From assembly GCF_000299035.1 (NCBI RefSeq), contig NZ_JH921518.1, forward strand, positions 1,028,439 to 1,092,438: 64,000 nt of DNA, given 5' to 3'. Under the pieces are notes generated by a model. That model was not told where the DNA came from, ran no database searches, and saw nothing but the letters and a program-made list of their open reading frames with translations. Shown piece after piece: positions 1 through 64,000 of the stretch. Each line of letters begins with the position of its first letter. Within the stretch, counting starts at the first letter, position 1. Source of the DNA: Bacillus bingmayongensis. GTDB taxonomy: Bacteria; Bacillota; Bacilli; Bacillales; Bacillaceae_G. The position numbers and the translations under genes are program-made.

Positions 1-789
1 CTGTCAGTAGCAGTCAATGGCGAAATCTTTACCCCCCCTACATCAGAACAAATATTAGCAGCAATTCGCTCTGTGCCTAAGGGCAAGAGTATCCTATTAA
101 TCATAAAAAACTTTAAAGCTGACGTAGAAAACTTTTTAACTGCTGAATCTTTGGCAAAAGAGGAAGGAAGACTTATTGATCATGTCATTGTGAATGACGA
201 TGTTTCTATTGAAGACGATGCTTCCTTTAACAAAAGAAGACGAGGAGTAGCTGGGACGATTTTCGTTCATAAAATACTCGGAGCAGCAGCTCTTGAAGGC
301 TACTCATTACAGCAATTAACGGACATCGGCCATTCCGTCAGCCGTAATCTGCATACATTAGGAGTCGCGCTCTCCCCAGCGACTAACCCTGTCCAAGGCA
401 AAGCTTCTTTTACTTTACAAGACAATGAAGTTTTCTATGGAGTCGGCATCCACGGAGAAAAAGGATACCGAAAAGAAGTATTATCTTCTTCTGAAAAATT
501 GGCTATTGAGCTAATGAATAAACTGAAAAGTATTTACCGCTGGAAAAAAGGTGACAAGTTTGCAATCCTCATTAATGGCTTAGGTGCTACCCCATTAATG
601 GAACAGTATATATTCGCAAATGACATTCGCCGTTTATGTGAACTTGAAGGATTAGATATTCGATTTGTAAAAGTCGGAACCCATCTAACCTCTTTAGATA
701 TGCAAGGCACTTCATTAAGCTTACTTAAAATAGAAGATCCACTTTGGGAAAAATGGTTAAAAGCTAATGTTGAGGTGGCTAGCTGGTAG
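1..789 (+). CDS. dhaK: Dihydroxyacetone kinase subunit DhaK, 3' part
   Basis: The reading frame is open from base 1, so the gene enters from the left and about 263 C-terminal residues remain of the usual ~330. The family binds dihydroxyacetone covalently through a histidine; phosphate comes from ATP via DhaL or from the PTS via DhaM. Visible here are the IIKNFKADVENF segment, whose Asp matches the family's active-site acid/base, and GVGIHGEKG, which matches the region of the substrate-binding His. The GGGSGHEP segment lies outside the window. A GTG at 73 is internal to the family domain and is not the true start. No dhaL follows, so dhaK ends its transcription unit. The family call is firm; the PTS or ATP type cannot be decided. 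Confidence 0.9.
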   Translation: MSVAVNGEIFTPPTSEQILAAIRSVPKGKSILLIIKNFKADVENFLTAESLAKEEGRLIDHVIVNDDVSIEDDASFNKRRRGVAGTIFVHKILGAAALEGYSLQQLTDIGHSVSRNLHTLGVALSPATNPVQGKASFTLQDNEVFYGVGIHGEKGYRKEVLSSSEKLAIELMNKLKSIYRWKKGDKFAILINGLGATPLMEQYIFANDIRRLCELEGLDIRFVKVGTHLTSLDMQGTSLSLLKIEDPLWEKWLKANVEVASW

Positions 790-795
790 CCAAAA

Positions 796-824
796 AGGCG
801 GCCGACAATTCCTGTCAGCCGCCT
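796..824 (-). terminator. Intrinsic terminator between convergent dhaK and VOC gene
   Basis: An 11-bp GC-rich inverted repeat (AGGCGGCCGAC / GTCAGCCGCCT, one mismatch) has a T run on the minus strand. It best serves the VOC gene and may also stop dhaK transcripts. Confidence 0.75.
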
Positions 825-844
825 AAAATGAATATTGATTTAGT

Positions 845-1225
845 TTATTTCTTCTCCATCACAGCAAAGTAATTCTCTTCATAGTCCGCAAAGTTAAATA
901 CTCTACCTGAAGGCATATTTACAATTTCTCCGACTGTGATATTTTTATTTAATAAGTTGCTACGTAATTCATCGAGATTTTCCGTAAAAAACATTAAAGA
1001 AGGTGTACCAAGATTTAATCCAGGTGACATTTGAGCAACGAATTCCTTATTGTGCAGAATGATGCTTGTTTCTGCTCCCTTTGTTGGAGCAATTTCAATC
1101 CATCTCATTCCTTGACCATTATTTTCTTCAGAAACTACAGTAAATCCTACTTTTTCTGTCCAAAAGTCCACCGCTTCATCTTGGTCATTTACATACAACA
1201 TAACTTGACCGACTTTACTAATCAT
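845..1225 (-). CDS. VOC-superfamily (glyoxalase/bleomycin-resistance-like) protein
   Basis: About 126 residues, the size of a single-domain vicinal oxygen chelate protein with two beta-alpha-beta-beta-beta modules. It starts ISKVGQVMLYVNDQDEAVDFW, the usual first strand and helix of this family, and ends with NFADYEENYFAVME, a typical last strand carrying an acidic metal-site residue. The ATG at 1225 is preferred over a GTG 12 bases upstream because GGGAAGG lies just before it. The substrate cannot be told: this fold covers dioxygenases, glyoxalases and antibiotic-binding proteins. It stands alone, convergent with dhaK. Confidence 0.8.
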   Translation of the reverse strand: MISKVGQVMLYVNDQDEAVDFWTEKVGFTVVSEENNGQGMRWIEIAPTKGAETSIILHNKEFVAQMSPGLNLGTPSLMFFTENLDELRSNLLNKNITVGEIVNMPSGRVFNFADYEENYFAVMEKK

Positions 1226-1421
1226 AGACCTTCCCACTCCCTTATATGAGTAAATATCTAACCCTTCCCATCGCCAAAGTTTCTGAAATCCAATGACAAC
1301 TTAATAGATACGCCAATAACTAAAAACTTCCTTCTAAAAAAACGGAGCAGTTTCATTTAAGTAGGAGTTTCTAAAAGAGAGATAGAATAATAACAAAAGA
1401 TTTTATAAGGGGGGAATATCA

Positions 1422-1952
1422 TTGCCAATTCCAAAAGATACTGCTAATTACACGATTCGTATAGGAAAGGTAGAAGATTCCGAAGCAACTTTAGACATAC
1501 AGAAATCCGTTGTTTCTGAAGGTCACTTTCTCATTTCGTTACCTGAAGAGTTTAAAAAAACTTCATCCGAACAAAGAGAATGGGTACAGGGCGTATTGGA
1601 AAATGAAAAAGAAACATTACTTGTAGCTGAAAAAGATGGTGAAGTTGTTGGTTGGATTGTATTTCTTACCGAAAACAAAAAACGATTGTCTCATACAGGT
1701 TCCTTTGGAATCATGATCAGTAAAAATTATAGAGGACTCGGAATTGGGAAAATGCTACTACAAGCTTTACTAGACTGGGCTGAGAAAAATCCTCTTATTG
1801 AGAAAATAAGTTTAGGAGTTTTCTCAACAAATTATAGCGCAATCTCTTTGTATAAAAAAATGGGCTTCATTGAAGAAGGTCGTAAAATAAAAGAATTTAA
1901 AATGAATGATAATGAATATGTAGATGATATTCTAATGTATAAGCTCGTTTAA
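1422..1952 (+). CDS. GNAT-family N-acetyltransferase
   Basis: A 176-residue GNAT protein. The acetyl-CoA binding motif is visible as SKNYRGLGIGKMLL (R-G-x-G-x-G), followed by the usual NYSAISLYKKMGFIEEGR segment. It starts at TTG behind a strong AAGGGGGG site. The acceptor (protein N-terminus, polyamine or drug) cannot be inferred. Its last ~22 codons are nearly repeated at 10354-10422, so the region once held a second, related copy. It is monocistronic and followed by a hairpin. Confidence 0.88.
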   Translation: MPIPKDTANYTIRIGKVEDSEATLDIQKSVVSEGHFLISLPEEFKKTSSEQREWVQGVLENEKETLLVAEKDGEVVGWIVFLTENKKRLSHTGSFGIMISKNYRGLGIGKMLLQALLDWAEKNPLIEKISLGVFSTNYSAISLYKKMGFIEEGRKIKEFKMNDNEYVDDILMYKLV

Positions 1953-1976
1953 TGATATTTTAACCACAAGTACCAC

Positions 1977-2015
1977 AAAAAAGCCGTTCTCCTTGAAATG
2001 CGAGATCGGCTTTTA
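1977..2015. terminator. Bidirectional terminator between convergent GNAT and methyltransferase genes
   Basis: Inverted repeat AAAAGCCGTTCT / AGATCGGCTTTT with one mismatch, with A and T runs on the two sides, so it can act for both convergent genes. Confidence 0.75.
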
Positions 2016-2044
2016 TAATGAATCTCCTTGTTCGGTAACAAATG

Positions 2045-2797
2045 TTAAGATTTATAAGCTACTATCATAAAACGTTTTGAATTTGTACGGATTCCTTTTT
2101 CTGTTTTATTTGTTATGATGAATTTTTCCAAAATGTCAAAATCATCTTTTTCTTCACCGAATCTTGGTATGATAGGCGTGTACTTTAATAGAAAAATGAG
2201 ATCTTCAGGTGTTTGGTAATAATCAATGGCATCATACTCTAAAATTTGCACATCATGAAAGTCCGCATACTTTAACTCTCGAACATACTTTTCTTTTAAT
2301 GTACCGTCTTTTTCTCCTAAGCATTGCCCTCTTCCAAACGCTTCTTTTAAGTTCCATTTATCACGTTCGTTGACTTGCTGCGTTAAAAAGACACCGCCAT
2401 TTTTTATTACTCTTGCTACTTCTGTCGCCATAAAAGGTGCATGACAACAAGACACAATATCAAAGAAATCATTCGGAAATCTTAAATCTTCAGAATCCAT
2501 TTTGAAAAATTGAACGTTTGACACACACGCTTTTTCCAAGTTAGACTGTGCCATTTCTATCATTCCACTTGAATTATCAATCCCCATTATACTTGAAGCT
2601 GCCGATGCAATTTTTAATACATTCTCTCCCCCACCTGTACCAATATCTAGCAAAACATCTGAGGGTTTGCATCTCTCTATCACTTCTTCATAAAACTCCC
2701 ATAACGCACCTTCAGTTTCGTATTTCAGTTTACTAAAATCCCAGCCGATTAATCTTCCGACTTTATCATAAAATTTTTTATAATCTAACTCATTCAT
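2045..2797 (-). CDS. Class I SAM-dependent methyltransferase
   Basis: 250 residues with a Rossmann-type methyltransferase core. Motif I is VLLDIGTGGGEN (about residues 48-59), the acidic motif II is IMGIDNSSGMIEMA, and the post-I region FPNDFFDIVSCCHAPF is clear. The C-terminal ~90 residues resemble the extension of small-molecule methyltransferases related to the UbiE/COQ5 type. A site resembling GGAAGGTGG precedes the ATG. The substrate is unknown. It is monocistronic and convergent with the GNAT gene. Confidence 0.85.
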   Translation of the reverse strand: MNELDYKKFYDKVGRLIGWDFSKLKYETEGALWEFYEEVIERCKPSDVLLDIGTGGGENVLKIASAASSIMGIDNSSGMIEMAQSNLEKACVSNVQFFKMDSEDLRFPNDFFDIVSCCHAPFMATEVARVIKNGGVFLTQQVNERDKWNLKEAFGRGQCLGEKDGTLKEKYVRELKYADFHDVQILEYDAIDYYQTPEDLIFLLKYTPIIPRFGEEKDDFDILEKFIITNKTEKGIRTNSKRFMIVAYKS

Positions 2798-3212
2798 ATT
2801 GTATATCCACCTTCCAAAAGAGTGTAAAAACTAAGTTTCTGGGACCTTTTAATAAAGTCGGCCAGTTTCTTAGTTCGATAAAAAAAGCGACTATCACAAT
2901 GGATTCAAAGTTTTTATTTTCAAAAAAGGGCAGACCTCTCCCTTGATGGTTGGTACGCGTTTTTTCCAACCCGAAAACTAGTTACTTCGAACAATACGGA
3001 AAGCCATCTACTTCACCTCATTTGAAAGATTCTATTTCATTATACGTCATTACATTTTTTACGCATATCGTAAAATACAGACTATTAGATGAACTCTGAA
3101 ACGAAAAAAAGCTACCTTAGCTATCCCTCAAATCTATATTTTATTCAATTTGTTATTTCATTGCACCGAATTTTTTGTTATTGTTTAACTTTATATACCA
3201 CTTGTTTAGAAC
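2798..3212. other. Intergenic region, no gene seen
   Basis: About 415 bases. An imperfect dyad (AACTAAGTTTCTGG / CCAGTTTCTTAGTT) lies near 2831-2875. No conserved reading frame or RNA gene was recognised. Confidence 0.5.
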
Positions 3213-3578
3213 ATGAACGCTCCCTTAAGAAAGGACGATGTACATACGACAGAAATATTGGATTTAGTTTTATACTGCATTTTGTTTATCCTAATCGTAT
3301 CCATAGCTTGTTTCATCTTATTAGTACTCATGAAGATTTTCGGAAAACCGATGAATAAGCATCGTTCTGTTGAAAAAGAACTAAAACAGCATTCTTCCAC
3401 AACAGATACATTAGGACATAAAGACTCTAATATAACTACGAAAGATGCCGAAGCAGAGTGGATGGACGCCGTGATGACAGCAACTTTTGTTACTGCAGCT
3501 ATGAAAAGTGCTAGTGAAAACGAAAGTGTTGATCATGATTCAGACACTGGCGGTGATGGTTCTGATTCATCAAACTAG
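3213..3578 (+). CDS. Small hypothetical single-span membrane protein
   Basis: 121 residues. One hydrophobic segment (about residues 15-42, LVLYCILFILIVSIACFILL) is followed by a basic stretch and a polar C-terminal half ending in a Gly/Asp/Ser-rich tail. The predicted topology is a membrane anchor with a soluble tail. The ATG at 3213 has no convincing ribosome site, and an in-frame stop lies just upstream, so the 5' end may be damaged or translation weak. No family recognised. A large hairpin follows, consistent with a transcribed unit. Confidence 0.45.
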   Translation: MNAPLRKDDVHTTEILDLVLYCILFILIVSIACFILLVLMKIFGKPMNKHRSVEKELKQHSSTTDTLGHKDSNITTKDAEAEWMDAVMTATFVTAAMKSASENESVDHDSDTGGDGSDSSN

Positions 3579-3613
3579 AATAATCCAACCTATTCATCTA
3601 CAAAAAAACAAAA

Positions 3614-3660
3614 AGGAGTGTTCCATAGTCAAAAATTTGACTTATGAGACACTCCTTAGG
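3614..3660 (+). terminator. Long hairpin, probable terminator
   Basis: Arms AAGGAGTGT...GTCAAA and TTTGAC...ACACTCCTT form a long stem with a few bulges just downstream of the small membrane gene. It lacks a clean T run, so the terminator role is inferred. Confidence 0.45.
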
Positions 3661-3669
3661 AATATAAAT

Positions 3670-4480
3670 GGTTCTGTTGCAAAGTTTCTTAACAGATAAA
3701 AAGTTGGTATGATTGCAGATGGATTTTATGCAATCGTTAGTAATTGTTGTAATTCATTGTACGTCGAAAAAACGAAGTTTGGTTGTTGCAAACTTCGTTT
3801 TCGTTTATATAGAGCATGAACGGTTTCAATGCCTTTCAAGGTACGTGAAGCATGACGAATACTTTGAAATCCTGCAGATTTGGCAAAACGCCTTTTTACA
3901 TGTCTATGGTCTTGTTCGATGAGATTGTTCAAATGTTTGACTGTACAATGAGTTGTACGTTTATAAAAGCCTTGTTCCTTTAATTTTTTGAATGCACAAA
4001 GTAATGCTGGTGCTTTATCTGTTGTTAGAACCGTTGGTTCTCCAAACGTTTTCACTAACCTTTTTATAAAGGTATATGCAGCCTGATGATCCCGTTTTTT
4101 ACGAAGTTGAATATCCAATGTGTATCCTTCTTTATCAATTGCACGGTACAGGTAACGCCATTCTCCTTTGACTTTTATATAGGTCTCATCCAATTTCCAA
4201 GATAGTTCTATGCTTTTATTTTTCTTCTTCCAAATTTGATAGATAAGGTTTCCATATTCATGAACCCAGCGCATGATGGTTGTAGGATGAACTGAAACAC
4301 CACGTTCATTCAAAATTTCAGAGACATCACGATAGCTTAAAGAAAAGCGACAATAGTAGCCAACGGCTACCAAAATAATATCTTGTTTAAATTGCTTTCC
4401 TTTAAAATATCTCATGTATGATTCTCCTCACTCTGTTTTGCAAAAGTTTAGCTTAGTTTTAAAAACTTTGCAACAGAACC
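3670..4480 (-). mobile_element. Intact IS6-family insertion sequence (IS240/IS26-like), 811 bp
   Basis: Perfect 18-bp terminal inverted repeats GGTTCTGTTGCAAAGTTT occur at 3670 and, reversed, ending at 4480. An 8-bp direct repeat ATATAAAT (3662-3669 and 4481-4488) flanks the element exactly, as expected of IS6 transposition. It carries one full transposase gene on the minus strand and sits between two genes without breaking either. Confidence 0.96.
3726..4415 (-). CDS. IS6-family DDE transposase
   Basis: 229 residues, normal for IS26/IS240 transposases. An N-terminal helix-turn-helix region (SLSYRDVSEILNERGVSVHP) is followed by the DDE core: first Asp in WKLDETYIKVKG, second Asp in LTTDKAPA, Glu in NLIEQDHRHVKRR. 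All catalytic residues are present. The ATG follows TGAGGAGA. The element looks able to move. Confidence 0.95.
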   Translation of the reverse strand: MRYFKGKQFKQDIILVAVGYYCRFSLSYRDVSEILNERGVSVHPTTIMRWVHEYGNLIYQIWKKKNKSIELSWKLDETYIKVKGEWRYLYRAIDKEGYTLDIQLRKKRDHQAAYTFIKRLVKTFGEPTVLTTDKAPALLCAFKKLKEQGFYKRTTHCTVKHLNNLIEQDHRHVKRRFAKSAGFQSIRHASRTLKGIETVHALYKRKRSLQQPNFVFSTYNELQQLLTIA

Positions 4481-4519
4481 ATATAAATTATTGCAAAAAA
4501 CAGTTTTGATTTACTAATT

Positions 4520-5755
4520 TTATTGAAACATTTTTTTAATTCTATTGCGCATGATTAATACAATTCCACCTAGAATGGATAACATTCCTAGAGTAGTTGT
4601 ATTAGATTCCGTTCCCCCGGCGTTAGGAAGTTCTCTCTTATCATTTTCCACTTTAAGAGGCGTGTTCGTTTGTTTCTTCTGTTCTAATTCCGTTACTTTA
4701 TTTTCTACATTTTGCTTCGCCTGTTTTAATTCCGCTATCTCTGCTTCCACATCTTGCTTTGCACGTGTTAATTCATTTAATTTCTCATCTATCGCTTGCT
4801 TTGTTTGCTTCACATCTGCTATTTTCTCTTCTGCTACAGCGTGTTTTGTACGCATTAATTCCGCTAATTTATCTTCCATCGTTTGCTTCATTTGTTTTAA
4901 CTCTAATACTTTTTCTTCTATCGTTTGCTTCGTACGTGTTAATTCGTTTAATTTACTTTCTATCGTTTGCTGTATCTGTTTTAAATCTGATGCTATCTCT
5001 TCTCTACGTTGCTTCGTTTCAGATATTTTCGCTCCTGCATCTTTCCTAATCTGCTTTAATTCTGCTATTTTCTCTTCTACATTTTGTTTTGTCTGTTTTA
5101 ATTCCGCTAATTTCGCTTCTGCATTTTGTTTAATTTGTTGTAATTCTGATACTCGCTCTTCTCTATGTTGTTTCGCTTCAGTTACTTTTTCTTCTACATT
5201 TTGTTTCGTCTGTTGTAATTCTGCTGCTCGCTCTTCTGCATGTTGCTTCACTTCAGATACTTTCTCTTCTACATTTTGTTTCGTCTGTTGTAATTCTGAT
5301 ACTCGCTCTTCTGCATGTTGCTTTGCTTCAGATACTTTCTCTTCTGCATTTTGTTTCGCCTGTTTTAATTCTGATACTCGCTCTTCTGCATGTTGCTTCG
5401 CTTCAGATACTTTTTCTTCCACATTTTGCTTCGCCTGTTTTAATTCTGATACTCGCTCTTCCGCATTTTGCTTCGCCTGTTTTAATTCTGATACTCGCTC
5501 TTCCGCATTTTGCTTCGCCTGTTTTAATTCTGATACTCGCTCTTCCGCATTTTGCTTCGCCTGTTTTAATTCTGATACTCGCTCTTCTGCATTTTGTTTC
5601 GCCTGATTTAGTTCGGATAACTTTTCGTCTGCTTGTTGTTTGATAGAATCATGTATTTTGACGGTATCAGGCACTTCAGCGTTAATTGTGTCAGCTCCCG
5701 CTATCATCGCTAAAGCTAGTGTAGAGATTGCTACTGTTTTTTTCGTACTCATCAT
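4520..5755 (-). CDS. Sortase-anchored coiled-coil surface protein
   Basis: About 411 residues. A signal peptide (MMSTKKTVAISTLALAMIAG) comes first. Residues ~40-370 are heptad-rich, built from 14-residue units of the type ERVSELKQAKQNAE with shorter EEKVSEAKQHAE inserts. The C-terminus is a wall-sorting signal: LPNAG, a hydrophobic span and a positive tail RNRIKKMFQ. LPNAG is an LPXTG variant with Ala at the Thr position. The ATG at 5755 is chosen over one 21 bases upstream because AAAGAGG lies between them. The product should be a long alpha-helical rod covalently linked to peptidoglycan. Its ligand is unknown; M-protein-like binding is only a guess. Confidence 0.85.
   Translation of the reverse strand: MMSTKKTVAISTLALAMIAGADTINAEVPDTVKIHDSIKQQADEKLSELNQAKQNAEERVSELKQAKQNAEERVSELKQAKQNAEERVSELKQAKQNAEERVSELKQAKQNVEEKVSEAKQHAEERVSELKQAKQNAEEKVSEAKQHAEERVSELQQTKQNVEEKVSEVKQHAEERAAELQQTKQNVEEKVTEAKQHREERVSELQQIKQNAEAKLAELKQTKQNVEEKIAELKQIRKDAGAKISETKQRREEIASDLKQIQQTIESKLNELTRTKQTIEEKVLELKQMKQTMEDKLAELMRTKHAVAEEKIADVKQTKQAIDEKLNELTRAKQDVEAEIAELKQAKQNVENKVTELEQKKQTNTPLKVENDKRELPNAGGTESNTTTLGMLSILGGIVLIMRNRIKKMFQ
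4690..5640 (-). repeat. 42-bp in-frame repeats coding for 14-residue coiled-coil units
   Basis: Units decoding as ERVSELKQAKQNAE recur. Copies at about 5437-5600 are almost identical at DNA level; those nearer 4700-5000 are diverged. The gradient suggests recent expansion at the 5' side of the gene. Confidence 0.85.
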
Positions 5756-5908
5756 TTTGTACCTCTTTTCTTTCATGAGTAATGAACTATTATGTGTAAA
5801 TCTGAAGATATAAATATTTATAATACCAGTATAACATTATACCAAATGTTTATAAACGAAACTAGAATAGTAGGGACTCGTAGGGTGAATCATTATAGAG
5901 AGAATGAG

Positions 5909-5939
5909 AAAAGGGAACTCATATATAGAGTTCCCTTTT
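5909..5939 (+). terminator. Perfect 12-bp stem hairpin with T-rich tail
   Basis: AAAAGGGAACTC, loop ATATATA, GAGTTCCCTTTT, then TTCTTATT. No plus-strand gene ends here; on the minus strand it would end transcripts from the hydrolase cluster and its remnant. Confidence 0.7.
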
Positions 5940-5966
5940 CTTATTAAAACGTTCTTCTTAACGGCA

Positions 5967-6190
5967 TTATTGGATTCTTCCGTATCCAACAAAGTGCTTA
6001 CGATTATAAGGTCAATTTAAAACTCGGATATCTACATGACCCCCACCAGCATCATATGTACTGTGGAAGAAAACTAAATCACCAAGTTGAGGGTTTATAT
6101 TTTTTAGAAATTATAAAGCCCTTGTGATATTGGTCAGAATACCAGATATCCTACGTGATTAAAAACATGACTAACAAAGCCAGAACAGTT
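5967..6190 (-). pseudogene. Remnant of a fourth NlpC/P60 hydrolase
   Basis: Pieces of an NlpC/P60 domain can be read in more than one frame. NCSGFVSHVFNHVGY matches the catalytic-Cys segment, PQLGDLVFFHSTYDAGGGHV the catalytic-His segment, and KHFVGYGRIQ followed by a stop matches the domain end (compare NLVGFGRITNF in the intact neighbour). Stops and small deletions separate the pieces, and no wall-binding repeats remain. It lies directly downstream of the intact NlpC gene, as if it were the eroded last member of the tandem array. Confidence 0.75.
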
Positions 6191-6218
6191 TAATATATAC
6201 AACCTTAAATATTATCTA

Positions 6219-7283
6219 TTAAAAATTCGTTATTCTTCCAAATCCAACCAAGTTATTACTATACCAAGAAGTAGATAACTTAGAATATTTAACTTTCATA
6301 CTTTTTCCACTAGCAGCTTCAATAATATCATCTCCGCCAAGATAAATAGCTACATGAGTAATGTTGCTTGCACTATGTGATTCGCTAAAAAATACTAAAT
6401 CTCCTGGCTCAGCATTAGCTCTGCTAATTCTTTGGGAGTTATTATATAATCCTTGAGAAGTCTGATATGCTCTTGAATATCCTGCTTGATTCCATGAATA
6501 ATAAACAAATCCCGAACAATCAAGACCTCTTGCATCTTTACCTCCCCATACATAAGGAACACCCAAATAATTTTGAGCAACATCAAGAACCTTTACCCAG
6601 TGACCACTAGAAGTGAAATATTGCCATTTATTGTCGATTTGTAATTGTCCAGTTACCATTGCGCCGCCTTGGTTGGCATCTAAATAATACCATGTACTAC
6701 CTTCTTGGAACCAACCTGTTTTCATTGCTCCACCATCATCGGCATTTAGATAGTACCATTTTCCATTATCTTGTAACCAGCCCGTTTTCATTGCTCCGCC
6801 ATCATTTCCATCTAAGTAGTACCATTTCCCGTCTACTTTTTCCCAACCTGTTTTCATCGCTCCACCATCATTGGCATTTAGGTAGTACCATTTTCCATTA
6901 TCTTGTAACCACCCTGTTTTCATTGCTCCGCCATTATTTCCATCTAAGTAGTACCATTTTCCATCTACTTTTTCCCAACCTATTTTCATTGCCCCACCAT
7001 CATTGGCATTTAGGTAGTACCATTTACCTTCTACTTGTGCCCAGCCTAGTTTCATCGCTCCACCGGCATTTGGATCAAGGTAGTACCATTTGCCTTCTAA
7101 TGCCAGCCAACCTGTTTTTTTCGCACCGTTTTCATAAAAGAACCATGTTCCACTTTCTTCTTTCACCCAGCCGCTTTGTTGAGTCGCTTGTGTATTTTGA
7201 GCTGTTTCTGCTGAACTTACAATTGGTTGAATGCTCAATCCAAGAGTAGTTGCTAATGTAAGTGCTGCAATTTGTTTTTTCAT
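6219..7283 (-). CDS. Secreted wall-binding NlpC/P60 endopeptidase
   Basis: 354 residues. Signal peptide 1-25 (MKKQIAALTLATTLGLSIQP, cleavage near SSAET). Residues ~35-235 hold nine wall-binding repeats of 22 residues (core GWEKVDGKWYYLDGNNGGAM, CW_binding_1/choline-binding type). Residues ~240-354 are an NlpC/P60 domain: Cys256 in GLDCSGF, His310 in NITHVAIYLG, and GDLVFF between them. Such domains usually cut the gamma-D-Glu-diaminopimelate bond in stem peptides. A GGAGAGA site precedes the ATG. It is the third of three minus-strand paralogues that share the first ~100 residues almost exactly. Confidence 0.92.
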   Translation of the reverse strand: MKKQIAALTLATTLGLSIQPIVSSAETAQNTQATQQSGWVKEESGTWFFYENGAKKTGWLALEGKWYYLDPNAGGAMKLGWAQVEGKWYYLNANDGGAMKIGWEKVDGKWYYLDGNNGGAMKTGWLQDNGKWYYLNANDGGAMKTGWEKVDGKWYYLDGNDGGAMKTGWLQDNGKWYYLNADDGGAMKTGWFQEGSTWYYLDANQGGAMVTGQLQIDNKWQYFTSSGHWVKVLDVAQNYLGVPYVWGGKDARGLDCSGFVYYSWNQAGYSRAYQTSQGLYNNSQRISRANAEPGDLVFFSESHSASNITHVAIYLGGDDIIEAASGKSMKVKYSKLSTSWYSNNLVGFGRITNF

Positions 7284-7355
7284 ATTTCTCTCTCCATTCT
7301 TAGAACTGTATTGTATTTAATATATATCACTCTTTTAAATGTTGAATCTTAAATT

Positions 7356-8531
7356 CTATTTAAATGGTAAATATGGAGTTGGATTAATTTGACCAAATTT
7401 ATATTCCGTTTTCAATTCAAAGTGTAGATGAGGACCAGTAACTCTTCCTGTTGCTCCTACCTTACCTATTACTTGACCTTGTTGAACATAATCCCCTTTT
7501 TGAGCTATTCTTTCACTCATGTGGGCATATAACGTGTAATATCCATCTGCATGCTTGATAACTACAACATTTCCATAGTCGTTAAATGAACCAGGTGAGC
7601 CAAAGCCAGAAAATTCTACAGTACCAGATTTAGCAGCCATAATCGGTGTACCTGTTTTTGCTGCAAAGTCAATACCCTTATGAGATTCATCCCAACGAGG
7701 TCCGTACCCTGAACTCACATTTGGTTTTTTTATAGGCATTTGGTAACCATATGCACTAACTTCTCCAGCATTTTCAAGCCACTGACCATTATCAGCAAAT
7801 ACATAAGTCTTTCCGTCTATAGTAGCTTGTCCAGTTACCATAGCTCCGCCTTTATTCGCATCTAAGTAGTACCATGCACTTCCTTCTTGGAACCAGCCTG
7901 TTTTCATCGCTCCGCCATCATTTCCATCTAAGTAGTACCATTTCCCGTCTACTTTTTCCCAACCCGTTTTCATTGCTCCACCATCATTGGCATTTAGGTA
8001 GTACCATTTGCCATTCTCTTGGAACCAGCCTGTTTTCATTGCTCCGCCATCATTTCCATCTAAGTAGTACCATTTCCCGTCTACTTTTTCCCAACCTGTT
8101 TTCATCGCTCCACCATCATTGGCATTTAGGTAGTACCATTTGCCGTTCTCTTGTAACCAGCCTGTTTTCATTGCTCCGCCATTATTTCCATCTAAGTAGT
8201 ACCATTTTCCGTCTACTTTTTCCCAACCTATTTTCATTGCTCCACCATCATTGGCATTTAGGTAGTACCATGTCCCATTTACTTGGGCCCAGCCTGTTTT
8301 CATTGCTCCACCGGCATTTGGGTCAAGGTAATACCATTTGCCTTCTAATGCAAGCCAACCTGTCTTTTTCGCACCGTTTTCATAGAAGAACCATGTTCCA
8401 TTTTCTTCTTTTACCCAACCACTTTGTTGAGTTTCTTGTATATTTTGAGCTGTTTCGGCTGAACTTACAATTGGCTGAATGCTCAATCCAAGAGTAGTTG
8501 CTAATGTAAGTGCTGCAATTTGTTTTTTCAT
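7356..8531 (-). CDS. Secreted wall-binding M23 (LytM-type) metallopeptidase
   Basis: 391 residues. It has the same signal peptide as its neighbours and ten wall-binding repeats (~35-255, the last diverged). The M23 domain spans ~262-391. The zinc site is complete: His284 and Asp288 in HKGID, and HLH at 368-370; His337 (LYAHMS) is the usual catalytic His. M23 enzymes cut peptide cross-links or bridges. Only a short TAGGATT precedes the ATG, so translation may be weaker than for the flanking genes. Gaps to neighbours are 50 and 72 bases, fitting one transcript. Confidence 0.92.
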   Translation of the reverse strand: MKKQIAALTLATTLGLSIQPIVSSAETAQNIQETQQSGWVKEENGTWFFYENGAKKTGWLALEGKWYYLDPNAGGAMKTGWAQVNGTWYYLNANDGGAMKIGWEKVDGKWYYLDGNNGGAMKTGWLQENGKWYYLNANDGGAMKTGWEKVDGKWYYLDGNDGGAMKTGWFQENGKWYYLNANDGGAMKTGWEKVDGKWYYLDGNDGGAMKTGWFQEGSAWYYLDANKGGAMVTGQATIDGKTYVFADNGQWLENAGEVSAYGYQMPIKKPNVSSGYGPRWDESHKGIDFAAKTGTPIMAAKSGTVEFSGFGSPGSFNDYGNVVVIKHADGYYTLYAHMSERIAQKGDYVQQGQVIGKVGATGRVTGPHLHFELKTEYKFGQINPTPYLPFK

Positions 8532-8581
8532 AATCCTAATAACCTACTAAATTTATAAATAGATATATTGATATATTGTTT

Positions 8582-9517
8582 TTAAGGTAATACGTATATT
8601 TTAACTGTTTTTCTTTCCCAATTACTTGCTTCCTGTTTTGAAGGAGTAAATACATCTATTTTATTACCTTTAATAGCACTACCAGTATCTCTAGCCTCAG
8701 CTGGTCCATAACCTTCAACATAAACTTTTGATCCAAGACGAATAACTGAAGGATCTACTGCAATCACTTTCAAATTAGGATTAGCTGTTAAATCATCGCC
8801 CATTGCTGTTTTGACATGTTCCCCAGGTCTATAACCATTTTCTGCTGGATCATTTGTATATGCTGTTGACGTCACTGTTAATTCACGAGTATTTATCCAT
8901 TGACCATTATCTTTAAAATAATTCATTTTCCCATCAATTCTATTCCAACCATTCACCATGGCCCCACCATTATTGGCATCTAAGTAATACCATTGATCAT
9001 TCTCTTGGAACCAGCCTGTTCTCATCGCTCCGCCATCATTTCCATCTAAGTAGTACCATTTTCCATTCTCTTGGAACCAGCCTGTTTTCATTGCTCCGCC
9101 ATCATTTCCATCTAAGTAGTACCATTTTCCATTCTCTTGGAGCCAGCCTGTTTTCATCGCTCCGCCGTTATTTCCATCTAAGTAGTACCATTTTCCGTCT
9201 ACTTTTTCCCAACCTATTTTCATTGCTCCACCATCATTACCATTTAGGTAGTACCATTTACCTTCGACTTGTGCCCAGCCTAGTTTCATCGCTCCACCGG
9301 CATTTGGATCAAGGTAATACCATTTGCCTTCTAATGCAAGCCAACCTGTCTTTTTCGCACCGTTTTCATAGAAGAACCATGTTCCAGTTTCTTCTTTTAC
9401 CCAATCACTTTGCTGAGTTGCTTGCGTATTTTGAGCTGTTTCTGCTGAACTTACAATTGGCTGAATGCTTAAACCAAGAGTAGTCGCTAACGTAAGTGCG
9501 GCAATCTGTTTTTTCAT
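8582..9517 (-). CDS. Secreted wall-binding 3D-domain protein (putative lytic transglycosylase)
   Basis: 311 residues: the shared signal peptide, eight wall-binding repeats (~35-205), then a 3D domain (~212-311). The three Asp that name the domain are present: Asp255 (IAVDPSVI), Asp277 (ARDTGSA) and Asp288 (NKIDVF). The 3D/MltA-like double-psi barrel acts on glycan strands in resuscitation-promoting and MltA-type enzymes; the exact reaction here is inferred. GGGAG precedes the ATG. It is the promoter-proximal gene of the trio. The region upstream has a TATAAT-like box near 9556 on the minus strand but no clear -35. Confidence 0.9.
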   Translation of the reverse strand: MKKQIAALTLATTLGLSIQPIVSSAETAQNTQATQQSDWVKEETGTWFFYENGAKKTGWLALEGKWYYLDPNAGGAMKLGWAQVEGKWYYLNGNDGGAMKIGWEKVDGKWYYLDGNNGGAMKTGWLQENGKWYYLDGNDGGAMKTGWFQENGKWYYLDGNDGGAMRTGWFQENDQWYYLDANNGGAMVNGWNRIDGKMNYFKDNGQWINTRELTVTSTAYTNDPAENGYRPGEHVKTAMGDDLTANPNLKVIAVDPSVIRLGSKVYVEGYGPAEARDTGSAIKGNKIDVFTPSKQEASNWERKTVKIYVLP

Positions 9518-10034
9518 AGTTTCATTTCTCCCTTTAAGTATTCATAATCGTTAAATCATTATATAACATTATTTGTGTATTTTACATAATTTTTTTTTGT
9601 TAAAGTTATTATTTTCAATCTATTCAACCTTTTATGAATCCTAGTTCATCATAAAAACGAATAACCATTTATTAAATTCCTTACTTCTTTTGAATTATTA
9701 TGTATAAAATATTCAGAAATTTAATTCCGCTTTCATATCTTTAAAGATAAACAGATTTGTTGATTCATATACAAAATTTCAACCTTCTAACATAAGAATT
9801 CCTCTAAAAACATTGTTAATTCTTAAATAAAGAATTTAGTAGTACTCGTTAGCCCTGTATAAAATTAATAACTTGAAAAGAAATACTCGTGCAGATACTT
9901 ATATAACTTAATTCATTACTTCACATCCTTCCCAATAAAAATAGAACTAATGTTCGTTTTTTATTATATAATAAATTAAATGTACATATTTATTAACCTA
10001 TTTTTGGAATTAATTTATCTTTGTTTTTTCTTAG
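9518..10034. other. AT-rich intergenic region
   Basis: About 520 bases, very AT-rich, holding the likely promoter of the hydrolase trio near 9550-9590. No reading frame or RNA gene recognised further right. Confidence 0.5.
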
Positions 10035-10331
10035 TTTGAATGCAAAACAATTAAAAATCCCTTAGTATGGTTAAATAGCTTATTCGTCTCGTTTTCAAAC
10101 CTTGGAATTACTTTAGGAACCTCTATTGGCGGCTGGTTCATTTCTCAATTAGGAATTCACCAGCTTATCTGGAGCGGATTCATATTTACACTGCTTTCTT
10201 TTTTATTGATCATAGTAAAAATAAAATTTTTCATTTCAACTCTAGTACCCAAGCATCGTTATCAAGCTAAAATAATTCTATCTCTATTAATAGAAAACAG
10301 TTTAAGTGTTACTACAAAAGATGAACCGTAA
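10035..10331 (+). pseudogene. C-terminal fragment of an MFS transporter
   Basis: An open frame of ~98 codons without a start reads NPLVWLNSLFVSFSNLGITL, then a GTSIGGW loop, a membrane span and a polar tail. The NLGITLGTSIGG segment is typical of AraJ/PbuE-like 12-TM drug or purine exporters near helix 11. Only the last quarter of a normal ~400-residue transporter is left, so this is a deletion remnant. Confidence 0.75.
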
Positions 10332-10353
10332 TGTATTTGTTTTTTCTTATTGA

Positions 10354-10422
10354 AAAATTGAAGAATTTAAAATGAATGATAATGAATATGAGGATGATAT
10401 TCTTAAGTACAAATTAGTTTAG
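10354..10422 (+). pseudogene. C-terminal fragment of a GNAT acetyltransferase
   Basis: The frame reads KIEEFKMNDNEYEDDILKYKLV then stop. It matches the end of the intact GNAT gene at 1422-1952 (KEFKMNDNEYVDDILMYKLV) at 17 of 20 positions. No other part of the gene remains. It is a remnant of a second, slightly diverged copy. Confidence 0.85.
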
Positions 10423-10455
10423 TGAACCAACAGGTACTTTACTTAAGCAAGATTA

Positions 10456-10497
10456 AATCAAAAGGGCAATTTCTACAGGAGATTGCCCCTTTTGATT
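10456..10497 (+). terminator. Terminator hairpin after the GNAT remnant
   Basis: AATCAAAAGGGCAAT / ATTGCCCCTTTTGATT pairs with one bulge. It probably belonged to the lost GNAT gene. Confidence 0.65.
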
Positions 10498-10693
10498 GGA
10501 GTGAAACTTACTTCACATTGTAAATTTGCAGATTCATAGTATCATTGTAATTTTAAAAATGTACTAAGGATCTAAAAATGAAGTAGCTATTTCTTTTGAA
10601 AACATAAGATACTTATGATACAAATTAATATTATATATTTCCGTTTCTGTTCTGTCCCTACAAAAACTCCTAAAACCACATTTGACACTTAAT

Positions 10694-11245
10694 TTATCGA
10701 GAATGCCCATGACCGCGCGTTCTAATTTGGTAGGACAAAGCTGCCAGACTAATCGTCACTCCCCATATAAAAAATCCTCCATAAACCGGGATTATCACTC
10801 CTGGCTCGAAATCCTGGATGTCAGAGAGTCTTATGGAACCCACACTTAATTTATAAAATGTCACGATGCAGACACTGGTAAAGGTTAACCCTCCGAGCCA
10901 AGCAGGAATGAGCAGCAGCCAGCCAGGAACCTTCCGTCCACCAATGCCCGGTAATCTTTTCGGGATAATCACTCCCCATGGCCGAACCAGCGCGAGTGCA
11001 AGCAATGAAGCGATGATAGCTAAAATAACAGTTAGATCAACCCCGTAGGAATACAAAAAACGGCTAACCTGATCAGCGTTGGTTCTTATAGATGCATGCA
11101 ATGCCTCAACACCATTCTCAGAAACCAATAAGGGAACTCCAAACGCCCAAAGCGTCTTTAAAATGGCATAAGGAATGAGAGCGACCGATGCTGCATATCC
11201 CCACTTCTTAGACAGCCACCATTCACCGGATGTGTTTCGTGTCAT
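10694..11245 (-). CDS. Four-span membrane protein of unknown function, higher GC
   Basis: 183 residues from an ATG behind a perfect AAGGAGG at 8-base spacing; an in-frame start 45 bases upstream lacks such a site. About four hydrophobic spans are visible (near residues 13-35, 65-88, 105-130 and 148-172), with short polar tails and a His-rich C-terminus. Base composition differs from its neighbours: sampled 60-base stretches run 45-55% GC against about a third for the flanks, which suggests transfer from a higher-GC Firmicute. No family is recognised with confidence. Confidence 0.7.
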   Translation of the reverse strand: MTRNTSGEWWLSKKWGYAASVALIPYAILKTLWAFGVPLLVSENGVEALHASIRTNADQVSRFLYSYGVDLTVILAIIASLLALALVRPWGVIIPKRLPGIGGRKVPGWLLLIPAWLGGLTFTSVCIVTFYKLSVGSIRLSDIQDFEPGVIIPVYGGFFIWGVTISLAALSYQIRTRGHGHSR

Positions 11246-11434
11246 GTTAATAACCTCCTTATTAAAGGATATGTGGAAAAACATAACCATTACACCATTT
11301 ATAATAGTACAGAAAAACTACTTTGATATGCGTCCATAGACCTGTTTATACACACAACCAGCGGTCTGTTCACAAACAAAAGCGGATACTATTTTGAGTG
11401 CAGCTTTGAGTAGAAACATGCTGACAATCCCCCA

Positions 11435-11514
11435 CGTCTATCAACTTAAGAAATGAATTGTCCTCTAAAAATTTCATTTTGGGGATACGCCAAAGTATTA
11501 ACTTGATAGCGACG
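11435..11514. repeat. Short element with IS231-like ends (possible MITE)
   Basis: CGTCTATCAACTTAAG at the left and, inverted, TTAACTTGATAGCGACG at the right resemble the ends of IS231 (compare CATCGCTATCAAGCTAA at 35983). Only ~80 bases lie between, with no coding capacity. No clean target duplication was found. Confidence 0.3.
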
Positions 11515-11628
11515 GGATAACACCAATTACCAATGAATTTTTCGAAATAGTAAATTGTTATGGTAAGATTTCGAATGTATAATTATGGTATTGTTTGTTT
11601 TTATGAAAAAAATATGGGGGAATTTTTA

Positions 11629-12441
11629 ATGAAAAAAATCATACTAGGGGCACTTACAAGTTTCTTTTTATTAGCTGGATGTAATAATTCTACTGAAAGT
11701 AAACCAGTCGATACAAAAAAGAATACGGCAGAAGAAACAACTAACTCTACAAAAAATGAGGATAAAAAAGATACTAATTCGAAAAAAACTGAAGAAGTTT
11801 TATCTCCTACTAATCAGAGTACAAAAGATTTCATTACACCATTATTAGTAAAATCGGAAACACCTGCTGATATTATGACAATACAAATACAGGAAGATAT
11901 GAAACAAAAACTTGAGGAAATTAATAAAAAAATGCAAGCGAGTCTTCAAAAAAATTATACGTGGTACATGGAGTATATAAAAGCAGCACAGCCTGGAGAA
12001 AGATTAGCATATCATGAAAATATGGGAATTACACAGGAAGAATATGAACTGTTCCTATCATCTGATCAATATATGAAACTTGTTAAAGGACAAGAAGGGA
12101 AAATTCACTTCAAAAAGGTCAAAGACAATGTATACGAGATTCAAACTAGCTCTCAAATCCAATTATTAAACAAAGTTCAAATTGATTTTGCCAGCAATAC
12201 ATTAAAAACAGAGTTTGGTACACTAAATTACGATGATAAAGTCGAAGCTTCCGATGCTCAAAAAATAACCGGCAGATGGAATGGTGAACAGTGGAAACTA
12301 AGCACCGGCAGCTTCACCGCAACGTATGCAATTGGTCAACTTGAAGACTCCAAAAAAACAATTATTTACATAACAGCAAAAGGTCTTTTAGATGGAAAAA
12401 AAATAAATCAAGATCAAGTGATTGAATTTAAGGCAGAATGA
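11629..12441 (+). CDS. Putative lipoprotein
   Basis: 270 residues. Signal peptide MKKIILGALTSFFLLAGC with lipobox LAGC, so a diacylglyceryl-cysteine anchor on the outer membrane face is expected. A Lys/Thr/Glu-rich linker (~20-60) leads to a helical segment (~85-150) and a beta-rich C-terminal domain. The ATG at 11629 follows GGGGGAA; an upstream in-frame start has no such site. Function unknown. A terminator hairpin lies ~120 bases downstream, so the gene is probably monocistronic. Confidence 0.8.
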   Translation: MKKIILGALTSFFLLAGCNNSTESKPVDTKKNTAEETTNSTKNEDKKDTNSKKTEEVLSPTNQSTKDFITPLLVKSETPADIMTIQIQEDMKQKLEEINKKMQASLQKNYTWYMEYIKAAQPGERLAYHENMGITQEEYELFLSSDQYMKLVKGQEGKIHFKKVKDNVYEIQTSSQIQLLNKVQIDFASNTLKTEFGTLNYDDKVEASDAQKITGRWNGEQWKLSTGSFTATYAIGQLEDSKKTIIYITAKGLLDGKKINQDQVIEFKAE

Positions 12442-12559
12442 TTTATAAACAAAAAATATTAATCGAAGATACATTAAGATAATTTTTGGATACATTCTTA
12501 TTCAACCATAATAAAACACATTTGAATTTGTTATCGACTTCGCATAATTAAAAATACTG

Positions 12560-12604
12560 AAACCCGGAGTACAAATCTTATTCTTGATTTATACTCCGGG
12601 TTTT
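12560..12604 (+). terminator. Intrinsic terminator downstream of lipoprotein gene
   Basis: AAACCCGGAGTA / TACTCCGGGTTTT with a T run. Confidence 0.8.
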
Positions 12605-12722
12605 AATTTTTTGTTTAGATTCCATTTAGTTAATTTCATTTTTAAATATTAATATCTAAATCTAACGAAGCATGGAAGTTTCCTTGTTTATCAAATACCT
12701 TGATATGGTCCCTATGAAAATT

Positions 12723-12771
12723 ATTGATAAAAAATCCTAGGAAACTATAGTTCCCAGGATTTTTTATCAAT
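12723..12771. terminator. Long near-perfect hairpin
   Basis: Arms of about 24 bases beginning ATTGATAAAAAATCCT and ending AGGATTTTTTATCAAT. A and T runs on both sides allow action in either direction; it probably ends the minus-strand remnant to its right. Confidence 0.6.
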
Positions 12772-12794
12772 TTGGTTAAGAAACATAGTATGAT

Positions 12795-13022
12795 TTAGCT
12801 TATATCTGTAAGTAGTTCGTTTTTCCATGTCATGGAACGTAGTGGGGATTTTAGTTGCATAAGCGATTGCCCTGTGAAATAAAGATTATACTTACCTTTT
12901 TGTGTGAATTCTAATTCTACATCTTTTTCGTTAAAGTGGCTGCCGATATAAAAAGCGTTAAAATAATCATTCCACTTGTATTCATTCAAATACTTTTCTT
13001 TTTGAAAGACAGATTTACCCTC
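12795..13022 (-). pseudogene. 3' fragment of an unidentified gene
   Basis: A frame of 75 codons without a credible start: a TTG at 12989 sits inside the frame with no ribosome site. It reads from EGKSVFQKEKYLNEYKWNDY to a stop. It looks like the C-terminal end of a larger, soluble protein, but no family is recognised. Bases 13026-13110 on the plus strand hold another short, frameshifted stretch of protein-like sequence (YPLKWYKALEKAGK, then NETWSRQGGYNQLF), also unidentified. Confidence 0.35.
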
Positions 13023-13166
13023 TTAAATGGTATAAAGCACTAGAAAAAGCTGGTAAATGTTACAACTTTTTTCTATAATGAAACGTGGAGCCGACAAGGG
13101 GGATATAATCAATTATTTGATTGTATAGATTAAAAGTTTAATAGAGAAAAAACAGGGGGAAGAAGA

Positions 13167-14471
13167 ATGTCAAAAAAAATAATTTCTTTATTTTCTGTCG
13201 TGATGATTGCAGCCCTTATGATAACTGGCTGCGGTCAAAGTGATCAAGCAAATAAAGATCAAAAAGAGAATGTGACAAAAGAAAATAAGACAGAAAAAAC
13301 CGATACAGCAAAAGAAGATAAGGCAGACAAAACGGATACAGCAAAAGAAAAAGAATCTGAAGATAAAAACACTGAAGATACGGCAGTTAACTCAAACAAT
13401 TATTCAAAGCTTATCTCGTATATGGAGAAAGAAACAAAAGGTAAAACGAAAGTCCTTTATGAAAACAAAGAACCGCAAGTACATAAATTAAACGATGTTT
13501 CAGTATCGCTTGATAGCTATACATTAGTTGAATTGAATGGTTTTCATACCGATTTTAATATTCCTTTTAACAATCAAACAGATGGTGGGGTTATTCTTGC
13601 ACACTATAGTGTAAAGAATAATTCAAATAAAGATGTTTATTATATGCCAACCTTAGACATGACATTTACAGGCGCTCAGAAAGCTTATAGTAACTATAAA
13701 GATTTAATTCCAAAAGATGATCAATTATCTGTAAAATTGTCTCCAGACAATGATTATTTAGTAAAAGCAGGGAAAACCGTTTCTGGTTATGTTGCTTATC
13801 CATTCGGTAAAGATGATTTAACAAAAATTCTGGAGCTATCAACGGTATCAGTCAAAGTCCCTGAAGCGCAAGCTAATAAAGGAAAATATGACGCTCCAAT
13901 CGGAAGTCCGGGGAATTTTGCGTTAAGTTTAAATAAACAAGGTGCTGAAAAGGTTGCAACAGATAAAACTTTTTATCAAGATAAAGCAACCGTTGATAAC
14001 CTGGGCGAAAAGACAATGCTAAAAGAGAAATCAAACATTAATAACAGCCAAGAATTAGGTGCTACCAATGTTACATTAGACGGATATCAATTCACCAAAT
14101 TCACGCCAAATTCCGTTGAAGCTCCCCGGTTTGAAAATTTCAAAAATGGCGTTGTTTTACTGACAGTCAAATTTAAACTCGATAACAAAGAGGCTGAAGA
14201 TATTGCGTTGTCTCCAATAAGTTCTAAACTAACACTTAACGATGGCTCGCAGTATATGCTTGGTGAAGGCATGTTGCTGAATTACAGATATAGTGATGTG
14301 ATTAAAGCCGGAACATCTGGCGAGTTATTACAGGTTTACATTTTAGATCAAGAACAATATGAAAAGATTTGGAAAGACAAAAACTTTGAGATCGAATTAG
14401 GACCTATGAGAAATAAAGATGCAAAAGACATTTCACAAGGAAAAAAAGTGACATTCACATTACCGAAATAG
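13167..14471 (+). CDS. Lipoprotein with tandem DUF5068/DUF4352-like domains
   Basis: 434 residues. Signal peptide with lipobox ITGC (Cys22), then a charged low-complexity linker (~25-75) with KTDTAKE repeats. Two similar beta-rich domains follow (~95-235 and ~275-434); each has a strand pattern like GGVILAHYSVKNNSNKDVYY or NGVVLLTVKFKLDNKEAED, as in Ig-like DUF4352/DUF5068 lipoproteins. Such proteins sit on the outer membrane face and their role is unknown. GGGGGAAGAAG precedes the ATG. A terminator follows. Confidence 0.82.
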   Translation: MSKKIISLFSVVMIAALMITGCGQSDQANKDQKENVTKENKTEKTDTAKEDKADKTDTAKEKESEDKNTEDTAVNSNNYSKLISYMEKETKGKTKVLYENKEPQVHKLNDVSVSLDSYTLVELNGFHTDFNIPFNNQTDGGVILAHYSVKNNSNKDVYYMPTLDMTFTGAQKAYSNYKDLIPKDDQLSVKLSPDNDYLVKAGKTVSGYVAYPFGKDDLTKILELSTVSVKVPEAQANKGKYDAPIGSPGNFALSLNKQGAEKVATDKTFYQDKATVDNLGEKTMLKEKSNINNSQELGATNVTLDGYQFTKFTPNSVEAPRFENFKNGVVLLTVKFKLDNKEAEDIALSPISSKLTLNDGSQYMLGEGMLLNYRYSDVIKAGTSGELLQVYILDQEQYEKIWKDKNFEIELGPMRNKDAKDISQGKKVTFTLPK

Positions 14472-14525
14472 AGCAACAAAAAAGCTGGGGTGAGGTTGTT
14501 TCCTCCCCTGGCTAATGCTGTCCAT

Positions 14526-14570
14526 AAAAATCCCTCTCCTTCAAAAAGTACGTTGTGAGAGGGATTTTTT
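14526..14570 (+). terminator. Intrinsic terminator
   Basis: AAAATCCCTCTC / GAGAGGGATTTTTT with a strong T run, 55 bases after the lipoprotein stop. Confidence 0.85.
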
Positions 14571-14882
14571 CATTATGTTTTTTATTTATAGACTTAAGTA
14601 CACTAAACTACTGTTTCATACAAATAACGATTTTCCCTCTCGTATGACCGCTTTCACTCAAAAGATGTGCTTTTCTTATATTATCCCGACGAAAGTTTAA
14701 AACGCGGCTCACTACTGGCGTAATTTTCCCTTATTAAATTTGATAATGATGCTGTAAGGTCAATTTATGAATCATTTCCGTACCTCTTAAAGCTAAACAT
14801 ACCTTAAATTAAAGAAATAGATTAATAACCTATAAGGAAAATATCCATAGGTTATCAATCTGTTTAAAAAGTAATAAGAATA

Positions 14883-14987
14883 TTAGTGCTCTACATCAAA
14901 CTTAGGCTTTGGCCCATATTTGTTATCCTCTTCTTGACTTTCCAGGATATAGAATACAAAAAGAACGATATTACCAATCGGATTGAA
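14883..14987 (-). pseudogene. C-terminal fragment of a DUF805-like membrane protein, cut by an IS end
   Basis: The minus strand encodes a last membrane span (GNIVLFVFYILES) followed by EEDNKYGPKPKFDVEH and a stop. The NKYGPxP motif after a final span is typical of DUF805 proteins. The 5' part is missing: homology stops exactly where the IS605-type right end begins. The missing part was not found on the other side of the element. Confidence 0.6.
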
Positions 14988-15271
14988 CTACCCCCACCTA
15001 CCTCTACATGAGCTTGAGGTGGTGGATTCTATTGTTTATGCCGAAACACAAACACTTCCTCTCGCTCAACAAAGAGGATACAACGATATAGAAATTCGGT
15101 AGTGTCTTTAGGCAAGACGACCTCTTTCTCTCTTCCGTGGAAAACAGAAAAGGTATATCTACTTTCTTCCTCTATCGAGGTGAAGAACACCTTGTCATGC
15201 ATCCAGTTCCTAGACCTGTTATCTGCTCTGGTGACAAGTGTAAGAGACTGGGATCAGGGATTCTTTTTTCA
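14988..15271 (-). ncRNA. Candidate omega RNA region downstream of the tnpB-like gene
   Basis: In TnpB systems the guide RNA is made from the 3' end of tnpB through the right end, and its guide is the flanking DNA. Here 280 bases without a gene separate the stop from the right-end hairpin. The flank read next on the minus strand begins TCCGATTGGTAATATCG. No RNA evidence; assigned by position and hairpin only. Confidence 0.3.
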
Positions 15272-16942
15272 TTATGCCAACAGTTTTGCTAGTTTTTTCT
15301 TTTCACTTTCAAATAAGTCTAATCGCTCGATTTGTAATGCCTCTTCCGGCTGATTTACATGATATAACTGATAGAAATGATGCGTACGAATATCCAATCG
15401 ATTGTTTAATTGATGCCAATGGCTCCAGTGGTGCGCGTCTTTCTTTGGAATATAAGGCTGAAGCACCCCAGGCACTTTTTCTTTATACCCTAACCCCCGG
15501 CGCCCAATCGTAAAAGCTGCAGATTGATGAATAGAAATGCCCAATTTCCGCATATATTTCATCTTCCCTGAGATTGAAGTGTAAGCGGGATTGACTTGAA
15601 AGACAGCCACACCCCTTTTATCTGCACGACTGAGAATTGCACTTGTCATCTTCTCATAAGCAAACATACTCTTCATTCGATTCACTCGTTTATTTCCATA
15701 ACGATCCCCTGTTTTCGATTGGGTTGTATCTAACTTCTCGATGACAATCGGCTTGTTATACCGCTCTGCTAAGTCAACTAAGCGAATGGCCTCCGCTTCG
15801 ATGATCTTTGTGATTTGTCCAGTGGATTTACCCAGAAGAGAAAAACGGAGGGAACCACTTCCTTTGTAATTCCCATCCTTCGTTACATTTGCCCAAGCAA
15901 CATGTTCGAGATTACAATCTACACCAACAACACCATCTGATGTACTGTAATTCGTGTGAGGGTTTTCCGGCACATCGACTAAACATTTCACAATGTAATA
16001 CTCCCCATGATCTTCCACAGACCAGGCAATCGGTTTACCATGTTTTTTCTTATTCTTACACTGTAATTGGGTTGTGATTATTTCTTCAATCATTTCTTGT
16101 CCATACGGGAACGTAACTAATGGAAACTGAAGTGTTTTCCCGGAACTTGTCGTCATCCATAATTCTTTTGTCTCCGGCACATACCGAAACACAAAATTCC
16201 CATATTTGGCATCTTTACGGCCAGATAGAATGAGTTGTTTATTTCGAGCACGGGAAAATAATGTTTTCCATTTATCATGATTACGTACAAACTCATCGAT
16301 GGTAAATTGAGAGCAGAACAGTCTTTTACTTCCAAATACTGCGCTTGGAATATGTGTTTTATATGATGTAAGTTTCTGAGTTAAACGGTATTGTCTGTGG
16401 GTTAAAAGGCCGATTTCCGCCTGAATCCTTTTGATTTGAATATCTAAGTATTGGTGCTCAAACAGATATTCATTCAGCCAAATCAACGTGTCTTTTTTAC
16501 GGGATAAGGAGATGAGATTGTTGTGCTTCGCGAAGCGGGTATTTTTCGGAAACGTCAGTTTTCCTTTCACACAACTTTGTTTGATTTTACGAAGATTTGT
16601 CAGTTTTGTCCGTTCTTGCTTCAACTTTTTCTTGAGTTTCTTAATCTTCTCTTGTGTTTGCTTCTCATATATTTTTTGTAACTCCATTAAACCTGTAAAC
16701 AGCGCCTTTGCTTCTTGCATCGCACTGTTTGCATAGTAATCATTCAATTGATAGTTCCGTTTGAGAACAAGATGAAGACTATCTGTATACATCTTACGGT
16801 TCCAACATTTTTCTCGGACGATTGTTTGAAACGCAAAGCGTTTCGCCTGATTAAATGTTTCGATTGTCTTTGTCAATATATCTACCATTTCATACGGCAT
16901 ATCTCTTTTATAGATTCGTTTCGAAAAATACGCTTTCTTCAC
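15272..16942 (-). CDS. TnpB-related RuvC-fold protein with altered active site
   Basis: 556 residues, longer than typical TnpB (~400). The N-terminal half is basic with a Lys-rich coiled coil (~90-125). The RuvC region keeps Asp342 (VVGVDCN) and Glu402 (PIVIEKLD) and the NPAYTS motif (451-456). In ordinary TnpB this motif is followed by a CxxC...CxxC zinc finger and a D-x-N-A-A motif. Here there are no Cys pairs, and the third acidic residue is replaced by His472 (IHQSAAFTI). Either the active site is rearranged or the protein does not cut DNA. It belongs to the accessory TnpB-related class of IS605-superfamily elements. No open frame for a transposase lies nearby. Confidence 0.85.
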   Translation of the reverse strand: MKKAYFSKRIYKRDMPYEMVDILTKTIETFNQAKRFAFQTIVREKCWNRKMYTDSLHLVLKRNYQLNDYYANSAMQEAKALFTGLMELQKIYEKQTQEKIKKLKKKLKQERTKLTNLRKIKQSCVKGKLTFPKNTRFAKHNNLISLSRKKDTLIWLNEYLFEHQYLDIQIKRIQAEIGLLTHRQYRLTQKLTSYKTHIPSAVFGSKRLFCSQFTIDEFVRNHDKWKTLFSRARNKQLILSGRKDAKYGNFVFRYVPETKELWMTTSSGKTLQFPLVTFPYGQEMIEEIITTQLQCKNKKKHGKPIAWSVEDHGEYYIVKCLVDVPENPHTNYSTSDGVVGVDCNLEHVAWANVTKDGNYKGSGSLRFSLLGKSTGQITKIIEAEAIRLVDLAERYNKPIVIEKLDTTQSKTGDRYGNKRVNRMKSMFAYEKMTSAILSRADKRGVAVFQVNPAYTSISGKMKYMRKLGISIHQSAAFTIGRRGLGYKEKVPGVLQPYIPKKDAHHWSHWHQLNNRLDIRTHHFYQLYHVNQPEEALQIERLDLFESEKKKLAKLLA

Positions 16943-17041
16943 CTGTTCTCACCTCATTTTGTTTGATAAGACAATTATACAATAAAAAGAACATACGTTC
17001 TACAAAAATAGTTTCCCTTTAAAAAGAAAAAACCGATTCAT

Positions 17042-17096
17042 CCCCCACCTTCACTTCGTTTAGAGGAGGGGGGCTTCTCGGTTAAAATAATAAATC
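17042..17096 (-). repeat. IS605-end-like palindrome upstream of the tnpB-like gene
   Basis: On the minus strand it reads CGAGAAGCCCCC, then TCTAAACGAAG, then GGTGGGGG, a long hairpin. It shares ~55 bases with 18764-18815. It is followed by ATGAATCGGTTTTTTC, so it can also pair further out and act as a terminator. Confidence 0.6.
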
Positions 17097-17223
17097 TTTT
17101 CAAGTAATTCGCCTTCTCAAATATACAATTAGTACTCAAGCGATAATTATAAAGGACAGTAATGATTTATGGAGAAAACAGTGCTGTCCATCCCTTCTTG
17201 TTCAACAAACGAAGCAAAATAAT

Positions 17224-17275
17224 AAAAGAAGAACAAGAAGTTATCGTTACTGATAAGCCACTTGTTCTTCTTTTT
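17224..17275 (-). terminator. Terminator of the GyrI-like gene
   Basis: A perfect 14-bp stem (AAAAGAAGAACAAG / CTTGTTCTTCTTTT) lies 50 bases past the stop of the minus-strand gene. Confidence 0.75.
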
Positions 17276-17326
17276 CTATGTTTAATTTTCTCTGGTGATG
17301 GACATTGTAAATACGTACTAATCAAA

Positions 17327-17779
17327 CTATAACGGTTTTACAGGTACACATATTTCACAATAATGGTTGTTAATCATATCAGCAGTGTATCTTTCTAAAA
17401 TCGGTTTGTTGTCAATTTGATATCCACTGTTTTGTAAAGCTGGAAAAATTTCAGCCCATGCTTTATGAATATCTTCCGCTGTATGTTTGACTTTGTAAAT
17501 AACATATTTTCCACCAGAAAGTTCACTTTCGCAAATTGAATCATCAATTTGATAATCCTTTGAAATGACAATACAAGCATCATATCTACAGTTTTCAGGA
17601 AGTGTTGTTTCAGGGTTATCTTGTGGAATTCCGAGTATTATTGCCGATTTAGCAAGATTTTTCTCCACAGCCCATTTCTTTAATTTTTCCATCGCTTGAA
17701 TGCTGGCAGGACCATATGGACCAACTTGTCGCACATATGCAATGCGATATTTTGGAAGAGTTTCGACTTTCATATTCAT
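17327..17779 (-). CDS. GyrI-like small-molecule-binding protein
   Basis: 150 residues forming one complete GyrI-like/AraC effector-binding (SHS2) domain. Typical segments are KYRIAYVRQVGPYGP at the N-terminus, GIPQDNPETTLPENCRYDACI in the middle (with the usual P..R.DACI core) and GGKYVIYKVKHTAEDIHKAW towards the end. There is no DNA-binding domain. Stand-alone members include SbmC/GyrI, which protects gyrase, and drug-binding or hydrolase proteins; which applies here is open. GGAAAGAG precedes the ATG. Confidence 0.85.
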   Translation of the reverse strand: MNMKVETLPKYRIAYVRQVGPYGPASIQAMEKLKKWAVEKNLAKSAIILGIPQDNPETTLPENCRYDACIVISKDYQIDDSICESELSGGKYVIYKVKHTAEDIHKAWAEIFPALQNSGYQIDNKPILERYTADMINNHYCEICVPVKPL

Positions 17780-17921
17780 AGTTTCTCTTTCCTTTCTCTA
17801 TTAATATTTAATACATTTCAAATGCTATCATGATATAAAAATGTAATCGCTCGTTTTTTTTAAAAATTTATAATTTTCTTATTAAACAATAGAAATCAAT
17901 ATATTTTTTAAGGAGGTAATA

Positions 17922-18308
17922 GATTTTTACACAAGCAATTTAGAGGCAAAAGAGTTAATGATTGTTACGTATGAAGATATGGCTAAAAGAGATGATTCTT
18001 TTGAAATTACTAGCGAAAACAAAAACCATATTTCTCACTCTGTCTTGCAAATTGGGAAAACAAAATTAATGATAGCAGAAGACACAATGAATCCAAGTGA
18101 AATTTATAAAATTGGAAATAATATGTCTCTTTGTATACAAAGTGCTAATTTAGAAGAAATACAAAGATTTTATAATAATTTGATTTCTGATGAAAGAGTG
18201 AAAATAATCGCTCCATTAGAAAAAAATGTTTTTAGTGAAGCATATGGTATTATTGAAGATCCTTTTGGTGTACAGATTCAATTAATGTATGATAAACGGT
18301 TAAAATGA
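17922..18308 (+). pseudogene. VOC (PhnB-like) protein lacking its N-terminus
   Basis: From 17922 the frame reads DFYTSNLEAKELMIVTYEDM, the usual first helix of PhnB-like VOC proteins, and continues to a normal end (AYGIIEDPFGVQIQLM). The preceding ~15-20 residues, including the first strand and start codon, are missing; a stop lies in frame at 17883. The ATG at 17958 has no ribosome site, although an AAGGAGG at 17910 sits in the frame upstream. It is likely a 5'-truncated gene, and any product from 17958 would lack part of the fold. A good terminator follows. Confidence 0.6.
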
Positions 18309-18419
18309 TATGGAAATATGCTTCTTTTTATTTAAGCAAGAATACTTAAATGAAGATAAAAAATTGTATTATTAAATGTTTAATCAAATTTTTCATAAAA
18401 ACTCTAACTCTATAAAATT

Positions 18420-18464
18420 AAACTCATCTATTTTGATTAAGCTTTATTCAAAACAGATGGGTTT
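18420..18464 (+). terminator. Terminator after the truncated VOC gene
   Basis: AAACTCATCTATTTTGA / TCAAAACAGATGGGTTT, a 17-bp stem with two mismatches, then CTTCT. Confidence 0.65.
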
Positions 18465-18470
18465 CTTCTA

Positions 18471-18626
18471 TTAAACATATGGTTAAATGAGTCAAACGGC
18501 CACATTCACATGAATGTTGGTGGCAAATTAACAAGTGTAAACAATGATCCAACATCAAAACGTGAAAACCCAAGCTTATACGGAATTCTTGAAGAACATC
18601 TTCACCGAGCAGGGAAAATAAAATAA
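18471..18626 (+). pseudogene. C-terminal fragment of an unidentified gene
   Basis: The frame without a start reads LNIWLNESNGHIHMNVGGKL and continues through TSVNNDPTSKRENPSLYG to GILEEHLHRAGKIK and a stop. It looks protein-coding (balanced, soluble), but no family is recognised. It begins within the terminator region of the preceding gene, so it is a truncated leftover. Confidence 0.4.
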
Positions 18627-18763
18627 TATATTAATATTCTTCTTTGGAATAAGAACACTATTTTTTATTTTTAGGTTACAAGAACAAAAATGCTCATACA
18701 TCCCAAAACCTCAAGATACGTTTTAGGATCTCCTCAAATTGCATTCTTATAAACCATTGAACT

Positions 18764-18815
18764 CCCCCACCTTCCCTTCGTTTAGAGGCGGGGGCTTCTC
18801 GATTAAAATGATAAA
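18764..18815 (-). repeat. Solitary IS605-type right-end hairpin
   Basis: The minus strand reads ATTTTAATCGAGAAGCCCCC, TCTAAACGAAG, GGTGGGGGAGTTCAA: a palindrome ending in the same GGGGG(T)AGTTCAA as the tnpB element's right end at 14988. No transposase or tnpB lies next to it. It may be a leftover or a non-autonomous unit. Confidence 0.55.
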
Positions 18816-18879
18816 CAGAAGATAGAATTCCATATCCCTTTGAACTCTATCGATTTATTGAAGGACTCAAAAATCATCT

Positions 18880-20007
18880 CTATCCTTTCCTAGTTAAATA
18901 CCGTCCAAGATTTATGCAGGTTTTTTCAATAAATAGATATCCCAATGAAGACAGTAAAAAAGAAAGAAAAAAGGAAAGAAATACTATTAATATAATAGGT
19001 AGTTTATCATAAAATAAATACATAACTGAGAATAAAGAAACAAGATGATATAAATAAAGACTATAAGAAATCTTTCCAAGAAAAACAAATACTTTTCTTC
19101 TTAATAACGCACTAAATGTCTCTGAAGAGATACTCATAATCATTACCATACAAATCCCAAATGAGACAACGTAGTCTCTCAATACATAATTGTTCAAAAA
19201 ATCCACTTCCCCAATCATTCCTTCGTACATAAAACAAATAATTGCGATCAGTAACAGTGCGATTTTCACCATTTTTTTCATCTTTAAAGCGTAATGAAAA
19301 ATAAAATAACGATACTTCGCTAATAGAGCTCCCATAAAAAAAAGAGTGATGTAATGAAAACTTAAAAAACTACTAGTTATGCTTCTACTAGAATCAAACA
19401 AATACAAACTCATAATCGAAGAAAAGCTTAAAACAATAAACCACAATAAGGAATATCTGAGACTTTTGCGTATAAAGAAAAAAGTCAGAAATGGAAATAT
19501 AATCGAAATTCTCATTTCATGAACAAGTGACCATATAACATTGTTATACGCGTCTGTGTTATACTGACCGATAAAAACAAGATGCTGTAATAATAAAGTT
19601 GATGTGTCTGCGGTGGTCCATGATTTACTAAACCACTCACTAATAAATGGCATATCATTACGACTAAAAAGCATTTTAGCAATAATAGAAATGCTGATTG
19701 CTACTAAATATGGTATATAAATTCGGCAAATCCGTTTTATTATGTATGTACCATAATGAAATTTCTCATTATTAATAGATAAATACAAAACAAAACCACT
19801 CAATACAAAAAAGAGAATGACAGATTCATTGCCGCTACTAAAAAAAAGACGTAAAGGAGTTTCCTTGAATAAATAAATGATGAAGGGGCTGTTTAACTCA
19901 TATTGATAATTTTCGTACGCAGGCAATAACATCATATGATGCCCGATTATTACAAGAAGTGCTGCTAATCCTCTTAGAGAGTCAAACTCCTCATATCTTT
20001 TCGTCAT
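18880..20007 (-). CDS. Acyltransferase-3 family membrane protein (OafA-like)
   Basis: 375 residues from an ATG behind AGGTG; an in-frame start 36 bases upstream lacks a site. The hallmark N-terminus FDSLRGLAALLVIIGHH (His23-His24) and about ten membrane spans identify PF01757. These integral membrane proteins usually O-acetylate or succinylate surface polysaccharides. It lies upstream of the EPS cluster, with the regulator gene between, which supports a role in modifying that polymer, but it is transcribed separately on the minus strand. Low-GC, as is the cluster. Confidence 0.85.
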   Translation of the reverse strand: MTKRYEEFDSLRGLAALLVIIGHHMMLLPAYENYQYELNSPFIIYLFKETPLRLFFSSGNESVILFFVLSGFVLYLSINNEKFHYGTYIIKRICRIYIPYLVAISISIIAKMLFSRNDMPFISEWFSKSWTTADTSTLLLQHLVFIGQYNTDAYNNVIWSLVHEMRISIIFPFLTFFFIRKSLRYSLLWFIVLSFSSIMSLYLFDSSRSITSSFLSFHYITLFFMGALLAKYRYFIFHYALKMKKMVKIALLLIAIICFMYEGMIGEVDFLNNYVLRDYVVSFGICMVMIMSISSETFSALLRRKVFVFLGKISYSLYLYHLVSLFSVMYLFYDKLPIILIVFLSFFLSFLLSSLGYLFIEKTCINLGRYLTRKG

Positions 20008-20735
20008 ATTACACCTACTAAAAAGATTTTTATTAAAACACAAGTTAACTTCAATCTTGTTGTTTACAAATTTATACTATTACTTACAATTGCAGGAGAA
20101 TAATGAAGTTCTAAAATGCATTCTATATATCCTCATTTCACTTTGATACATACGAATATTAACCATTTCTAAGGTGATATAGAGCGAATGATTGCGTTTG
20201 AAAGTCTCTATTTTGATCACGAGGAACAGATAAACACTATATTTCTCCAATATTTTATATCAATTATTCACTATGTCTTCCTACTCATACGAAAAAATGG
20301 GAAAATCTCTTCTTTCGTATTAAACGCTACTCTTTCTTGTAAGAATTGCGATACTTTTTTCTAGTTGCTTATGTAAATTTATTTGTAGTGCACGCTCATT
20401 TATTAAAGAAGGGTGCTTTTCTCTTAATTTATTGAGTCGTAAATCCTCCTATATTTCTCCTATTCGCCAGACAAGTTTATTTACACAAAATATTTTATGC
20501 TTCCAAATATAACATGAATTGTTAATAAATGAAAATATAAAATGATTATTTTTTAATAAACAGATAAACCAAAAAAAATATTGGGAGCTTCACCTAATCA
20601 TTCAAATGGAATATAGAATCAGTTAGATTCAACATGAGTAAATACAAATCACATCACCTATCTTTGTTAGGTAAAATAATTAAAACTGCACCTGTAACTA
20701 GACTCTCTACTGAAGTCAACGAATTCTATAAAAAC

Positions 20736-20766
20736 AAAAAAGAATCCCTCAAGGAATTCTTTTTTT
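20736..20766. terminator. AT-rich terminator-like hairpin
   Basis: AAAAAAGAATCCC / GGAATTCTTTTTT with a T run on either strand. Confidence 0.5.
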
Positions 20767-20883
20767 ATTTCAAACATTCATTTCATTCACGCTAAGAAGA
20801 AAAACATGAAAAACCAAAAGTTTCTTAGCTATCGCATTCTATTCTTAATTCAAATGGATTTTTTAATATTACAAGAGGAACTC

Positions 20884-20933
20884 CCACTTCCCTTATTATG
20901 TTCATGTAGTGAGTAGAATGATAAGGAAGTGGA
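20884..20933. repeat. Inverted repeat downstream of the AraC gene
   Basis: CCACTTCCCTTAT and ATAAGGAAGTGG flank ~25 bases. It could be a terminator or a trace of a mobile element end. Confidence 0.35.
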
Positions 20934-21067
20934 TTCTACATATTTTTAAATATTGAGGTAAGAGTACAATTGCTCATAAATGGCGAGGTGAATTAAGTTG
21001 GTGCATTCCCTATATATGTGCCCCAGTATTACAACATATATCTCACCTAACCGTTAAAATATCAATC

Positions 21068-22297
21068 CTATATCACGGTATGCTTTTCACGATATTGTCT
21101 AGGAGTCATGTTACATATTTTTTTGAACACTCTTGTGAAATAACTTTGATCATAAAAGTTAAGCCAAGCACAAATATCTGATAATGGATATGTAGTTAAT
21201 GTTAATAGTTTTTTTGCTTCTTCTACTCGCTCCCTTTGAATATATTCACTTAAAGGAATTCCCACTTCTTGTTTAAACAATTTAGATAAATAAGTAGGAT
21301 TAATATCAAGCAATGCAGCGAGATTATTGAGAGATATTTCATGGTAAATGTTTTTGCTAATATGATTTAAACATGTGGTAATTGTATTCGAATATCTTTG
21401 CATACTATATTCTTTCACACGATCAGCAAAAGCACATAAAGCATCCTCAATTAATCTATTGACTGAATACATGTTATCTAGTTGTTCAATGGTCTCCATA
21501 TAGAGAGAACTAAGCGAAAAAGCAATTTCTGATGGGAGATTCCCCTCTATCGCATAACGAGTAGCTAGAGTAATTGCCATAATACCATTATTTTTTTGAT
21601 TTCTTAGTTGATTTGTTTTTGATGAAATTGCAGCATCTTCTTGCGGAAATGCATATGCATATTTTATTAATTTTTCTTTGTCCCCTTCTTTAATACTTGT
21701 AAAAAATTTCCGTTCCAGCGCTATATCGTAATGATTAGGACTATTTTGACGACGGGATGAAATATATAAATCAGGATTCGCAATTTTATAGGAAGTTTTC
21801 TCCAATAATTTATTTTCTCTCCAAACAGCACCTACATCTAACTTTTCTTTAAAAATCATGTAATGCAATAAAATACCTATATCAATTAAAGTTATTTTTT
21901 TTATCACAGGTATGGAATGATAGTATTCAATTCCGTCTTGTATTCTAGCACCCTCCCCAAATTCATTCATAAGTCTAATGGCCATATCTTCTGATACCTT
22001 TGGATATGTAGAAGGTCCAATAACAAAGGTTCCTTTTATATATTCATGATCTACTACGCGAATGAAAACGAAATTTTCTAGATAACTGTTTCCTCTCATA
22101 AGCGGAAAATTATAGAGGTCATTTTCTTGAAAAAGCTCACTAAGTTGTTCTTCCTTAGAAGAATAAAAAGGGCTGCAAATATCATCAGAAGTGGATTTAT
22201 ATAACACTTTTTCATCTGTAGATACAAATTGAATAGATACTTGAAATGTTTTATATAAAATATCACACAAATATTGTATATCCATAGAATGATTCAT
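21068..22297 (-). CDS. AraC-family regulator of the YSIRK-regulator/Rsp type
   Basis: 409 residues. The C-terminal ~95 residues (310-405) are a double helix-turn-helix AraC DNA-binding domain: ISLNNLAALLDINPTYLSKL, LSEYIQRERVEEAKKLL and YFTRVFKKICNMTPRQYRE. The N-terminal ~300 residues lack a cupin and resemble the sensory part of YesN-like or YSIRK-associated regulators. AAGGAGA precedes the ATG. It is transcribed away from the EPS cluster across a 535-base gap, so it is the natural candidate regulator of that cluster. This is inferred from position. Confidence 0.8.
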   Translation of the reverse strand: MNHSMDIQYLCDILYKTFQVSIQFVSTDEKVLYKSTSDDICSPFYSSKEEQLSELFQENDLYNFPLMRGNSYLENFVFIRVVDHEYIKGTFVIGPSTYPKVSEDMAIRLMNEFGEGARIQDGIEYYHSIPVIKKITLIDIGILLHYMIFKEKLDVGAVWRENKLLEKTSYKIANPDLYISSRRQNSPNHYDIALERKFFTSIKEGDKEKLIKYAYAFPQEDAAISSKTNQLRNQKNNGIMAITLATRYAIEGNLPSEIAFSLSSLYMETIEQLDNMYSVNRLIEDALCAFADRVKEYSMQRYSNTITTCLNHISKNIYHEISLNNLAALLDINPTYLSKLFKQEVGIPLSEYIQRERVEEAKKLLTLTTYPLSDICAWLNFYDQSYFTRVFKKICNMTPRQYREKHTVI

Positions 22298-22832
22298 TAT
22301 ATTCTCCTTTTAACTAAATAAGATAATAAAGCTTCATATAAAAAACCAAACATTTTATTTCATACATTTATGTAATACATTTATGAATTTATAAATACAT
22401 TGTGAAGAGTTAAATCGCCTAAAAAATTCTATTAATTTCAATAAAATACAATTTATATCAAAATCTTACCATAAATATTCAGAAAAAACACTTATTATTA
22501 AGGTTCATAAGAAGCAATATCATAATGAGCAACTTCTTTATTTAAGTATCCATTTGATTGGCTTATTTGTTATGCACACCTTTCGTGTAGTCATAGAAAT
22601 TTCAAAAACATACTTACATATACACTCTTAACTTGATGACGATATGGCTATGCCCTGTATAGTAAAAATTCGGGAGGAAAAATTTTGTTTCGTCTTTGTT
22701 CAAATGCTAGGTTTATAATTTTTTCACCCTAGTATAAATGTTATAAAGACCTTTTCAAAATCAAAGGTGATCATTCCCATTCGGAAAATCACGCCAAAAC
22801 TCTACTATTAAATTGAAAAAGTGGTGAACTAG
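22298..22832. other. Divergent promoter region between regulator and EPS cluster
   Basis: 535 AT-rich bases with no reading frame. A small dyad GACCTTT...AAAGGTGATC lies at 22750-22773, ~60 bases before the first EPS gene. The size is enough for both promoters and AraC operators, but no operator can be assigned by eye. Confidence 0.4.
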
Positions 22833-23585
22833 ATGAATGAAAAAGTAAAAATAAAAGAGTTTATACAAATTTTAAAAAGGCGACTCTTAATCATTATACT
22901 TACGACAATTTGTACTAGCGGGTTCATTATTATTTCATCCATGTACCTTATGAAACCAATTTATCAGTACTCCACCCAAGTTCTTGCTGGATCTTTAGGC
23001 GTAGAAAAAGAAGAAAATCCAGTAAATAGAGTACAAGATAACAGACAGCTAGCTCTGTCATATATGGATATTATAAAAAGCCCATATATCATGATAGGCG
23101 TAAAAGAAGAGTTAAACCTAACTCGTTCAAGCTATGATTTACTTAAACAGGTTTCCGTTACTAATAGAAACGATTCACAGATTATTACAATTTCAGTGAA
23201 AGATTCTAATCCACAATTAGCTAAAAAAATTGCACAATCTGTCATAAATCAATCCATATCTAAATTTAAAAGCTATGCAAATGCAAATCAACTTAATATT
23301 CTTAATAATTCTGAGGTAACAGAAGAAGCTGAACTACTTTTTCCAAAAACCAAATTCATTATAGCTATTTCCATCATAATCAGCTTTTTTGCCGGAATTG
23401 GCATGGCAATGCTGCGAGAACACTTTGATGATTCCACTTACAACAATCGAGAACTCGAACATCTTGGAATCTCGTTATTAGGAAGGGTGAAATTAAATAC
23501 AAAACAAAGAAACAACAAACAAAAAACAGCTTATAAAAGCTTACCTTCTATGAAACGAGGTGAACATAATGACCATCAAATTTAA
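22833..23585 (+). CDS. Wzz/CapA-type polysaccharide chain-length modulator
   Basis: 250 residues with membrane spans at ~18-40 and ~174-193 and a large extracellular loop between, the layout of Gram-positive tyrosine-kinase modulators (YwqC/CapA/CpsC). The start of the loop (KPIYQYSTQVLAG) and the helix SYMDIIKSPYIM fit the family. The proline-rich stretch usually seen before the second span is reduced to a single Pro (LLFPKTKF). First gene of the EPS operon; its end overlaps the next gene by 17 bases. It normally sets polymer length together with the adjacent kinase. Confidence 0.88.
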   Translation: MNEKVKIKEFIQILKRRLLIIILTTICTSGFIIISSMYLMKPIYQYSTQVLAGSLGVEKEENPVNRVQDNRQLALSYMDIIKSPYIMIGVKEELNLTRSSYDLLKQVSVTNRNDSQIITISVKDSNPQLAKKIAQSVINQSISKFKSYANANQLNILNNSEVTEEAELLFPKTKFIIAISIIISFFAGIGMAMLREHFDDSTYNNRELEHLGISLLGRVKLNTKQRNNKQKTAYKSLPSMKRGEHNDHQI

Positions 23586-24189
23586 GAGGAAATATTTGTT
23601 TAATCCATATGACATCGCCATCAAAGAACGATTTTATAGTATATGTAACCAGATTGAACCGAGCCTTCAAAAGGAAAAGTCAATATTAATGGTTACTTCC
23701 CTTGCACAAACACAAAAGATGACCAATGCTACTGCTTATTTGGCCCTAGCTTTTTCAGAACAACGAAAACGAGTATTGGTAGTGGATGCGAATCTGCGTC
23801 AACCTTCTTTACACCATGTGTTTAATATCGATCATTCATTTGGCCTAACCACCTTACTCTTAAAAGAGCAAAATAAAGATACTCCAATAAAAATATCGGA
23901 TTATCTATCTTGTTTATCTACAGGTGAAGGCCTTTATGAGCCAGTAACATTGTTAACATTAGAGACCTTCCCAATCCTAATTGAGGAGTGGAAAGAGCAT
24001 TTTGATATCATTCTATTTCACACATCCGATTTCCTAAACACACCAGACGCACAATTCCTCACAAAATATTGTGATGGCGTTGTTTTAATGATACAGGAAG
24101 GTCGTGATAAGTTAGAAAAAATTACGAGTGTAAAAAAACAACTCGAACATAGCAAACATGAAATAATCGGTGCAGTCATTATTTCATAA
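23569..24189 (+). CDS. Degenerate bacterial tyrosine-kinase (CpsD/YwqD-like) homologue
   Basis: 206 residues from an ATG behind CGAGGTG. The fold and location match CpsD-type kinases: LVVDANLRQPSLHHVF is the Walker A' segment (about 70-85) and FDIILFHTSDFLNTPDAQ the Walker B region. The P-loop is lost: where the family has SPxPGEGKSTTAANLA this protein has SLAQTQKMTNATAYLA, so Gly-x-Gly-Lys-Ser is absent. Walker B Asp is His (LFHTS). The C-terminal Tyr cluster is also missing. It should neither bind ATP normally nor autophosphorylate, yet the frame is intact and tightly packed in the operon. It may act as a structural partner of the modulator. Confidence 0.82.
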   Translation: MTIKFKRKYLFNPYDIAIKERFYSICNQIEPSLQKEKSILMVTSLAQTQKMTNATAYLALAFSEQRKRVLVVDANLRQPSLHHVFNIDHSFGLTTLLLKEQNKDTPIKISDYLSCLSTGEGLYEPVTLLTLETFPILIEEWKEHFDIILFHTSDFLNTPDAQFLTKYCDGVVLMIQEGRDKLEKITSVKKQLEHSKHEIIGAVIIS

Positions 24190-24202
24190 AGGGGGATAAC
24201 CT

Positions 24203-24841
24203 TTGGACTCAAAAATAAAGATTGATAGACAGGTAGAAATACAAGTAAAACCTCTATCAACTTCATCATACCTTCTTGCTAAACGACTTATAGATTTTGT
24301 TGTTTCGTTTTTCATGTTGTTACTTTTATCGCCCATTTTGGTTTTTTTTTGCATCCTTATCCCAATCGAATCAACCGGTGCTCCCTTCTTTTATCAACGA
24401 CGTCTAGGAAAAAACGGAAAAGATTTCAAATTAATAAAGTTACGCTCCATGTTTTTAGATGCTGAAAAAAACGGCCCTCAATGGGCAAGTAAAGAGGATC
24501 CTAGGATTACAAGAATAGGTGCGTTTATAAGAAAAACTAGAATTGATGAAATCCCTCAATTTATTAACGTATTAAGAGGAGATATGTCACTCGTTGGCCC
24601 TAGACCTGAAAGAGAATATTTCTATAACGAGTTTGATAAGTTATTGCCTAATTTTAAACATCGTTTACTTGTAACCCCTGGAATAACAGGATGGGCGCAA
24701 GTAAATGGAGGATATGATTTAACTCCCGAAGAAAAATTAGCATTCGACTTATATTATATCCAGCATAGATCATTCGCTATGGAAATCAAGATTTTGTGTC
24801 GAACAGCAGCCATTGTATTTACTGGAAATGGAGCTAGATAA
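24203..24841 (+). CDS. Initiating sugar-phosphate transferase (WcaJ/PglC-like)
   Basis: 212 residues, TTG start behind AAAGGGGG. PF02397 features: one membrane segment (~29-52), FYQRRLGKNGKDFKLIKLRSM, DEIPQFINVLRGDMSLVGPRPE (the Asp-Glu and PRP of the active site) and the C-terminal GITGWAQVNGG. It transfers a sugar-1-phosphate from a UDP-sugar to undecaprenyl phosphate, the first committed step of repeat-unit assembly. The short form lacks the N-terminal multi-span region of WbaP. The sugar cannot be told. Confidence 0.92.
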   Translation: MDSKIKIDRQVEIQVKPLSTSSYLLAKRLIDFVVSFFMLLLLSPILVFFCILIPIESTGAPFFYQRRLGKNGKDFKLIKLRSMFLDAEKNGPQWASKEDPRITRIGAFIRKTRIDEIPQFINVLRGDMSLVGPRPEREYFYNEFDKLLPNFKHRLLVTPGITGWAQVNGGYDLTPEEKLAFDLYYIQHRSFAMEIKILCRTAAIVFTGNGAR

Positions 24842-24863
24842 ATATTGAGAGGAAGAAGAGCAA

Positions 24864-25841
24864 ATGGAAAAAGTGCTAGTAACGGGGGCTTCGGATTTAT
24901 CGGATCCCATATTGTAGACAAATTACTTCATAATAATTATGAAGTAGCTGTGTATGATAACTTATCCACTGGACACGTAAGTAATGTCCATTCGAAATGT
25001 ATAGCTTTCTTTAATACTGTAGAAGATGAACGATCATTAGAAAAAGCGATGGAGACGTTTGAACCTGACTTTATAGTTCACCAAGCTGCGCAAGTTAGTG
25101 TACAAAACTCCATTTCAAATATAACGAATGATGCAAGAATCAATATAACAGGTTCAACAAATATCATAAAGCTCTCTCAGAAATATGGTGTTAAAAAGAT
25201 TATATTTGCTTCTTCAGCAGCTGTATATAGCAATTCTAAAATCATGCCTATTCCAGTCTCACACCCTACTCGTCCCTTATCACCTTATGGCGTCTCGAAA
25301 CAAACAGCAGAGGAATATTTAAAAATATTTAAAGCTCGCAAAAGAATTATATGATATAGACTATGTCATTCTTCGATATAGCAATGTTTATGGTCCAAGG
25401 CAGACTGTAAACGGTGAGGGCAGAGTTATTTCAATCTTTATCAACCATGTAATTCAAAAGGAGCAATCTGTTATTTACGGGGATGGCTTACAAACAAGAG
25501 ATTTTATCTATGTAGACGATGTAGCAAGCGCCAATCTTCAGGCATTGAAATATAATGGGAGCGGTACTTTCAATATATCATCATCAATTCGTACAAGTAT
25601 CAATGAAGTATTCTCGATGATTCAATCAATCGGAAAACAAAATATATCCCCCATTTATCAACCTGCAAAAGACGGTGATCTCAAAGAAAGCTTGCTCTGC
25701 AATAAAAAGAGCATTCAAAAATTAGACTGGCAACCTATATATTCATTGGAAAAGGGTCTTGCCAATACATATGATTATTACCTTAAGCAAAAAGACTCTA
25801 TTTTACCTAGTGGAAAAGAACCTACATCTGTACTTAAGTAA
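24864..25841 (+). pseudogene. NAD-dependent epimerase (GalE-like) with two compensating frameshifts
   Basis: The ATG at 24864 behind GAGAGGAAG opens MEKVLVTG, then the frame shifts by -1 at a run of five G (~24883-24887). The rest of the Rossmann motif (GGFGFIGS) and SSAAVYSNS...SPYGVSK (Ser/Tyr/Lys catalytic segment) continue in the second frame. A +1 shift near 25335 (AAA run) returns to the first frame for LAKELYDIDYVILRYSNVYG and the C-terminus. All three parts add up to a normal ~325-residue UDP-glucose 4-epimerase-type protein. Either the gene is broken or the two one-base changes are sequence errors. It would supply UDP-Gal or a related sugar. Confidence 0.85.
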
Positions 25842-25871
25842 CTTTACAATTGTAAATTGGGAGAGAAATAA

Positions 25872-27344
25872 GTGAATAAGAAAACAAACTCAATTATGAA
25901 AAATATATTCCACTTACTTTACAGCACAATTTTAGCGAATGTTTTAAATGCAAGTACACTCATACTATTGGCCAATTACTTTAACTCAAAGAACTATGGA
26001 ATATTTAGTGTAGCACTAGCTCTTTCCATGGTCATGCATTTTTTTACAGATTTAGGAGTTAGTAATACGTTCCTTCGTGAAGGATCAAAACAGGAAAACC
26101 TTCATGCTACATTTTTTTCTTATATAAAAGTTCGAGTAGTATGTTTACTGTTAACATTTATTATTTTTTCTTTCGGTATCCATATCTTTTACCATGAACA
26201 ACAAATTCTTTATATGATGTATAGTTTAATGATTCCTTTAATCATCGGACTCGTGCTGCAAAGCATAGGAATAACCTACTTTCAATTAGCTGAAAGAATG
26301 CAATTTATCGCATCTATAAAAATCTTCTCGGCCATTGTCTTAGTCATATTCACCATCTTGTGCATAAGCTTCAAAGTGGATATACATGTAACAGCTTTTT
26401 TATATGGTTTTTCTTATTTAGTCGGGGGGATTTACTGTCTGTATTTACTCAGAAAAAACATGGAATTTAAATGGAAAGTCCCTTTTCAAAAAAAATTACT
26501 GATCCATATTAGTCCGTTCTTAATGAGTGGGTTATTTATTATCTTAACTCCACAACTAGGCCCATTAGTATTAGAAAAAACACTTCCCTTAGGGCTTGTT
26601 GGGCTCTTTGCAGTAGCTTACCGAATCCCCTCAGCTCTCTATCAAATACCAGGGGTTATTGCAGGTGCCTTTTTCCCACTGTTATTTAAGCATAGTAGTC
26701 ACGGGGAGATAAAGAAACATACAGAATTAAATATCTTGCAAATGAAATTTATGTCCTTGATTGGGATGTGTATGACAATATCTTTATTCTATTTATCTCC
26801 CTATCTGATCACGATTTTGTTTGGAGATAAATGGGGTTCTGCCGTTCAACCTTTAAAAATATTGTCCTTTATTATTGTCTTACAAGGATTTAACATCGCT
26901 ATCGCTGATGGTCTTACAACAAGAGGATTGCAAAATCGCCGTACTCTTGTTCAATTTATAACCCTCTCTATTGGCTTAGTGTCTTTTTATTATCTTAGTG
27001 TTACTTATGCAATAGCAGGGGCAGCTTTTTCTGTTTTAGCGATGGAAATCGTATCATTTATTGGTTATATATTAGCTAATCCAATCAGAAAAACAATAGT
27101 AACCAAGGTCATTATTCTATACGGATCCTACTTTTCGGTAAGTTTTATCCTATTACACTACTTATTAGATAAGTTTCCTTTTATAGCCATGTTTTCTACC
27201 ATTATCTTAATGTCTACGATGGTTTTACTATTTGATCAAGCAACTCGGAACTTGATTAAAGATTTTATAAGAAAGAAAAAACAACAGAATATCAATCATT
27301 TAAAAGACGGGAGACAACGAGGGAATGGAAAGATTACAAATTAA
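25872..27344 (+). CDS. Wzx-type polysaccharide flippase
   Basis: 490 residues, GTG start behind GGGAGAG. About twelve to fourteen hydrophobic spans and the N-terminal LANYFNSKNYGIFSVALALS, typical of the MOP/polysaccharide-transporter family (PF01943/PF13440). It moves lipid-linked repeat units across the membrane. It overlaps the polymerase gene by 20 bases. Confidence 0.9.
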   Translation: MNKKTNSIMKNIFHLLYSTILANVLNASTLILLANYFNSKNYGIFSVALALSMVMHFFTDLGVSNTFLREGSKQENLHATFFSYIKVRVVCLLLTFIIFSFGIHIFYHEQQILYMMYSLMIPLIIGLVLQSIGITYFQLAERMQFIASIKIFSAIVLVIFTILCISFKVDIHVTAFLYGFSYLVGGIYCLYLLRKNMEFKWKVPFQKKLLIHISPFLMSGLFIILTPQLGPLVLEKTLPLGLVGLFAVAYRIPSALYQIPGVIAGAFFPLLFKHSSHGEIKKHTELNILQMKFMSLIGMCMTISLFYLSPYLITILFGDKWGSAVQPLKILSFIIVLQGFNIAIADGLTTRGLQNRRTLVQFITLSIGLVSFYYLSVTYAIAGAAFSVLAMEIVSFIGYILANPIRKTIVTKVIILYGSYFSVSFILLHYLLDKFPFIAMFSTIILMSTMVLLFDQATRNLIKDFIRKKKQQNINHLKDGRQRGNGKITN

Positions 27345-28545
27345 AAGAAATATTTCTACTATAGAAGTATTTCTTTTGTTACTTTTTATTACACTTAGCA
27401 AATATAATTTGTCCATCGGTTTTTCGTTAAAAATTTATATGATTTTTCTAGCCGTTTTTTTCTGTATTTACTTTCGAGACTTTTACTTTCGCCCTCTTTA
27501 TCATTATGAAATTTTATTGCTTTTATTTTATTTTACCTATTGTCTAAGCGGTGCTTTTTCACAGTATCCAGAATCAAGTATTCGCGTCATTCTAGGAGTA
27601 ATCCTTGTCCTTATTTGCTACTTCATCATGAGATATATGCTGGAGCAAGCTTCAATTCGTGCTATTGAAGCTTCCATCGCAAATGTCGGAATACTATTTA
27701 ACATTACGAGTTTGCTATTGTACATAATTGGACTAAAAATAACCGGAGGATCTCCAATAGGCGTTGAGATTACCTCTTACGGATTACTATTAGATAGAGA
27801 TTATCCAAGATTAATTGGACTGCTTGATGACCCAAACATCTTCATTTTTTATAATACATTGTTTTTTTGTTTTTACTTAACACACTTAAAAGGATTAAAA
27901 AACTCATTGGGATTCATCTTATGTATCATTACCAACCTTCTTACTTTTTCCCGAGGCGGTATTGTCGCTCTAATACTCGTTATCATTATATATATACTGT
28001 TAGCGGATTTTCTAAAAAAGGTAAAAATGATACTCGTTGCTCTGTTATGTCTAGTTGCCATCTACCTCGCATGTTCTTTTATGCAAATCGATTTGAATCA
28101 GATTATTTCCAGCCGTATCAATGACTTTTCTTCTGATAACGGAAGTGGTCGATTTGAATTATGGAAACAGGCGATTCACTATTTTATGTCTCATCCCCTT
28201 TTGGGAATCGGCGCCTTTAATTTTTCGGATTATTATGCATTTGAACATAATGAAAGACTATATGTTCATAATACATATCTAGAAATCTTAGTAGAGGCAG
28301 GAATTATTGGTTTCCTTTTTTACCTTTCTTTTTTATTCCTGTTCCTAATCAAGATCTTTAAAACGAAATCGCATCGTGAAAAACCGTATATTATTCTTAC
28401 ACTTTTTGCTTTTTTATTACAGATGGTATCCCTTTCTCTTATGATTAATGAAGCGCTTTTCTCCTTTTTAGCAATTGCTTTAAAATACATTTCTGTATAT
28501 GAAAGAAAAGAGGCTGGTTTTTATGATATACACAAAAAAAATTAA
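27325..28545 (+). CDS. Wzy-type polymerase / O-antigen-ligase-like protein
   Basis: 406 residues with ~10-12 membrane spans. The large periplasmic-type loop has GSGRFELWKQAIHYFMSHPL and LYVHNTYLEILVEAGIIGF, the conserved region of PF04932 with its His. Joins repeat units outside the membrane. It overlaps both neighbours, so translation is probably coupled. Confidence 0.88.
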   Translation: MERLQIKRNISTIEVFLLLLFITLSKYNLSIGFSLKIYMIFLAVFFCIYFRDFYFRPLYHYEILLLLFYFTYCLSGAFSQYPESSIRVILGVILVLICYFIMRYMLEQASIRAIEASIANVGILFNITSLLLYIIGLKITGGSPIGVEITSYGLLLDRDYPRLIGLLDDPNIFIFYNTLFFCFYLTHLKGLKNSLGFILCIITNLLTFSRGGIVALILVIIIYILLADFLKKVKMILVALLCLVAIYLACSFMQIDLNQIISSRINDFSSDNGSGRFELWKQAIHYFMSHPLLGIGAFNFSDYYAFEHNERLYVHNTYLEILVEAGIIGFLFYLSFLFLFLIKIFKTKSHREKPYIILTLFAFLLQMVSLSLMINEALFSFLAIALKYISVYERKEAGFYDIHKKN

Positions 28546-29296
28546 TGAATCATTGGTTTCTGTTATCACTCCCTCTTATAACAGCTCTCCTTTTATAAAA
28601 GAAACCATTGAATCCGTTCAGGCTCAATCATATGCTAACTGGGAAATGATTATCGTTGATGATCAGTCGAAAGATGACTCCGTTCATGTCATCAAACAGT
28701 ATATAGAAAAAGACCCACGAATTAAACTTATTACTTTAAATCAAAATGCTGGTGCTGCTAGGGCTAGAAATATAGCATTAAAAGAAGCTCAAGGAGATTA
28801 TATTGCCTTTTTAGACAGCGATGATCTCTGGTTACCTACCAAACTAGAAGAACAAGTCACTTTTATGAAAAAAGGTAACCTTGCTTTTTCTTTTACCTCT
28901 TATTCTTTAATTGACGAACAAGGAAATGCAATGAATATTAAAGTTACTGCACCGAAAGTAGTAGATTATAAATATTTGCTGGGAAATACGACGATTGGCT
29001 GTTTAACCGTGATGTTAGATAGACATCAATTTAAACACATTGAAATGCCTATTATCCAACCTGAAGATACTGCCCTATGGTTAGTATTATTACGGCTAGG
29101 ATATCAAGCATATGGTTTACAAAAAATTTTATCTAAATATCGTATTGTCAGTAACTCTACTTCAAGGAATAAATTAAAAGCTGCCTACCGATATTGGAAA
29201 CTCTTACGAAACCAAGAAAAGTTAAACTTTGTAAAAGCCAACTTTTATTTTAGTCAATATGCCTATCATGCATACAAGAAAAACAGAGGAGACTGA
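28523..29296 (+). CDS. Family 2 glycosyltransferase
   Basis: 257 residues. The ATG at 28523 follows AAAGAGG; a start 24 bases upstream contains that site and is rejected. GT-A core: SVITPSYNSSPFI, IIVDDQSKDDS, and metal site DSDD (98-101) with IQPEDTALW as the later acidic motif. No membrane span, so a cytosolic inverting transferase that extends the repeat unit. Donor unknown. Confidence 0.9.
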   Translation: MIYTKKINESLVSVITPSYNSSPFIKETIESVQAQSYANWEMIIVDDQSKDDSVHVIKQYIEKDPRIKLITLNQNAGAARARNIALKEAQGDYIAFLDSDDLWLPTKLEEQVTFMKKGNLAFSFTSYSLIDEQGNAMNIKVTAPKVVDYKYLLGNTTIGCLTVMLDRHQFKHIEMPIIQPEDTALWLVLLRLGYQAYGLQKILSKYRIVSNSTSRNKLKAAYRYWKLLRNQEKLNFVKANFYFSQYAYHAYKKNRGD

Positions 29297-29320
29297 ATGC
29301 CCAGTGGGGGGAAATAAAAA

Positions 29321-30370
29321 ATGAACAATATTCTACTATTAACTGATAAACTCATAACAGGTGGCGCTGAGATGTATTTTTGCAAATTAGAAAACCATCT
29401 CAAAGATGAAAACATGACGTTTTATTCAGCAGCTGCCACAGGTGAGTTGTATCATCAAATTCATAATAAGCATCATTTCATTCCTTTAAGTTTAAAAAAT
29501 CATCCTGCTAACCTCTATACATTAAGTAAACAAGTGATTCAATTGGACATTGATGTTATCCATGCAAATAGTCTTAGAATGTTACTGTATTCCATCGTAA
29601 TAAAAAAAATCACGGGGAGAAAAATTAAGCTAGTTTATACAAAACATAATGTTACAATACTTGAAAAAAAGTTTCCCACGCTATTTAAAAAAGTGTTAAA
29701 TCAACATGCTAATCAAATTATTGCAGTTAGTAACTTTGAGAAAGAGAGATTACTGCAATTTGGTATAAGAAAAGACCTTATGCGAACGATTTACAATGGT
29801 GTTGATGTAAAACATTTTTCTTTTCAACAAATACAGCCTAAAGAAACCCTTAATATCGGAATTTTAGCCCGATTATCAAAAGAGAAAAACCATGAACTTT
29901 TTTTAAAAATTGCAAATGAGTTAAAAAATGTACGTAACGTAATGTTTTATATTGCTGGAGATGGACCTGAACGGGACTTTATTGAAAACATGATTCGTAA
30001 TTTCAAGTTAAATGATAAGGTGAAGCTTTTAGGTAATACATCTAACCCATATGAATTTATTTGCAGTATGGACTTGCTGCTTCTAACGTCCCTAAGAGAA
30101 GTGTTTCCAATGGTAGTCCTTGAAGCAATGGCTTCTGGAACCCCTATTATTTCTGTAGATGTTGGTGGTATCAACGAAGCCATTATAGATGAGGAAACGG
30201 GAATTCTCATTTCCCATCACTCTGAAAAAGACTTTGCAAAAAAAATCCAGTTACTTCATAACAATCAAGACTTAAGAAAATATTTAGGAAAAGCGGCAAG
30301 AGAAAAAGTAGAAACATCCTTTTCCCTCTCAAATATGATTCATTCTACGCTTGAAACCTATCAATCTTAA
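29321..30370 (+). CDS. Family 4 glycosyltransferase
   Basis: 349 residues, GT-B fold. TGGAEMYFCKL at the N-terminus, IYNGVDVKHF, and the donor-site E-x7-E in EVFPMVVLEAMASG (about 260-268) define GT4. GGGGGGAAA precedes the ATG. With one initiating enzyme and two transferases in the cluster, the repeat unit would have about three sugars unless other loci contribute. A terminator follows directly. Confidence 0.92.
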   Translation: MNNILLLTDKLITGGAEMYFCKLENHLKDENMTFYSAAATGELYHQIHNKHHFIPLSLKNHPANLYTLSKQVIQLDIDVIHANSLRMLLYSIVIKKITGRKIKLVYTKHNVTILEKKFPTLFKKVLNQHANQIIAVSNFEKERLLQFGIRKDLMRTIYNGVDVKHFSFQQIQPKETLNIGILARLSKEKNHELFLKIANELKNVRNVMFYIAGDGPERDFIENMIRNFKLNDKVKLLGNTSNPYEFICSMDLLLLTSLREVFPMVVLEAMASGTPIISVDVGGINEAIIDEETGILISHHSEKDFAKKIQLLHNNQDLRKYLGKAAREKVETSFSLSNMIHSTLETYQS

Positions 30371-30400
30371 AAAAACAAACGAAGTCATCGTTTGTTTTTT
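30370..30400 (+). terminator. Terminator of the EPS operon
   Basis: AAAAAACAAACGA / TCGTTTGTTTTTT, a 13-bp stem with T run, abutting the GT4 stop codon. Confidence 0.88.
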
Positions 30401-30469
30401 CTTATATATATATGCATTTTTTTAAACATGCATATTATATAATATCCCACTATATAAGGAGTGTTTAAA

Positions 30470-32011
30470 TTGACAGAACCTCTTAATTTTGCCGAAGACT
30501 GCCAAAATCAAAGTGTTATTAATATTGATTGTTTTGGTGCCAGTCCAGATTTACCAAATAATTCTCAAGCTATTCAAGAAGCCATTAATTATTGCGTAGC
30601 CAACAATTATTCCAAAGTTGTCATCACTGGGAAGAAACAATATACTATATCCTCACCTATTGTTATTAAATCAAATGTACACCTTGAAATGGATCCTACT
30701 GTAACATTAATCGTCAAAGGGAATTTCCAAGTATTTGAGCTTCAAAAAAATACTTCAATCTCTGGTGGTTCGATTGAAATCATGGACAATAGCTTTAACT
30801 CATCCGTTCTTTTTCTTTCTGGTACCCAGCAAATAGAAATTCATAATCATACTTGTATATCAAATATTAATATAATAAACCGTACAACCACTTACCAAGG
30901 TATCGCAATTCATTTCTCTTGCACAAAAGCATGGGATTTCATAAGCTTCGTTAAGGCACACTCAATCCAAATCACAAACTTTCATACGGCCATCTATTTA
31001 AAAACAGAAAAGCTCGAGGATATAAACAATCCTTGCTGGATTAATGCAAACTCCTTCCATTCTATTTTCATAGATGGTTGTCAGTACGGTATCGAGATTG
31101 TAGGAAATAGTGAATTACCTTACGAAATTTCCGGGAACACCTTTACCGGAATCCAAGTGCAATGCCGGAAACAAACAAAGAAAGTAATCCGATGTTCCGG
31201 TGCCTATAATATGTTTGATGGAGTAATATGGGACGTCTTTCGTATGGAGGCTGCTCCTCTCGTTATCGAATTTTCTTCCACTTCTCATCATAACTACCTA
31301 TTCTCAAATCAAGTTGCTACATCTATTCTCGATCGTGGCCTATACAATCATTGTACCTCACCACATGAAGAATCCCTTCCTATATATTCTCCTCTTGCAT
31401 TAGGAAAAGCGCATCTAATTGGGAATCAAGATGATATCTTAGTAAATGCAAATGTCCGCTACGCGGTGCGTCAACTTTCTGGAAAAGCCCCTTACGGAGG
31501 ACATATTAATAATTGTTTTAACCTACTCGATGAACAAAGTGTGAATTACCTAGATGTTCCTAGCACTCAGCCAATTGTAATCGAGTTAGATTTTTCTAAG
31601 CAGCCTATTAAAATGCTGAATTGTATTGGCATCTATTTTGGATGGAATGAAAGTCCAAGTCGTATTTTAATCGAATATCAGCGGAGCCTAAACGGACCAT
31701 GGGAGGTTGCTAAAGATCTCCGGTTTAATGTCGGAAACACCGTGATTTCAGACGTAAGAGCAACTACGTTGTATAAAGTTAAACTAACACTAAGCGGATA
31801 TACACAAGATCACAAGAGATTTCGTATAAATCGAATATTCGCAAAATCATCTTTACAGCATGGCTCCTCATGGTTACCAACTACTGGTGGCACATTATAT
31901 GGAGATTTAGAATTTCAAAAAGGGAATACTGTAACGTTGACCTCTCCGAATGGAACAAAATGGAGATTGAGTATAGATGATCAAGGGAAAATTAGCACGT
32001 CCAAACTATGA
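30470..32011 (+). CDS. Beta-helix (pectate-lyase-superfamily-like) protein with phage-tail-like C-terminus
   Basis: 513 residues from TTG behind AAGGAG at 8 bases; a GTG nine bases upstream is too close to that site. Residues ~15-290 look like a right-handed beta-helix: the opening INIDCFGASPDLPNNSQAIQEA is the usual cap of Pectate_lyase_3 proteins. A second domain (~360-455) resembles a carbohydrate-binding or discoidin-like module, and the last ~50 residues (GGTLYGDLEFQKGNTVTLTS, NGTKWRLSIDDQGKIST) resemble phage tail-fibre ends. No signal peptide. It may bind or cleave a polysaccharide, possibly the one made by the cluster, but no catalytic residues can be assigned. Confidence 0.7.
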   Translation: MTEPLNFAEDCQNQSVINIDCFGASPDLPNNSQAIQEAINYCVANNYSKVVITGKKQYTISSPIVIKSNVHLEMDPTVTLIVKGNFQVFELQKNTSISGGSIEIMDNSFNSSVLFLSGTQQIEIHNHTCISNINIINRTTTYQGIAIHFSCTKAWDFISFVKAHSIQITNFHTAIYLKTEKLEDINNPCWINANSFHSIFIDGCQYGIEIVGNSELPYEISGNTFTGIQVQCRKQTKKVIRCSGAYNMFDGVIWDVFRMEAAPLVIEFSSTSHHNYLFSNQVATSILDRGLYNHCTSPHEESLPIYSPLALGKAHLIGNQDDILVNANVRYAVRQLSGKAPYGGHINNCFNLLDEQSVNYLDVPSTQPIVIELDFSKQPIKMLNCIGIYFGWNESPSRILIEYQRSLNGPWEVAKDLRFNVGNTVISDVRATTLYKVKLTLSGYTQDHKRFRINRIFAKSSLQHGSSWLPTTGGTLYGDLEFQKGNTVTLTSPNGTKWRLSIDDQGKISTSKL

Positions 32012-32164
32012 AAATACAACAAACTAAGACTCATTTCCTGCCACTTAGATGATTCGAAAACGATCTACTTTACATCATCATGCCCCCATTCAACTTATAC
32101 GTTATAATTGCCTCCTAGGGGACTCCCCCTAAAAAAGCAATGTCCGATTGAGAGAACATTACAA

Positions 32165-33094
32165 TTACTGTTTCACTTCATTTGCTTGTCCCCTATCAGA
32201 GATTCTGCTCGTAGGCACCGAAGAAATATCAATACTCGTATCCATACTCTTATCTGTAAGCTCAATAATAGCATTCTCATGCTTGATCTGGTTCAAATCC
32301 CACAACATCCCATGAAACTCATTGTGTTGCCCACTCACCTTCAAAACACTTTTTGTTTTACTTGAAGGTTGTATCTGTAAATTTGTAAATTGATTTCCAC
32401 TAGCCTCATTCGGTATCGTAGAATGACTATCCATGTAAATCATGTTTACACAATCCTCTAAAGAAAAGTTCAGAAACCGATTAGCATTTATCCAAGCATA
32501 TCCAGAATTCGGTTTATCTACTTTTAACTTTACTCCATTCTTCATTCCTACTACCTTAATGTTTTCAAAGTTAACAAAAGAAATCTCATGTTCTCTTCCG
32601 CCAGCGTATAACGATATCCCTGTACCCTTGTTCGTTTCAGACCAATTGATGATATTTATATCCTTTATATATGTTTTGTTCCAGGTGTTATAATATTTAT
32701 GTTTACCATCTAAATAGATCACTTCCGAGTTAAAATTCGCATCATCAATGGCAATATAGGCTCCTTCAATTGAAGCATTCTTCTCTATTTCAAGCACCCT
32801 GAAGTTACCATCAACAATGAACTGCGTTCCATACCCAAATAATAACTTAACGCCCTCCCTAACAATGATAGGTGAAGTGATCTTGTACTTTCTGTCATCA
32901 AGCAAAACAGTCTTTATTTTATTATCCTTTGCTTTATTAATAGCTGATTGAATTTTATCAGAATCATTTTTCCCTTTAAAATCCTCCACGTATATCTTCT
33001 CTTTTCGATCTGAATTAGAATGATTCTGGTAGTAAAGAACAAAAACAATTAGCACTATACCTAAGAAGATTAAACCAATCATTTTTTTCATCAT
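32165..33094 (-). CDS. Membrane-anchored beta-helix protein, paralogue of the preceding one
   Basis: 309 residues. An N-terminal membrane segment (KKMIGLIFLGIVLIVFVLYY) should leave the rest outside. The body parallels the N-terminal half of the convergent neighbour: ITSPIIVREGVKL versus ISSPIVIKSNVHL, GNFRVLEIEKNASI versus GNFQVFELQKNTSI, and AWINANRF versus CWINANSF. It lacks the C-terminal modules. The start is the ATG behind GAGG at 33094 rather than 12 bases upstream. Function unknown; surface polysaccharide processing is inferred from context. Confidence 0.72.
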   Translation of the reverse strand: MMKKMIGLIFLGIVLIVFVLYYQNHSNSDRKEKIYVEDFKGKNDSDKIQSAINKAKDNKIKTVLLDDRKYKITSPIIVREGVKLLFGYGTQFIVDGNFRVLEIEKNASIEGAYIAIDDANFNSEVIYLDGKHKYYNTWNKTYIKDINIINWSETNKGTGISLYAGGREHEISFVNFENIKVVGMKNGVKLKVDKPNSGYAWINANRFLNFSLEDCVNMIYMDSHSTIPNEASGNQFTNLQIQPSSKTKSVLKVSGQHNEFHGMLWDLNQIKHENAIIELTDKSMDTSIDISSVPTSRISDRGQANEVKQ

Positions 33095-33833
33095 ACTCAT
33101 CCTCATATTTAGTTTCCTCTCTTCGGTTCGTTATATATGAATATTCTATTGTTGTCTTCAAATATTAATACTTTCATAAAACAAGATTAAAAGGTAAAAA
33201 GACTACCATACATTCCTTAAGAACTGATATGATCTCCCCTAAGCAAGAAAAGTATAAAAAAACTCCTTTGAATCAGGCTGTTTTAAGCTTTATCGATAGA
33301 AGAGATTTCACTAAAGGAGACTGATTGGATTTTATAACATTTTTTACAACCCTTACCTCTTTTATTTTCGTGCAGATGGATATTTTTTGCAAGCAAAAGG
33401 TGTAATTCTTTTCCTTACAGATTCACGTCGGAAAAATCTCTTAATTAATAATGGTTAACCTTAACTCATAATTCACTATCCTCATCAACAAACGTGAATT
33501 TCAAACGAAATTAGCCTTTTGCGGGCACTATCCCATGTGCATCATGCTAAAGAGAAATTATATCCATTAATAGAGTATAGTATATTTTATTAAACAAATA
33601 TTGTTTTGTTTGCATACTTGTCTAACAACATCCTTGATGTATAACTTATACATTTGAAGTTAACATCCCCTAAAATTATACGCAGTAAACACAAAGACTA
33701 ATTCTATATTCATCAAGGATTAGACCTTTTTATCTTTTAAAAGCTTTATGCAAAAATATATACATTCTTGTTTTGTAAATAAGGGATAATTGTGCTTTCT
33801 CTATAAATTATAAACTCAATATATTTTTTATAG
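33095..33833. other. Intergenic region, AT-rich
   Basis: About 740 bases. A stretch near 33534-33560 (CATGTGCATCATGCTAAAG) weakly resembles an IS231 end, but no partner was found. No gene recognised. Confidence 0.4.
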
Positions 33834-33873
33834 AAAAAGAAGCCAGTCTCGTTAAAGAGAACTGGCTTCTTTA
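33834..33873 (-). terminator. Terminator of the SH3b-3D gene
   Basis: AAGAAGCCAGTCTC / GAGAACTGGCTTCTT with one bulge, followed on the minus strand by a T run, 15 bases after the stop. Confidence 0.85.
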
Positions 33874-33887
33874 CAATAAATGATTGA

Positions 33888-35528
33888 TTAGTTTAAAATT
33901 TTCACCTTAACAGTTTGACGTCCCCAATTACTAGATTCGCCTTTTGAACCAACTAGAACGTCAATGCGATTACCTTTAATTGCACCACCAGTATCACCAG
34001 CGATTGCTTCTCCGTAACCTTCTACCCATACTTTTGATCCTAATGGAATTACTTTCGGATCAACTGCAATCAGTTTCATGTTTGGATTTGCTGTTAAGTC
34101 ATGACCCATTGCACTTAATACACGACCACCGTATGCGCCGTTTTCACTTGGGTCCGCAGTATATGCTGTTGCTACAACTGTTAACTCACGAGCACCAGAT
34201 GATGCGTTTGTTTCAGTTGATTTCCCATTAGGTTGTTGTGCTTCTGTTTTTTGAGTTTTTGCAGCTTCTTGCGCTTTCGCTACTTCTTGCGCTTTTGCTG
34301 CTTCTTGCGCTTTCGCAGCTTCTTGCGCTTTTGCTGCTTCTTGCGCTTTTGCTGCTTCTTGCGCTTTCGCTACTTCTTGCGCTTTCGCTACTTCTTGCGC
34401 TTTCGCTACTTCTTGCGCTTTCGCTACTTCTTGCGCTTTCGCTACTTCTTGCGCTTTCGCTACTTCTTGCGCTTTCGCTACTTCTTGCGCTTTCGCTACT
34501 TCTTGCGCTTTCGCTACTTCTTGCGCTTTCGCTACTTCTTGCGCTTTCGCTACTTCTTGCGCTTTCGCTACTTCTTGCGCTTTCGCTACTTCTTGCGCTT
34601 TCGCTACTTCTTGCGCTTTCGCTACTTCTTGCGCTTTCGCTACTTCTTGCGCTTTCGCTACTTCTTGCGCTTTCGCTACTTCTTGCGCTTTCGCTACTTC
34701 TTGCGCTTTCGCTACTTCTTGCGCTTTCGCTACTTCTTGCGCTTTCGCTACTTCTTGCGCTTTCGCTACTTCTTGCGCTTTCGCTACTTCTTGCGCTTTC
34801 GCTACTTCTTGCGCTTTCGCTACTTCTTGCGCTTTCGCTACTTCTTGCGCTTTCGCTACTTCTTGCGCTTTCGCTACTTCTTGCGCTTTCGCTACTTCTT
34901 GCGCTTTCGCTACTTCTTGCGCTTTCGCTACTTCTTGCGCTTTCGCTACTTCTTGCGCTTTCGCTACTTCTTGCGCTTTTGCTGCTTCTTGCGCTTTCGC
35001 TACTTCTTGCGCTTTCGCTACTTCTTGAGTTTTCGCTACTCCTTGAGTTTTCGCTACTTTTTGAACCTTCGCCACCTCTTGAGTTTTAACAGGCGCTGTA
35101 CTTGTTAAGAAAGGAACATGTACATAAGCTGTTTTTCCGTTATATTCAAATTGCAACCAATCATTTTGTACTTGATGTGTTGTTTCGATTACATCGTCTT
35201 TTTTCAATTTACCAAGAATTTCTGAGTTTGTGTTTGCTTCAGCACGTACATTTAATACGTTTGCTGTTACGTAATAGATATCCTTTGTAAAGTCCGCGCT
35301 TACGAACGCTTCTTTACCATTTAATTTGATTTTTGACCATCCGTTTTCTGTATGTATAACATTTAATTTATATCCATCTAGTAATTTACCGACAACGTTT
35401 GATTTCGTAGTTGGGTTTTCTCTTACATTTAGTACATCAGCTGTTACGACAGTTTCTGCATTAGCAGATGTTGTGAAAATCCCAAGACCAAAAACTGCTG
35501 CTGTTGCTACACCAATTATCTTTTTCAT
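33888..35528 (-). CDS. SH3b-3D cell-wall protein of EntA/EntB type with giant hexapeptide repeat
   Basis: 546 residues from an ATG behind GGAGG. Signal peptide (cleavage near TSANA), two SH3b domains (~27-80 and ~88-142; VTADVLNVRENPTTKSNVVG is typical), then about 46 copies of a hexapeptide AKAQEV (~147-426), and a C-terminal 3D domain (~448-546) with its three Asp (IAVDPKVI, AGDTGGA, NRIDVL). SH3b domains bind peptidoglycan and 3D domains are linked to glycan cleavage. The repeat is helical, Ala/Lys/Gln/Glu-rich and probably acts as a stalk. Known relatives in this group are called enterotoxin-like or cell-wall-binding proteins. Confidence 0.9.
   Translation of the reverse strand: MKKIIGVATAAVFGLGIFTTSANAETVVTADVLNVRENPTTKSNVVGKLLDGYKLNVIHTENGWSKIKLNGKEAFVSADFTKDIYYVTANVLNVRAEANTNSEILGKLKKDDVIETTHQVQNDWLQFEYNGKTAYVHVPFLTSTAPVKTQEVAKVQKVAKTQGVAKTQEVAKAQEVAKAQEAAKAQEVAKAQEVAKAQEVAKAQEVAKAQEVAKAQEVAKAQEVAKAQEVAKAQEVAKAQEVAKAQEVAKAQEVAKAQEVAKAQEVAKAQEVAKAQEVAKAQEVAKAQEVAKAQEVAKAQEVAKAQEVAKAQEVAKAQEVAKAQEVAKAQEVAKAQEVAKAQEVAKAQEVAKAQEVAKAQEVAKAQEVAKAQEVAKAQEVAKAQEVAKAQEAAKAQEAAKAQEAAKAQEAAKAQEVAKAQEAAKTQKTEAQQPNGKSTETNASSGARELTVVATAYTADPSENGAYGGRVLSAMGHDLTANPNMKLIAVDPKVIPLGSKVWVEGYGEAIAGDTGGAIKGNRIDVLVGSKGESSNWGRQTVKVKILN
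34249..35088 (-). repeat. 18-bp minisatellite (VNTR) within the SH3b-3D gene
   Basis: About 46 tandem 18-bp units; roughly 34 central ones (about 34370-34978) are identical, reading GCTACTTCTTGCGCTTTC on the plus strand. Units at both edges carry Val-to-Ala or other changes. Each unit adds six residues and keeps the frame, so copy number can change without breaking the gene. Confidence 0.95.
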
Positions 35529-35971
35529 AATAGCCTCCATTGCATTTGTTTTCGAGTCTCATTATAGCAATCATTTTTTTGAGATTTGGATAAATCACAG
35601 AATTACAAACGATTCGTAATATAGCATTAACACTTTGTAACAATGATAGAAACAACAGAAAGATGCTTTCAACCGCTTGTATTCAGGAGGTTTATTGACT
35701 TTAATTATTATAATTAGCCATTAATTTATTTCAAAATGATGAAATGTGTTTCTTATATATTTCATTTTTATTAATATATCATTACTGTTAGTGGTGATTT
35801 TACTATAAAACGAACAATATAGTTATATAATAATAATATTTTTCAGTCTGTAAAATTATAAAAACATGATTAGCATTAAGGGAAATTCGTACAATTGTTA
35901 CAAGGAGCAAATATTATACGGAAAGATTTACCTTTTATCCTCGAGTTCTCTAGTCATTTTTTTGATAGTAG
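35529..35971. other. Intergenic region upstream of the SH3b-3D gene
   Basis: Very AT-rich, about 440 bases; should hold the promoter of the minus-strand gene. No coding sequence seen. Confidence 0.4.
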
Positions 35972-35982
35972 GGGTAGCGTCA

Positions 35983-37636
35983 CATCGCTATCAAGCTAAC
36001 AAAACAAAATACCCCCTAAAATAAAAAAATACGCTATTCTTTCTGTAGAATCATAGGAAAGGATGGCGTTTTTATATGTCTATTTCTGTATCTGATGAAT
36101 TACAATTATTTGCTCAAGAGATTCAAAGATTTTTATCTCCAAATATCTTACGAGATTTTGCTAGGGATGTCGGTTTCGTACAACGAACCAGTAAATACCA
36201 AGCAAAAGATTTAGTCGCTTTATGTGTATGGATGAACCAAAATGTCGCTACGACGTCTTTAACTCAGTTATCTAGCTGTTTAGAAGCATCAACAGAAGTA
36301 CTCATCAGTCCTGAAGGACTGAATCAACGATTTAATCAAGCAGCCGTCCAATTTTTACAACACATACTAGCTGAACTACTAAACCAAAAATTGGCCTCAT
36401 CTATGCCGATTTCTTCTCCATATACTTCTGTTTTCAAGCGTATCCGTATTTTAGATTCAACTGCATTTCAACTCCCAGATCCCTTTTCATTCGTTTATCC
36501 GGGTGCAGGAGGATGCAGCCATACAGCGGGAGTGAAGATTCAGCTTGAGTATGATTTATTAAGTGGACAATTCCTTCATATTCATACAGGTCCAGGTAAA
36601 CAACATGATCGAACCTACGGTTCCCTGTGTGTCCCAACTGTAACAACGAATGATTTATGTATCCGAGATTTAGGCTATTTTCATTTGAAAGATCTTCAAC
36701 ATATACAAGATAAAAAGGCTTACTATATCTCACGTATCAAATCGAATACACGTATTTATCAAAAAAATCCTAAACCTGATTATTTTCAAGATGGCAGAAT
36801 CAAGAAAGGTACAGAGTATATCCAGATAGATATGGAGGTTTTAATGAACTCTCTTCAGCCAGGACAAACATGCGAAATATCCAACGCTTATGTAGGAATG
36901 ACTGATAAAGTCCCAACTCGTGTGATTGTTCATCGACTAACAAAAGAACAACAACAAAAACGATTACACGATCAAACTGTAAGAGAAAAAAAGAAAGGAA
37001 TGAAGTATTCTGCTCGTAGTAAACGACTTAGCGGTATCAATGTATATATGACAAATACTCCTACAGATATTGTCCCGATGGGACAAGTGCATGATTGGTA
37101 TTCTTTACGTTGGCAAATCGAGATTTTATTTAAAACGTGGAAATCATTCTTTCATATTCATCATTGTAAAAAGATAAAACGAGAACGATTGGAATGTCAT
37201 TTGTATGGGCAACTAATTGCCATCCTACTCTGTTCTTCTACCATGTTTCAAATGCGGCAATTGCTTCTTATGAAAAAGAAACGAGAACTGAGTGAATATA
37301 AGGCCATATATATGATTAAAGATTACTTTCTTCTTCTTTTCCAAGCAATACAGAAAGACACCCAAGAGCTATCAAAGATTCTAATTCGCCTGTTCAACCT
37401 CCTACAGCAAAACGGGAGAAAATCTCATCGATATGAGAAGAAAACAGTCTTTGATATATTAGGTGTCGTTTACAATTGTACCATGTCTAATAATCAAGCG
37501 GCTTAATTCAAAAAAATGAAACCCGTTAGGGTTTATTTCGTATGCAAATCTTTAAATTCCCTACATGTATCCTCTAGAAAAAAAGAAATAACCTCTACTA
37601 TAAGTGACGTTGTATGAGCTTAGCTTGATAGCGATG
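35983..37636 (+). mobile_element. Intact IS231 (IS4 family), 1654 bp
   Basis: Ends CATCGCTATCAAGCTAA at 35983 and inverted TTAGCTTGATAGCGATG ending at 37636. An 11-bp direct repeat GGGTAGCGTCA flanks it (35972-35982 and 37637-37647). The size and duplication length fit IS231. A stem (ACGCTATTCTTTC / GAAAGGATGGCGT) covers the transposase ribosome site, which could limit translation of read-through transcripts. Confidence 0.96.
36076..37506 (+). CDS. IS231 transposase (IS4 family, DDE)
   Basis: 476 residues, full length for IS231. First Asp in RILDSTAFQLPD, second in CIRDLGYFHLKDL, and the IS4-family Y-x2-R-x3-E-x6-K signature in YSLRWQIEILFKTWK (about 342-356). The frame is intact. The start is ATG 12 bases after AGGAAAGGATGG. 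Confidence 0.96.
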   Translation: MSISVSDELQLFAQEIQRFLSPNILRDFARDVGFVQRTSKYQAKDLVALCVWMNQNVATTSLTQLSSCLEASTEVLISPEGLNQRFNQAAVQFLQHILAELLNQKLASSMPISSPYTSVFKRIRILDSTAFQLPDPFSFVYPGAGGCSHTAGVKIQLEYDLLSGQFLHIHTGPGKQHDRTYGSLCVPTVTTNDLCIRDLGYFHLKDLQHIQDKKAYYISRIKSNTRIYQKNPKPDYFQDGRIKKGTEYIQIDMEVLMNSLQPGQTCEISNAYVGMTDKVPTRVIVHRLTKEQQQKRLHDQTVREKKKGMKYSARSKRLSGINVYMTNTPTDIVPMGQVHDWYSLRWQIEILFKTWKSFFHIHHCKKIKRERLECHLYGQLIAILLCSSTMFQMRQLLLMKKKRELSEYKAIYMIKDYFLLLFQAIQKDTQELSKILIRLFNLLQQNGRKSHRYEKKTVFDILGVVYNCTMSNNQAA

Positions 37637-37647
37637 GGGTAGCGTCA

Positions 37648-37705
37648 CATGCCCATCAACCTAAGATTTTGAAAGTACCCCCAAACGAAAAATTTACTTC
37701 TCTAC
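37648..37705 (+). mobile_element. Left-end remnant of a second IS231-type element
   Basis: Directly after the target duplication, CATGCCCATCAACCTAAG is an IS231 terminal repeat, followed by ATTTTGAAAGTACCCCCAAA. The intact IS231 has ACCCCCTAAA at the same distance from its end. The homology then fades and no transposase follows. The intact copy thus landed at the edge of an older one. Bases 37700-37800 hold an unidentified short frame (VIYADSAHFLHLAGYSLIVV). Confidence 0.6.
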
Positions 37706-37814
37706 AGTTAGTTATTTATGCGGATTCAGCTCATTTTTTACATCTAGCGGGTTATTCTTTGATCGTTGTCGTACTTCTGTTTGAATATAAATAAAGTAAG
37801 TTCCATTCATCCAA

Positions 37815-37858
37815 AAACACCCCTGATTTCCTATACATAATGGAAATCAGGGGTGTTT
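37815..37858 (-). terminator. Terminator of the glycerophosphodiesterase gene
   Basis: Perfect 17-bp stem AAACACCCCTGATTTCC / GGAAATCAGGGGTGTTT with a T run on the minus strand. Confidence 0.88.
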
Positions 37859-37951
37859 ATCGGTATATAAAACTTCAACATTATTAATAAGTCTTCTTTT
37901 AAAATATAAATGGTTAAACAGATGAAAAAACTTCGATTGTTATATCATCCC

Positions 37952-38933
37952 TTATTTCTTAAATAAAGGTGCTATTTTATCAATGCGATTTGTCCAAATT
38001 CCACCTGTATAATCGTCAGGAAGGCGTTTTATATCTTCAGATGAGTCAAATCCACTTGAAAATCCAAACCCATTTCCTCCTACAACGATAACTCGAGTAT
38101 CTGCTTTATCCATTCGATTAAGAAAACGATTTGGCCATCCCCAAAGCCAAGGAGCTACTTTGTCTGGTATATGTAACTCTCCATGCTTCAGGCTTGAAGG
38201 CATGGAGCCAGTCCACCCTAACGCAATATAAGTAAAAAGATCCTTTTTCATGGTTGCTTTTGACATTGTTCGTAAACTAGGGATGCGCTCTTTTATCGCA
38301 GCAATTGGTTTATCGCCACCATATACAGTTAGTTGATCAAGGCGTTTCGCTGGTAATTTCTTGAGGTGAGTAGCCAATTGGATTCCTTCATTTTCATCAT
38401 CACTTTTAATATGAATAAGAAAAGAACGATCTGGAAAATGGTTAAGTACTTCATCAAGTGTTGGCATAAGATTAATCCCTTTACCACGAAACGGGAATGT
38501 TTCCCCCATCAGCTGTATAACCGTAACCAATATCAAGTGCTTGTAATTCTTTTGTTGTAAAATCTCTTGTAACACCTTTACCATTAGTATGGCAATCAAG
38601 AGTCCAGTCATGAAAAATAACAAAATTATTATCTTTAGTTGGTTGAACATCAAACTCTACTAGATCAGCTCCAGCTTTAAATGCCGCTTCCATAGATGGA
38701 ATTGTATTTTCTAAATAAGAATGTTCAGGTTTATTTATACGTTCTGCTGTACATGTATCACCCTCAATCCCTTCCATGCTAAATGTTTGCGAAAGTCCTC
38801 GGTGAGCAAGAAGAAGAGGAGTCCCCTCGGCCCTCTTAGCAAAAAAAGAACTGTTATTTACATAAACAAACACGAATAGGATAAGAATTATCCAAGTCGT
38901 TTTACGTTTCAGTAACCTTTTTATTTTGTTCAT
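37952..38933 (-). pseudogene. Membrane-anchored glycerophosphodiester phosphodiesterase, frameshifted
   Basis: The N-terminal 138 codons carry an anchor (TWIILILFVFVYV) and the catalytic start: LLLAHRGLS, ENTIPSMEAAFKAGADLVEFD and VIFHDWTLDCHTNG, with the two His and the Glu/Asp of GDPD enzymes. The frame then stops after GYGYTADGG. The rest (ETFPFRGKGINLMPTLDEVL to the end) is in the next frame. The break lies at a run of five C on the plus strand (38503-38507). The joined protein would be ~325 residues, normal for the family. Such enzymes release glycerol-3-phosphate from phosphodiesters or teichoic acids. Broken gene or sequence error. Confidence 0.85.
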
Positions 38934-39012
38934 TGTATTCCCCTCTTAAATATTGGTTGAAATGATTTAAACAATGTTCTTCATTATATATACAGACAAT
39001 CATAATGTTCAT

Positions 39013-39645
39013 TTAGATAATTTTTCGAAAGAAAAAAGCTGGATAATAAATTAACATCATACCTATAAGCGAGCAAACTAAATAAAAAATAGCCTCGTAT
39101 TTTATTACTAGAGAAGAGTTATTATCAAGCTTTTTTTCATCTCTTTTATATATCATTTTAAATAAAGCTCTATATAATAAATATCCAATAATCGCCCCTA
39201 GGGTGTTCATAAGTAAATCATCAATATCTGTAATCCTATGATTTAGCAATTGGCTTAATTCAATAGCCAATGAAAAAAAGAATCCAGCATATGCGGTATT
39301 TTTCATTGTTCTAAACTGCGGCCAAATAGTTGGTAATAAAAAACCTAACGGCATAAACAGTAAAATGTTCAAAGCATACGTAGTAATACCTTCAGAAGCA
39401 AATGGAATCAAGTTGATTTCACTTGCACGAATCCATGTTTCATATCTTCTTATATCCCATATAGTCGCTATCTGCGTCACCTTATACACTAGCGAAAGGT
39501 AGAACAGAAAAACATACACCCATAGAAAATGCCGAATAGATATATTTTTTTGCGCTTTAAAATAAAATCCAATTTGAAACACAATACAAAAAATAATAGT
39601 AAAAAAATAAGTATACAAATAACTAATCAAAACTCCTGTATGCAT
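39013..39645 (-). CDS. vanZ: VanZ-family membrane protein
   Basis: 210 residues with about five membrane spans. VanZ signature: INLIPFASEG, NILLFMPLGFLLP, IELSQLLNHRITDIDDLLMNTLGAIIGY. VanZ of Tn1546 gives low-level teicoplanin resistance by an unknown mechanism. TAGGAG precedes the ATG. It follows vanY by 56 bases on the same strand. Confidence 0.88.
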   Translation of the reverse strand: MHTGVLISYLYTYFFTIIFCIVFQIGFYFKAQKNISIRHFLWVYVFLFYLSLVYKVTQIATIWDIRRYETWIRASEINLIPFASEGITTYALNILLFMPLGFLLPTIWPQFRTMKNTAYAGFFFSLAIELSQLLNHRITDIDDLLMNTLGAIIGYLLYRALFKMIYKRDEKKLDNNSSLVIKYEAIFYLVCSLIGMMLIYYPAFFFRKII

Positions 39646-39701
39646 ATAGAATCTCCTAACTTTACATTTAAATCTATGACTTTATCATTTTAGAACCTAA
39701 T

Positions 39702-40565
39702 TCAAGAAAATGTGGTCACAATCACTCCGTCAATATTATTACCAGATATTTCATACTGTTCATTCGCTGGTACTTCAACTTCAATTGTCTCGTTTTGAGA
39801 AATGGGATAATATGAAATTGTATATTTTTTCCCATCAACACTAACAGAAATGCTCTTTTCTTCTTTTAAATAATCCAAATATTCTTCCAAAGCTAAATTC
39901 ATTTCCTGCATAATCGCACTGTGAGGCAAGCCGACATAGCGAATATGCCAAGGTTCATATTGAATTCCTGTAACATCCGTTTTATCCAAGGGATAGCGTA
40001 ATATAAAGCCGTATTCCCAAGAATTTTTTTCTATCCACTTTCCTTCAGGTGCTTTATCCATCTTCATTTGAGTAGATCCCACATCAAGCGATAACCCCAA
40101 ATTGTGTTCGCTATGACCTGCTGGCAAAGCATAATCAGAACCCATTTCTTCGTAAAGTCTGTTTTGCTCATCTAAGTCTCGAAAACCACTGTTAATTAAA
40201 AAATGCCAAACCCCATCTTTTTCAGCATCAGCTATCATCTCAGAAAATGTTTCAGCTATTTCTTCTGACAATTTAATTTCGTTATCAAGTACCTCATACC
40301 CCTTCGTCAATTCTTTGTGCGTAAATAAATTTATGACATCCGATTTTATACTCTTTTGATGAACAGGATGTTCATTGTTGACCAAGAGTAGATTCCCTTG
40401 ATAGATCTGCTCTTCTGTAAGCTTAATCTTTTGGGTATTTTCAGTAGCTGTATTATCATTTTTTTCATATATTTGAACCTCTACTTTATCTTGGGATATC
40501 GGTAATATATTAAAAATAAAAACTAGAAATAATACAAAAACCAATAAAAATCCCCACTTTTTCAT
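39702..40565 (-). CDS. vanY: VanY-like D,D-carboxypeptidase
   Basis: 287 residues. An N-terminal membrane segment (FLLVFVLFLVFIFNILP) should anchor it outside. The zinc site is complete: His154 and Asp161 in SEHNLGLSLDVG, His207 in EPWHIRYVG, with SGFRDLDEQ and Arg189 region upstream (PF02557). It removes the terminal D-Ala from stem pentapeptides. A beta-rich tail of ~50 residues follows the domain. There is no vanH, vanA/B or vanX nearby, so it is not part of a full glycopeptide-resistance cluster. Confidence 0.92.
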   Translation of the reverse strand: MKKWGFLLVFVLFLVFIFNILPISQDKVEVQIYEKNDNTATENTQKIKLTEEQIYQGNLLLVNNEHPVHQKSIKSDVINLFTHKELTKGYEVLDNEIKLSEEIAETFSEMIADAEKDGVWHFLINSGFRDLDEQNRLYEEMGSDYALPAGHSEHNLGLSLDVGSTQMKMDKAPEGKWIEKNSWEYGFILRYPLDKTDVTGIQYEPWHIRYVGLPHSAIMQEMNLALEEYLDYLKEEKSISVSVDGKKYTISYYPISQNETIEVEVPANEQYEISGNNIDGVIVTTFS

Positions 40566-40682
40566 TTTTAGTCTCCTCCTTGATGTAACTTGTTTATAGG
40601 ATAGGAAAAACTTTTAAAATAAAAAGTGGGGCAAATATTAAATTTTTCTTAAATTTTCACTTGGATTTTATTATTAATCTTC

Positions 40683-41780
40683 TTAGGAATCCGCCATTGG
40701 TAATCGGACTTCAAATATCGTGCGTATTAAATCACTTTCGGCAGTTATTGTCCCATTGTGTTGCTCTACAATATTCTTCGCAATGAATAAACCGAGGCCT
40801 GTACTATTTTCTTGATGAGTTCGTGCTTTGTCACCAGTATAAAGCATATCAAAAATATGAGGCAGTTCATCTGGAGGAATAGCATCCCCATAATTGATAA
40901 CTTGAATAACTACTTCCCCTGAATCAATAAAACCGTTGATATCTACATACTGCCCCTCATACCCATAGCGATTTGCATTAATAAGAAGATTTTCAAACAC
41001 ACGTGCCAACAACTCTCCATCACCCATAATAGATAAAGGGGGAGTAATATTCATTCTTGCTATCAAATCGTTTTTCTCGAAGACAGGATACAACTCTTCT
41101 TTCAATTGAATAAGTAGCTCACTTAAATCGATTTGTTTCTTTTCAATTGGTAACATGCCATAATTCATCCTAGTTATTTCGAATAATTCATCAATTAACC
41201 TTTCTAAGCGTTGAGATTTGGTAAAGGCAATCGTTAAATAATGCCTGATTTGATTTTCAGTCAAGCTATCATCCTTAAGGAGTAAATCTAAATAACCTAA
41301 AACAGAGGTAAGAGGTGTGCGCAAATCGTGAGCCAAATTTACTACTAACTGTTCTTTACTACTTTCCGAAAAGTCACCCCTTTCTATGGCTTGTTCCAAT
41401 TTTTCACTTGCCAGATTAATGCCTTGTGCAATATCACTAAATTCATCATTTGACAATATTTGAACTCGATGCTTAAAGTCACCCTGAGCGAGATAATGAA
41501 TTCCTTTTGAAATCTCATTGAAATAGGCAGAATAGGGTTTTGTAAGTAAAAAGAAAAATAATATCGAAAGCGTGATAAATAACAGTAAAAAGACATTAAG
41601 GTCTCCAATGTTTTCTATGATTTTGCGAAAATAAGCTAGTGTATCTCCACGACTAACATTTGTATAATAATACAATTGGAGTACTTTAAAGAGTAGGTAA
41701 GTTATGGCGCTAGACAACAACATGCTTAAACCTAACAATATTATCATTTTTGAACGAAAGCCTCGTAGTATGTTACTCAT
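40683..41780 (-). CDS. vanS: VanS-like sensor histidine kinase
   Basis: 365 residues: two membrane spans (~10-37 and ~60-82) with a short outer loop, HAMP (~82-135), HisKA with phospho-acceptor His151 (NLAHDLRTPLTS), and an ATPase domain (ENLLINANRYG, STGLGLFIAKNIV). It overlaps the regulator gene by 8 bases. The architecture matches VanS of VanB/VanA relatives with a small sensor loop. The signal is probably wall stress or a glycopeptide. Confidence 0.9.
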   Translation of the reverse strand: MSNILRGFRSKMIILLGLSMLLSSAITYLLFKVLQLYYYTNVSRGDTLAYFRKIIENIGDLNVFLLLFITLSILFFFLLTKPYSAYFNEISKGIHYLAQGDFKHRVQILSNDEFSDIAQGINLASEKLEQAIERGDFSESSKEQLVVNLAHDLRTPLTSVLGYLDLLLKDDSLTENQIRHYLTIAFTKSQRLERLIDELFEITRMNYGMLPIEKKQIDLSELLIQLKEELYPVFEKNDLIARMNITPPLSIMGDGELLARVFENLLINANRYGYEGQYVDINGFIDSGEVVIQVINYGDAIPPDELPHIFDMLYTGDKARTHQENSTGLGLFIAKNIVEQHNGTITAESDLIRTIFEVRLPMADS

Positions 41781-42468
41781 TGAATTTATAACCTACCCCC
41801 CATACAGTTTTTATCAATTTGTTTTTTCGTTTATCCTCTTCAAGTTTTTTCCGCAAAGTACGAATATGAACCATAACGGTATTCCCCCCTTCATAGTATG
41901 CATCCCCCCATACCTTCTGAAAAATATCTTCTGCACTATAAACTTTATTTGGATTACTGGCTAATAAATATAAAATTTCAAACTCTTTCGGTGTTAACTC
42001 AATATTCTTACCATATAGAGTAACTGTACGTTGTTCAGGAGAAATCGTTAATCCTCCAAATTCCAAGTTTGAGTTCTGTTTGGTTTTAGGTTGATTCAAC
42101 TTCATAAAACGTCGCAGCTGTGCATTTACCCGAGCTACCAATTCAATGGGTATAAATGGTTTCGTCATATAATCGTCTGCTCCAATCACGAGTCCCTGCA
42201 CTTTATCAAAATCAGACGTTTTAGCGCTCAAAAAAATAATGGGCATATTATGTTTTTCGCGAATGCGACGTGTAACTTCATATCCATCCATTTTCGGCAT
42301 CATAATATCCAAAATCAGTAAATGAATTGGTTGAGTCTGGATAAAATCAATGGTTTCTTGCCCATCCGATACCTTAATGACACGATACCCTTCTTTCTCT
42401 AAATGTATAGCAACCAAATCAGCAATTTCAACATCATCATCAGCTATTAATATTGTTATATTTTTCAT
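41773..42468 (-). CDS. vanR: VanR-like OmpR-family response regulator
   Basis: 231 residues: a receiver domain with phospho-acceptor Asp54 (LLILDIMMPKMDG), Thr/Lys switch residues (FLSAK, MTKPF) and a winged-helix DNA-binding domain (ELTPKEFEILYLLASNPNKV, TVWGVGYKF). First gene of a minus-strand unit vanR-vanS-vanY-vanZ. It probably controls vanY and vanZ, whose spacing fits one transcript. Confidence 0.92.
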   Translation of the reverse strand: MKNITILIADDDVEIADLVAIHLEKEGYRVIKVSDGQETIDFIQTQPIHLLILDIMMPKMDGYEVTRRIREKHNMPIIFLSAKTSDFDKVQGLVIGADDYMTKPFIPIELVARVNAQLRRFMKLNQPKTKQNSNLEFGGLTISPEQRTVTLYGKNIELTPKEFEILYLLASNPNKVYSAEDIFQKVWGDAYYEGGNTVMVHIRTLRKKLEEDKRKNKLIKTVWGVGYKFNE

Positions 42469-42674
42469 TTATTCCACTCCTAGACAAAGTTATCATTAAT
42501 CGTCAATAAGTCATACAAAGTTGTATCATAAAAAAACATCAGTTTTTGATAGTTAGTTCCGCAAAGTTAGTTTAACAGTGTGACAGTTAGTTGAATAATT
42601 TAGAATTTTTATTTATATTCTATTGTTTCCTTTTCTTCTTTAAGAATATTGCCCATTAGCGGAATACAGAATGG

Positions 42675-43250
42675 CTAATTATTCACTTCTGATAATTTCC
42701 TGTATAATGAAGCCCTAGATACATTAGTAATTTCACAAATTTGATTTACAGTCATATTTCCTTCTTTATATAGCTTTACCGCATAATTCATTCCTGCGTG
42801 ATTTTTATGATACTTCTTTAATCGACCTTTAAACTTTCCTTCTTTCTTAGCCAATTCAATCCCTTCACGTTGTCGCATCCGAATAAGATCTCGCTCTAAT
42901 TGGTTAACACCAGCCATTACAGTAATTAAGAATTGGCTGTATGGATTATCTTCTGATAAATCAAGCCATGTATCTTTTATTGATTTTAAGCCTGCCTTTT
43001 TATCTCGTATGTTATCGATTAATTCAAATAGATCTTGTGTACTACGAGTGATTCGAGTTAAGTCTGTAACATAAATGATGTCATCTTCCTGTAAATCCTC
43101 TAACATTTTTTGAAGTTGCTCGCGATCCTTTGTTGCTCCTGAAACTTTCTCTTCATATATAATATCCATTCCGATCTCATTCAGCTGCTGAAATTGTCTT
43201 GAAGGATTCTGGCTAGTCGAACTGACACGAATATAACCGATTTTCCGCAA
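42675..43250 (-). CDS. Small serine recombinase (resolvase/invertase family)
   Basis: 191 residues. Catalytic domain with Arg8 and Ser10 (YIRVSSTSQNPSRQ), the DLTRITRSTQDL region (second Arg pair) and the long E helix (ITVMAGVNQLERDLIRMRQREGI). The C-terminal helix-turn-helix is MTVNQICEITNVSRASLYRK. This is the size of Tn3-type TnpR or plasmid Bin/ParA resolvases. No tnpA is present. It sits next to IS ruins, so it may be a leftover from a transposon or plasmid. Confidence 0.92.
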   Translation of the reverse strand: MRKIGYIRVSSTSQNPSRQFQQLNEIGMDIIYEEKVSGATKDREQLQKMLEDLQEDDIIYVTDLTRITRSTQDLFELIDNIRDKKAGLKSIKDTWLDLSEDNPYSQFLITVMAGVNQLERDLIRMRQREGIELAKKEGKFKGRLKKYHKNHAGMNYAVKLYKEGNMTVNQICEITNVSRASLYRKLSEVNN

Positions 43251-43262
43251 AATATCACCTCA

Positions 43263-43347
43263 TTTTTGAGACAAGTCTTATGAGACGCTCTTAACTATGA
43301 TTTTATCAGTCTACTACACTTGTATCAATAGAGTGCACTCTATTGAT
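43263..43347. promoter_or_regulatory. Candidate res site: palindromes upstream of the resolvase gene
   Basis: A perfect 24-bp palindrome (half-site ATCAATAGAGTG) is centred at 43335/43336. A near-palindrome AGACAAGTCT with flanking GAGAC copies lies at 43269-43287. Resolvases normally bind paired inverted sites just upstream of their own gene, so these are the natural candidates. Confidence 0.5.
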
Positions 43348-43378
43348 ATATAATTGAACTAATTAACTGAATAATTAA

Positions 43379-43484
43379 GGTTCTGGTGCAATCTTTGCAA
43401 GTAATCCCCTAAACTTGGACATACTGATACTAGTACTCTAAAAAAGGACGTGATCAGTATGGAAAAGCAAAATCTATTCAAGTG
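43379..43484 (+). mobile_element. Left-end remnant of an IS6-family element
   Basis: GGTTCTGGTGCAATCTTTGC resembles an IS6 terminal repeat but differs from the one at 3670. Eighty bases in, AAAGGACGTGATCAGT precedes an ATG opening [10 protein letters not shown], the usual start of another IS6 transposase group. The gene breaks off after ten codons at the junction with the IS231 remnant. Confidence 0.65.
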
Positions 43485-44247
43485 GAAAATAATCTTTTAT
43501 TATATAAATCGCTTTATATTCGCTTAATTCTCGTTTCTTCTTGATGAGGAGTAATCGGCGCATTTGAAACATGGTGGAGGAACAAAGAGGGATGTTAAAC
43601 AAGTAGAACCATACGTCTTATCATTGTGCCTTCCTGATCCTACATGAACATGTAAAAACTGACCACTTAGCAAATCATACTCTAGTTGAATTTTCACGCC
43701 AGCATTTTGCCCACTACCATCTGAACCTTGATATATAGAAGTAAATTTATCCGGAATCTGAAAATGTGTAGAATCCAAAATACGAATATGCCGAAAGTAG
43801 TTTGTATACAAAGTTGGAATCTTACTAGAAGAACAAAATTGCTGCTGAAGTAAATGTGCTAAGAGTTGTTGTAAAAACTGAACAGCCTGAGGGTTAAAAC
43901 GTTGATTAAGTTCTTCTGGACTCATAGAAATACCGGTGTTAGCTTCTAATCGACTACATAATTGTGTCAATGAAGAACGAGCTACATTTTGGCTTAACCA
44001 AACACACAGAGCTACTAAATCTTGTGCTTGATATTTACTTCTTCGTTGAACAAATCCGACATCCCTAGCTAACTGTTCTAAATCATGAGGTGACATATGT
44101 TGTTTTAATTCTTGAGAAAACAATTCTAGTTCATCAAAAATCGATAAATTCATATTAAGAACACTATCCTTTCCTATGATTCTACAGAAAGAATAGCGTA
44201 TTTTTTCATTTCAGGGTGGATTTTGTTTTGTTAGCTTGATGGCGATG
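43484..44247 (-). pseudogene. Deleted IS231 copy with broken transposase
   Basis: The left end CATCGCCATCAAGCTAAC (minus strand, ending 44247) and leader match the intact IS231. The transposase start at 44153 gives ~185 residues homologous to the intact protein (first Asp in RILDSTHFQIPD), then jumps, out of frame, to the region near its C-terminus (CSSTMFQMR-like, then [16 protein letters not shown]). About 540 bases including the second Asp and the YREK motif are missing, and the right end is cut by the IS6 remnant. Inactive. Confidence 0.88.
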
Positions 44248-44686
44248 GGGCTTGCCAACAAAACATGAATTTCGTATGCTAAGGAACTTTTCAGTAGATG
44301 GAGTAGATAAAGCAACTCAAAAAATCACTTTAAAAAATGTAATTATTGTTGGTGTATAACTCAACAGCAATATCTCTAAATAGAGAGTAGTTAACTGTCT
44401 TACTTTGTGATCTATATCAGCTACGCTGGTATTATCTCAATTAACCATCTCCAGGAAACCACGTAGATAACAGTCCGTATACATAAAAATATAAATACAA
44501 ATCAATAACATCCACAAGGTATGTGCCGGGTTTCATATTATTAAAACTGATCTGAGAATATGGAGCCGCAGATTTGTAACCTTCCAAATCTTTATTATTT
44601 TTTTCAAAATGTAGATATAAGATGATTTTTCCGGACTCATCGTTCCGTAATCTTTATAATAAATTATATGAAGGGGGTGTTGTAAA
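44248..44686. other. Intergenic region right of the IS ruins
   Basis: About 440 bases. A 27-codon plus-strand frame at 44276 (MLRNFSVDGVDKATQKITLK) looks like a C-terminal remnant of an unknown gene. The promoter of the TetR gene should lie near 44640. Confidence 0.35.
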
Positions 44687-45262
44687 TTGGGTAGACGTAT
44701 TAATTTTAACAAAGAACATGCTTTGAATAAAGCTATGTATTTATTCTGGGAAAAAGGTTATGACGCTACATATATCTCAGATCTTATTGATACGATGGGA
44801 ATAAGTCGATCTACTCTCTACGATAGTTTTGGAGATAAGGATGAACTATTTAAACAGGTTTTAGAACATTATAAAAACTATGGCTATCGAAAGAGAAGTT
44901 TACTTTTTAGTGGTATAAACACTAAAGCATCACTTAAATCCTTTTTTTATCAACATATTGAAAAATGCTATTCAGATGATATTCCCAAAAGTTGTATTAT
45001 AACTAATTCTTCACTGCTTATTGGACATATTGATCCTTCCATAGAAGAAATACTTCTAAATGATTTTAATGAACTTGAAAAAATATTTAAGCAAGTCATT
45101 GAAGAAGGAAAAAAGAAAGGAGAAATTTCACAAGAGGCTAACTCTGAATTAGTTGCATATTCTTTATTAAGTTTAAATCATAGCATTAATTTAATGTCCA
45201 GATATAAAAAAGAGAAAAATCTAGCCTATAATCTAGTGGATAAGACTATTGCAGACCTATAG
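44687..45262 (+). CDS. TetR-family transcriptional regulator
   Basis: 191 residues, TTG start behind AAGGGGGTG. N-terminal TetR helix-turn-helix: NKAMYLFWEKGYDATYISDL, IDTMGISRSTLYDSFGDKDELF. The C-terminal half is a helical ligand domain of the TetR_C_6/AcrR-like kind. It lies 70 bases before an MFS exporter in the same direction, so it probably represses that gene and itself in response to an exported compound. Confidence 0.9.
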   Translation: MGRRINFNKEHALNKAMYLFWEKGYDATYISDLIDTMGISRSTLYDSFGDKDELFKQVLEHYKNYGYRKRSLLFSGINTKASLKSFFYQHIEKCYSDDIPKSCIITNSSLLIGHIDPSIEEILLNDFNELEKIFKQVIEEGKKKGEISQEANSELVAYSLLSLNHSINLMSRYKKEKNLAYNLVDKTIADL

Positions 45263-45332
45263 TCTTTCTTTTTTAATCATTTTGGAACGAACGTACCAAA
45301 AATAATAAAAATAAATAAAAGGAATGATAAAG

Positions 45333-46544
45333 TTGACTAAAAAGACAAATTTTCTAATATTTATTTTGGCAATTAGTTGTGGTTCACTTGCTGCTAATAT
45401 TTATTATGCACAACCAATTGTACAATTCATTGCAAAAGATTTGAACATCTCTTCTGATTTATCTGGATTGCTCACTACCTTGACACAAATTGGGTATGGA
45501 TTGGGATTATTTTTTATCGTACCATTGGCTGACTTATTTAAAAGTAAAAAAATAATAGGAATTCTCATCGGGCTTACTATTATTTCATTAATTGGTACGC
45601 TAATTTCGACAAATGGAATTGTTTTTATAATATTAACAACCATAATTGGCATTGGAGCCTGTGCGGCTCAAATGTTAGTTCCACTAACAATGAGGATTGT
45701 GCCTATTGAAGAGGCAGGTAAATATGTGGGTAAGGTGATGAGTGGTTTATTGATTGGGATTATGATTGCTCGCCCATTATCTATCGGAATAGCTGACTGG
45801 TTTGGCTGGAAAATGGTATTTCTTTTTTCATTAATAATGCTAGTTGTCGTATTACTGTTAATTATAAAATTTTTGCCCAACTATGAAGTAGTATCGACTA
45901 GTAACATGTCATATCCAAATTTAATAGCCTCTATGGTGAAGCTACTAATAAATACATCTCCTTTACAACAAAGATCTTTTTATCACGCATGTTTATTTGC
46001 AACATTTAGTCTCTATTGGACAGTTATCCCAATTTTATTAAGGTCTGAGCCATTACATTTTTCAAATAATGAAATTGCATTATTTGGCTTTGTTGCGATA
46101 GCTGGAGCTTTATTAACTCCTACTATTGGTAAAATAGCCGATAAAGGTTATATTTTCACAATGACTAATGTATCAATAGCGCTCGTACTATTATCTATTG
46201 TACTATTATTTTTTGTTCAAGATCATTCACTATTTAGTGTAATTTTAATCCTTATCTCAGGCATTAGCATTGATATTGGTGTATCAGGAAATTTATTATT
46301 AGGTCAAAAAGTTATCTTTGGTTTGAATCCCGAGATAAGAAACAGACTTAATGGATTATATATGACTATTTTCTTTATGGGAGGAGCCTTTGGTTCATGG
46401 ATTGGAAGTTATACTTACTATAAATTTAATAGTAAAATAACTTTGCTCATTGAAACAGCATTGCCTTTAATCGCCTTATTAGTTCATTTAATAAAAAATA
46501 ATCCAATAAAGTTATCAAAAACCGAAAGTAAATACATGTCCTAA
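45333..46544 (+). CDS. MFS transporter (AraJ/YgaY-like drug exporter)
   Basis: 403 residues, twelve predicted spans. The N-terminal SLAANIYYAQPIVQFIAKDL followed by GLLTTLTQIGYGLGLFFIVPLADL (MFS motif A region) is typical of putative multidrug exporters of the YgaY type. The TTG at 45333 with AAAGGA nine bases upstream is preferred to an ATG at 45324 that abuts that site. Likely controlled by the TetR gene before it. Substrate unknown. Confidence 0.88.
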   Translation: MTKKTNFLIFILAISCGSLAANIYYAQPIVQFIAKDLNISSDLSGLLTTLTQIGYGLGLFFIVPLADLFKSKKIIGILIGLTIISLIGTLISTNGIVFIILTTIIGIGACAAQMLVPLTMRIVPIEEAGKYVGKVMSGLLIGIMIARPLSIGIADWFGWKMVFLFSLIMLVVVLLLIIKFLPNYEVVSTSNMSYPNLIASMVKLLINTSPLQQRSFYHACLFATFSLYWTVIPILLRSEPLHFSNNEIALFGFVAIAGALLTPTIGKIADKGYIFTMTNVSIALVLLSIVLLFFVQDHSLFSVILILISGISIDIGVSGNLLLGQKVIFGLNPEIRNRLNGLYMTIFFMGGAFGSWIGSYTYYKFNSKITLLIETALPLIALLVHLIKNNPIKLSKTESKYMS

Positions 46545-46553
46545 CTATCAATG

Positions 46554-46592
46554 TACCCCAAAAGTTAGAGTGAAAATCTAATTTTTGGGGTA
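46554..46592 (+). terminator. Hairpin downstream of the MFS gene
   Basis: TACCCCAAAAGTTAGA / TCTAATTTTTGGGGTA. It resembles fused IS3-family ends (TGTACCCC...) and may act as a terminator; no second IS end or transposase is present. Confidence 0.55.
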
Positions 46593-46903
46593 GCATTATT
46601 TTCTACATCAGGAGAAAATTAATCACTATTTTTGCTTATCTTTATTCGTTTTGGCCTATGCCAAAAATAAGATTATAACAAAAAAACTCATATATTTTTC
46701 CTATGCCTTATTGCATAATCTTATTCTTCAACTATTCTGCACCTATATTTTAAGTACATTTCTTCACAATCTCATACAACAATAATATAAATATCCAGTA
46801 TTATTTGAAGGTTTTCTTCCATTAAATGGCCCGATTGTTGAATAGAATGACTCGCATTTTTTTAAACAACTTTATTATTTTTTAAACGACTTTATTGTAA
46901 ATT

Positions 46904-46948
46904 AAAAGAAACTGTTTTGGGTACATTCAAATCAAAAACAGTTTCTTT
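46904..46948 (-). terminator. Terminator downstream of the lipoprotein gene
   Basis: AAAAGAAACTGTTTT / AAAACAGTTTCTTTT, with T runs on both strands. Confidence 0.8.
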
Positions 46949-46990
46949 TTTTGATAAAATCCAATTATATTCCAATATGGATATTTTAAA

Positions 46991-47989
46991 TCATTCCACA
47001 TGAAAATATTTCTTTAGAAATTCTTCGGTAGTCTCACTTTCTTTCATATCTTTAGATTCTATCCACCCTTCATACATACTCTTACTTCCTTTGGAGGTAA
47101 AATATATAGTAAATTTTTTATTATGTAATTCTTCCTTAACTAAAGTGACTACCTTAGTTAAATCCTCAATCAAATTAGGATTGTTTTTGTATCGCAACAT
47201 ACCTTTATTAAAATCTAAGGTTACATTATAAGCAGGACAGTCCCCGTTTTCTGTATATGAACAAACAATTTCTTTGAATTTAAAGCTTTCATTTTGAATT
47301 CCTTTTACTTTATCTTCCACTTGTGTTTGAATCAAATATGTCCAGTAATCTTTTGATGCATTTTTCATTGTTAGTAGCAGTTCTTCTTTCGTTGTACTTT
47401 CTTGTACATCTTTAAAAGAAAGACCTGTATAATCACCTTTATTGTCCCTTATTTCAAGTTGTGTTATTTTTTTATTATTCTCTTGAATAAGTTGTGATAA
47501 AGCAAATAACCGATCTAATTCTTTTGATTCAAATTGACTATAATCAATCTTATTACTAGATTTTAAAGTTAATAACAACTCATTCGTTGGTGTTTCAATC
47601 GTACCTCCACTATCAACAACATATTGAATAGCATTTTCCTCATCTAACTCCGAGTAACCTAACTTTTCGATTTCTTTCAAAGTAGGTTTGAATTTTTTAT
47701 ACTCTTCATATGCATTTTTACCATATTCGTATTCATCACCTTTTATTGTAGAATGAAAGAATCCATTCACTTCCACTCGAAATTGAATATGTTTGTTGTC
47801 CTTTACTTCAACAATATGATATGTATGTCCCATATTCCCTTCATGTATTCCCCCCCAATTTTTCACAACAATATCAATCCCATGCTTGTCTTTTATATAT
47901 TTTTTTACTTCCTCTTCATTCTCATAATTGCAACCACTCAAAAAAACTAAACTTACAGCTAACAACATTACGTGTTTAATTATTTGCAC
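46991..47989 (-). CDS. Putative lipoprotein of unknown function
   Basis: 332 residues, GTG start behind AGAGGAA. Signal peptide with lipobox LSGC (Cys20). The rest is hydrophilic and alternates helices and strands: an N-terminal alpha-beta segment (EEEVKKYIKDKHGIDIVVKN, like the YjgB/DUF1433-type opening), then long charged helices. No family is assigned with confidence. Monocistronic, with a terminator downstream. Confidence 0.75.
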   Translation of the reverse strand: MQIIKHVMLLAVSLVFLSGCNYENEEEVKKYIKDKHGIDIVVKNWGGIHEGNMGHTYHIVEVKDNKHIQFRVEVNGFFHSTIKGDEYEYGKNAYEEYKKFKPTLKEIEKLGYSELDEENAIQYVVDSGGTIETPTNELLLTLKSSNKIDYSQFESKELDRLFALSQLIQENNKKITQLEIRDNKGDYTGLSFKDVQESTTKEELLLTMKNASKDYWTYLIQTQVEDKVKGIQNESFKFKEIVCSYTENGDCPAYNVTLDFNKGMLRYKNNPNLIEDLTKVVTLVKEELHNKKFTIYFTSKGSKSMYEGWIESKDMKESETTEEFLKKYFHVE

Positions 47990-48187
47990 AATAAATTCCT
48001 CTTTGCTATGTAATTTTTCTTCATTAGACGCGAAATTATAACTACTATAGGTATGAACTTTTAGGAAATCCCCTTATATTTGAATATAGTTAAAATATAC
48101 CATAAAATAAGTTGAAACATATGAGTGAATTGGAAGAGAAGCCAATTGCGAAAGCTGAAGATTATTTTAGCTGTAGAACTCACCAGA

Positions 48188-49480
48188 TTATTTTGAACTC
48201 TCCTCCACAAACCTCCCAAACTCCTTCAAAAACCGCAGTTTCATCGTCCCAACAGGACCATTCCGATGCTTCGCTATTTGAATTTCTGTTATATCTTTAT
48301 GCTCCGTTTCCTTGTCATAATAATCTTCACGATACATCAGCATAATCAAATCCGCATCTTGCTCAATTTGTCCAGTCTCCCTTAGGTCAGATAAAAATGG
48401 TCGCTTATCTTGACGCGATTCTACCCCGCGCGAGAGTTGTGACAGTGCTACGACGCACACATTTAAATCCCGTGCCATCAGCTTCAGTTTACGGGAAATT
48501 TCACTCATCTCTTGAAACCTGTTTCCTCTATAGTTTGAATCACCTGTAATAAGCTGCAAGTAATCAATAATGACAAGCAGCTTTTTATCCTCATACTTTC
48601 GCTTCAATTTACGCACCTGCATCCAAACCTCTTGCGTTGTAACGCCGGCCTTATCATAAATTTCTATGGGCAGATCTCCAATTTCCGCAAATGCCCGGCT
48701 CATTTCCCCCCAGTCATCTATCGTAAAACGATGCTTCGGATTTTTCAGCCGTTCTCCTGATACACCGCCCAAACAAGAAAGCATCCGTTTCAGCAATTGC
48801 TTATTGCTCATCTCTAAAGAAAACAATCCAACTCCCGCATTCGATTTCGCCGCATGAAGCGCAATATTTAAAGCAAACGCCGTTTTTCCAATCGAAGGCC
48901 GTGCCCCAACCACAACGAAGTCACCTTCCTGCAAGCCACACGTCATCTTATTTAAAGCTGAAAAACCTGTCTCAATGCCCGTTAGCTCCTCTGTATCTTG
49001 ATGGAGCTCTTCATAAAGGTCGACTAACATATCCTTCAAATCAAAATCTAATGTACAATCCCCTTCTTCTAGTTTACAAAGCGCTGTAATCGTCTCGCCA
49101 ATTACTTTCTCATCTTTCTCCGCAAGAAGCCGTTCACACATGTTGTGTGCTGCACTGCTCGCCTGATTCATTTTCCACGCGCTCCGAACAAGCCCCTCAT
49201 AATATGAGAAGTTGGCTGTAGTAGGAACACTTTCAATTATATTTACAAAATACTCCATCCCACCAATTTGCTTCAAAAAGTCGGGATTCATCTTAGAAAC
49301 GAGCATAACAAGATCAATCTTCTGTCCACTTTCCTCTATTTCTCGCATCAACCGAAATACTGTTTGATGCACCACCGTAGAAAAATGGTGCTCAGTGAGA
49401 CGACATTCCTGAATCAGTTCCCCCTCAATTAATAAAGAACCTAATACCGTCTGTTCCGCCTCGATATTTTGAATGCTCAT
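48188..49480 (-). CDS. DnaB-type replicative helicase (second or phage-type copy)
   Basis: 430 residues. N-terminal DnaB domain (NIEAEQTVLGSLL) and C-terminal RecA-like helicase: Walker A GARPSIGKT (192-200), Walker B LLVIIDYLQL (~297-306), ALSQLSRGVE and the Arg finger region ISRKLKLMARDLNV. The ATG overlaps the stop of the upstream gene (ATGA), so it is preferred to a GTG nine bases earlier. The hexameric ring unwinds DNA at forks. Pairing with a DnaD-domain gene is typical of phage replication modules, and no other phage gene is seen here. Confidence 0.92.
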   Translation of the reverse strand: MSIQNIEAEQTVLGSLLIEGELIQECRLTEHHFSTVVHQTVFRLMREIEESGQKIDLVMLVSKMNPDFLKQIGGMEYFVNIIESVPTTANFSYYEGLVRSAWKMNQASSAAHNMCERLLAEKDEKVIGETITALCKLEEGDCTLDFDLKDMLVDLYEELHQDTEELTGIETGFSALNKMTCGLQEGDFVVVGARPSIGKTAFALNIALHAAKSNAGVGLFSLEMSNKQLLKRMLSCLGGVSGERLKNPKHRFTIDDWGEMSRAFAEIGDLPIEIYDKAGVTTQEVWMQVRKLKRKYEDKKLLVIIDYLQLITGDSNYRGNRFQEMSEISRKLKLMARDLNVCVVALSQLSRGVESRQDKRPFLSDLRETGQIEQDADLIMLMYREDYYDKETEHKDITEIQIAKHRNGPVGTMKLRFLKEFGRFVEESSK

Positions 49481-50340
49481 GGCCGCCACCCATGCTCCTG
49501 CAAGAATTTCTGCAACTCTTCTTCAGACGGGGCATTCTTCTCCCACTCTTCACACTCCGCCAAAAACTTCTCCGTCTCTTGCATACCAGACGGCTCCTTC
49601 TTCCGAAACTTCACTTCTGCTTCTTCCACTTCACTAAGCTTCATATAGCCTTTTCTGTGCCACTCCCGCAGAATCCCCTTCACATAAGCAATCGTCCGCT
49701 TATTATTTTCAACAGCAATCTGGAGCGCTTTTAACACAAGCTCCTCCGATAAATCTACCATCCACTCATTTAATTCCTCCGCTACATAAGGCGACAAACT
49801 ACCGAAATGTTGTTCATAAAATGGAAATACACTGCTTCCCGATTCTTCCTCTTCTTCTACTTGTTCCTCTGTTTTATACTGATCAATCAGTTCCTCTGTA
49901 ACAATATCAGACACATCATACGGTGAACCGAAATGCTCTAAAAGTAGCGGAATACTCATCTCTTCCTCCAAGCACTTTCGGAGAAACATCCGGACAAACT
50001 CTTCACTTTTCACAGCCTTCAGCTCACGCAATACACACTTCTCCACATTCGTACTCGTAATTGGGTTATAGCGTAGCCAATTTAAAATATACAACTCCTT
50101 CGTTTCTGCATCGTACAATATCTTTCCATAATCAACAAAGCGCTGCAATAACTTCTCAACAGTCTCCCGATTATACCCAGTCTCCATCTCAGCCAAACGC
50201 TTCGGAAGCGGATAAATCCCGCACTGCGTCGTCTTCGAACACGTCAGCAAATAAAGATAAAAGTAGCGCTCCTCCGGCGTTAAATCCAAAACAAAATCAT
50301 CCTGCCAAAAATTCACCTGCACATTACGATACACTGCCAT
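49477..50340 (-). CDS. DnaD-domain primosome-like protein
   Basis: 287 residues. The N-terminal winged-helix DnaD_N part (~1-105, YRNVQVNFWQDDFVLDLTPE, phage-type opening) is followed by an acidic linker with a run of Glu (~160) and the DnaB_2/DnaD C-terminal domain (~170-245) with the YxxxILxxW motif (YVKGILREW). It should load or recruit the helicase encoded by the next gene, with which it overlaps by 4 bases. Such phage-type initiators replace the host DnaD and DnaB proteins. Confidence 0.9.
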   Translation of the reverse strand: MAVYRNVQVNFWQDDFVLDLTPEERYFYLYLLTCSKTTQCGIYPLPKRLAEMETGYNRETVEKLLQRFVDYGKILYDAETKELYILNWLRYNPITSTNVEKCVLRELKAVKSEEFVRMFLRKCLEEEMSIPLLLEHFGSPYDVSDIVTEELIDQYKTEEQVEEEEESGSSVFPFYEQHFGSLSPYVAEELNEWMVDLSEELVLKALQIAVENNKRTIAYVKGILREWHRKGYMKLSEVEEAEVKFRKKEPSGMQETEKFLAECEEWEKNAPSEEELQKFLQEHGWRP

Positions 50341-50608
50341 ATTTATTCCTCACATTCCTTAATGAAACATATGTAATTAATGGTTCCATGATGTATATAG
50401 GAATGAGAGAGGGGTTTTGGCGGGGTTATTTTATATTTTAAAAAAATGACTACGACTACTTTTCTTCGAAGTAATGCTTGTAGTAGTTTTTTGTTTTTTA
50501 TTTTGTTTCTTTTTAGTGATTTATTTATTGGTAGGGGGGTGTAAGGGGCTTGGGAGGGGGTCTTTTCCTGCGTATGTTTCTAAAGGATGTCATTAAAAAC
50601 ATACAAAC
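50341..50608. other. Intergenic region with G-rich tracts
   Basis: Holds the promoter of the DnaD gene, a weak hairpin at ~50447-50495 (ACTACGACTAC...GTAGTAGT then T run) and several runs of G (50408-50570). No gene seen. Confidence 0.4.
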
Positions 50609-50635
50609 AAGCCATCATTTCATAAATGATGGCTT
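50609..50635 (-). terminator. Terminator of the acyl-CoA operon
   Basis: Perfect 12-bp stem AAGCCATCATTT / AAATGATGGCTT, nine bases past the GntP stop on the minus strand. Confidence 0.85.
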
Positions 50636-50643
50636 ATATACGC

Positions 50644-52080
50644 TTATACAATAGAAAACATTAAATACACGCCAACAACGAAGAAAACAGCAGCCGTCTT
50701 AATTAAAGTAATACCAAAAATCTCTTTATAAGCTTCCCGGTGCGTTAATCCTGTCACCGCAAGCAAAGTGATAACTGCTCCGTTATGAGGAAGTGTATCC
50801 ATACCTCCAGCTGCCATTGCGATAACACGATGCAGTACATCTAATGGAATCCCAAAATTCGCTGCTGCTTCAATATATTTGTCTGCCATTAAACCTAATG
50901 TAATACTCATTCCGCCCGATCCTGATCCTGTTAACCCACATAATATATTCGTCATGACCGCTCCATTAATTAAAGGATTGGAAAATGTCCCAGTCAAATA
51001 ATTTTGGATCATAACAAAACCGGGTAAAGCCGCAATAACGGCACCGAATCCATACTCGGCTGCAGTGTTCATCGCAGCTAAGATGGAACCACTTACACCT
51101 ACGCTTGTAATCGATTGAAAATGTTCTTTTACCGCTTGGAAGTTTAATAATATAGCGGACAGTATACCGATAAGAAGTGCCAATTCTACTGACCAAATAC
51201 CCACAACTTGTCCCATATCAATCGTTCCGTACTCCTTCAAACCGATGGATGCAAAATCAAATCCCTTTGTATACAAAACGGGAATGAATTCTGTAAAGAC
51301 TTTATTCATCACTCCAACTAGTACAAGTGGAAGAAAAGCTATCCAGTGACTCGCTGTAATACTATCACTTGAAACAATCGGCGTTGGCGCCACTTGTGCG
51401 TTAGTTGCGGCAGCCATTTCAGAAGCCGCATCACCTTTTCCAAAATAACCTTCCCCTTTAGCCGCTGCCTTCTTCCTACACCTTTCCAAATACAGCATGC
51501 CACATATAAAAATAAACAATGCACCAATGATTCCTAATGTAGGTGCTGCATAAATATCTGTCTTAAAAAATGTAGTTGGAATGACATTTTGGATTTGAGG
51601 AGATCCAGGAAGTGAATCCATAGAAAACGTAAATGCACTGAATGCAATTGTCGCGGGAATGAGACGTTTCGGAATATCCGCTTCGCGAAATAATTGCGCC
51701 GCAAATGGATAAATCGCAAATACCGCAACAAATAAACTGACGCCGCTGTATGTAAGAATCGCTCCCATCAACACGATGGAAAGAATCGCTCTTTTCACAC
51801 CTATGAAACGGATGATGATTTTCGCGATTTTTTCTGCGATTCCAGTAATTTCAACCACTTTACCGAATATCGCTCCAAGTAAAAACACAGGAAAATATAA
51901 TTTTATAAATCCGACCATCTTCGCCATGAAAACATTAGAAAAGAACGGTAAAACGTGCGCTGGATCAGTCAAAAACACAGCCAGCAAAGCACATAACGGA
52001 GCGAATAAAATGACCGAGAATCCCCGGTAAGCAACAAATATAAGCAAGCCAAGCGATAACAGTACAATCAATAAATCCAT
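50644..52080 (-). CDS. GntP-family permease
   Basis: 478 residues with about twelve to fourteen spans. GntP/CitMHS-type features: FPVFLLGAIFGKVVEITGIAE, the FSMDSLPGSPQIQN loop, and near the C-terminus GLTGSGSGGMSITLGLM and GGMDTLPHNGAVITLLAV. The family imports gluconate or other small organic acids with protons. As the last gene of the acyl-CoA operon it probably brings in the acid that the ligase activates. Confidence 0.9.
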   Translation of the reverse strand: MDLLIVLLSLGLLIFVAYRGFSVILFAPLCALLAVFLTDPAHVLPFFSNVFMAKMVGFIKLYFPVFLLGAIFGKVVEITGIAEKIAKIIIRFIGVKRAILSIVLMGAILTYSGVSLFVAVFAIYPFAAQLFREADIPKRLIPATIAFSAFTFSMDSLPGSPQIQNVIPTTFFKTDIYAAPTLGIIGALFIFICGMLYLERCRKKAAAKGEGYFGKGDAASEMAAATNAQVAPTPIVSSDSITASHWIAFLPLVLVGVMNKVFTEFIPVLYTKGFDFASIGLKEYGTIDMGQVVGIWSVELALLIGILSAILLNFQAVKEHFQSITSVGVSGSILAAMNTAAEYGFGAVIAALPGFVMIQNYLTGTFSNPLINGAVMTNILCGLTGSGSGGMSITLGLMADKYIEAAANFGIPLDVLHRVIAMAAGGMDTLPHNGAVITLLAVTGLTHREAYKEIFGITLIKTAAVFFVVGVYLMFSIV

Positions 52081-52134
52081 AACCCCTAGTCCCCCCTCAA
52101 TTCTCCCAAATTTGTTTTACGCTTGATATGTTGT

Positions 52135-52163
52135 TACGATGCCTACCAAAGGCAGACATCGTA
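52135..52163 (-). terminator. Internal operon hairpin, possible attenuator
   Basis: TACGATGCCTACC / GGCAGACATCGTA lies between the crotonase and permease genes. It is weaker than the operon-end terminator and could lower permease expression. Confidence 0.45.
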
Positions 52164-52169
52164 TTCTTT

Positions 52170-52961
52170 TTATTTATGCTGAAAAAGCGGTACTCTCTTT
52201 TCTATAAAAGCACCCACTCCCTCTCTCACATCACTCGTTTGAAAGACATGTCCAAAATTTTTAGCCTCTATTTTTAGCCCTTCCTCAAGAGAACAAGATA
52301 GTCCCTTATTAATAGACTGCTTCATCAACGATAAAGCAGGAAGAGAAAATCGAGCCATCTTCGCAGCCAGTTCCTTCGCCTTATTCAATGCTTTACCGCG
52401 CGGAACAACATGATTCACCAAACCAACTCGCAGAGCTTCTTCAGCACTAAGCGGTTCACCAGTAAACATCATTTCTTTTGCCCGTGCAGCTCCTATTAAG
52501 CGAGGCAAACGCTGCGTTCCTCCCGCACCCGGAAACAAGCCTAGCTTCACTTCTGGAAGTCCGATTTGGGCCTGCTCTTCTATAATCCGTAAATCACATG
52601 ATAGGGCTAATTCACACCCGCCCCCAAGCGCTAATCCGTTAATCGCAGCGATGACAGGCTTCGACAGGCTTTCTATTTTATTTAATGGGTTCTGGAGCCA
52701 CAATGATTTTTCCTCTGCATATTCACTCCCTTTCCCAATCCATTCCGGAAATGACTTAATGTCCCCTCCAGCAACGAAAGCTTTTTCTCCCGCACCAGTT
52801 AAAATTACAACAATGACTTCATCATCCCGTTCAATGTCATCGACCACCGCCGTCATTTGCTCAATCACCGCGTAGCTCAGTACATTCACAGGAGGATTAT
52901 CAATGATAATAGTGGCGATTCCTTTTTCTTTGGACCATGAAACAACGCGCTTATTTTCCAA
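52170..52961 (-). CDS. Enoyl-CoA hydratase/isomerase (crotonase family)
   Basis: 263 residues, TTG start behind AGAAGGGA. Crotonase fold with both oxyanion-hole segments (FVAGGDIKSF and NGLALGGGCELAL) and the Glu of LPEVKLGLFPGAGG. It is CaiD/EchA-like. It lies 35 bases after the acyl-CoA ligase and probably hydrates or isomerises the acyl-CoA formed there. Whether the substrate is a carnitine-like or a short aliphatic acyl-CoA is not decidable. Confidence 0.9.
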   Translation of the reverse strand: MENKRVVSWSKEKGIATIIIDNPPVNVLSYAVIEQMTAVVDDIERDDEVIVVILTGAGEKAFVAGGDIKSFPEWIGKGSEYAEEKSLWLQNPLNKIESLSKPVIAAINGLALGGGCELALSCDLRIIEEQAQIGLPEVKLGLFPGAGGTQRLPRLIGAARAKEMMFTGEPLSAEEALRVGLVNHVVPRGKALNKAKELAAKMARFSLPALSLMKQSINKGLSCSLEEGLKIEAKNFGHVFQTSDVREGVGAFIEKRVPLFQHK

Positions 52962-52996
52962 TACAATCCCTTCTTTCTAATATGTAATAAGGCATC

Positions 52997-54601
52997 TCAA
53001 CTCGTTCTTTTAATGACATCCCCTGCCTGCTCACGATCCCAAGCAGTACCGATTCCTTCTTCCTGCAGCTTGAACTTCTGAATCCGTTCCGTTGCAGTTT
53101 TTGGGAAAAATTCACTGAACTGAACGTATCGCGGCACCATAAAGTAAGCCATACGTTCTTGACACCAATCTATAATCTCTTCATGGGACATCGTTTCTCC
53201 TTGCTTTACAATTACATATAATTTAACATCCTCTTCCCCTACTTCTGACGGAACACCAATCGCAGCCGATTCAAGTACCTTCGGATGATTATTCACAACC
53301 TTTTCAATTTCCCAAGAAGAGATATTTTCTCCACGCCTTCTAATACACTGCTTGATTCGATCGCAAAAATATAAGTAACCTTCCTCGTCCTGGTAACCAC
53401 GGTCTCCTGTATGGAACCATCCTCCTTCCATCGCTTCCTCTGTTTTATCCGGCATTTTATAGTAACCTTCCATGAATGTTTGTCCCTGCAAAGCACGGAT
53501 GAAAATCTCTCCGATTTCACCAGTCCGCACTTCGTTTCCTTCCCCATTCACGATCTTCGTCTCTACGTAGGAATACGGTTTTCCGATAGAAGGCGGCTTA
53601 TTAGCGTTCAATGGATTCGTTACGCAAAACCCTGTCGTTTCCGTTAATCCGTAGCCTTCTACAATCCGAACACCAAACCTCTCCTCAAACGGCTTCCAAA
53701 ATTCCTTAGGTGTAGCAGCACATGCCGTCACCCTTGCAGAATTTTCATAATCTGTTTCCTTTTCCGGCTGCTTACAGAGAATCGGAATCATAGATCCTAA
53801 GGAATTGAAAATGGTTGCGCCATGACCCCGAATTTCATCCCAAAAACGTGAAGCACTAAACCTCTTTCCAAGAGCAATCGTCGCATTGGAAGAAATAGCA
53901 CCGATTACTGTATGGGCTTGGGCATTAATATGAAATAGCGGCAGCGCTGTAAATAAAATATCTTGCGAATTCGCGCCGACCATATAGGTAGCGAATGACT
54001 TTGCAGAATTGACATAAGCAGAATGACTTAACATGACCCCTTTCGGTAATCCAGTCGTTCCAGAGGTGTAAAGGATACTGTTGATAGAAGAGGAGGAAAC
54101 AGATTCATTTGGAAGATAGTGATGATTCGTATGCAATACATCTTTCAATCCGATTACCGGTCGTTCTTTACCATCACCCATAGTGATTGCGCTTTCATTA
54201 TTACCGTAAACAACAACCTGGATTTCCCTTTTTATAAGCGGTAAACAAGAAGCGATTTGAGGAACAAAGTCCTTATCAACGATTATTAATTTACAATCAG
54301 AGTGGGATAAAATATACTGCAGACCCTCTCCCTTTAAATGCACATTAAGAGGCACCGCAATTGCTCCCATAAAAGATAAAGCAAACCATACATCCAGATA
54401 TTCAGGGTTGTTATGAAGCATAATACAAACCTTGTCACCTTTTTGAATACCGAGTTCATACAATCCCGCTGCAGCTCTTGTAATCCGGTGATAAAGCTCC
54501 TCATATGTAACCCTTTGTTCTTCAAATTGTAAATACACCTTATCAGGCGACTTTTCGATACTTTGCATAAGAAAATGTGGCAAACTATGACTCTCCAACA
54601 C
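52997..54601 (-). CDS. Acyl-CoA synthetase, CaiC-like
   Basis: 534 residues, adenylate-forming superfamily. P-loop-like motif YTSGTTGLPKGV (~180-191), EGYGLTETTGF (A5), GGWFHTGDRGYQDEEGY (A7) and RRRGENISSWEIE (A8). The C-terminal catalytic Lys lies in TATERIQKFKL. It activates a carboxylic acid with ATP and CoA. Similarity in length and order to crotonobetaine/carnitine-CoA ligases suggests a quaternary or short-chain acid, but this is tentative. GTG start, with TTG three bases on as an alternative. First gene after the sigma-54 promoter. Confidence 0.9.
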   Translation of the reverse strand: MLESHSLPHFLMQSIEKSPDKVYLQFEEQRVTYEELYHRITRAAAGLYELGIQKGDKVCIMLHNNPEYLDVWFALSFMGAIAVPLNVHLKGEGLQYILSHSDCKLIIVDKDFVPQIASCLPLIKREIQVVVYGNNESAITMGDGKERPVIGLKDVLHTNHHYLPNESVSSSSINSILYTSGTTGLPKGVMLSHSAYVNSAKSFATYMVGANSQDILFTALPLFHINAQAHTVIGAISSNATIALGKRFSASRFWDEIRGHGATIFNSLGSMIPILCKQPEKETDYENSARVTACAATPKEFWKPFEERFGVRIVEGYGLTETTGFCVTNPLNANKPPSIGKPYSYVETKIVNGEGNEVRTGEIGEIFIRALQGQTFMEGYYKMPDKTEEAMEGGWFHTGDRGYQDEEGYLYFCDRIKQCIRRRGENISSWEIEKVVNNHPKVLESAAIGVPSEVGEEDVKLYVIVKQGETMSHEEIIDWCQERMAYFMVPRYVQFSEFFPKTATERIQKFKLQEEGIGTAWDREQAGDVIKRTS

Positions 54602-54642
54602 TAGCTTCCATCCCCTTCCTGCTAAAACCCTTTTTATTTATA

Positions 54643-54661
54643 TAGCAAGAAGTATGCCAAA
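54643..54661 (-). promoter_or_regulatory. Sigma-54 (-24/-12) promoter of the acyl-CoA operon
   Basis: The minus strand reads TTGGCATACTTCTTGCTAT: TGGCAT and TTGC with GG and GC exactly 12 bases apart, as the RpoN consensus demands. It is ~45 bases upstream of the ligase start and the activator gene is next door. Confidence 0.88.
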
Positions 54662-54734
54662 AATCGACTCATTCCCCATTTCCATATTCCTTCAAGGACA
54701 CGCCTCCAATTCCCCTTACATATCCACCTTCACA

Positions 54735-54814
54735 TGTCGCACACATGTCGCATTTATGCTACAAATTACAGCGACCATGTCGCATATATAAGAAAACGTC
54801 GCAAAAACGCGACA
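54735..54814. promoter_or_regulatory. Cluster of TGTCGCA repeats, probable activator-binding (UAS) sites
   Basis: TGTCGCA occurs at 54735, 54746 and 54778, a GCGAC half-site at 54771, and a perfect inverted pair GTCGC-N6-GCGAC at 54798-54813. They lie 75-155 bases upstream of the -24/-12 promoter, the normal place for enhancer-binding-protein sites. Confidence 0.7.
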
Positions 54815-54821
54815 AACAAAA

Positions 54822-54841
54822 AAAGGGCCGATTCGCCCTTT
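54822..54841 (-). terminator. Terminator of the sigma-54 activator gene
   Basis: AAAGGGC / GCCCTTT stem overlapping the stop codon, followed on the minus strand by TTTTTTTG. Confidence 0.8.
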
Positions 54842-56570
54842 ACCCTATTCCGTACCTTTCTATTTTTCTATATAAGCTGGCCCGATGAATCCCCAAAAGC
54901 TCAGCTGCCTCTTTTCTATTTCCAGCTGTCTTTTCCAGAGCCCTCGCAATCACCCTTTTTTCAGCAGATTCCACTTCCGTCTGCAGTGAATAACTTATCT
55001 CGTTCTCCTCTTGATATCCCTCACAACTTAGCGCCTCTTCCAAATTTTTTTGCCGTAAATAAACAGGAAGGTGTTGCACTTGAACAACCGTTCCTTCCAC
55101 AACATTCATCGCTCTCTCTAGCACATTCTCCAGCTCCCGAATATTCCCTGGCCAATCGTGTGCCATAAAAATGCCCCTTACCCTGTCGTCCAGTGAAAGA
55201 ACACTACTACCAAGCTCCTCATTCAACTTCCGAATTAAAAATTCCGTTAAATGTACGATATCTTCCTTTCGTTCTCTTAGCGGAGGAATATCAATTCCAA
55301 ACACATGTAGCCTATAATATAAATCCTCTCTAAATTCTCCTCTTTGCACCATTTCACGAAGGTTTCGATGCGTTGCCGCAATAAAACGGACATCAATCTT
55401 ATGCGTTTTTGTGCCACCGATTCTTTCAATCTCTTTCTCTTGCAGCACCCGAAGCAACTTCACCTGCATGTCCAAAGACATATCACCGATCTCATCTAAA
55501 AACAACGTTCCCTTATGAGCCAGCTCAATCTTTCCAGGCTTGCCACCCTTCTTCGCTCCGGTAAAAGCACCCTCTTCATACCCAAACAATTCAGCTTCTA
55601 AAAGATCCCTCGGAATCGCAGCACAATTCAACCGAATAAACGCACCATCAGCACGCGGACTCGCATGGTGAACCGCATTAGCAAAAAGCTCCTTCCCCGT
55701 TCCACTTTCTCCTCTTATCAAAACCGTAGAACGGCTTTTCGAAACCTTCAAAGCCATCATTTTCACTTCTTCCATTTTCGCACTCTCTCCTACAATACTT
55801 TGAAACGAAAATCTCCCTGCTTGCAGTCGCTTTAACTCAGTTTGATAGTATGATAACTTCGATTCCATTGCGCTAATCTGATCCGCCAAAGCTTTAAACT
55901 GCTGTATATCATGAAACATGATTTTACCAATCGCACCAATAACCTTCCCTTCCTTCATAATAGGAATACGATTTGCAATAACATTCTGACTATTTATACA
56001 CTGAATATGCCCAATTTCCATCTGCCCCGTCTTCACAATAATATGCATCCTCGTATTCTCAACAACCTCCGTACAATGCTTCCCAATCGCTTCCTTCGGA
56101 TCATCAATCCCTAAAAATTGTGCATAGGCACCACTAAAAAAATTGATAATTCCTTGCTCATTCACCCCTATAATACACTCCGACAGTAAATTCAAAGCAT
56201 TTTCATATCGGCTAATGGTGCTTTCTAAAGACTGTATGCTTTTCTCCTTGTTTTCCAAAATGACAATCGTTCCGTCTTCTTTCCCATCCTGGTACACATA
56301 GGATTCATTCACGATGAACACTTGGTTGCCAATTTTGCACTCATACTGATGCAAACTATCATTTTGATTTGCTACTAGCTGTTTACGAGTAGGAAGAATC
56401 ATCGATATGTGCTTACCCGTTATTTCGTTTTCTGTTTTGTTTAGCATGCTGCAAAATGCTGGATTGCTGAACGTGATTGTTCCATCGTGGCTTGTAACAG
56501 CGATTCCGTTATTCATTACCTGAAGAGCTTGACTCTTTAACTGTAAATTTCCCACTTCATCCACATACAT
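54840..56570 (-). CDS. Sigma-54-dependent activator with tandem PAS domains
   Basis: 576 residues. Two PAS domains (~8-110 and ~120-230), an AAA+ domain with Walker A GESGTGKE (~286), the sigma-54 contact loop GAFTGA (~332), Walker B TLFLDEIGDM, and a C-terminal Fis-type helix (AAELLGIHRASLYRKIERYG). The PAS domains probably sense the inducer or a metabolite. It is the only regulator next to the operon and should act at the TGTCGCA cluster between them. Transcribed in the same direction, but separated from the operon by a terminator. Confidence 0.94.
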   Translation of the reverse strand: MYVDEVGNLQLKSQALQVMNNGIAVTSHDGTITFSNPAFCSMLNKTENEITGKHISMILPTRKQLVANQNDSLHQYECKIGNQVFIVNESYVYQDGKEDGTIVILENKEKSIQSLESTISRYENALNLLSECIIGVNEQGIINFFSGAYAQFLGIDDPKEAIGKHCTEVVENTRMHIIVKTGQMEIGHIQCINSQNVIANRIPIMKEGKVIGAIGKIMFHDIQQFKALADQISAMESKLSYYQTELKRLQAGRFSFQSIVGESAKMEEVKMMALKVSKSRSTVLIRGESGTGKELFANAVHHASPRADGAFIRLNCAAIPRDLLEAELFGYEEGAFTGAKKGGKPGKIELAHKGTLFLDEIGDMSLDMQVKLLRVLQEKEIERIGGTKTHKIDVRFIAATHRNLREMVQRGEFREDLYYRLHVFGIDIPPLRERKEDIVHLTEFLIRKLNEELGSSVLSLDDRVRGIFMAHDWPGNIRELENVLERAMNVVEGTVVQVQHLPVYLRQKNLEEALSCEGYQEENEISYSLQTEVESAEKRVIARALEKTAGNRKEAAELLGIHRASLYRKIERYGIG

Positions 56571-56826
56571 TTCGAAGTCCCCCTATCAAATCGTACTCTT
56601 TCTCCGCATGTCATATATATCCATTTTATAACACCTTGTGAAATACTTGAAACTTCTAAAACAGTTCATACTAAACAGTCAATATATGATTTCGAAGTTA
56701 AGCTGAACATTAGTCCTCATTTACCTCAACTAAAATACAAGAAGGGTTATAGGTAAAAATATCCAATTAATAAAGTGATCGATAAAATCCACAAAAATAT
56801 TATAAAGAATTTAGGTGCTGCATATA

Positions 56827-56988
56827 TTGAAAACGTTATTTGGTATATTTCTCTGTCTATTGGGAGCTTTTTTAATTGGTTTAACAGTTAATAGTTTTGG
56901 AAACATAGGTAACACCCTAATGAAAATAATAGGAATTGTCTTTGTTGCATTAAGTATCAAAATAATAAGCAACAAAAATAAAGAATGA
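56827..56988 (+). CDS. Small two-span membrane protein
   Basis: 53 residues from TTG with AGGTG 11 bases upstream. Two hydrophobic stretches: LFGIFLCLLGAFLIGLTV and IIGIVFVALSIKII, with a Lys/Asn-rich end. The frame is clean and a hairpin follows 20 bases later, so a real small gene is likely. No family recognised. Confidence 0.5.
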   Translation: MKTLFGIFLCLLGAFLIGLTVNSFGNIGNTLMKIIGIVFVALSIKIISNKNKE

Positions 56989-57007
56989 AACTCGACTGTT
57001 TAGGAAC

Positions 57008-57029
57008 AAGACTGTTAAGAGGCAGTCTT
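57008..57029. terminator. Hairpin between the small membrane gene and the MazG-like gene
   Basis: AAGACTG / CAGTCTT followed by ATTTTT on the plus strand; short, but well placed for the small gene. Confidence 0.5.
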
Positions 57030-57033
57030 ATTT

Positions 57034-57360
57034 TTATGATTGCATTGTCATAACTAAAAAGATTCGCTTCTGAAAACCACCACGTTTTTCCGCTTTTTGT
57101 TTTCGTATTTTTTCCACATCTTCAAGCGTTATACCTTCATACCGTGCTAGCGCGTTTATGAGTTCTAATAAATCTGCTAATTCTTCTACCTTATGGTCTT
57201 TACTTTGTGCTTCTAAATACTCGGTTAGCTCTTCTCCTATTTTCTTTCCTATTTCTTCTATGTATTCTTTTCCATCTAGTATTCTTGTTATTGGTGTTTT
57301 TCCGTTATGTTCGATTATTTCTGGGATGCGGTCACGTATTAGTTTGTTGTGGGTTGGCAT
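57034..57360 (-). CDS. MazG-like nucleoside triphosphate pyrophosphohydrolase
   Basis: 108 residues from the ATG behind TGGAGGAA (an in-frame start 48 bases upstream is rejected). NKLIRDRIPEIIEHNGKTP and EELTEYLEA...KVEELADLLELINAL match the phosphoribosyl-ATP-pyrophosphohydrolase-like branch of all-alpha NTP pyrophosphatases; the E-x2-E and E-x2-D pairs bind Mg. It probably removes unwanted nucleotides. Monocistronic. Confidence 0.88.
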   Translation of the reverse strand: MPTHNKLIRDRIPEIIEHNGKTPITRILDGKEYIEEIGKKIGEELTEYLEAQSKDHKVEELADLLELINALARYEGITLEDVEKIRKQKAEKRGGFQKRIFLVMTMQS

Positions 57361-57544
57361 TGTGATTCCTCCAGTATTTTGGTTTCCTTCAATGATAAAT
57401 GAAAACAAAAGAAAAAAGCGTGTTTCGAAAAAGATTGATCAAAACATGCTCTTCTTGTTTTTAATTGAATGACTCATTAATAAAAACTTGATGGTTTTGT
57501 AATTACTTATTCAAGCACCATTTAGTTGAATAAGATTTGTAAAT

Positions 57545-58092
57545 TTATTCTTTCCATTCGTTTTCCAAAACGCTGTATAGTAAGGAATCTCTCCAACCAC
57601 CTTTTATTAACAAGTTCTCACGCATTCTTCCTTAATCATTCCGACCTTTTCTAATACTTTTGATGAACCTATATTCCTAGGATCACAAGTAGCATATATT
57701 CTATGAAGCTTGAGTTCGGAGAAGCCAAAATCAATCAATAGATTAGCAACATCTGTAGCTAATCCCTTTTCCCAATAATCCGGATTAACAATATAGCCAA
57801 TTTCTCCATTTTTATTTGTAAAATCTCTAATATTTAACTCCCCAGCTCCAACCACTCTCTCAATATCCTTCTTAACAATTGCAAATACATACCTTGTTCT
57901 TGGTTCTTGAGAAGCATCTTTAATCACTTGCTTAACAAAGCCCTTTGAATCTTCTACTGTATTAGGTCCCCAAGGTTGATATTCACAAACTTTATCTTGC
58001 GAAGCATATTTATGAACATCAATCCAATCATTATTTGTGAATTCCCTTAATAGCAGTCTTTCGTTTGATAGAATACATTTAGTGTGTTCGAT
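57545..58092 (-). pseudogene. RimJ/RimL-type GNAT acetyltransferase, broken twice
   Basis: From 58092 the frame reads IEHTKCILSNERLLLREFTN and continues through the GNAT core (YWEKGLATDVANLLIDFGFS, NIGSSKVLEKVGMI). Where ATG is expected the codon is ATC, placed correctly behind GGGAGGGG. Near 57625 the frame shifts, and the family C-terminus (RENLLIKGGWRDSLLYSVL) is in the next frame. A GTG at 57927 could start a truncated product without the first ~55 residues. Probably not functional. Confidence 0.8.
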
Positions 58093-58148
58093 TGTATTCC
58101 CCTCCCTTTTGATTTTTCAATATTATATCCTAACTCACCTATAGAAAA

Positions 58149-58176
58149 AACCGAAAATCACCACTAGTTTTCGGTT
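58149..58176 (-). terminator. Terminator of the MerR operon
   Basis: AACCGAAAA / TTTTCGGTT with a T run on the minus strand. Confidence 0.75.
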
Positions 58177-58244
58177 CATCTTTTTATAAACATCTTGACT
58201 CTATTTTAAAATTCCATACGGCTTGCTAAAGTACCTTTTCATCA

Positions 58245-58967
58245 CTACCTATTCTTCAACGCTTCCTTTAAATACTGCTCTTCTTCCCACGTCAAAAGAG
58301 CGGGAAATTCAGCTAACGGAATATCACCCTGCTTTGCAATATTTGCAAAGTCACCTTGTGGTATACCAATGCTCTGAATGATTTCTTCTATTAAATGATA
58401 AAGCTCTTTCACAACCGCTTGAACATCAGCATGCAATGGATCTTTCTTCTCTTCCTTATATCTCTTTACCGGTTTGATTAAAGTCATAAACTGCTGATTG
58501 AATTTCAATTTTAATTCTTTATCATCAATATCTTGTATCCCTCGTTCTTCTAGCCACTCTCTATTTTCCTTTTCCATTATGAATGTTTGTAAGAAAGAAT
58601 AAAATAAAGGTACATCAATTCTTTCTTCTCTCTGCACTATCTCCACCATTTCATCCATATGTTTGAGCACCTTCGCAATTCGTTCTTGTTCTGCCAAAAG
58701 TAACTCTCTTTGAAAATGAATCCGCTCCATAAAATTTTCCTTAGGGATATCATTCTGTAAAATGATATTTTGAATCTCCCCCAGTGAAAAACCAAAATGC
58801 TTCAATACTTGGATTTGTTGCAAAACATATAAATCATCTTTCACATATAAACGGTGCCCACCTTCTGTATAATCGCTTGGTTTTAATAGATTGATTTTGT
58901 CATAATAACGAAGCGTTCGTACCGTTACATCACCTATACTGGCGAATTCGCTAATTGTCCAGGACAT
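58245..58967 (-). CDS. MerR-family transcriptional regulator
   Basis: 240 residues. Winged helix at the N-terminus (FASIGDVTVRTLRYYDKINLL, GGHRLYVKDDLYVLQQI), dimerisation coiled coil (~80-120), and a ~120-residue helical effector domain of the TipAS kind. No Cys pattern for metal sensing, so a hydrophobic ligand is more likely. It ends a three-gene minus-strand unit with two small membrane proteins. Confidence 0.9.
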   Translation of the reverse strand: MSWTISEFASIGDVTVRTLRYYDKINLLKPSDYTEGGHRLYVKDDLYVLQQIQVLKHFGFSLGEIQNIILQNDIPKENFMERIHFQRELLLAEQERIAKVLKHMDEMVEIVQREERIDVPLFYSFLQTFIMEKENREWLEERGIQDIDDKELKLKFNQQFMTLIKPVKRYKEEKKDPLHADVQAVVKELYHLIEEIIQSIGIPQGDFANIAKQGDIPLAEFPALLTWEEEQYLKEALKNR

Positions 58968-58993
58968 GTTTTCACCTACTTTTCAATTTATAT

Positions 58994-59263
58994 TTATAAT
59001 TCAATATTCCGTTTCTTAATTGCATGTTGAATCATGTCGGAAACATTTGCTAATACACCTTTATCATTTTTCATTTGCATCCCTAGCTGAAACAAACATA
59101 CTACATTTTTCCGAGTGGGATTTCTGTAGCTATCATATTCCTCATCGCCATAATACAAATCATTTTGTTTTCTTTTTTGCATCGTTAAATAGACAGCAGC
59201 AAGAAAAGCGAATATCGCAATAACAACTTTCTTTTTCTTTGTTTCCAATTCTGTATTCATCAT
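58994..59263 (-). CDS. Small hypothetical membrane protein
   Basis: 89 residues. One span (KVVIAIFAFLAAVYLTM, ~13-29) and a polar C-terminal part with YYGDEEYDSYRNPTRKN. AAGGAGAA precedes the ATG, which directly follows the stop of the upstream gene, so translation is likely coupled. No family recognised. The next gene is the MerR regulator, 26 bases away. Confidence 0.7.
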   Translation of the reverse strand: MMNTELETKKKKVVIAIFAFLAAVYLTMQKRKQNDLYYGDEEYDSYRNPTRKNVVCLFQLGMQMKNDKGVLANVSDMIQHAIKKRNIEL

Positions 59264-59602
59264 TTATTCTCCTTCCATAACGTATTTGTCTTCTTTGAAT
59301 AATGGAATTCGAATGAGATAACGGTATGGCTCATTACGAATTACTTTCCATGCGATGATTACTACTTGGATTACTTCAAAAGCAAACACAATCCAGAATA
59401 AAACTTCACTGATGCGTGAACTAACATTAAATAAAAGAAATATCAATAAATGAAAATTAAATGCTTTTCGGCAGTGGTATTTGTATGCTTCGTTTTTGCG
59501 AGCTAGTGTGATATACATAAAAAGTGGTAAAAAAATGCCTACAGCAGCTGAGAATAGTAACATGATGACGATATTTCTTTTTTCTTTTGTGGTGCTTTTC
59601 AT
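59264..59602 (-). CDS. DUF4870/Tic20-like membrane protein
   Basis: 112 residues with three spans. The segment NEAYKYHCRKAFNFHLLIFLLF resembles the (K)HxxxAxNFQ motif of DUF4870 proteins after their first span. GAAAGGGGG precedes the ATG. First gene of the operon with the 89-residue protein and the MerR regulator. Function unknown; possibly a target of that regulator. Confidence 0.7.
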   Translation of the reverse strand: MKSTTKEKRNIVIMLLFSAAVGIFLPLFMYITLARKNEAYKYHCRKAFNFHLLIFLLFNVSSRISEVLFWIVFAFEVIQVVIIAWKVIRNEPYRYLIRIPLFKEDKYVMEGE

Positions 59603-60094
59603 GGAATCCCCCTTTCATTTTTTCTTCATTTTTATCTTAGGGGGTGACGTTGGGGGAGGTTCAAGGGGGATTATTAAATTTCTTTTTGGATAAATAGAAG
59701 GTGTGGGTTTTGGAACATATATACCGTTTAAAAGCAAAAAAGGAAGTGATCTCCATGTATTCTGGAACAAAGAGATGATATGTAGTGGAGCTTAAAAAAT
59801 TTTGGGTTTGTTATTATACAAGCCAGAAGTTGAAGAGTAATTGAGAGCATGTTTTGAAGAGCTTGGTGTGGGGAAAGAGAATATAAATAATACCTCCCAC
59901 CTTGACAGGGTGGAGGTCACATATTTCCGGCCAGTAGAAACACACTTACAGGAATCGGATCAAATTAAAACATCTTGAGACAACTCACTAGTCGCATATG
60001 AAAATAGATTAGATCTCTTATCCACCACACAACTCTCTCCAAAAAATCTGTAATGTTACCCCTGCTATATTGATTACTTTCAACACATATATAT
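59603..60094. other. Intergenic region with an IS-end-like hairpin
   Basis: About 490 bases. A hairpin ACCTCCCACC / GGGTGGAGGT (59892-59917) resembles IS200/IS605 right-end structures. Upstream lie short broken frames (MYSGTKR and, in another frame, RACFEELGVGKENINN), probably remnants of a lost gene. No intact gene seen. Confidence 0.4.
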
Positions 60095-62566
60095 CTATTT
60101 TAATTGTTCCAAAACTACCTTAAACAACACCGAAGAATTCCTCACAACAAAATCCAACGGCAACTCTTTAAACACAGCCTCTTTTCCAACTATCACATTC
60201 CCCTGCCCGTAATCAATCCTAATTTGAACATCCTGAACAGAATAACTTTTAATAAAAGACGCCTCGTCCAAATAAGAATGATCCAACTCAACTTTCACCT
60301 GTTTCGTAAATCGGCGCAGCGTTTTCCAAAGGGCACGTTCTTCTTTTGATTTCATAAATAATTCCGGAAGCTCTTGCACTTCTTTTAATAGTGACATATT
60401 TGTTAGCATATATGTTTGAATCCCATATCCCACTGGACGAATAAGATGATCGAGCTTTTTCCATGGCTCTAGTTCGAAATAAACACAATCATTTATTTCG
60501 TCACTAGATAATGGATTCTTTCTGTTTATGTGAATATCTTTAATCCTCGCAACATGTTGAATCCCACCGTTTTCTCCATGCCACTTTTTCGGTGCATATA
60601 AAGCTATGTATTTCACTTCTTGCCAGCCTGGCTTTAATTGTGAAACAGGAATTTGATAGAAACCTTCTTTCATATATACTTCATAATCTTTTTCAGTTTT
60701 CACGCTACCGACTAGTACCTTTTCATCTAAAGAGGATTTCCATTCTTCTTTTATTCCTCTTGGAAGGATTCCTTCTCTTATAATCTCTTCTGGGCTTTTT
60801 TCGATGAGATGATCAAGAAATTGTTCTACTAGTGTTGTTGCGTTTGGTAAGAATGGGAATCCACCAATGTTTACTTTTTCAATGCTTTTATAAAAAGGAT
60901 GGTGCTCATATTCTTCCTCTTGATTCCATGGGAATAATACATAAGCTCCGTAGGCTGTTCGCTCAAACGGCCCACCTTGGTCTACTACTAACGCATCTCG
61001 ATACCTGTGCATCGTGTTAATGTCTTCTTCCATTGGACCTGGTGTTCCATACTGTCTTTCATAATGGGAACCATTTTTAGCAAAATCGATTCGATATTTG
61101 GCGTCAAAAATGTATTGATATTGATAGTCCTTTCCTTTCTTCTCAATCGCAAGCATTGTATCTGGCTTTTGCGTAACCGTTGGTAATGCTTTATTTCTCT
61201 TTTGAAAATACAGCTCAATCACTTCATCTGTTTCAGGATGCCTAAATGTTCTTTTTGCAGTTTTACTTTCATCGAGCGTCACATAAAGTCCATCTTGCCG
61301 AACTTTAATAATATCTTGATCCACTGTTTCATATTTTTTAGATAGAATTTGTCCAAGCTTTAAATACGTCCAATACTCATATAACCTCGCAACATCTTTA
61401 ACAGACATTTTAAAGATTTGTCCTCTTAGTGTTAAGCCTCTCGATAACATAAGAAAGATTTGATACGCATCTCTATAACCGGACGCCATTTGAATGACAA
61501 GAGAAAAGACAGAACGATCCAATTTTCCGATCCTATTCCAAAATGGATCATTCAACTCATTTTTCATTCGGGATTTCATTTTTCTTACGTTTTGAATAAG
61601 ATCGTCATCAATTGACAAGCCCTTAAATCCAGAATCTTTCTCCAAAGCTTTAAGTAAATCATCCGTTTTATGTACCACTCTCTGAACCATCCACTTAACA
61701 AACCGATTTTCCAATGTATCATACGATACTTCCTTATAAGCTGTGATTCCTTTAGACGGAACTATGTTTGCTCCTACTTCTTGAAACAAGTGAGGTCTTT
61801 TTCGTAAGTAATTCATTCCAACAGAATCAAGCCTACGAATCTTCTCTCCTTGTACAAGCTGATGTCGAGTAGTAAGTGTATGATGCGGCTGCCTTTTAAT
61901 ATGAGAAATCGACTTCATAAATCTATGAAAAGAGTCATTTAAAATTCTATAAAACTCACTTTTAGATGGATTAGTCGCATAGATTGTTGATGCTCCTAAG
62001 TAAGTTCTTTTCAATAAATGAAATGCCAAATTATAAATTTCATCGTTCACTTCTTCCAATAGCGCTCGATAGTCATCTTTATAATCGAGCTTTGCTGGAA
62101 AAATTTCTAATGTAACTGTTAGTAAAGACTTTTTATCATTTCGAATTTCAAATGTTGTATAACCTACTTCATTTGGAAATGATAGATTCCCCATTAATAG
62201 TTTCAATGAGCCCATTTGAGTAGAGCTGATTGCCTTTCGAAGTGATGGATGTTCATGATGAAAAGACAACTCCTGATCGTTTTTAGGGACGACAACGAGT
62301 TGATAACTCCTATTCTCGAAAAAAATGGGAGGGTGCTCGGTCAACTCGCTGGGCTTTTGTAATCGAGCATCATATACCAAGATAGATTCTACTTCTCCAG
62401 ACACATGAAAATGCATCATTTCATCTGAAGCAATTGATTGATGTTTTTTTAAGCTCTCATATTTTTCATGATAGGGATTCCCTTTAATCGTCAATGACAA
62501 ATCTGCTGTTTCAATCTTAACTAGTTCTATATCATCGTTAGATCCAGAAAGAGGTGAAGCCATCAT
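60095..62566 (-). CDS. McrC-like DUF2357 / PD-(D/E)xK nuclease subunit
   Basis: 823 residues from an ATG behind a perfect AAGGAGG. The N-terminal ~330 residues have DUF2357 character (LSFPNEVGYTTFEIRNDKKS and the long helical HLLKRTYLGAS region). The nuclease centre is at ~460-490: KPDTMLAIE followed by YIFDAKYR, the PD...DxK of PDDEXK_7. A further ~300 residues follow. In McrBC systems this subunit cuts DNA when driven by the NTPase. It overlaps the AAA+ gene by 29 bases, so the two are surely co-made. Role: probably defence against modified foreign DNA. Confidence 0.82.
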   Translation of the reverse strand: MMASPLSGSNDDIELVKIETADLSLTIKGNPYHEKYESLKKHQSIASDEMMHFHVSGEVESILVYDARLQKPSELTEHPPIFFENRSYQLVVVPKNDQELSFHHEHPSLRKAISSTQMGSLKLLMGNLSFPNEVGYTTFEIRNDKKSLLTVTLEIFPAKLDYKDDYRALLEEVNDEIYNLAFHLLKRTYLGASTIYATNPSKSEFYRILNDSFHRFMKSISHIKRQPHHTLTTRHQLVQGEKIRRLDSVGMNYLRKRPHLFQEVGANIVPSKGITAYKEVSYDTLENRFVKWMVQRVVHKTDDLLKALEKDSGFKGLSIDDDLIQNVRKMKSRMKNELNDPFWNRIGKLDRSVFSLVIQMASGYRDAYQIFLMLSRGLTLRGQIFKMSVKDVARLYEYWTYLKLGQILSKKYETVDQDIIKVRQDGLYVTLDESKTAKRTFRHPETDEVIELYFQKRNKALPTVTQKPDTMLAIEKKGKDYQYQYIFDAKYRIDFAKNGSHYERQYGTPGPMEEDINTMHRYRDALVVDQGGPFERTAYGAYVLFPWNQEEEYEHHPFYKSIEKVNIGGFPFLPNATTLVEQFLDHLIEKSPEEIIREGILPRGIKEEWKSSLDEKVLVGSVKTEKDYEVYMKEGFYQIPVSQLKPGWQEVKYIALYAPKKWHGENGGIQHVARIKDIHINRKNPLSSDEINDCVYFELEPWKKLDHLIRPVGYGIQTYMLTNMSLLKEVQELPELFMKSKEERALWKTLRRFTKQVKVELDHSYLDEASFIKSYSVQDVQIRIDYGQGNVIVGKEAVFKELPLDFVVRNSSVLFKVVLEQLK

Positions 62567-64000
62567 ACTCGAACCTCCTTAACATATGAGACAGCTTCTT
62601 AGCAGAACGAGGATACTTCGCATAAGACATCACATCTTCATTATCAAACTCTTGATTTGTACATAGCGTATATAATTTCTTTAATGCCTCTTCTGTCCGT
62701 CCATCACTTCCTGCAATACGCGGTAAGATCTTTTGATACATTTGATAGTCTAACGCCTCATCAAACGATAATAGTTCACTTTTTTCATTGTAAGCCATGT
62801 AAAAACAAATTTCGTCACGTATCCGGTACCCAACTTGCGCTCCAATTATCTCAAGAATCTCATTCATTTCAATTAAAATATGAGATACTTTCTTCACGAG
62901 CTCTTTATTAAGCTGAAAGCATTCTTTTAAATGAAGAAACTTGGCTGTCAATGAACTGTTGGAAACACACTTTGCCTGTACTTCTTCTGCATCCATTAAA
63001 AACTCAAAGGAATCTAATTTCACTTGATTAAATTCAATCGTATTCGCACGATCGAGTACTTTTTTACTTAATGGATGTGTCGTTTCATCCATATTAATCG
63101 TTCCAATGACGTACACATTTGATGGAATCGTAATTCGTTCCCCAACAATTGATTCTGGAAGGACAGCCGATGTAACACACACTCTCTCTTCCCATCTACG
63201 GCTTTCAATGACACTTAGAAAATCACTGAAATAGTACTCTACGCGAGCTAAGTTCATCTCATCAAGCACGACAAAATAAGGCTTGTCCGGATTCTCTGTT
63301 GCTTTTTTAAGAACTTGGATTAACGGCCTTTCCTGAAATTCACCTTGAATATTCACGTAACCAAGCAAATCAGAACTATCGCTCCAATCAGGACGCACAG
63401 GAATAAGCGTGAACTGTCCATTTTCCTCAGTTGCACCTAAACCTTCAGCAAACCACTGAACAATTTTTGTTTTCCCTGTCCCTGAAATACCAGACAAAAT
63501 AACAAAGGGCTTCGTCTTTAGAGAAAAGACAAAGTTAATAATATCTTGTTTATCGTAATAAAAACCTTTGCTTTTCATATAAGAAGAGACATGCTCTACA
63601 ATTTCCTTCTCGTTCAAATCCATTTCTTTTTTCTCGGAAACCATCGGAAGATCAATCCCTTTCTCTCTAAAAGCAATGTATCCCTCATAATAGCTAAGCA
63701 TTTCTTTTAAATCTTCTACTAATTTTGCTTCACTTGGCATTTGATTAACATCATATACAATGTATGCTGCTGTTGAGTTTGCATAGCCTTTTGCTTTTGA
63801 ACTTGTACCCAAGAAAATCCCATCATCTTTCTTCACTTTTATAGACATATGTATATGTTGACGAATTTCTTGTTTAATTTCTTCCATTTCCTCTTTAGAA
63901 GTTTCAGTTACTCCTTGCGCTAGCGTTAAATATAGCTTTTTCATATCTTCGCTAAATAAATAAACAATATAATAGCCTCGCTGCGTCGATGTCGTAATAT
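62538..64000 (-). CDS. McrB-like AAA+ NTPase, 5' end outside window
   Basis: The frame is open to base 64000, so the gene continues to the right; the ATG at 63944 is internal. The first visible residues (TSTQRGYYIVYLFSEDMKKL, then YLTLAQGVTE) match the DUF3578/MrcB N-terminal domain. AAA+ core: Walker A SGISGTGKTK, the VRPDWSDSSDLLGY segment, Walker B VVLDEMNLARVEYYF, sensor GTINMDETTHPLSKKVLDRA. MNLAR replaces the MNxxD GTP signature of E. coli McrB, so the nucleotide preference may differ. It drives the nuclease subunit encoded next. Confidence 0.85.
   Translation of the reverse strand, partial: ITTSTQRGYYIVYLFSEDMKKLYLTLAQGVTETSKEEMEEIKQEIRQHIHMSIKVKKDDGIFLGTSSKAKGYANSTAAYIVYDVNQMPSEAKLVEDLKEMLSYYEGYIAFREKGIDLPMVSEKKEMDLNEKEIVEHVSSYMKSKGFYYDKQDIINFVFSLKTKPFVILSGISGTGKTKIVQWFAEGLGATEENGQFTLIPVRPDWSDSSDLLGYVNIQGEFQERPLIQVLKKATENPDKPYFVVLDEMNLARVEYYFSDFLSVIESRRWEERVCVTSAVLPESIVGERITIPSNVYVIGTINMDETTHPLSKKVLDRANTIEFNQVKLDSFEFLMDAEEVQAKCVSNSSLTAKFLHLKECFQLNKELVKKVSHILIEMNEILEIIGAQVGYRIRDEICFYMAYNEKSELLSFDEALDYQMYQKILPRIAGSDGRTEEALKKLYTLCTNQEFDNEDVMSYAKYPRSAKKLSHMLRRFEYDGFTSFWI

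What the first reader, a model, noticed from the sequence alone, without database searches (positions are those of the whole stretch)
6219..9517. Three tandem wall hydrolases on one shared scaffold, each with a different cutting domain
Seen: three adjacent minus-strand genes share the signal peptide MKKQIAALTLATTLGLSIQP and near-identical 22-residue wall-binding repeats (8-10 copies), then switch to NlpC/P60, M23 and 3D domains. Each catalytic set is complete. Family knowledge: these cut stem peptides, cross-links and glycan strands respectively. Inference: a cassette in which one targeting module is copied to three cutters, able to open peptidoglycan at all main bond types. Choline-binding-type repeats are not a usual targeting module in this genus, so the ligand is an open question.
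Basis: partly seen in the sequence, partly recalled or inferred. Interest (0 to 1): 0.75.

Follow-up and report, generated by a model that had tools for sequence, protein, structure and literature searches.

The report
Three wall-cutters sharing one choline-type anchor
Three neighbouring genes of a Bacillus-like bacterium encode secreted wall-cutting enzymes with almost the same row of anchor repeats but different blades; the anchor looks like the kind that grips choline on cell walls, and it seems to change as a set while the blades are kept.

Summary
Three minus-strand genes (8582-9517, 7356-8531, 6219-7283) share residues 1-30 and 8-10 choline-binding-type repeats, then carry 3D, M23 and NlpC/P60 domains. 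New: (1) A phage-like contig (L003) has a two-gene version (NlpC, 3D) with nearly the same leader. Its last repeat plus 3D domain is 82% identical to the window's, but its scaffold only 49%; its own two scaffolds differ at 6 of 547 nt. The anchor seems homogenised within each genome. (2) A broken L003-type NlpC domain lies just downstream: cutters have been exchanged. (3) Window repeats keep the choline-cage second Trp in 23 of 25 units, L003's in 2 of 16. In 16 other genomes with such repeats, this Trp goes with LicD (8 of 8 with LicD, 1 of 8 without). Phosphocholine is the predicted ligand. The host genome is not held, so its lic genes could not be sought, and no structure prediction ran.

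The parts
8582..9517 (-). First gene: signal peptide, 8 repeat units, C-terminal 3D domain (311 aa)
8951..9403 (-). Repeat scaffold of the 3D gene (residues 39-189)
   Evidence: boundaries
8588..8770 (-). 3D domain (residues 250-310); aligns with YuiC of known structure
7356..8531 (-). Second gene: signal peptide, 10 repeat units, C-terminal M23 peptidase (391 aa)
7833..8417 (-). Repeat scaffold of the M23 gene (residues 39-233)
   Evidence: boundaries
7404..7685 (-). Peptidase_M23 domain (residues 283-376)
   Evidence: Zoocin A and lysostaphin among PDB sequence matches
6219..7283 (-). Third gene: signal peptide, 9 repeat units, C-terminal NlpC/P60 (354 aa)
6651..7169 (-). Repeat scaffold of the NlpC gene (residues 39-211)
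   Evidence: boundaries
6237..6563 (-). NLPC_P60 domain (residues 241-349); Cys and His present, Glu at the third triad position
5974..6189 (-). Broken remnant of a second, different NlpC/P60 domain, of the kind in L003
   Evidence: stops in all three minus-strand frames of 5950-6230; 83% over 81 nt and 71% over 140 nt to the L003 NlpC gene; only 30 bits to the neighbouring intact NlpC gene
5907..5941 (-). Terminator-like hairpin downstream of the set (14 pairs)
   Evidence: the number of such sites in the region is not above the shuffled expectation (3 against 3.1)

Best explanation
The locus is a tandem set of three secreted peptidoglycan hydrolases with a shared N-terminal targeting module of choline-binding-type repeats (the layout of pneumococcal LytB and LytC, which also have the repeats N-terminal). 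The module most likely folds as a beta-hairpin solenoid (inferred from homology; no model could be computed) and most likely holds phosphocholine on a wall polymer, placing a lytic-transglycosylase-like 3D domain, an M23 endopeptidase and an NlpC/P60 peptidase on the same wall sites for turnover or daughter-cell separation. The coding module, not the upstream DNA, is kept alike inside a genome by duplication and/or gene conversion, while cutters are gained, lost and swapped at a boundary just before the last repeat. Shown: architecture, within-genome similarity, swap boundary (two genomes), fossil, cage residues, co-occurrence of the cage residue and lic genes in other genomes. Inferred: ligand, target wall, bonds cut, gene conversion as opposed to recent duplication.
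For: Architecture. Cage: neighbouring repeat pairs with Trp, Trp, then Tyr/Phe: 5 of 7, 8 of 9 and 6 of 8 in the window; 1 of 8 and 1 of 8 in L003. The canonical site is two Trp of one hairpin, a Tyr of the next and a Met (PMC5137146 passages; PMC4929436 passages). Calibration of the second-Trp measure: two pneumococcal phage lysins 3 of 3 and 5 of 5 units, two GH70 enzymes 1 of 15 and 2 of 12. Other genomes: 16 of 299 in one unnamed order have the repeats; LicD in 8 of these 16 and in 1 of 20 repeat-free genomes; second-Trp fraction at least 0.4 in 8 of 8 LicD genomes and 1 of 8 others, Fisher p 7e-4; LicA homologue in 7 of 16 and 0 of 20. One genome (G278) has NTP-transferase, EamA, choline-kinase, flippase and LicD genes in a row, a lic-type locus by Pfam. 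Set-wise change: last repeat + 3D domain, window versus L003, 82% aa, pS 0.43; scaffold 49% aa, pS 0.80; within-genome scaffold pS 0.27-0.35 (window) and 0.135 (L003). L003 pair: 6 differences in the first 547 nt, upstream sequences disagreeing from the fourth base.
Against: The host genome is not held, so lic genes in it could not be sought; none in the 64-kb window, which says little. Repeats are 22 residues, not the usual 20 (LytB has 17-23). G176 has second Trp in 2 of 2 units but neither LicD nor LicA; G222 has LicD but no LicA match; G152 has LicD but no repeats. Four of the eight LicD matches are short and close to the cut-off (30, 27, 27, 23 bits against 22.6), and LicD is a broad family; the G892 LicA match covers only half the query at 31%; NCBIfam models for the G278 lic-type proteins stay below their cut-offs. 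Genomes are not independent (G215/G278 LicA 97% identical; four, probably five, LicD-negative genomes carry the same subtilase-like protein, named by eye). Only one or two loci per genome were scored in the 16. Repeat arrays align uncertainly, which inflates scaffold divergence. Conversion signals inside the window are weak (p 0.18, 0.04, 0.04). Only two genomes show the set. L003 upstream regions do have some similarity (11 of 500 shuffles reach it).
Confidence: 0.56

Rival explanations
1. Weapon, not housekeeping: the three enzymes are bacteriolysins aimed at other bacteria that carry choline on their walls, and the producer's own wall lacks the ligand.
For: Secreted, no membrane or sortase anchor seen by eye in the sequences; M23 domain matches Zoocin A and lysostaphin among solved structures; the L003 pair sits on a phage-like contig between an integrase and the terminase; an anchor that changes quickly and as a set fits a race with target walls.
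Against: No immunity-type gene recognised among the flanking genes scanned, though the 198-aa protein at 10694-11290 has no family; B. cereus is reported to have Lic-1 enzymes (PMC10434233), so the ligand may be its own.
Confidence: 0.22
2. The repeats bind another wall glycan or secondary wall polymer, as glucan-binding repeats do; the Trp residues are a by-product of recent repeat amplification.
For: The repeat superfamily includes glucan binders and clostridial toxin repeats (PMC4929436 passages); repeat length 22; Rossellomorea and B. arachidis plasmid proteins with such repeats have 0 of 11 and 1 of 7 second Trp, so types without the cage exist in Bacillaceae.
Against: Second Trp is kept in 23 of 25 window units, as in two choline lysins and unlike two GH70 enzymes.
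Confidence: 0.2
3. No concerted evolution: each lineage recently fused cutters to copies of one ancestral scaffold, so within-genome likeness is only recent duplication.
For: Within-window conversion tests are weak; the window's M23 domain and its intact NlpC domain have no close counterpart in the 17 kb of L003 held (NlpC tails 42% aa).
Against: The 3D domain and an L003-type NlpC domain (as a fossil) existed in both lineages, yet the L003 scaffolds differ by 6 of 547 nt with disagreeing upstream DNA; copying confined to the coding module after the 3D split is the simplest account.
Confidence: 0.35

Closest known systems
Pneumococcal choline-binding proteins (LytA, LytB, LytC, Pce, CbpD)
   Same: One repeat module on several different wall-active domains; Trp-Trp-Tyr-Met cage; LytB and LytC also have the repeats N-terminal
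   Different: 22-residue repeats; 3D, M23 and NlpC cutters instead of amidase, glucosaminidase, lysozyme, esterase, CHAP; tandem genes; Bacillus-like host
B. cereus Ent family and EntFM/CwpFM (SH3 modules with 3D or NlpC domains)
   Same: Secreted; C-terminal 3D or NlpC domain on a shared N-terminal module; same kind of host (EntC model passed by 33888-35540, 786 bits against 770)
   Different: SH3 modules replaced by choline-type repeats; Ent models far below cut-off for the 3D protein, EntFM model far below cut-off for the NlpC protein
Zoocin A and lysostaphin (M23 bacteriolysins)
   Same: Secreted M23 domain with a separate targeting domain (layout recalled)
   Different: Targeting repeats of another family, N-terminal; no recognised immunity gene next door; three cutters, not one
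YuiC / Sps (3D) proteins
   Same: 3D domain with the three Asp aligned (PMC1084345 passages)
   Different: Different targeting module
Tandem repeat genes on faecal phage record MT836070.1
   Same: Two adjacent genes with Trp-rich choline-type repeats on different wall-active domains
   Different: Lysozyme-like and L,D-transpeptidase-like domains (named by eye), no shared leader; not a close relative (34% over the M23 protein)

Membership tests
Choline-binding proteins | Tandem GW repeats of Pfam Choline_bind_1 / Choline_bind_3 | tested here: met
   all three over the cut-offs
Choline-binding proteins | Canonical cage: Trp, Trp in one repeat, Tyr in the next, Met | tested here: met
   Trp, Trp, then Tyr/Phe in 19 of 24 neighbouring pairs over the three proteins, each with a Met in the first repeat of the pair
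Choline-binding proteins | Repeat of about 20 residues | tested here: inconclusive
   22 residues; 17-23 known in LytB
Choline-binding proteins | Binds choline or phosphocholine | not testable with these tools
   needs a binding assay
Choline-binding proteins | Host incorporates phosphocholine (lic genes) | not testable with these tools
   host genome not held; window alone has none
Peptidase M23 | Zn-binding HxxxD and HxH | tested here: met
   HKGID and HLH in the translation; Pfam 117 bits; motif recalled
NlpC/P60 | Cys-His catalytic pair | tested here: met
   LDCSGF and THVAIY aligned with solved relatives
NlpC/P60 | Third polar residue, His in the solved relatives printed | tested here: inconclusive
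   Glu at that position in the window, Asp by eye in L003
3D / Sps | Three invariant Asp | tested here: met
   aligned with YuiC 4wli
B. cereus Ent (SpsE) family | Two N-terminal SH3 domains | tested here: not met
   no SH3 family over its cut-off; for the 3D protein NCBIfam EntA-D models give 133-151 bits against 560-780
Zoocin/lysostaphin bacteriolysins | Adjacent immunity gene | tested here: inconclusive
   five flanking genes scanned give no such Pfam or NCBIfam family, but some have no family at all

The most novel reading that the evidence does not exclude
The set is a missing reader of phosphocholine on the wall of a Bacillus cereus-like organism, and the aiming module of a whole hydrolase set is swapped as one unit between lineages (choline type in the window, a type without the cage in L003) while the cutters stay orthologous, so that aim and blade evolve separately.
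Probability: 0.4. Interest if true: 0.7.

Novelty: new variant of a known kind. Interest (0 to 1): 0.52.

Why it matters
A 2023 survey says B. cereus contains Lic-1 enzymes while no phosphocholine glycoconjugate is reported for it, and lists Bacillus spp. among organisms with an unknown phosphocholine structure (PMC10434233, passages and section 5 seen). Proteins with a full choline cage in such a host would turn that into a simple question: is choline on the wall, and do these enzymes go there? The second-Trp rule gives a cheap way to sort the large repeat family into likely choline binders and others. If the set-wise change holds in more genomes, wall hydrolases offer a clean natural case of a targeting domain evolving in concert across several enzymes.

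Tried and rejected
Same DNA in plasmids: none for 6219-9517. Protein searches of plasmids and phages gave distant repeats or lone catalytic domains among the rows listed. One phage record covered 96% of the M23 protein at 34%; its C-terminal part is not M23 but looks like an L,D-transpeptidase. The one genome-contig scan found only a Lachnospiraceae MAG (44 stretches, 1 relative; exact 7-residue patterns, so weak evidence of absence). Five viral-contig scans gave L003 (also as L004 and L031) plus distant loci L005-L011 and L032-L039, which I did not study. A LicA search of plasmids gave 40 records, no Bacillus among the genera named.

Reaching the B. cereus group through the genome search failed: with the EntC-like protein at E 1e-45, 0 of 398, 0 of 19 and 0 of 120 genomes; at the default limit 199 of 199 matched, best-scoring row 59% identity. 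Hence the three-gene arrangement could not be counted across that group; 104 of 368 genomes matched the 3D-type protein at 1e-22; no listed row spans scaffold and 3D domain (query ranges lie in 26-226 or 183-311); the listing was cut. Searches served only to find handles.

A composite-transposon reading was not tested beyond noticing one IS6 element. A run test over a concatenation of two blocks was redone on the 387-nt gap-free block alone, because the second block was out of repeat register; I rely. A first regex for repeat units picked the wrong residue in some repeats and was replaced by the one.

Structure prediction was asked for 14 times and the queue was full each time, so no fold search was made.

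Papers: PMC4929436, PMC5137146, PMC4595770, PMC1084345, PMC6813931 passages; PMC10434233 passages and section 5; all others search listings only. That I found no report of choline-binding wall hydrolases of the B. cereus group or of concerted evolution of such repeats rests only on the searches.
Full report
WHAT IS THERE. Three minus-strand ORFs lie at the stated coordinates. They share residues 1-30 exactly. Each has a run of choline-binding-type repeats (Choline_bind_3 and Choline_bind_1, over cut-off) and ends in a different catalytic domain: 3D at 74 bits, Peptidase_M23 at 117 bits, NLPC_P60 at 88 bits. With the 19-residue first unit and the divergent last unit there are 8, 10 and 9 units; the full units are 22 residues. 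The genes are 50 and 72 nt apart, with no minus-strand terminator-like site between them and a 14-pair hairpin at 5941-5907 downstream; the scan counts are not above shuffled expectation. The host looks like a B. cereus-group or nearby chromosome: the protein at 33888-35540 passes the EntC model (786 bits against 770). No whole genome is held.

CATALYTIC PARTS. The 3D domain aligns with YuiC of known structure, with its three Asp. Sps/3D proteins were proposed to be lytic-transglycosylase-like (PMC1084345, passages). M23 has HKGID and HLH (motif recalled), with Zoocin A and lysostaphin among its PDB matches. The NlpC/P60 domain has Cys and His, but Glu where the four solved relatives printed have His. 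'Complete' is therefore not shown for it, and no amidase or glucosaminidase is in the set.

A SECOND SET. An IMG/VR contig, L003 (an isolate-type record number, by recall), has two genes with nearly the same leader: NlpC (from its MKKQ start at 8001 to 9050, plus) and 3D (9231-10217, minus). They lie between an integrase and the terminase and portal genes, so probably in a prophage. Their scaffolds differ at 6 of the first 547 nt of the coding sequence, then diverge; upstream the sequences disagree from the fourth base on, although a local alignment of the 72 nt upstream is reached by only 11 of 500 shuffles. Between window and L003, the last repeat plus 3D domain is 82% identical in protein (pS 0.43), but the scaffold is 49% identical (pS 0.80, saturated). 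Within the window the scaffolds have pS 0.27-0.35; within L003, 0.135. The last repeat before 3D (GWNRIDGKM.YFK.NGQW) is alike in both genomes, so the exchange boundary lies before it. The simplest account is that the coding module is copied or converted within a genome while the cutters descend separately. Caveats: repeats align uncertainly, the test inside the window is weak (p 0.18, 0.04, 0.04), and there are only two genomes.

A FOSSIL CUTTER. Directly after the NlpC gene, 6189-5974 (minus) holds a broken NlpC domain with stops in all three frames. It is 83% identical over 81 nt and 71% over 140 nt to the L003 NlpC gene, against 30 bits to the intact neighbour. The lineage most likely once had the L003-type cutter and now has another NlpC domain beside its remains.

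LIGAND. The canonical choline site has two Trp of one repeat, a Tyr of the next and a Met (PMC5137146 and PMC4929436, passages). Neighbouring repeat pairs with Trp, Trp, then Tyr/Phe: 5 of 7, 8 of 9, 6 of 8 in the window; 1 of 8 and 1 of 8 in L003. Second Trp per unit: 6 of 7, 9 of 10, 8 of 8 (23 of 25) against 1 of 8 and 1 of 8. Calibration: two pneumococcal phage lysins 3 of 3 and 5 of 5; two GH70 enzymes 1 of 15 and 2 of 12 (their ligands by recall).

TEST IN OTHER GENOMES. LicD is found in 8 of these 16 and in 1 of 20 repeat-free genomes (20 of the 283 negatives were tested). Second-Trp fraction is at least 0.4 in 8 of 8 LicD genomes and 1 of 8 others (Fisher p 7e-4; at a 0.5 threshold 7 of 8 against 1 of 8, p 0.005; rank test p 0.004). 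A LicA homologue occurs in 7 of 16 and 0 of 20. Against the rule: G176 (2 of 2 Trp, neither gene), G222 (LicD, no LicA match), G152 (LicD, no repeats); four of the eight LicD matches are short and only just over the cut-off (23-30 bits against 22.6), though the G851 and G892 loci encode proteins 41-43% identical to the LicD-like protein of G278 beside a flippase 57-63% identical to its flippase. In the family of G215, 11 of 19 genomes have repeat matches; the two with LicD have 0.78 second Trp, the nine without 0-0.09. In G278 the genes lie in a row: NTP transferase, EamA permease, choline kinase, flippase, LicD by Pfam; NCBIfam models stay below their cut-offs. The genomes are not independent and only one or two loci each were scored in the 16, so the p values are optimistic.

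READING. Best supported: a choline-type aiming module shared by three wall cutters, acting most likely on the producer's own wall. A 2023 survey says B. cereus contains Lic-1 pathway enzymes while no phosphocholine glycoconjugate is reported for it (PMC10434233, section 5). Main rivals are bacteriolysins against choline-bearing neighbours and repeats that bind another polymer. The general idea (one binding module, several cutters) is known from pneumococcal choline-binding proteins and from the B. cereus Ent proteins; two adjacent repeat genes with other domains also stand on a faecal phage record. The combination, the host type and the set-wise change are what is new as far as I could search.

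LIMITS. No structure was computed (14 full-queue answers, listed under Tried and rejected). The B. cereus group could not be reached in the genome collection. Bond specificity, expression and binding are untested.

Noticed in passing
window 3670-4480: Complete-looking IS6-family element (transposase 3726-4415) with matching terminal inverted repeats and an apparent 8-bp target duplication (ATTTATAT), read by eye; 82% identical to a copy on a B. arachidis plasmid.
   Followed up: partly
window 4520-5776: 418-aa repeat-rich, probably coiled-coil surface protein with 42- and 75-bp tandem repeats and an LPNAG sorting-like end, directly downstream of the hydrolase set.
   Followed up: no
window about 10060-10240, plus strand: Apparent remnant of an MFS transporter in the 1.2-kb gap upstream of the set, seen by eye only.
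   Followed up: no
window 33888-35540: EntC-like protein (SH3-SH3-3D, over the EntC cut-off), a second, SH3-anchored 3D protein in the same window.
   Followed up: partly
window 48188-50340: DnaB-like helicase and DnaD-like loader; parts of them (427 and 261 nt) are 71% and 68% identical in DNA to the replication genes of L003.
   Followed up: partly
window 15272-16942: 556-aa protein with a weak Cas12f-like match in PADLOC (42 bits), possibly TnpB-like.
   Followed up: no
window 22833-32011: Polysaccharide cluster (Wzz, sugar transferase, epimerase, flippase, Wzy-type ligase, two glycosyltransferases); no LicD among the genes scanned.
   Followed up: partly
L029:4260-7154: B. arachidis plasmid protein annotated as S-layer protein: choline-type repeats mostly without the cage Trp (1 of 7), an SH3-like domain, long helical-looking part.
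   Followed up: no
L003:8001-10217: The two L003 genes are convergent, so their nearly identical scaffolds form inverted repeats around the two catalytic domains; recombination could invert the segment between them.
   Followed up: no
   Followed up: partly
L111:2-2538: Faecal phage record with two adjacent repeat genes, one lysozyme-like and one L,D-transpeptidase-like by eye.
   Followed up: no
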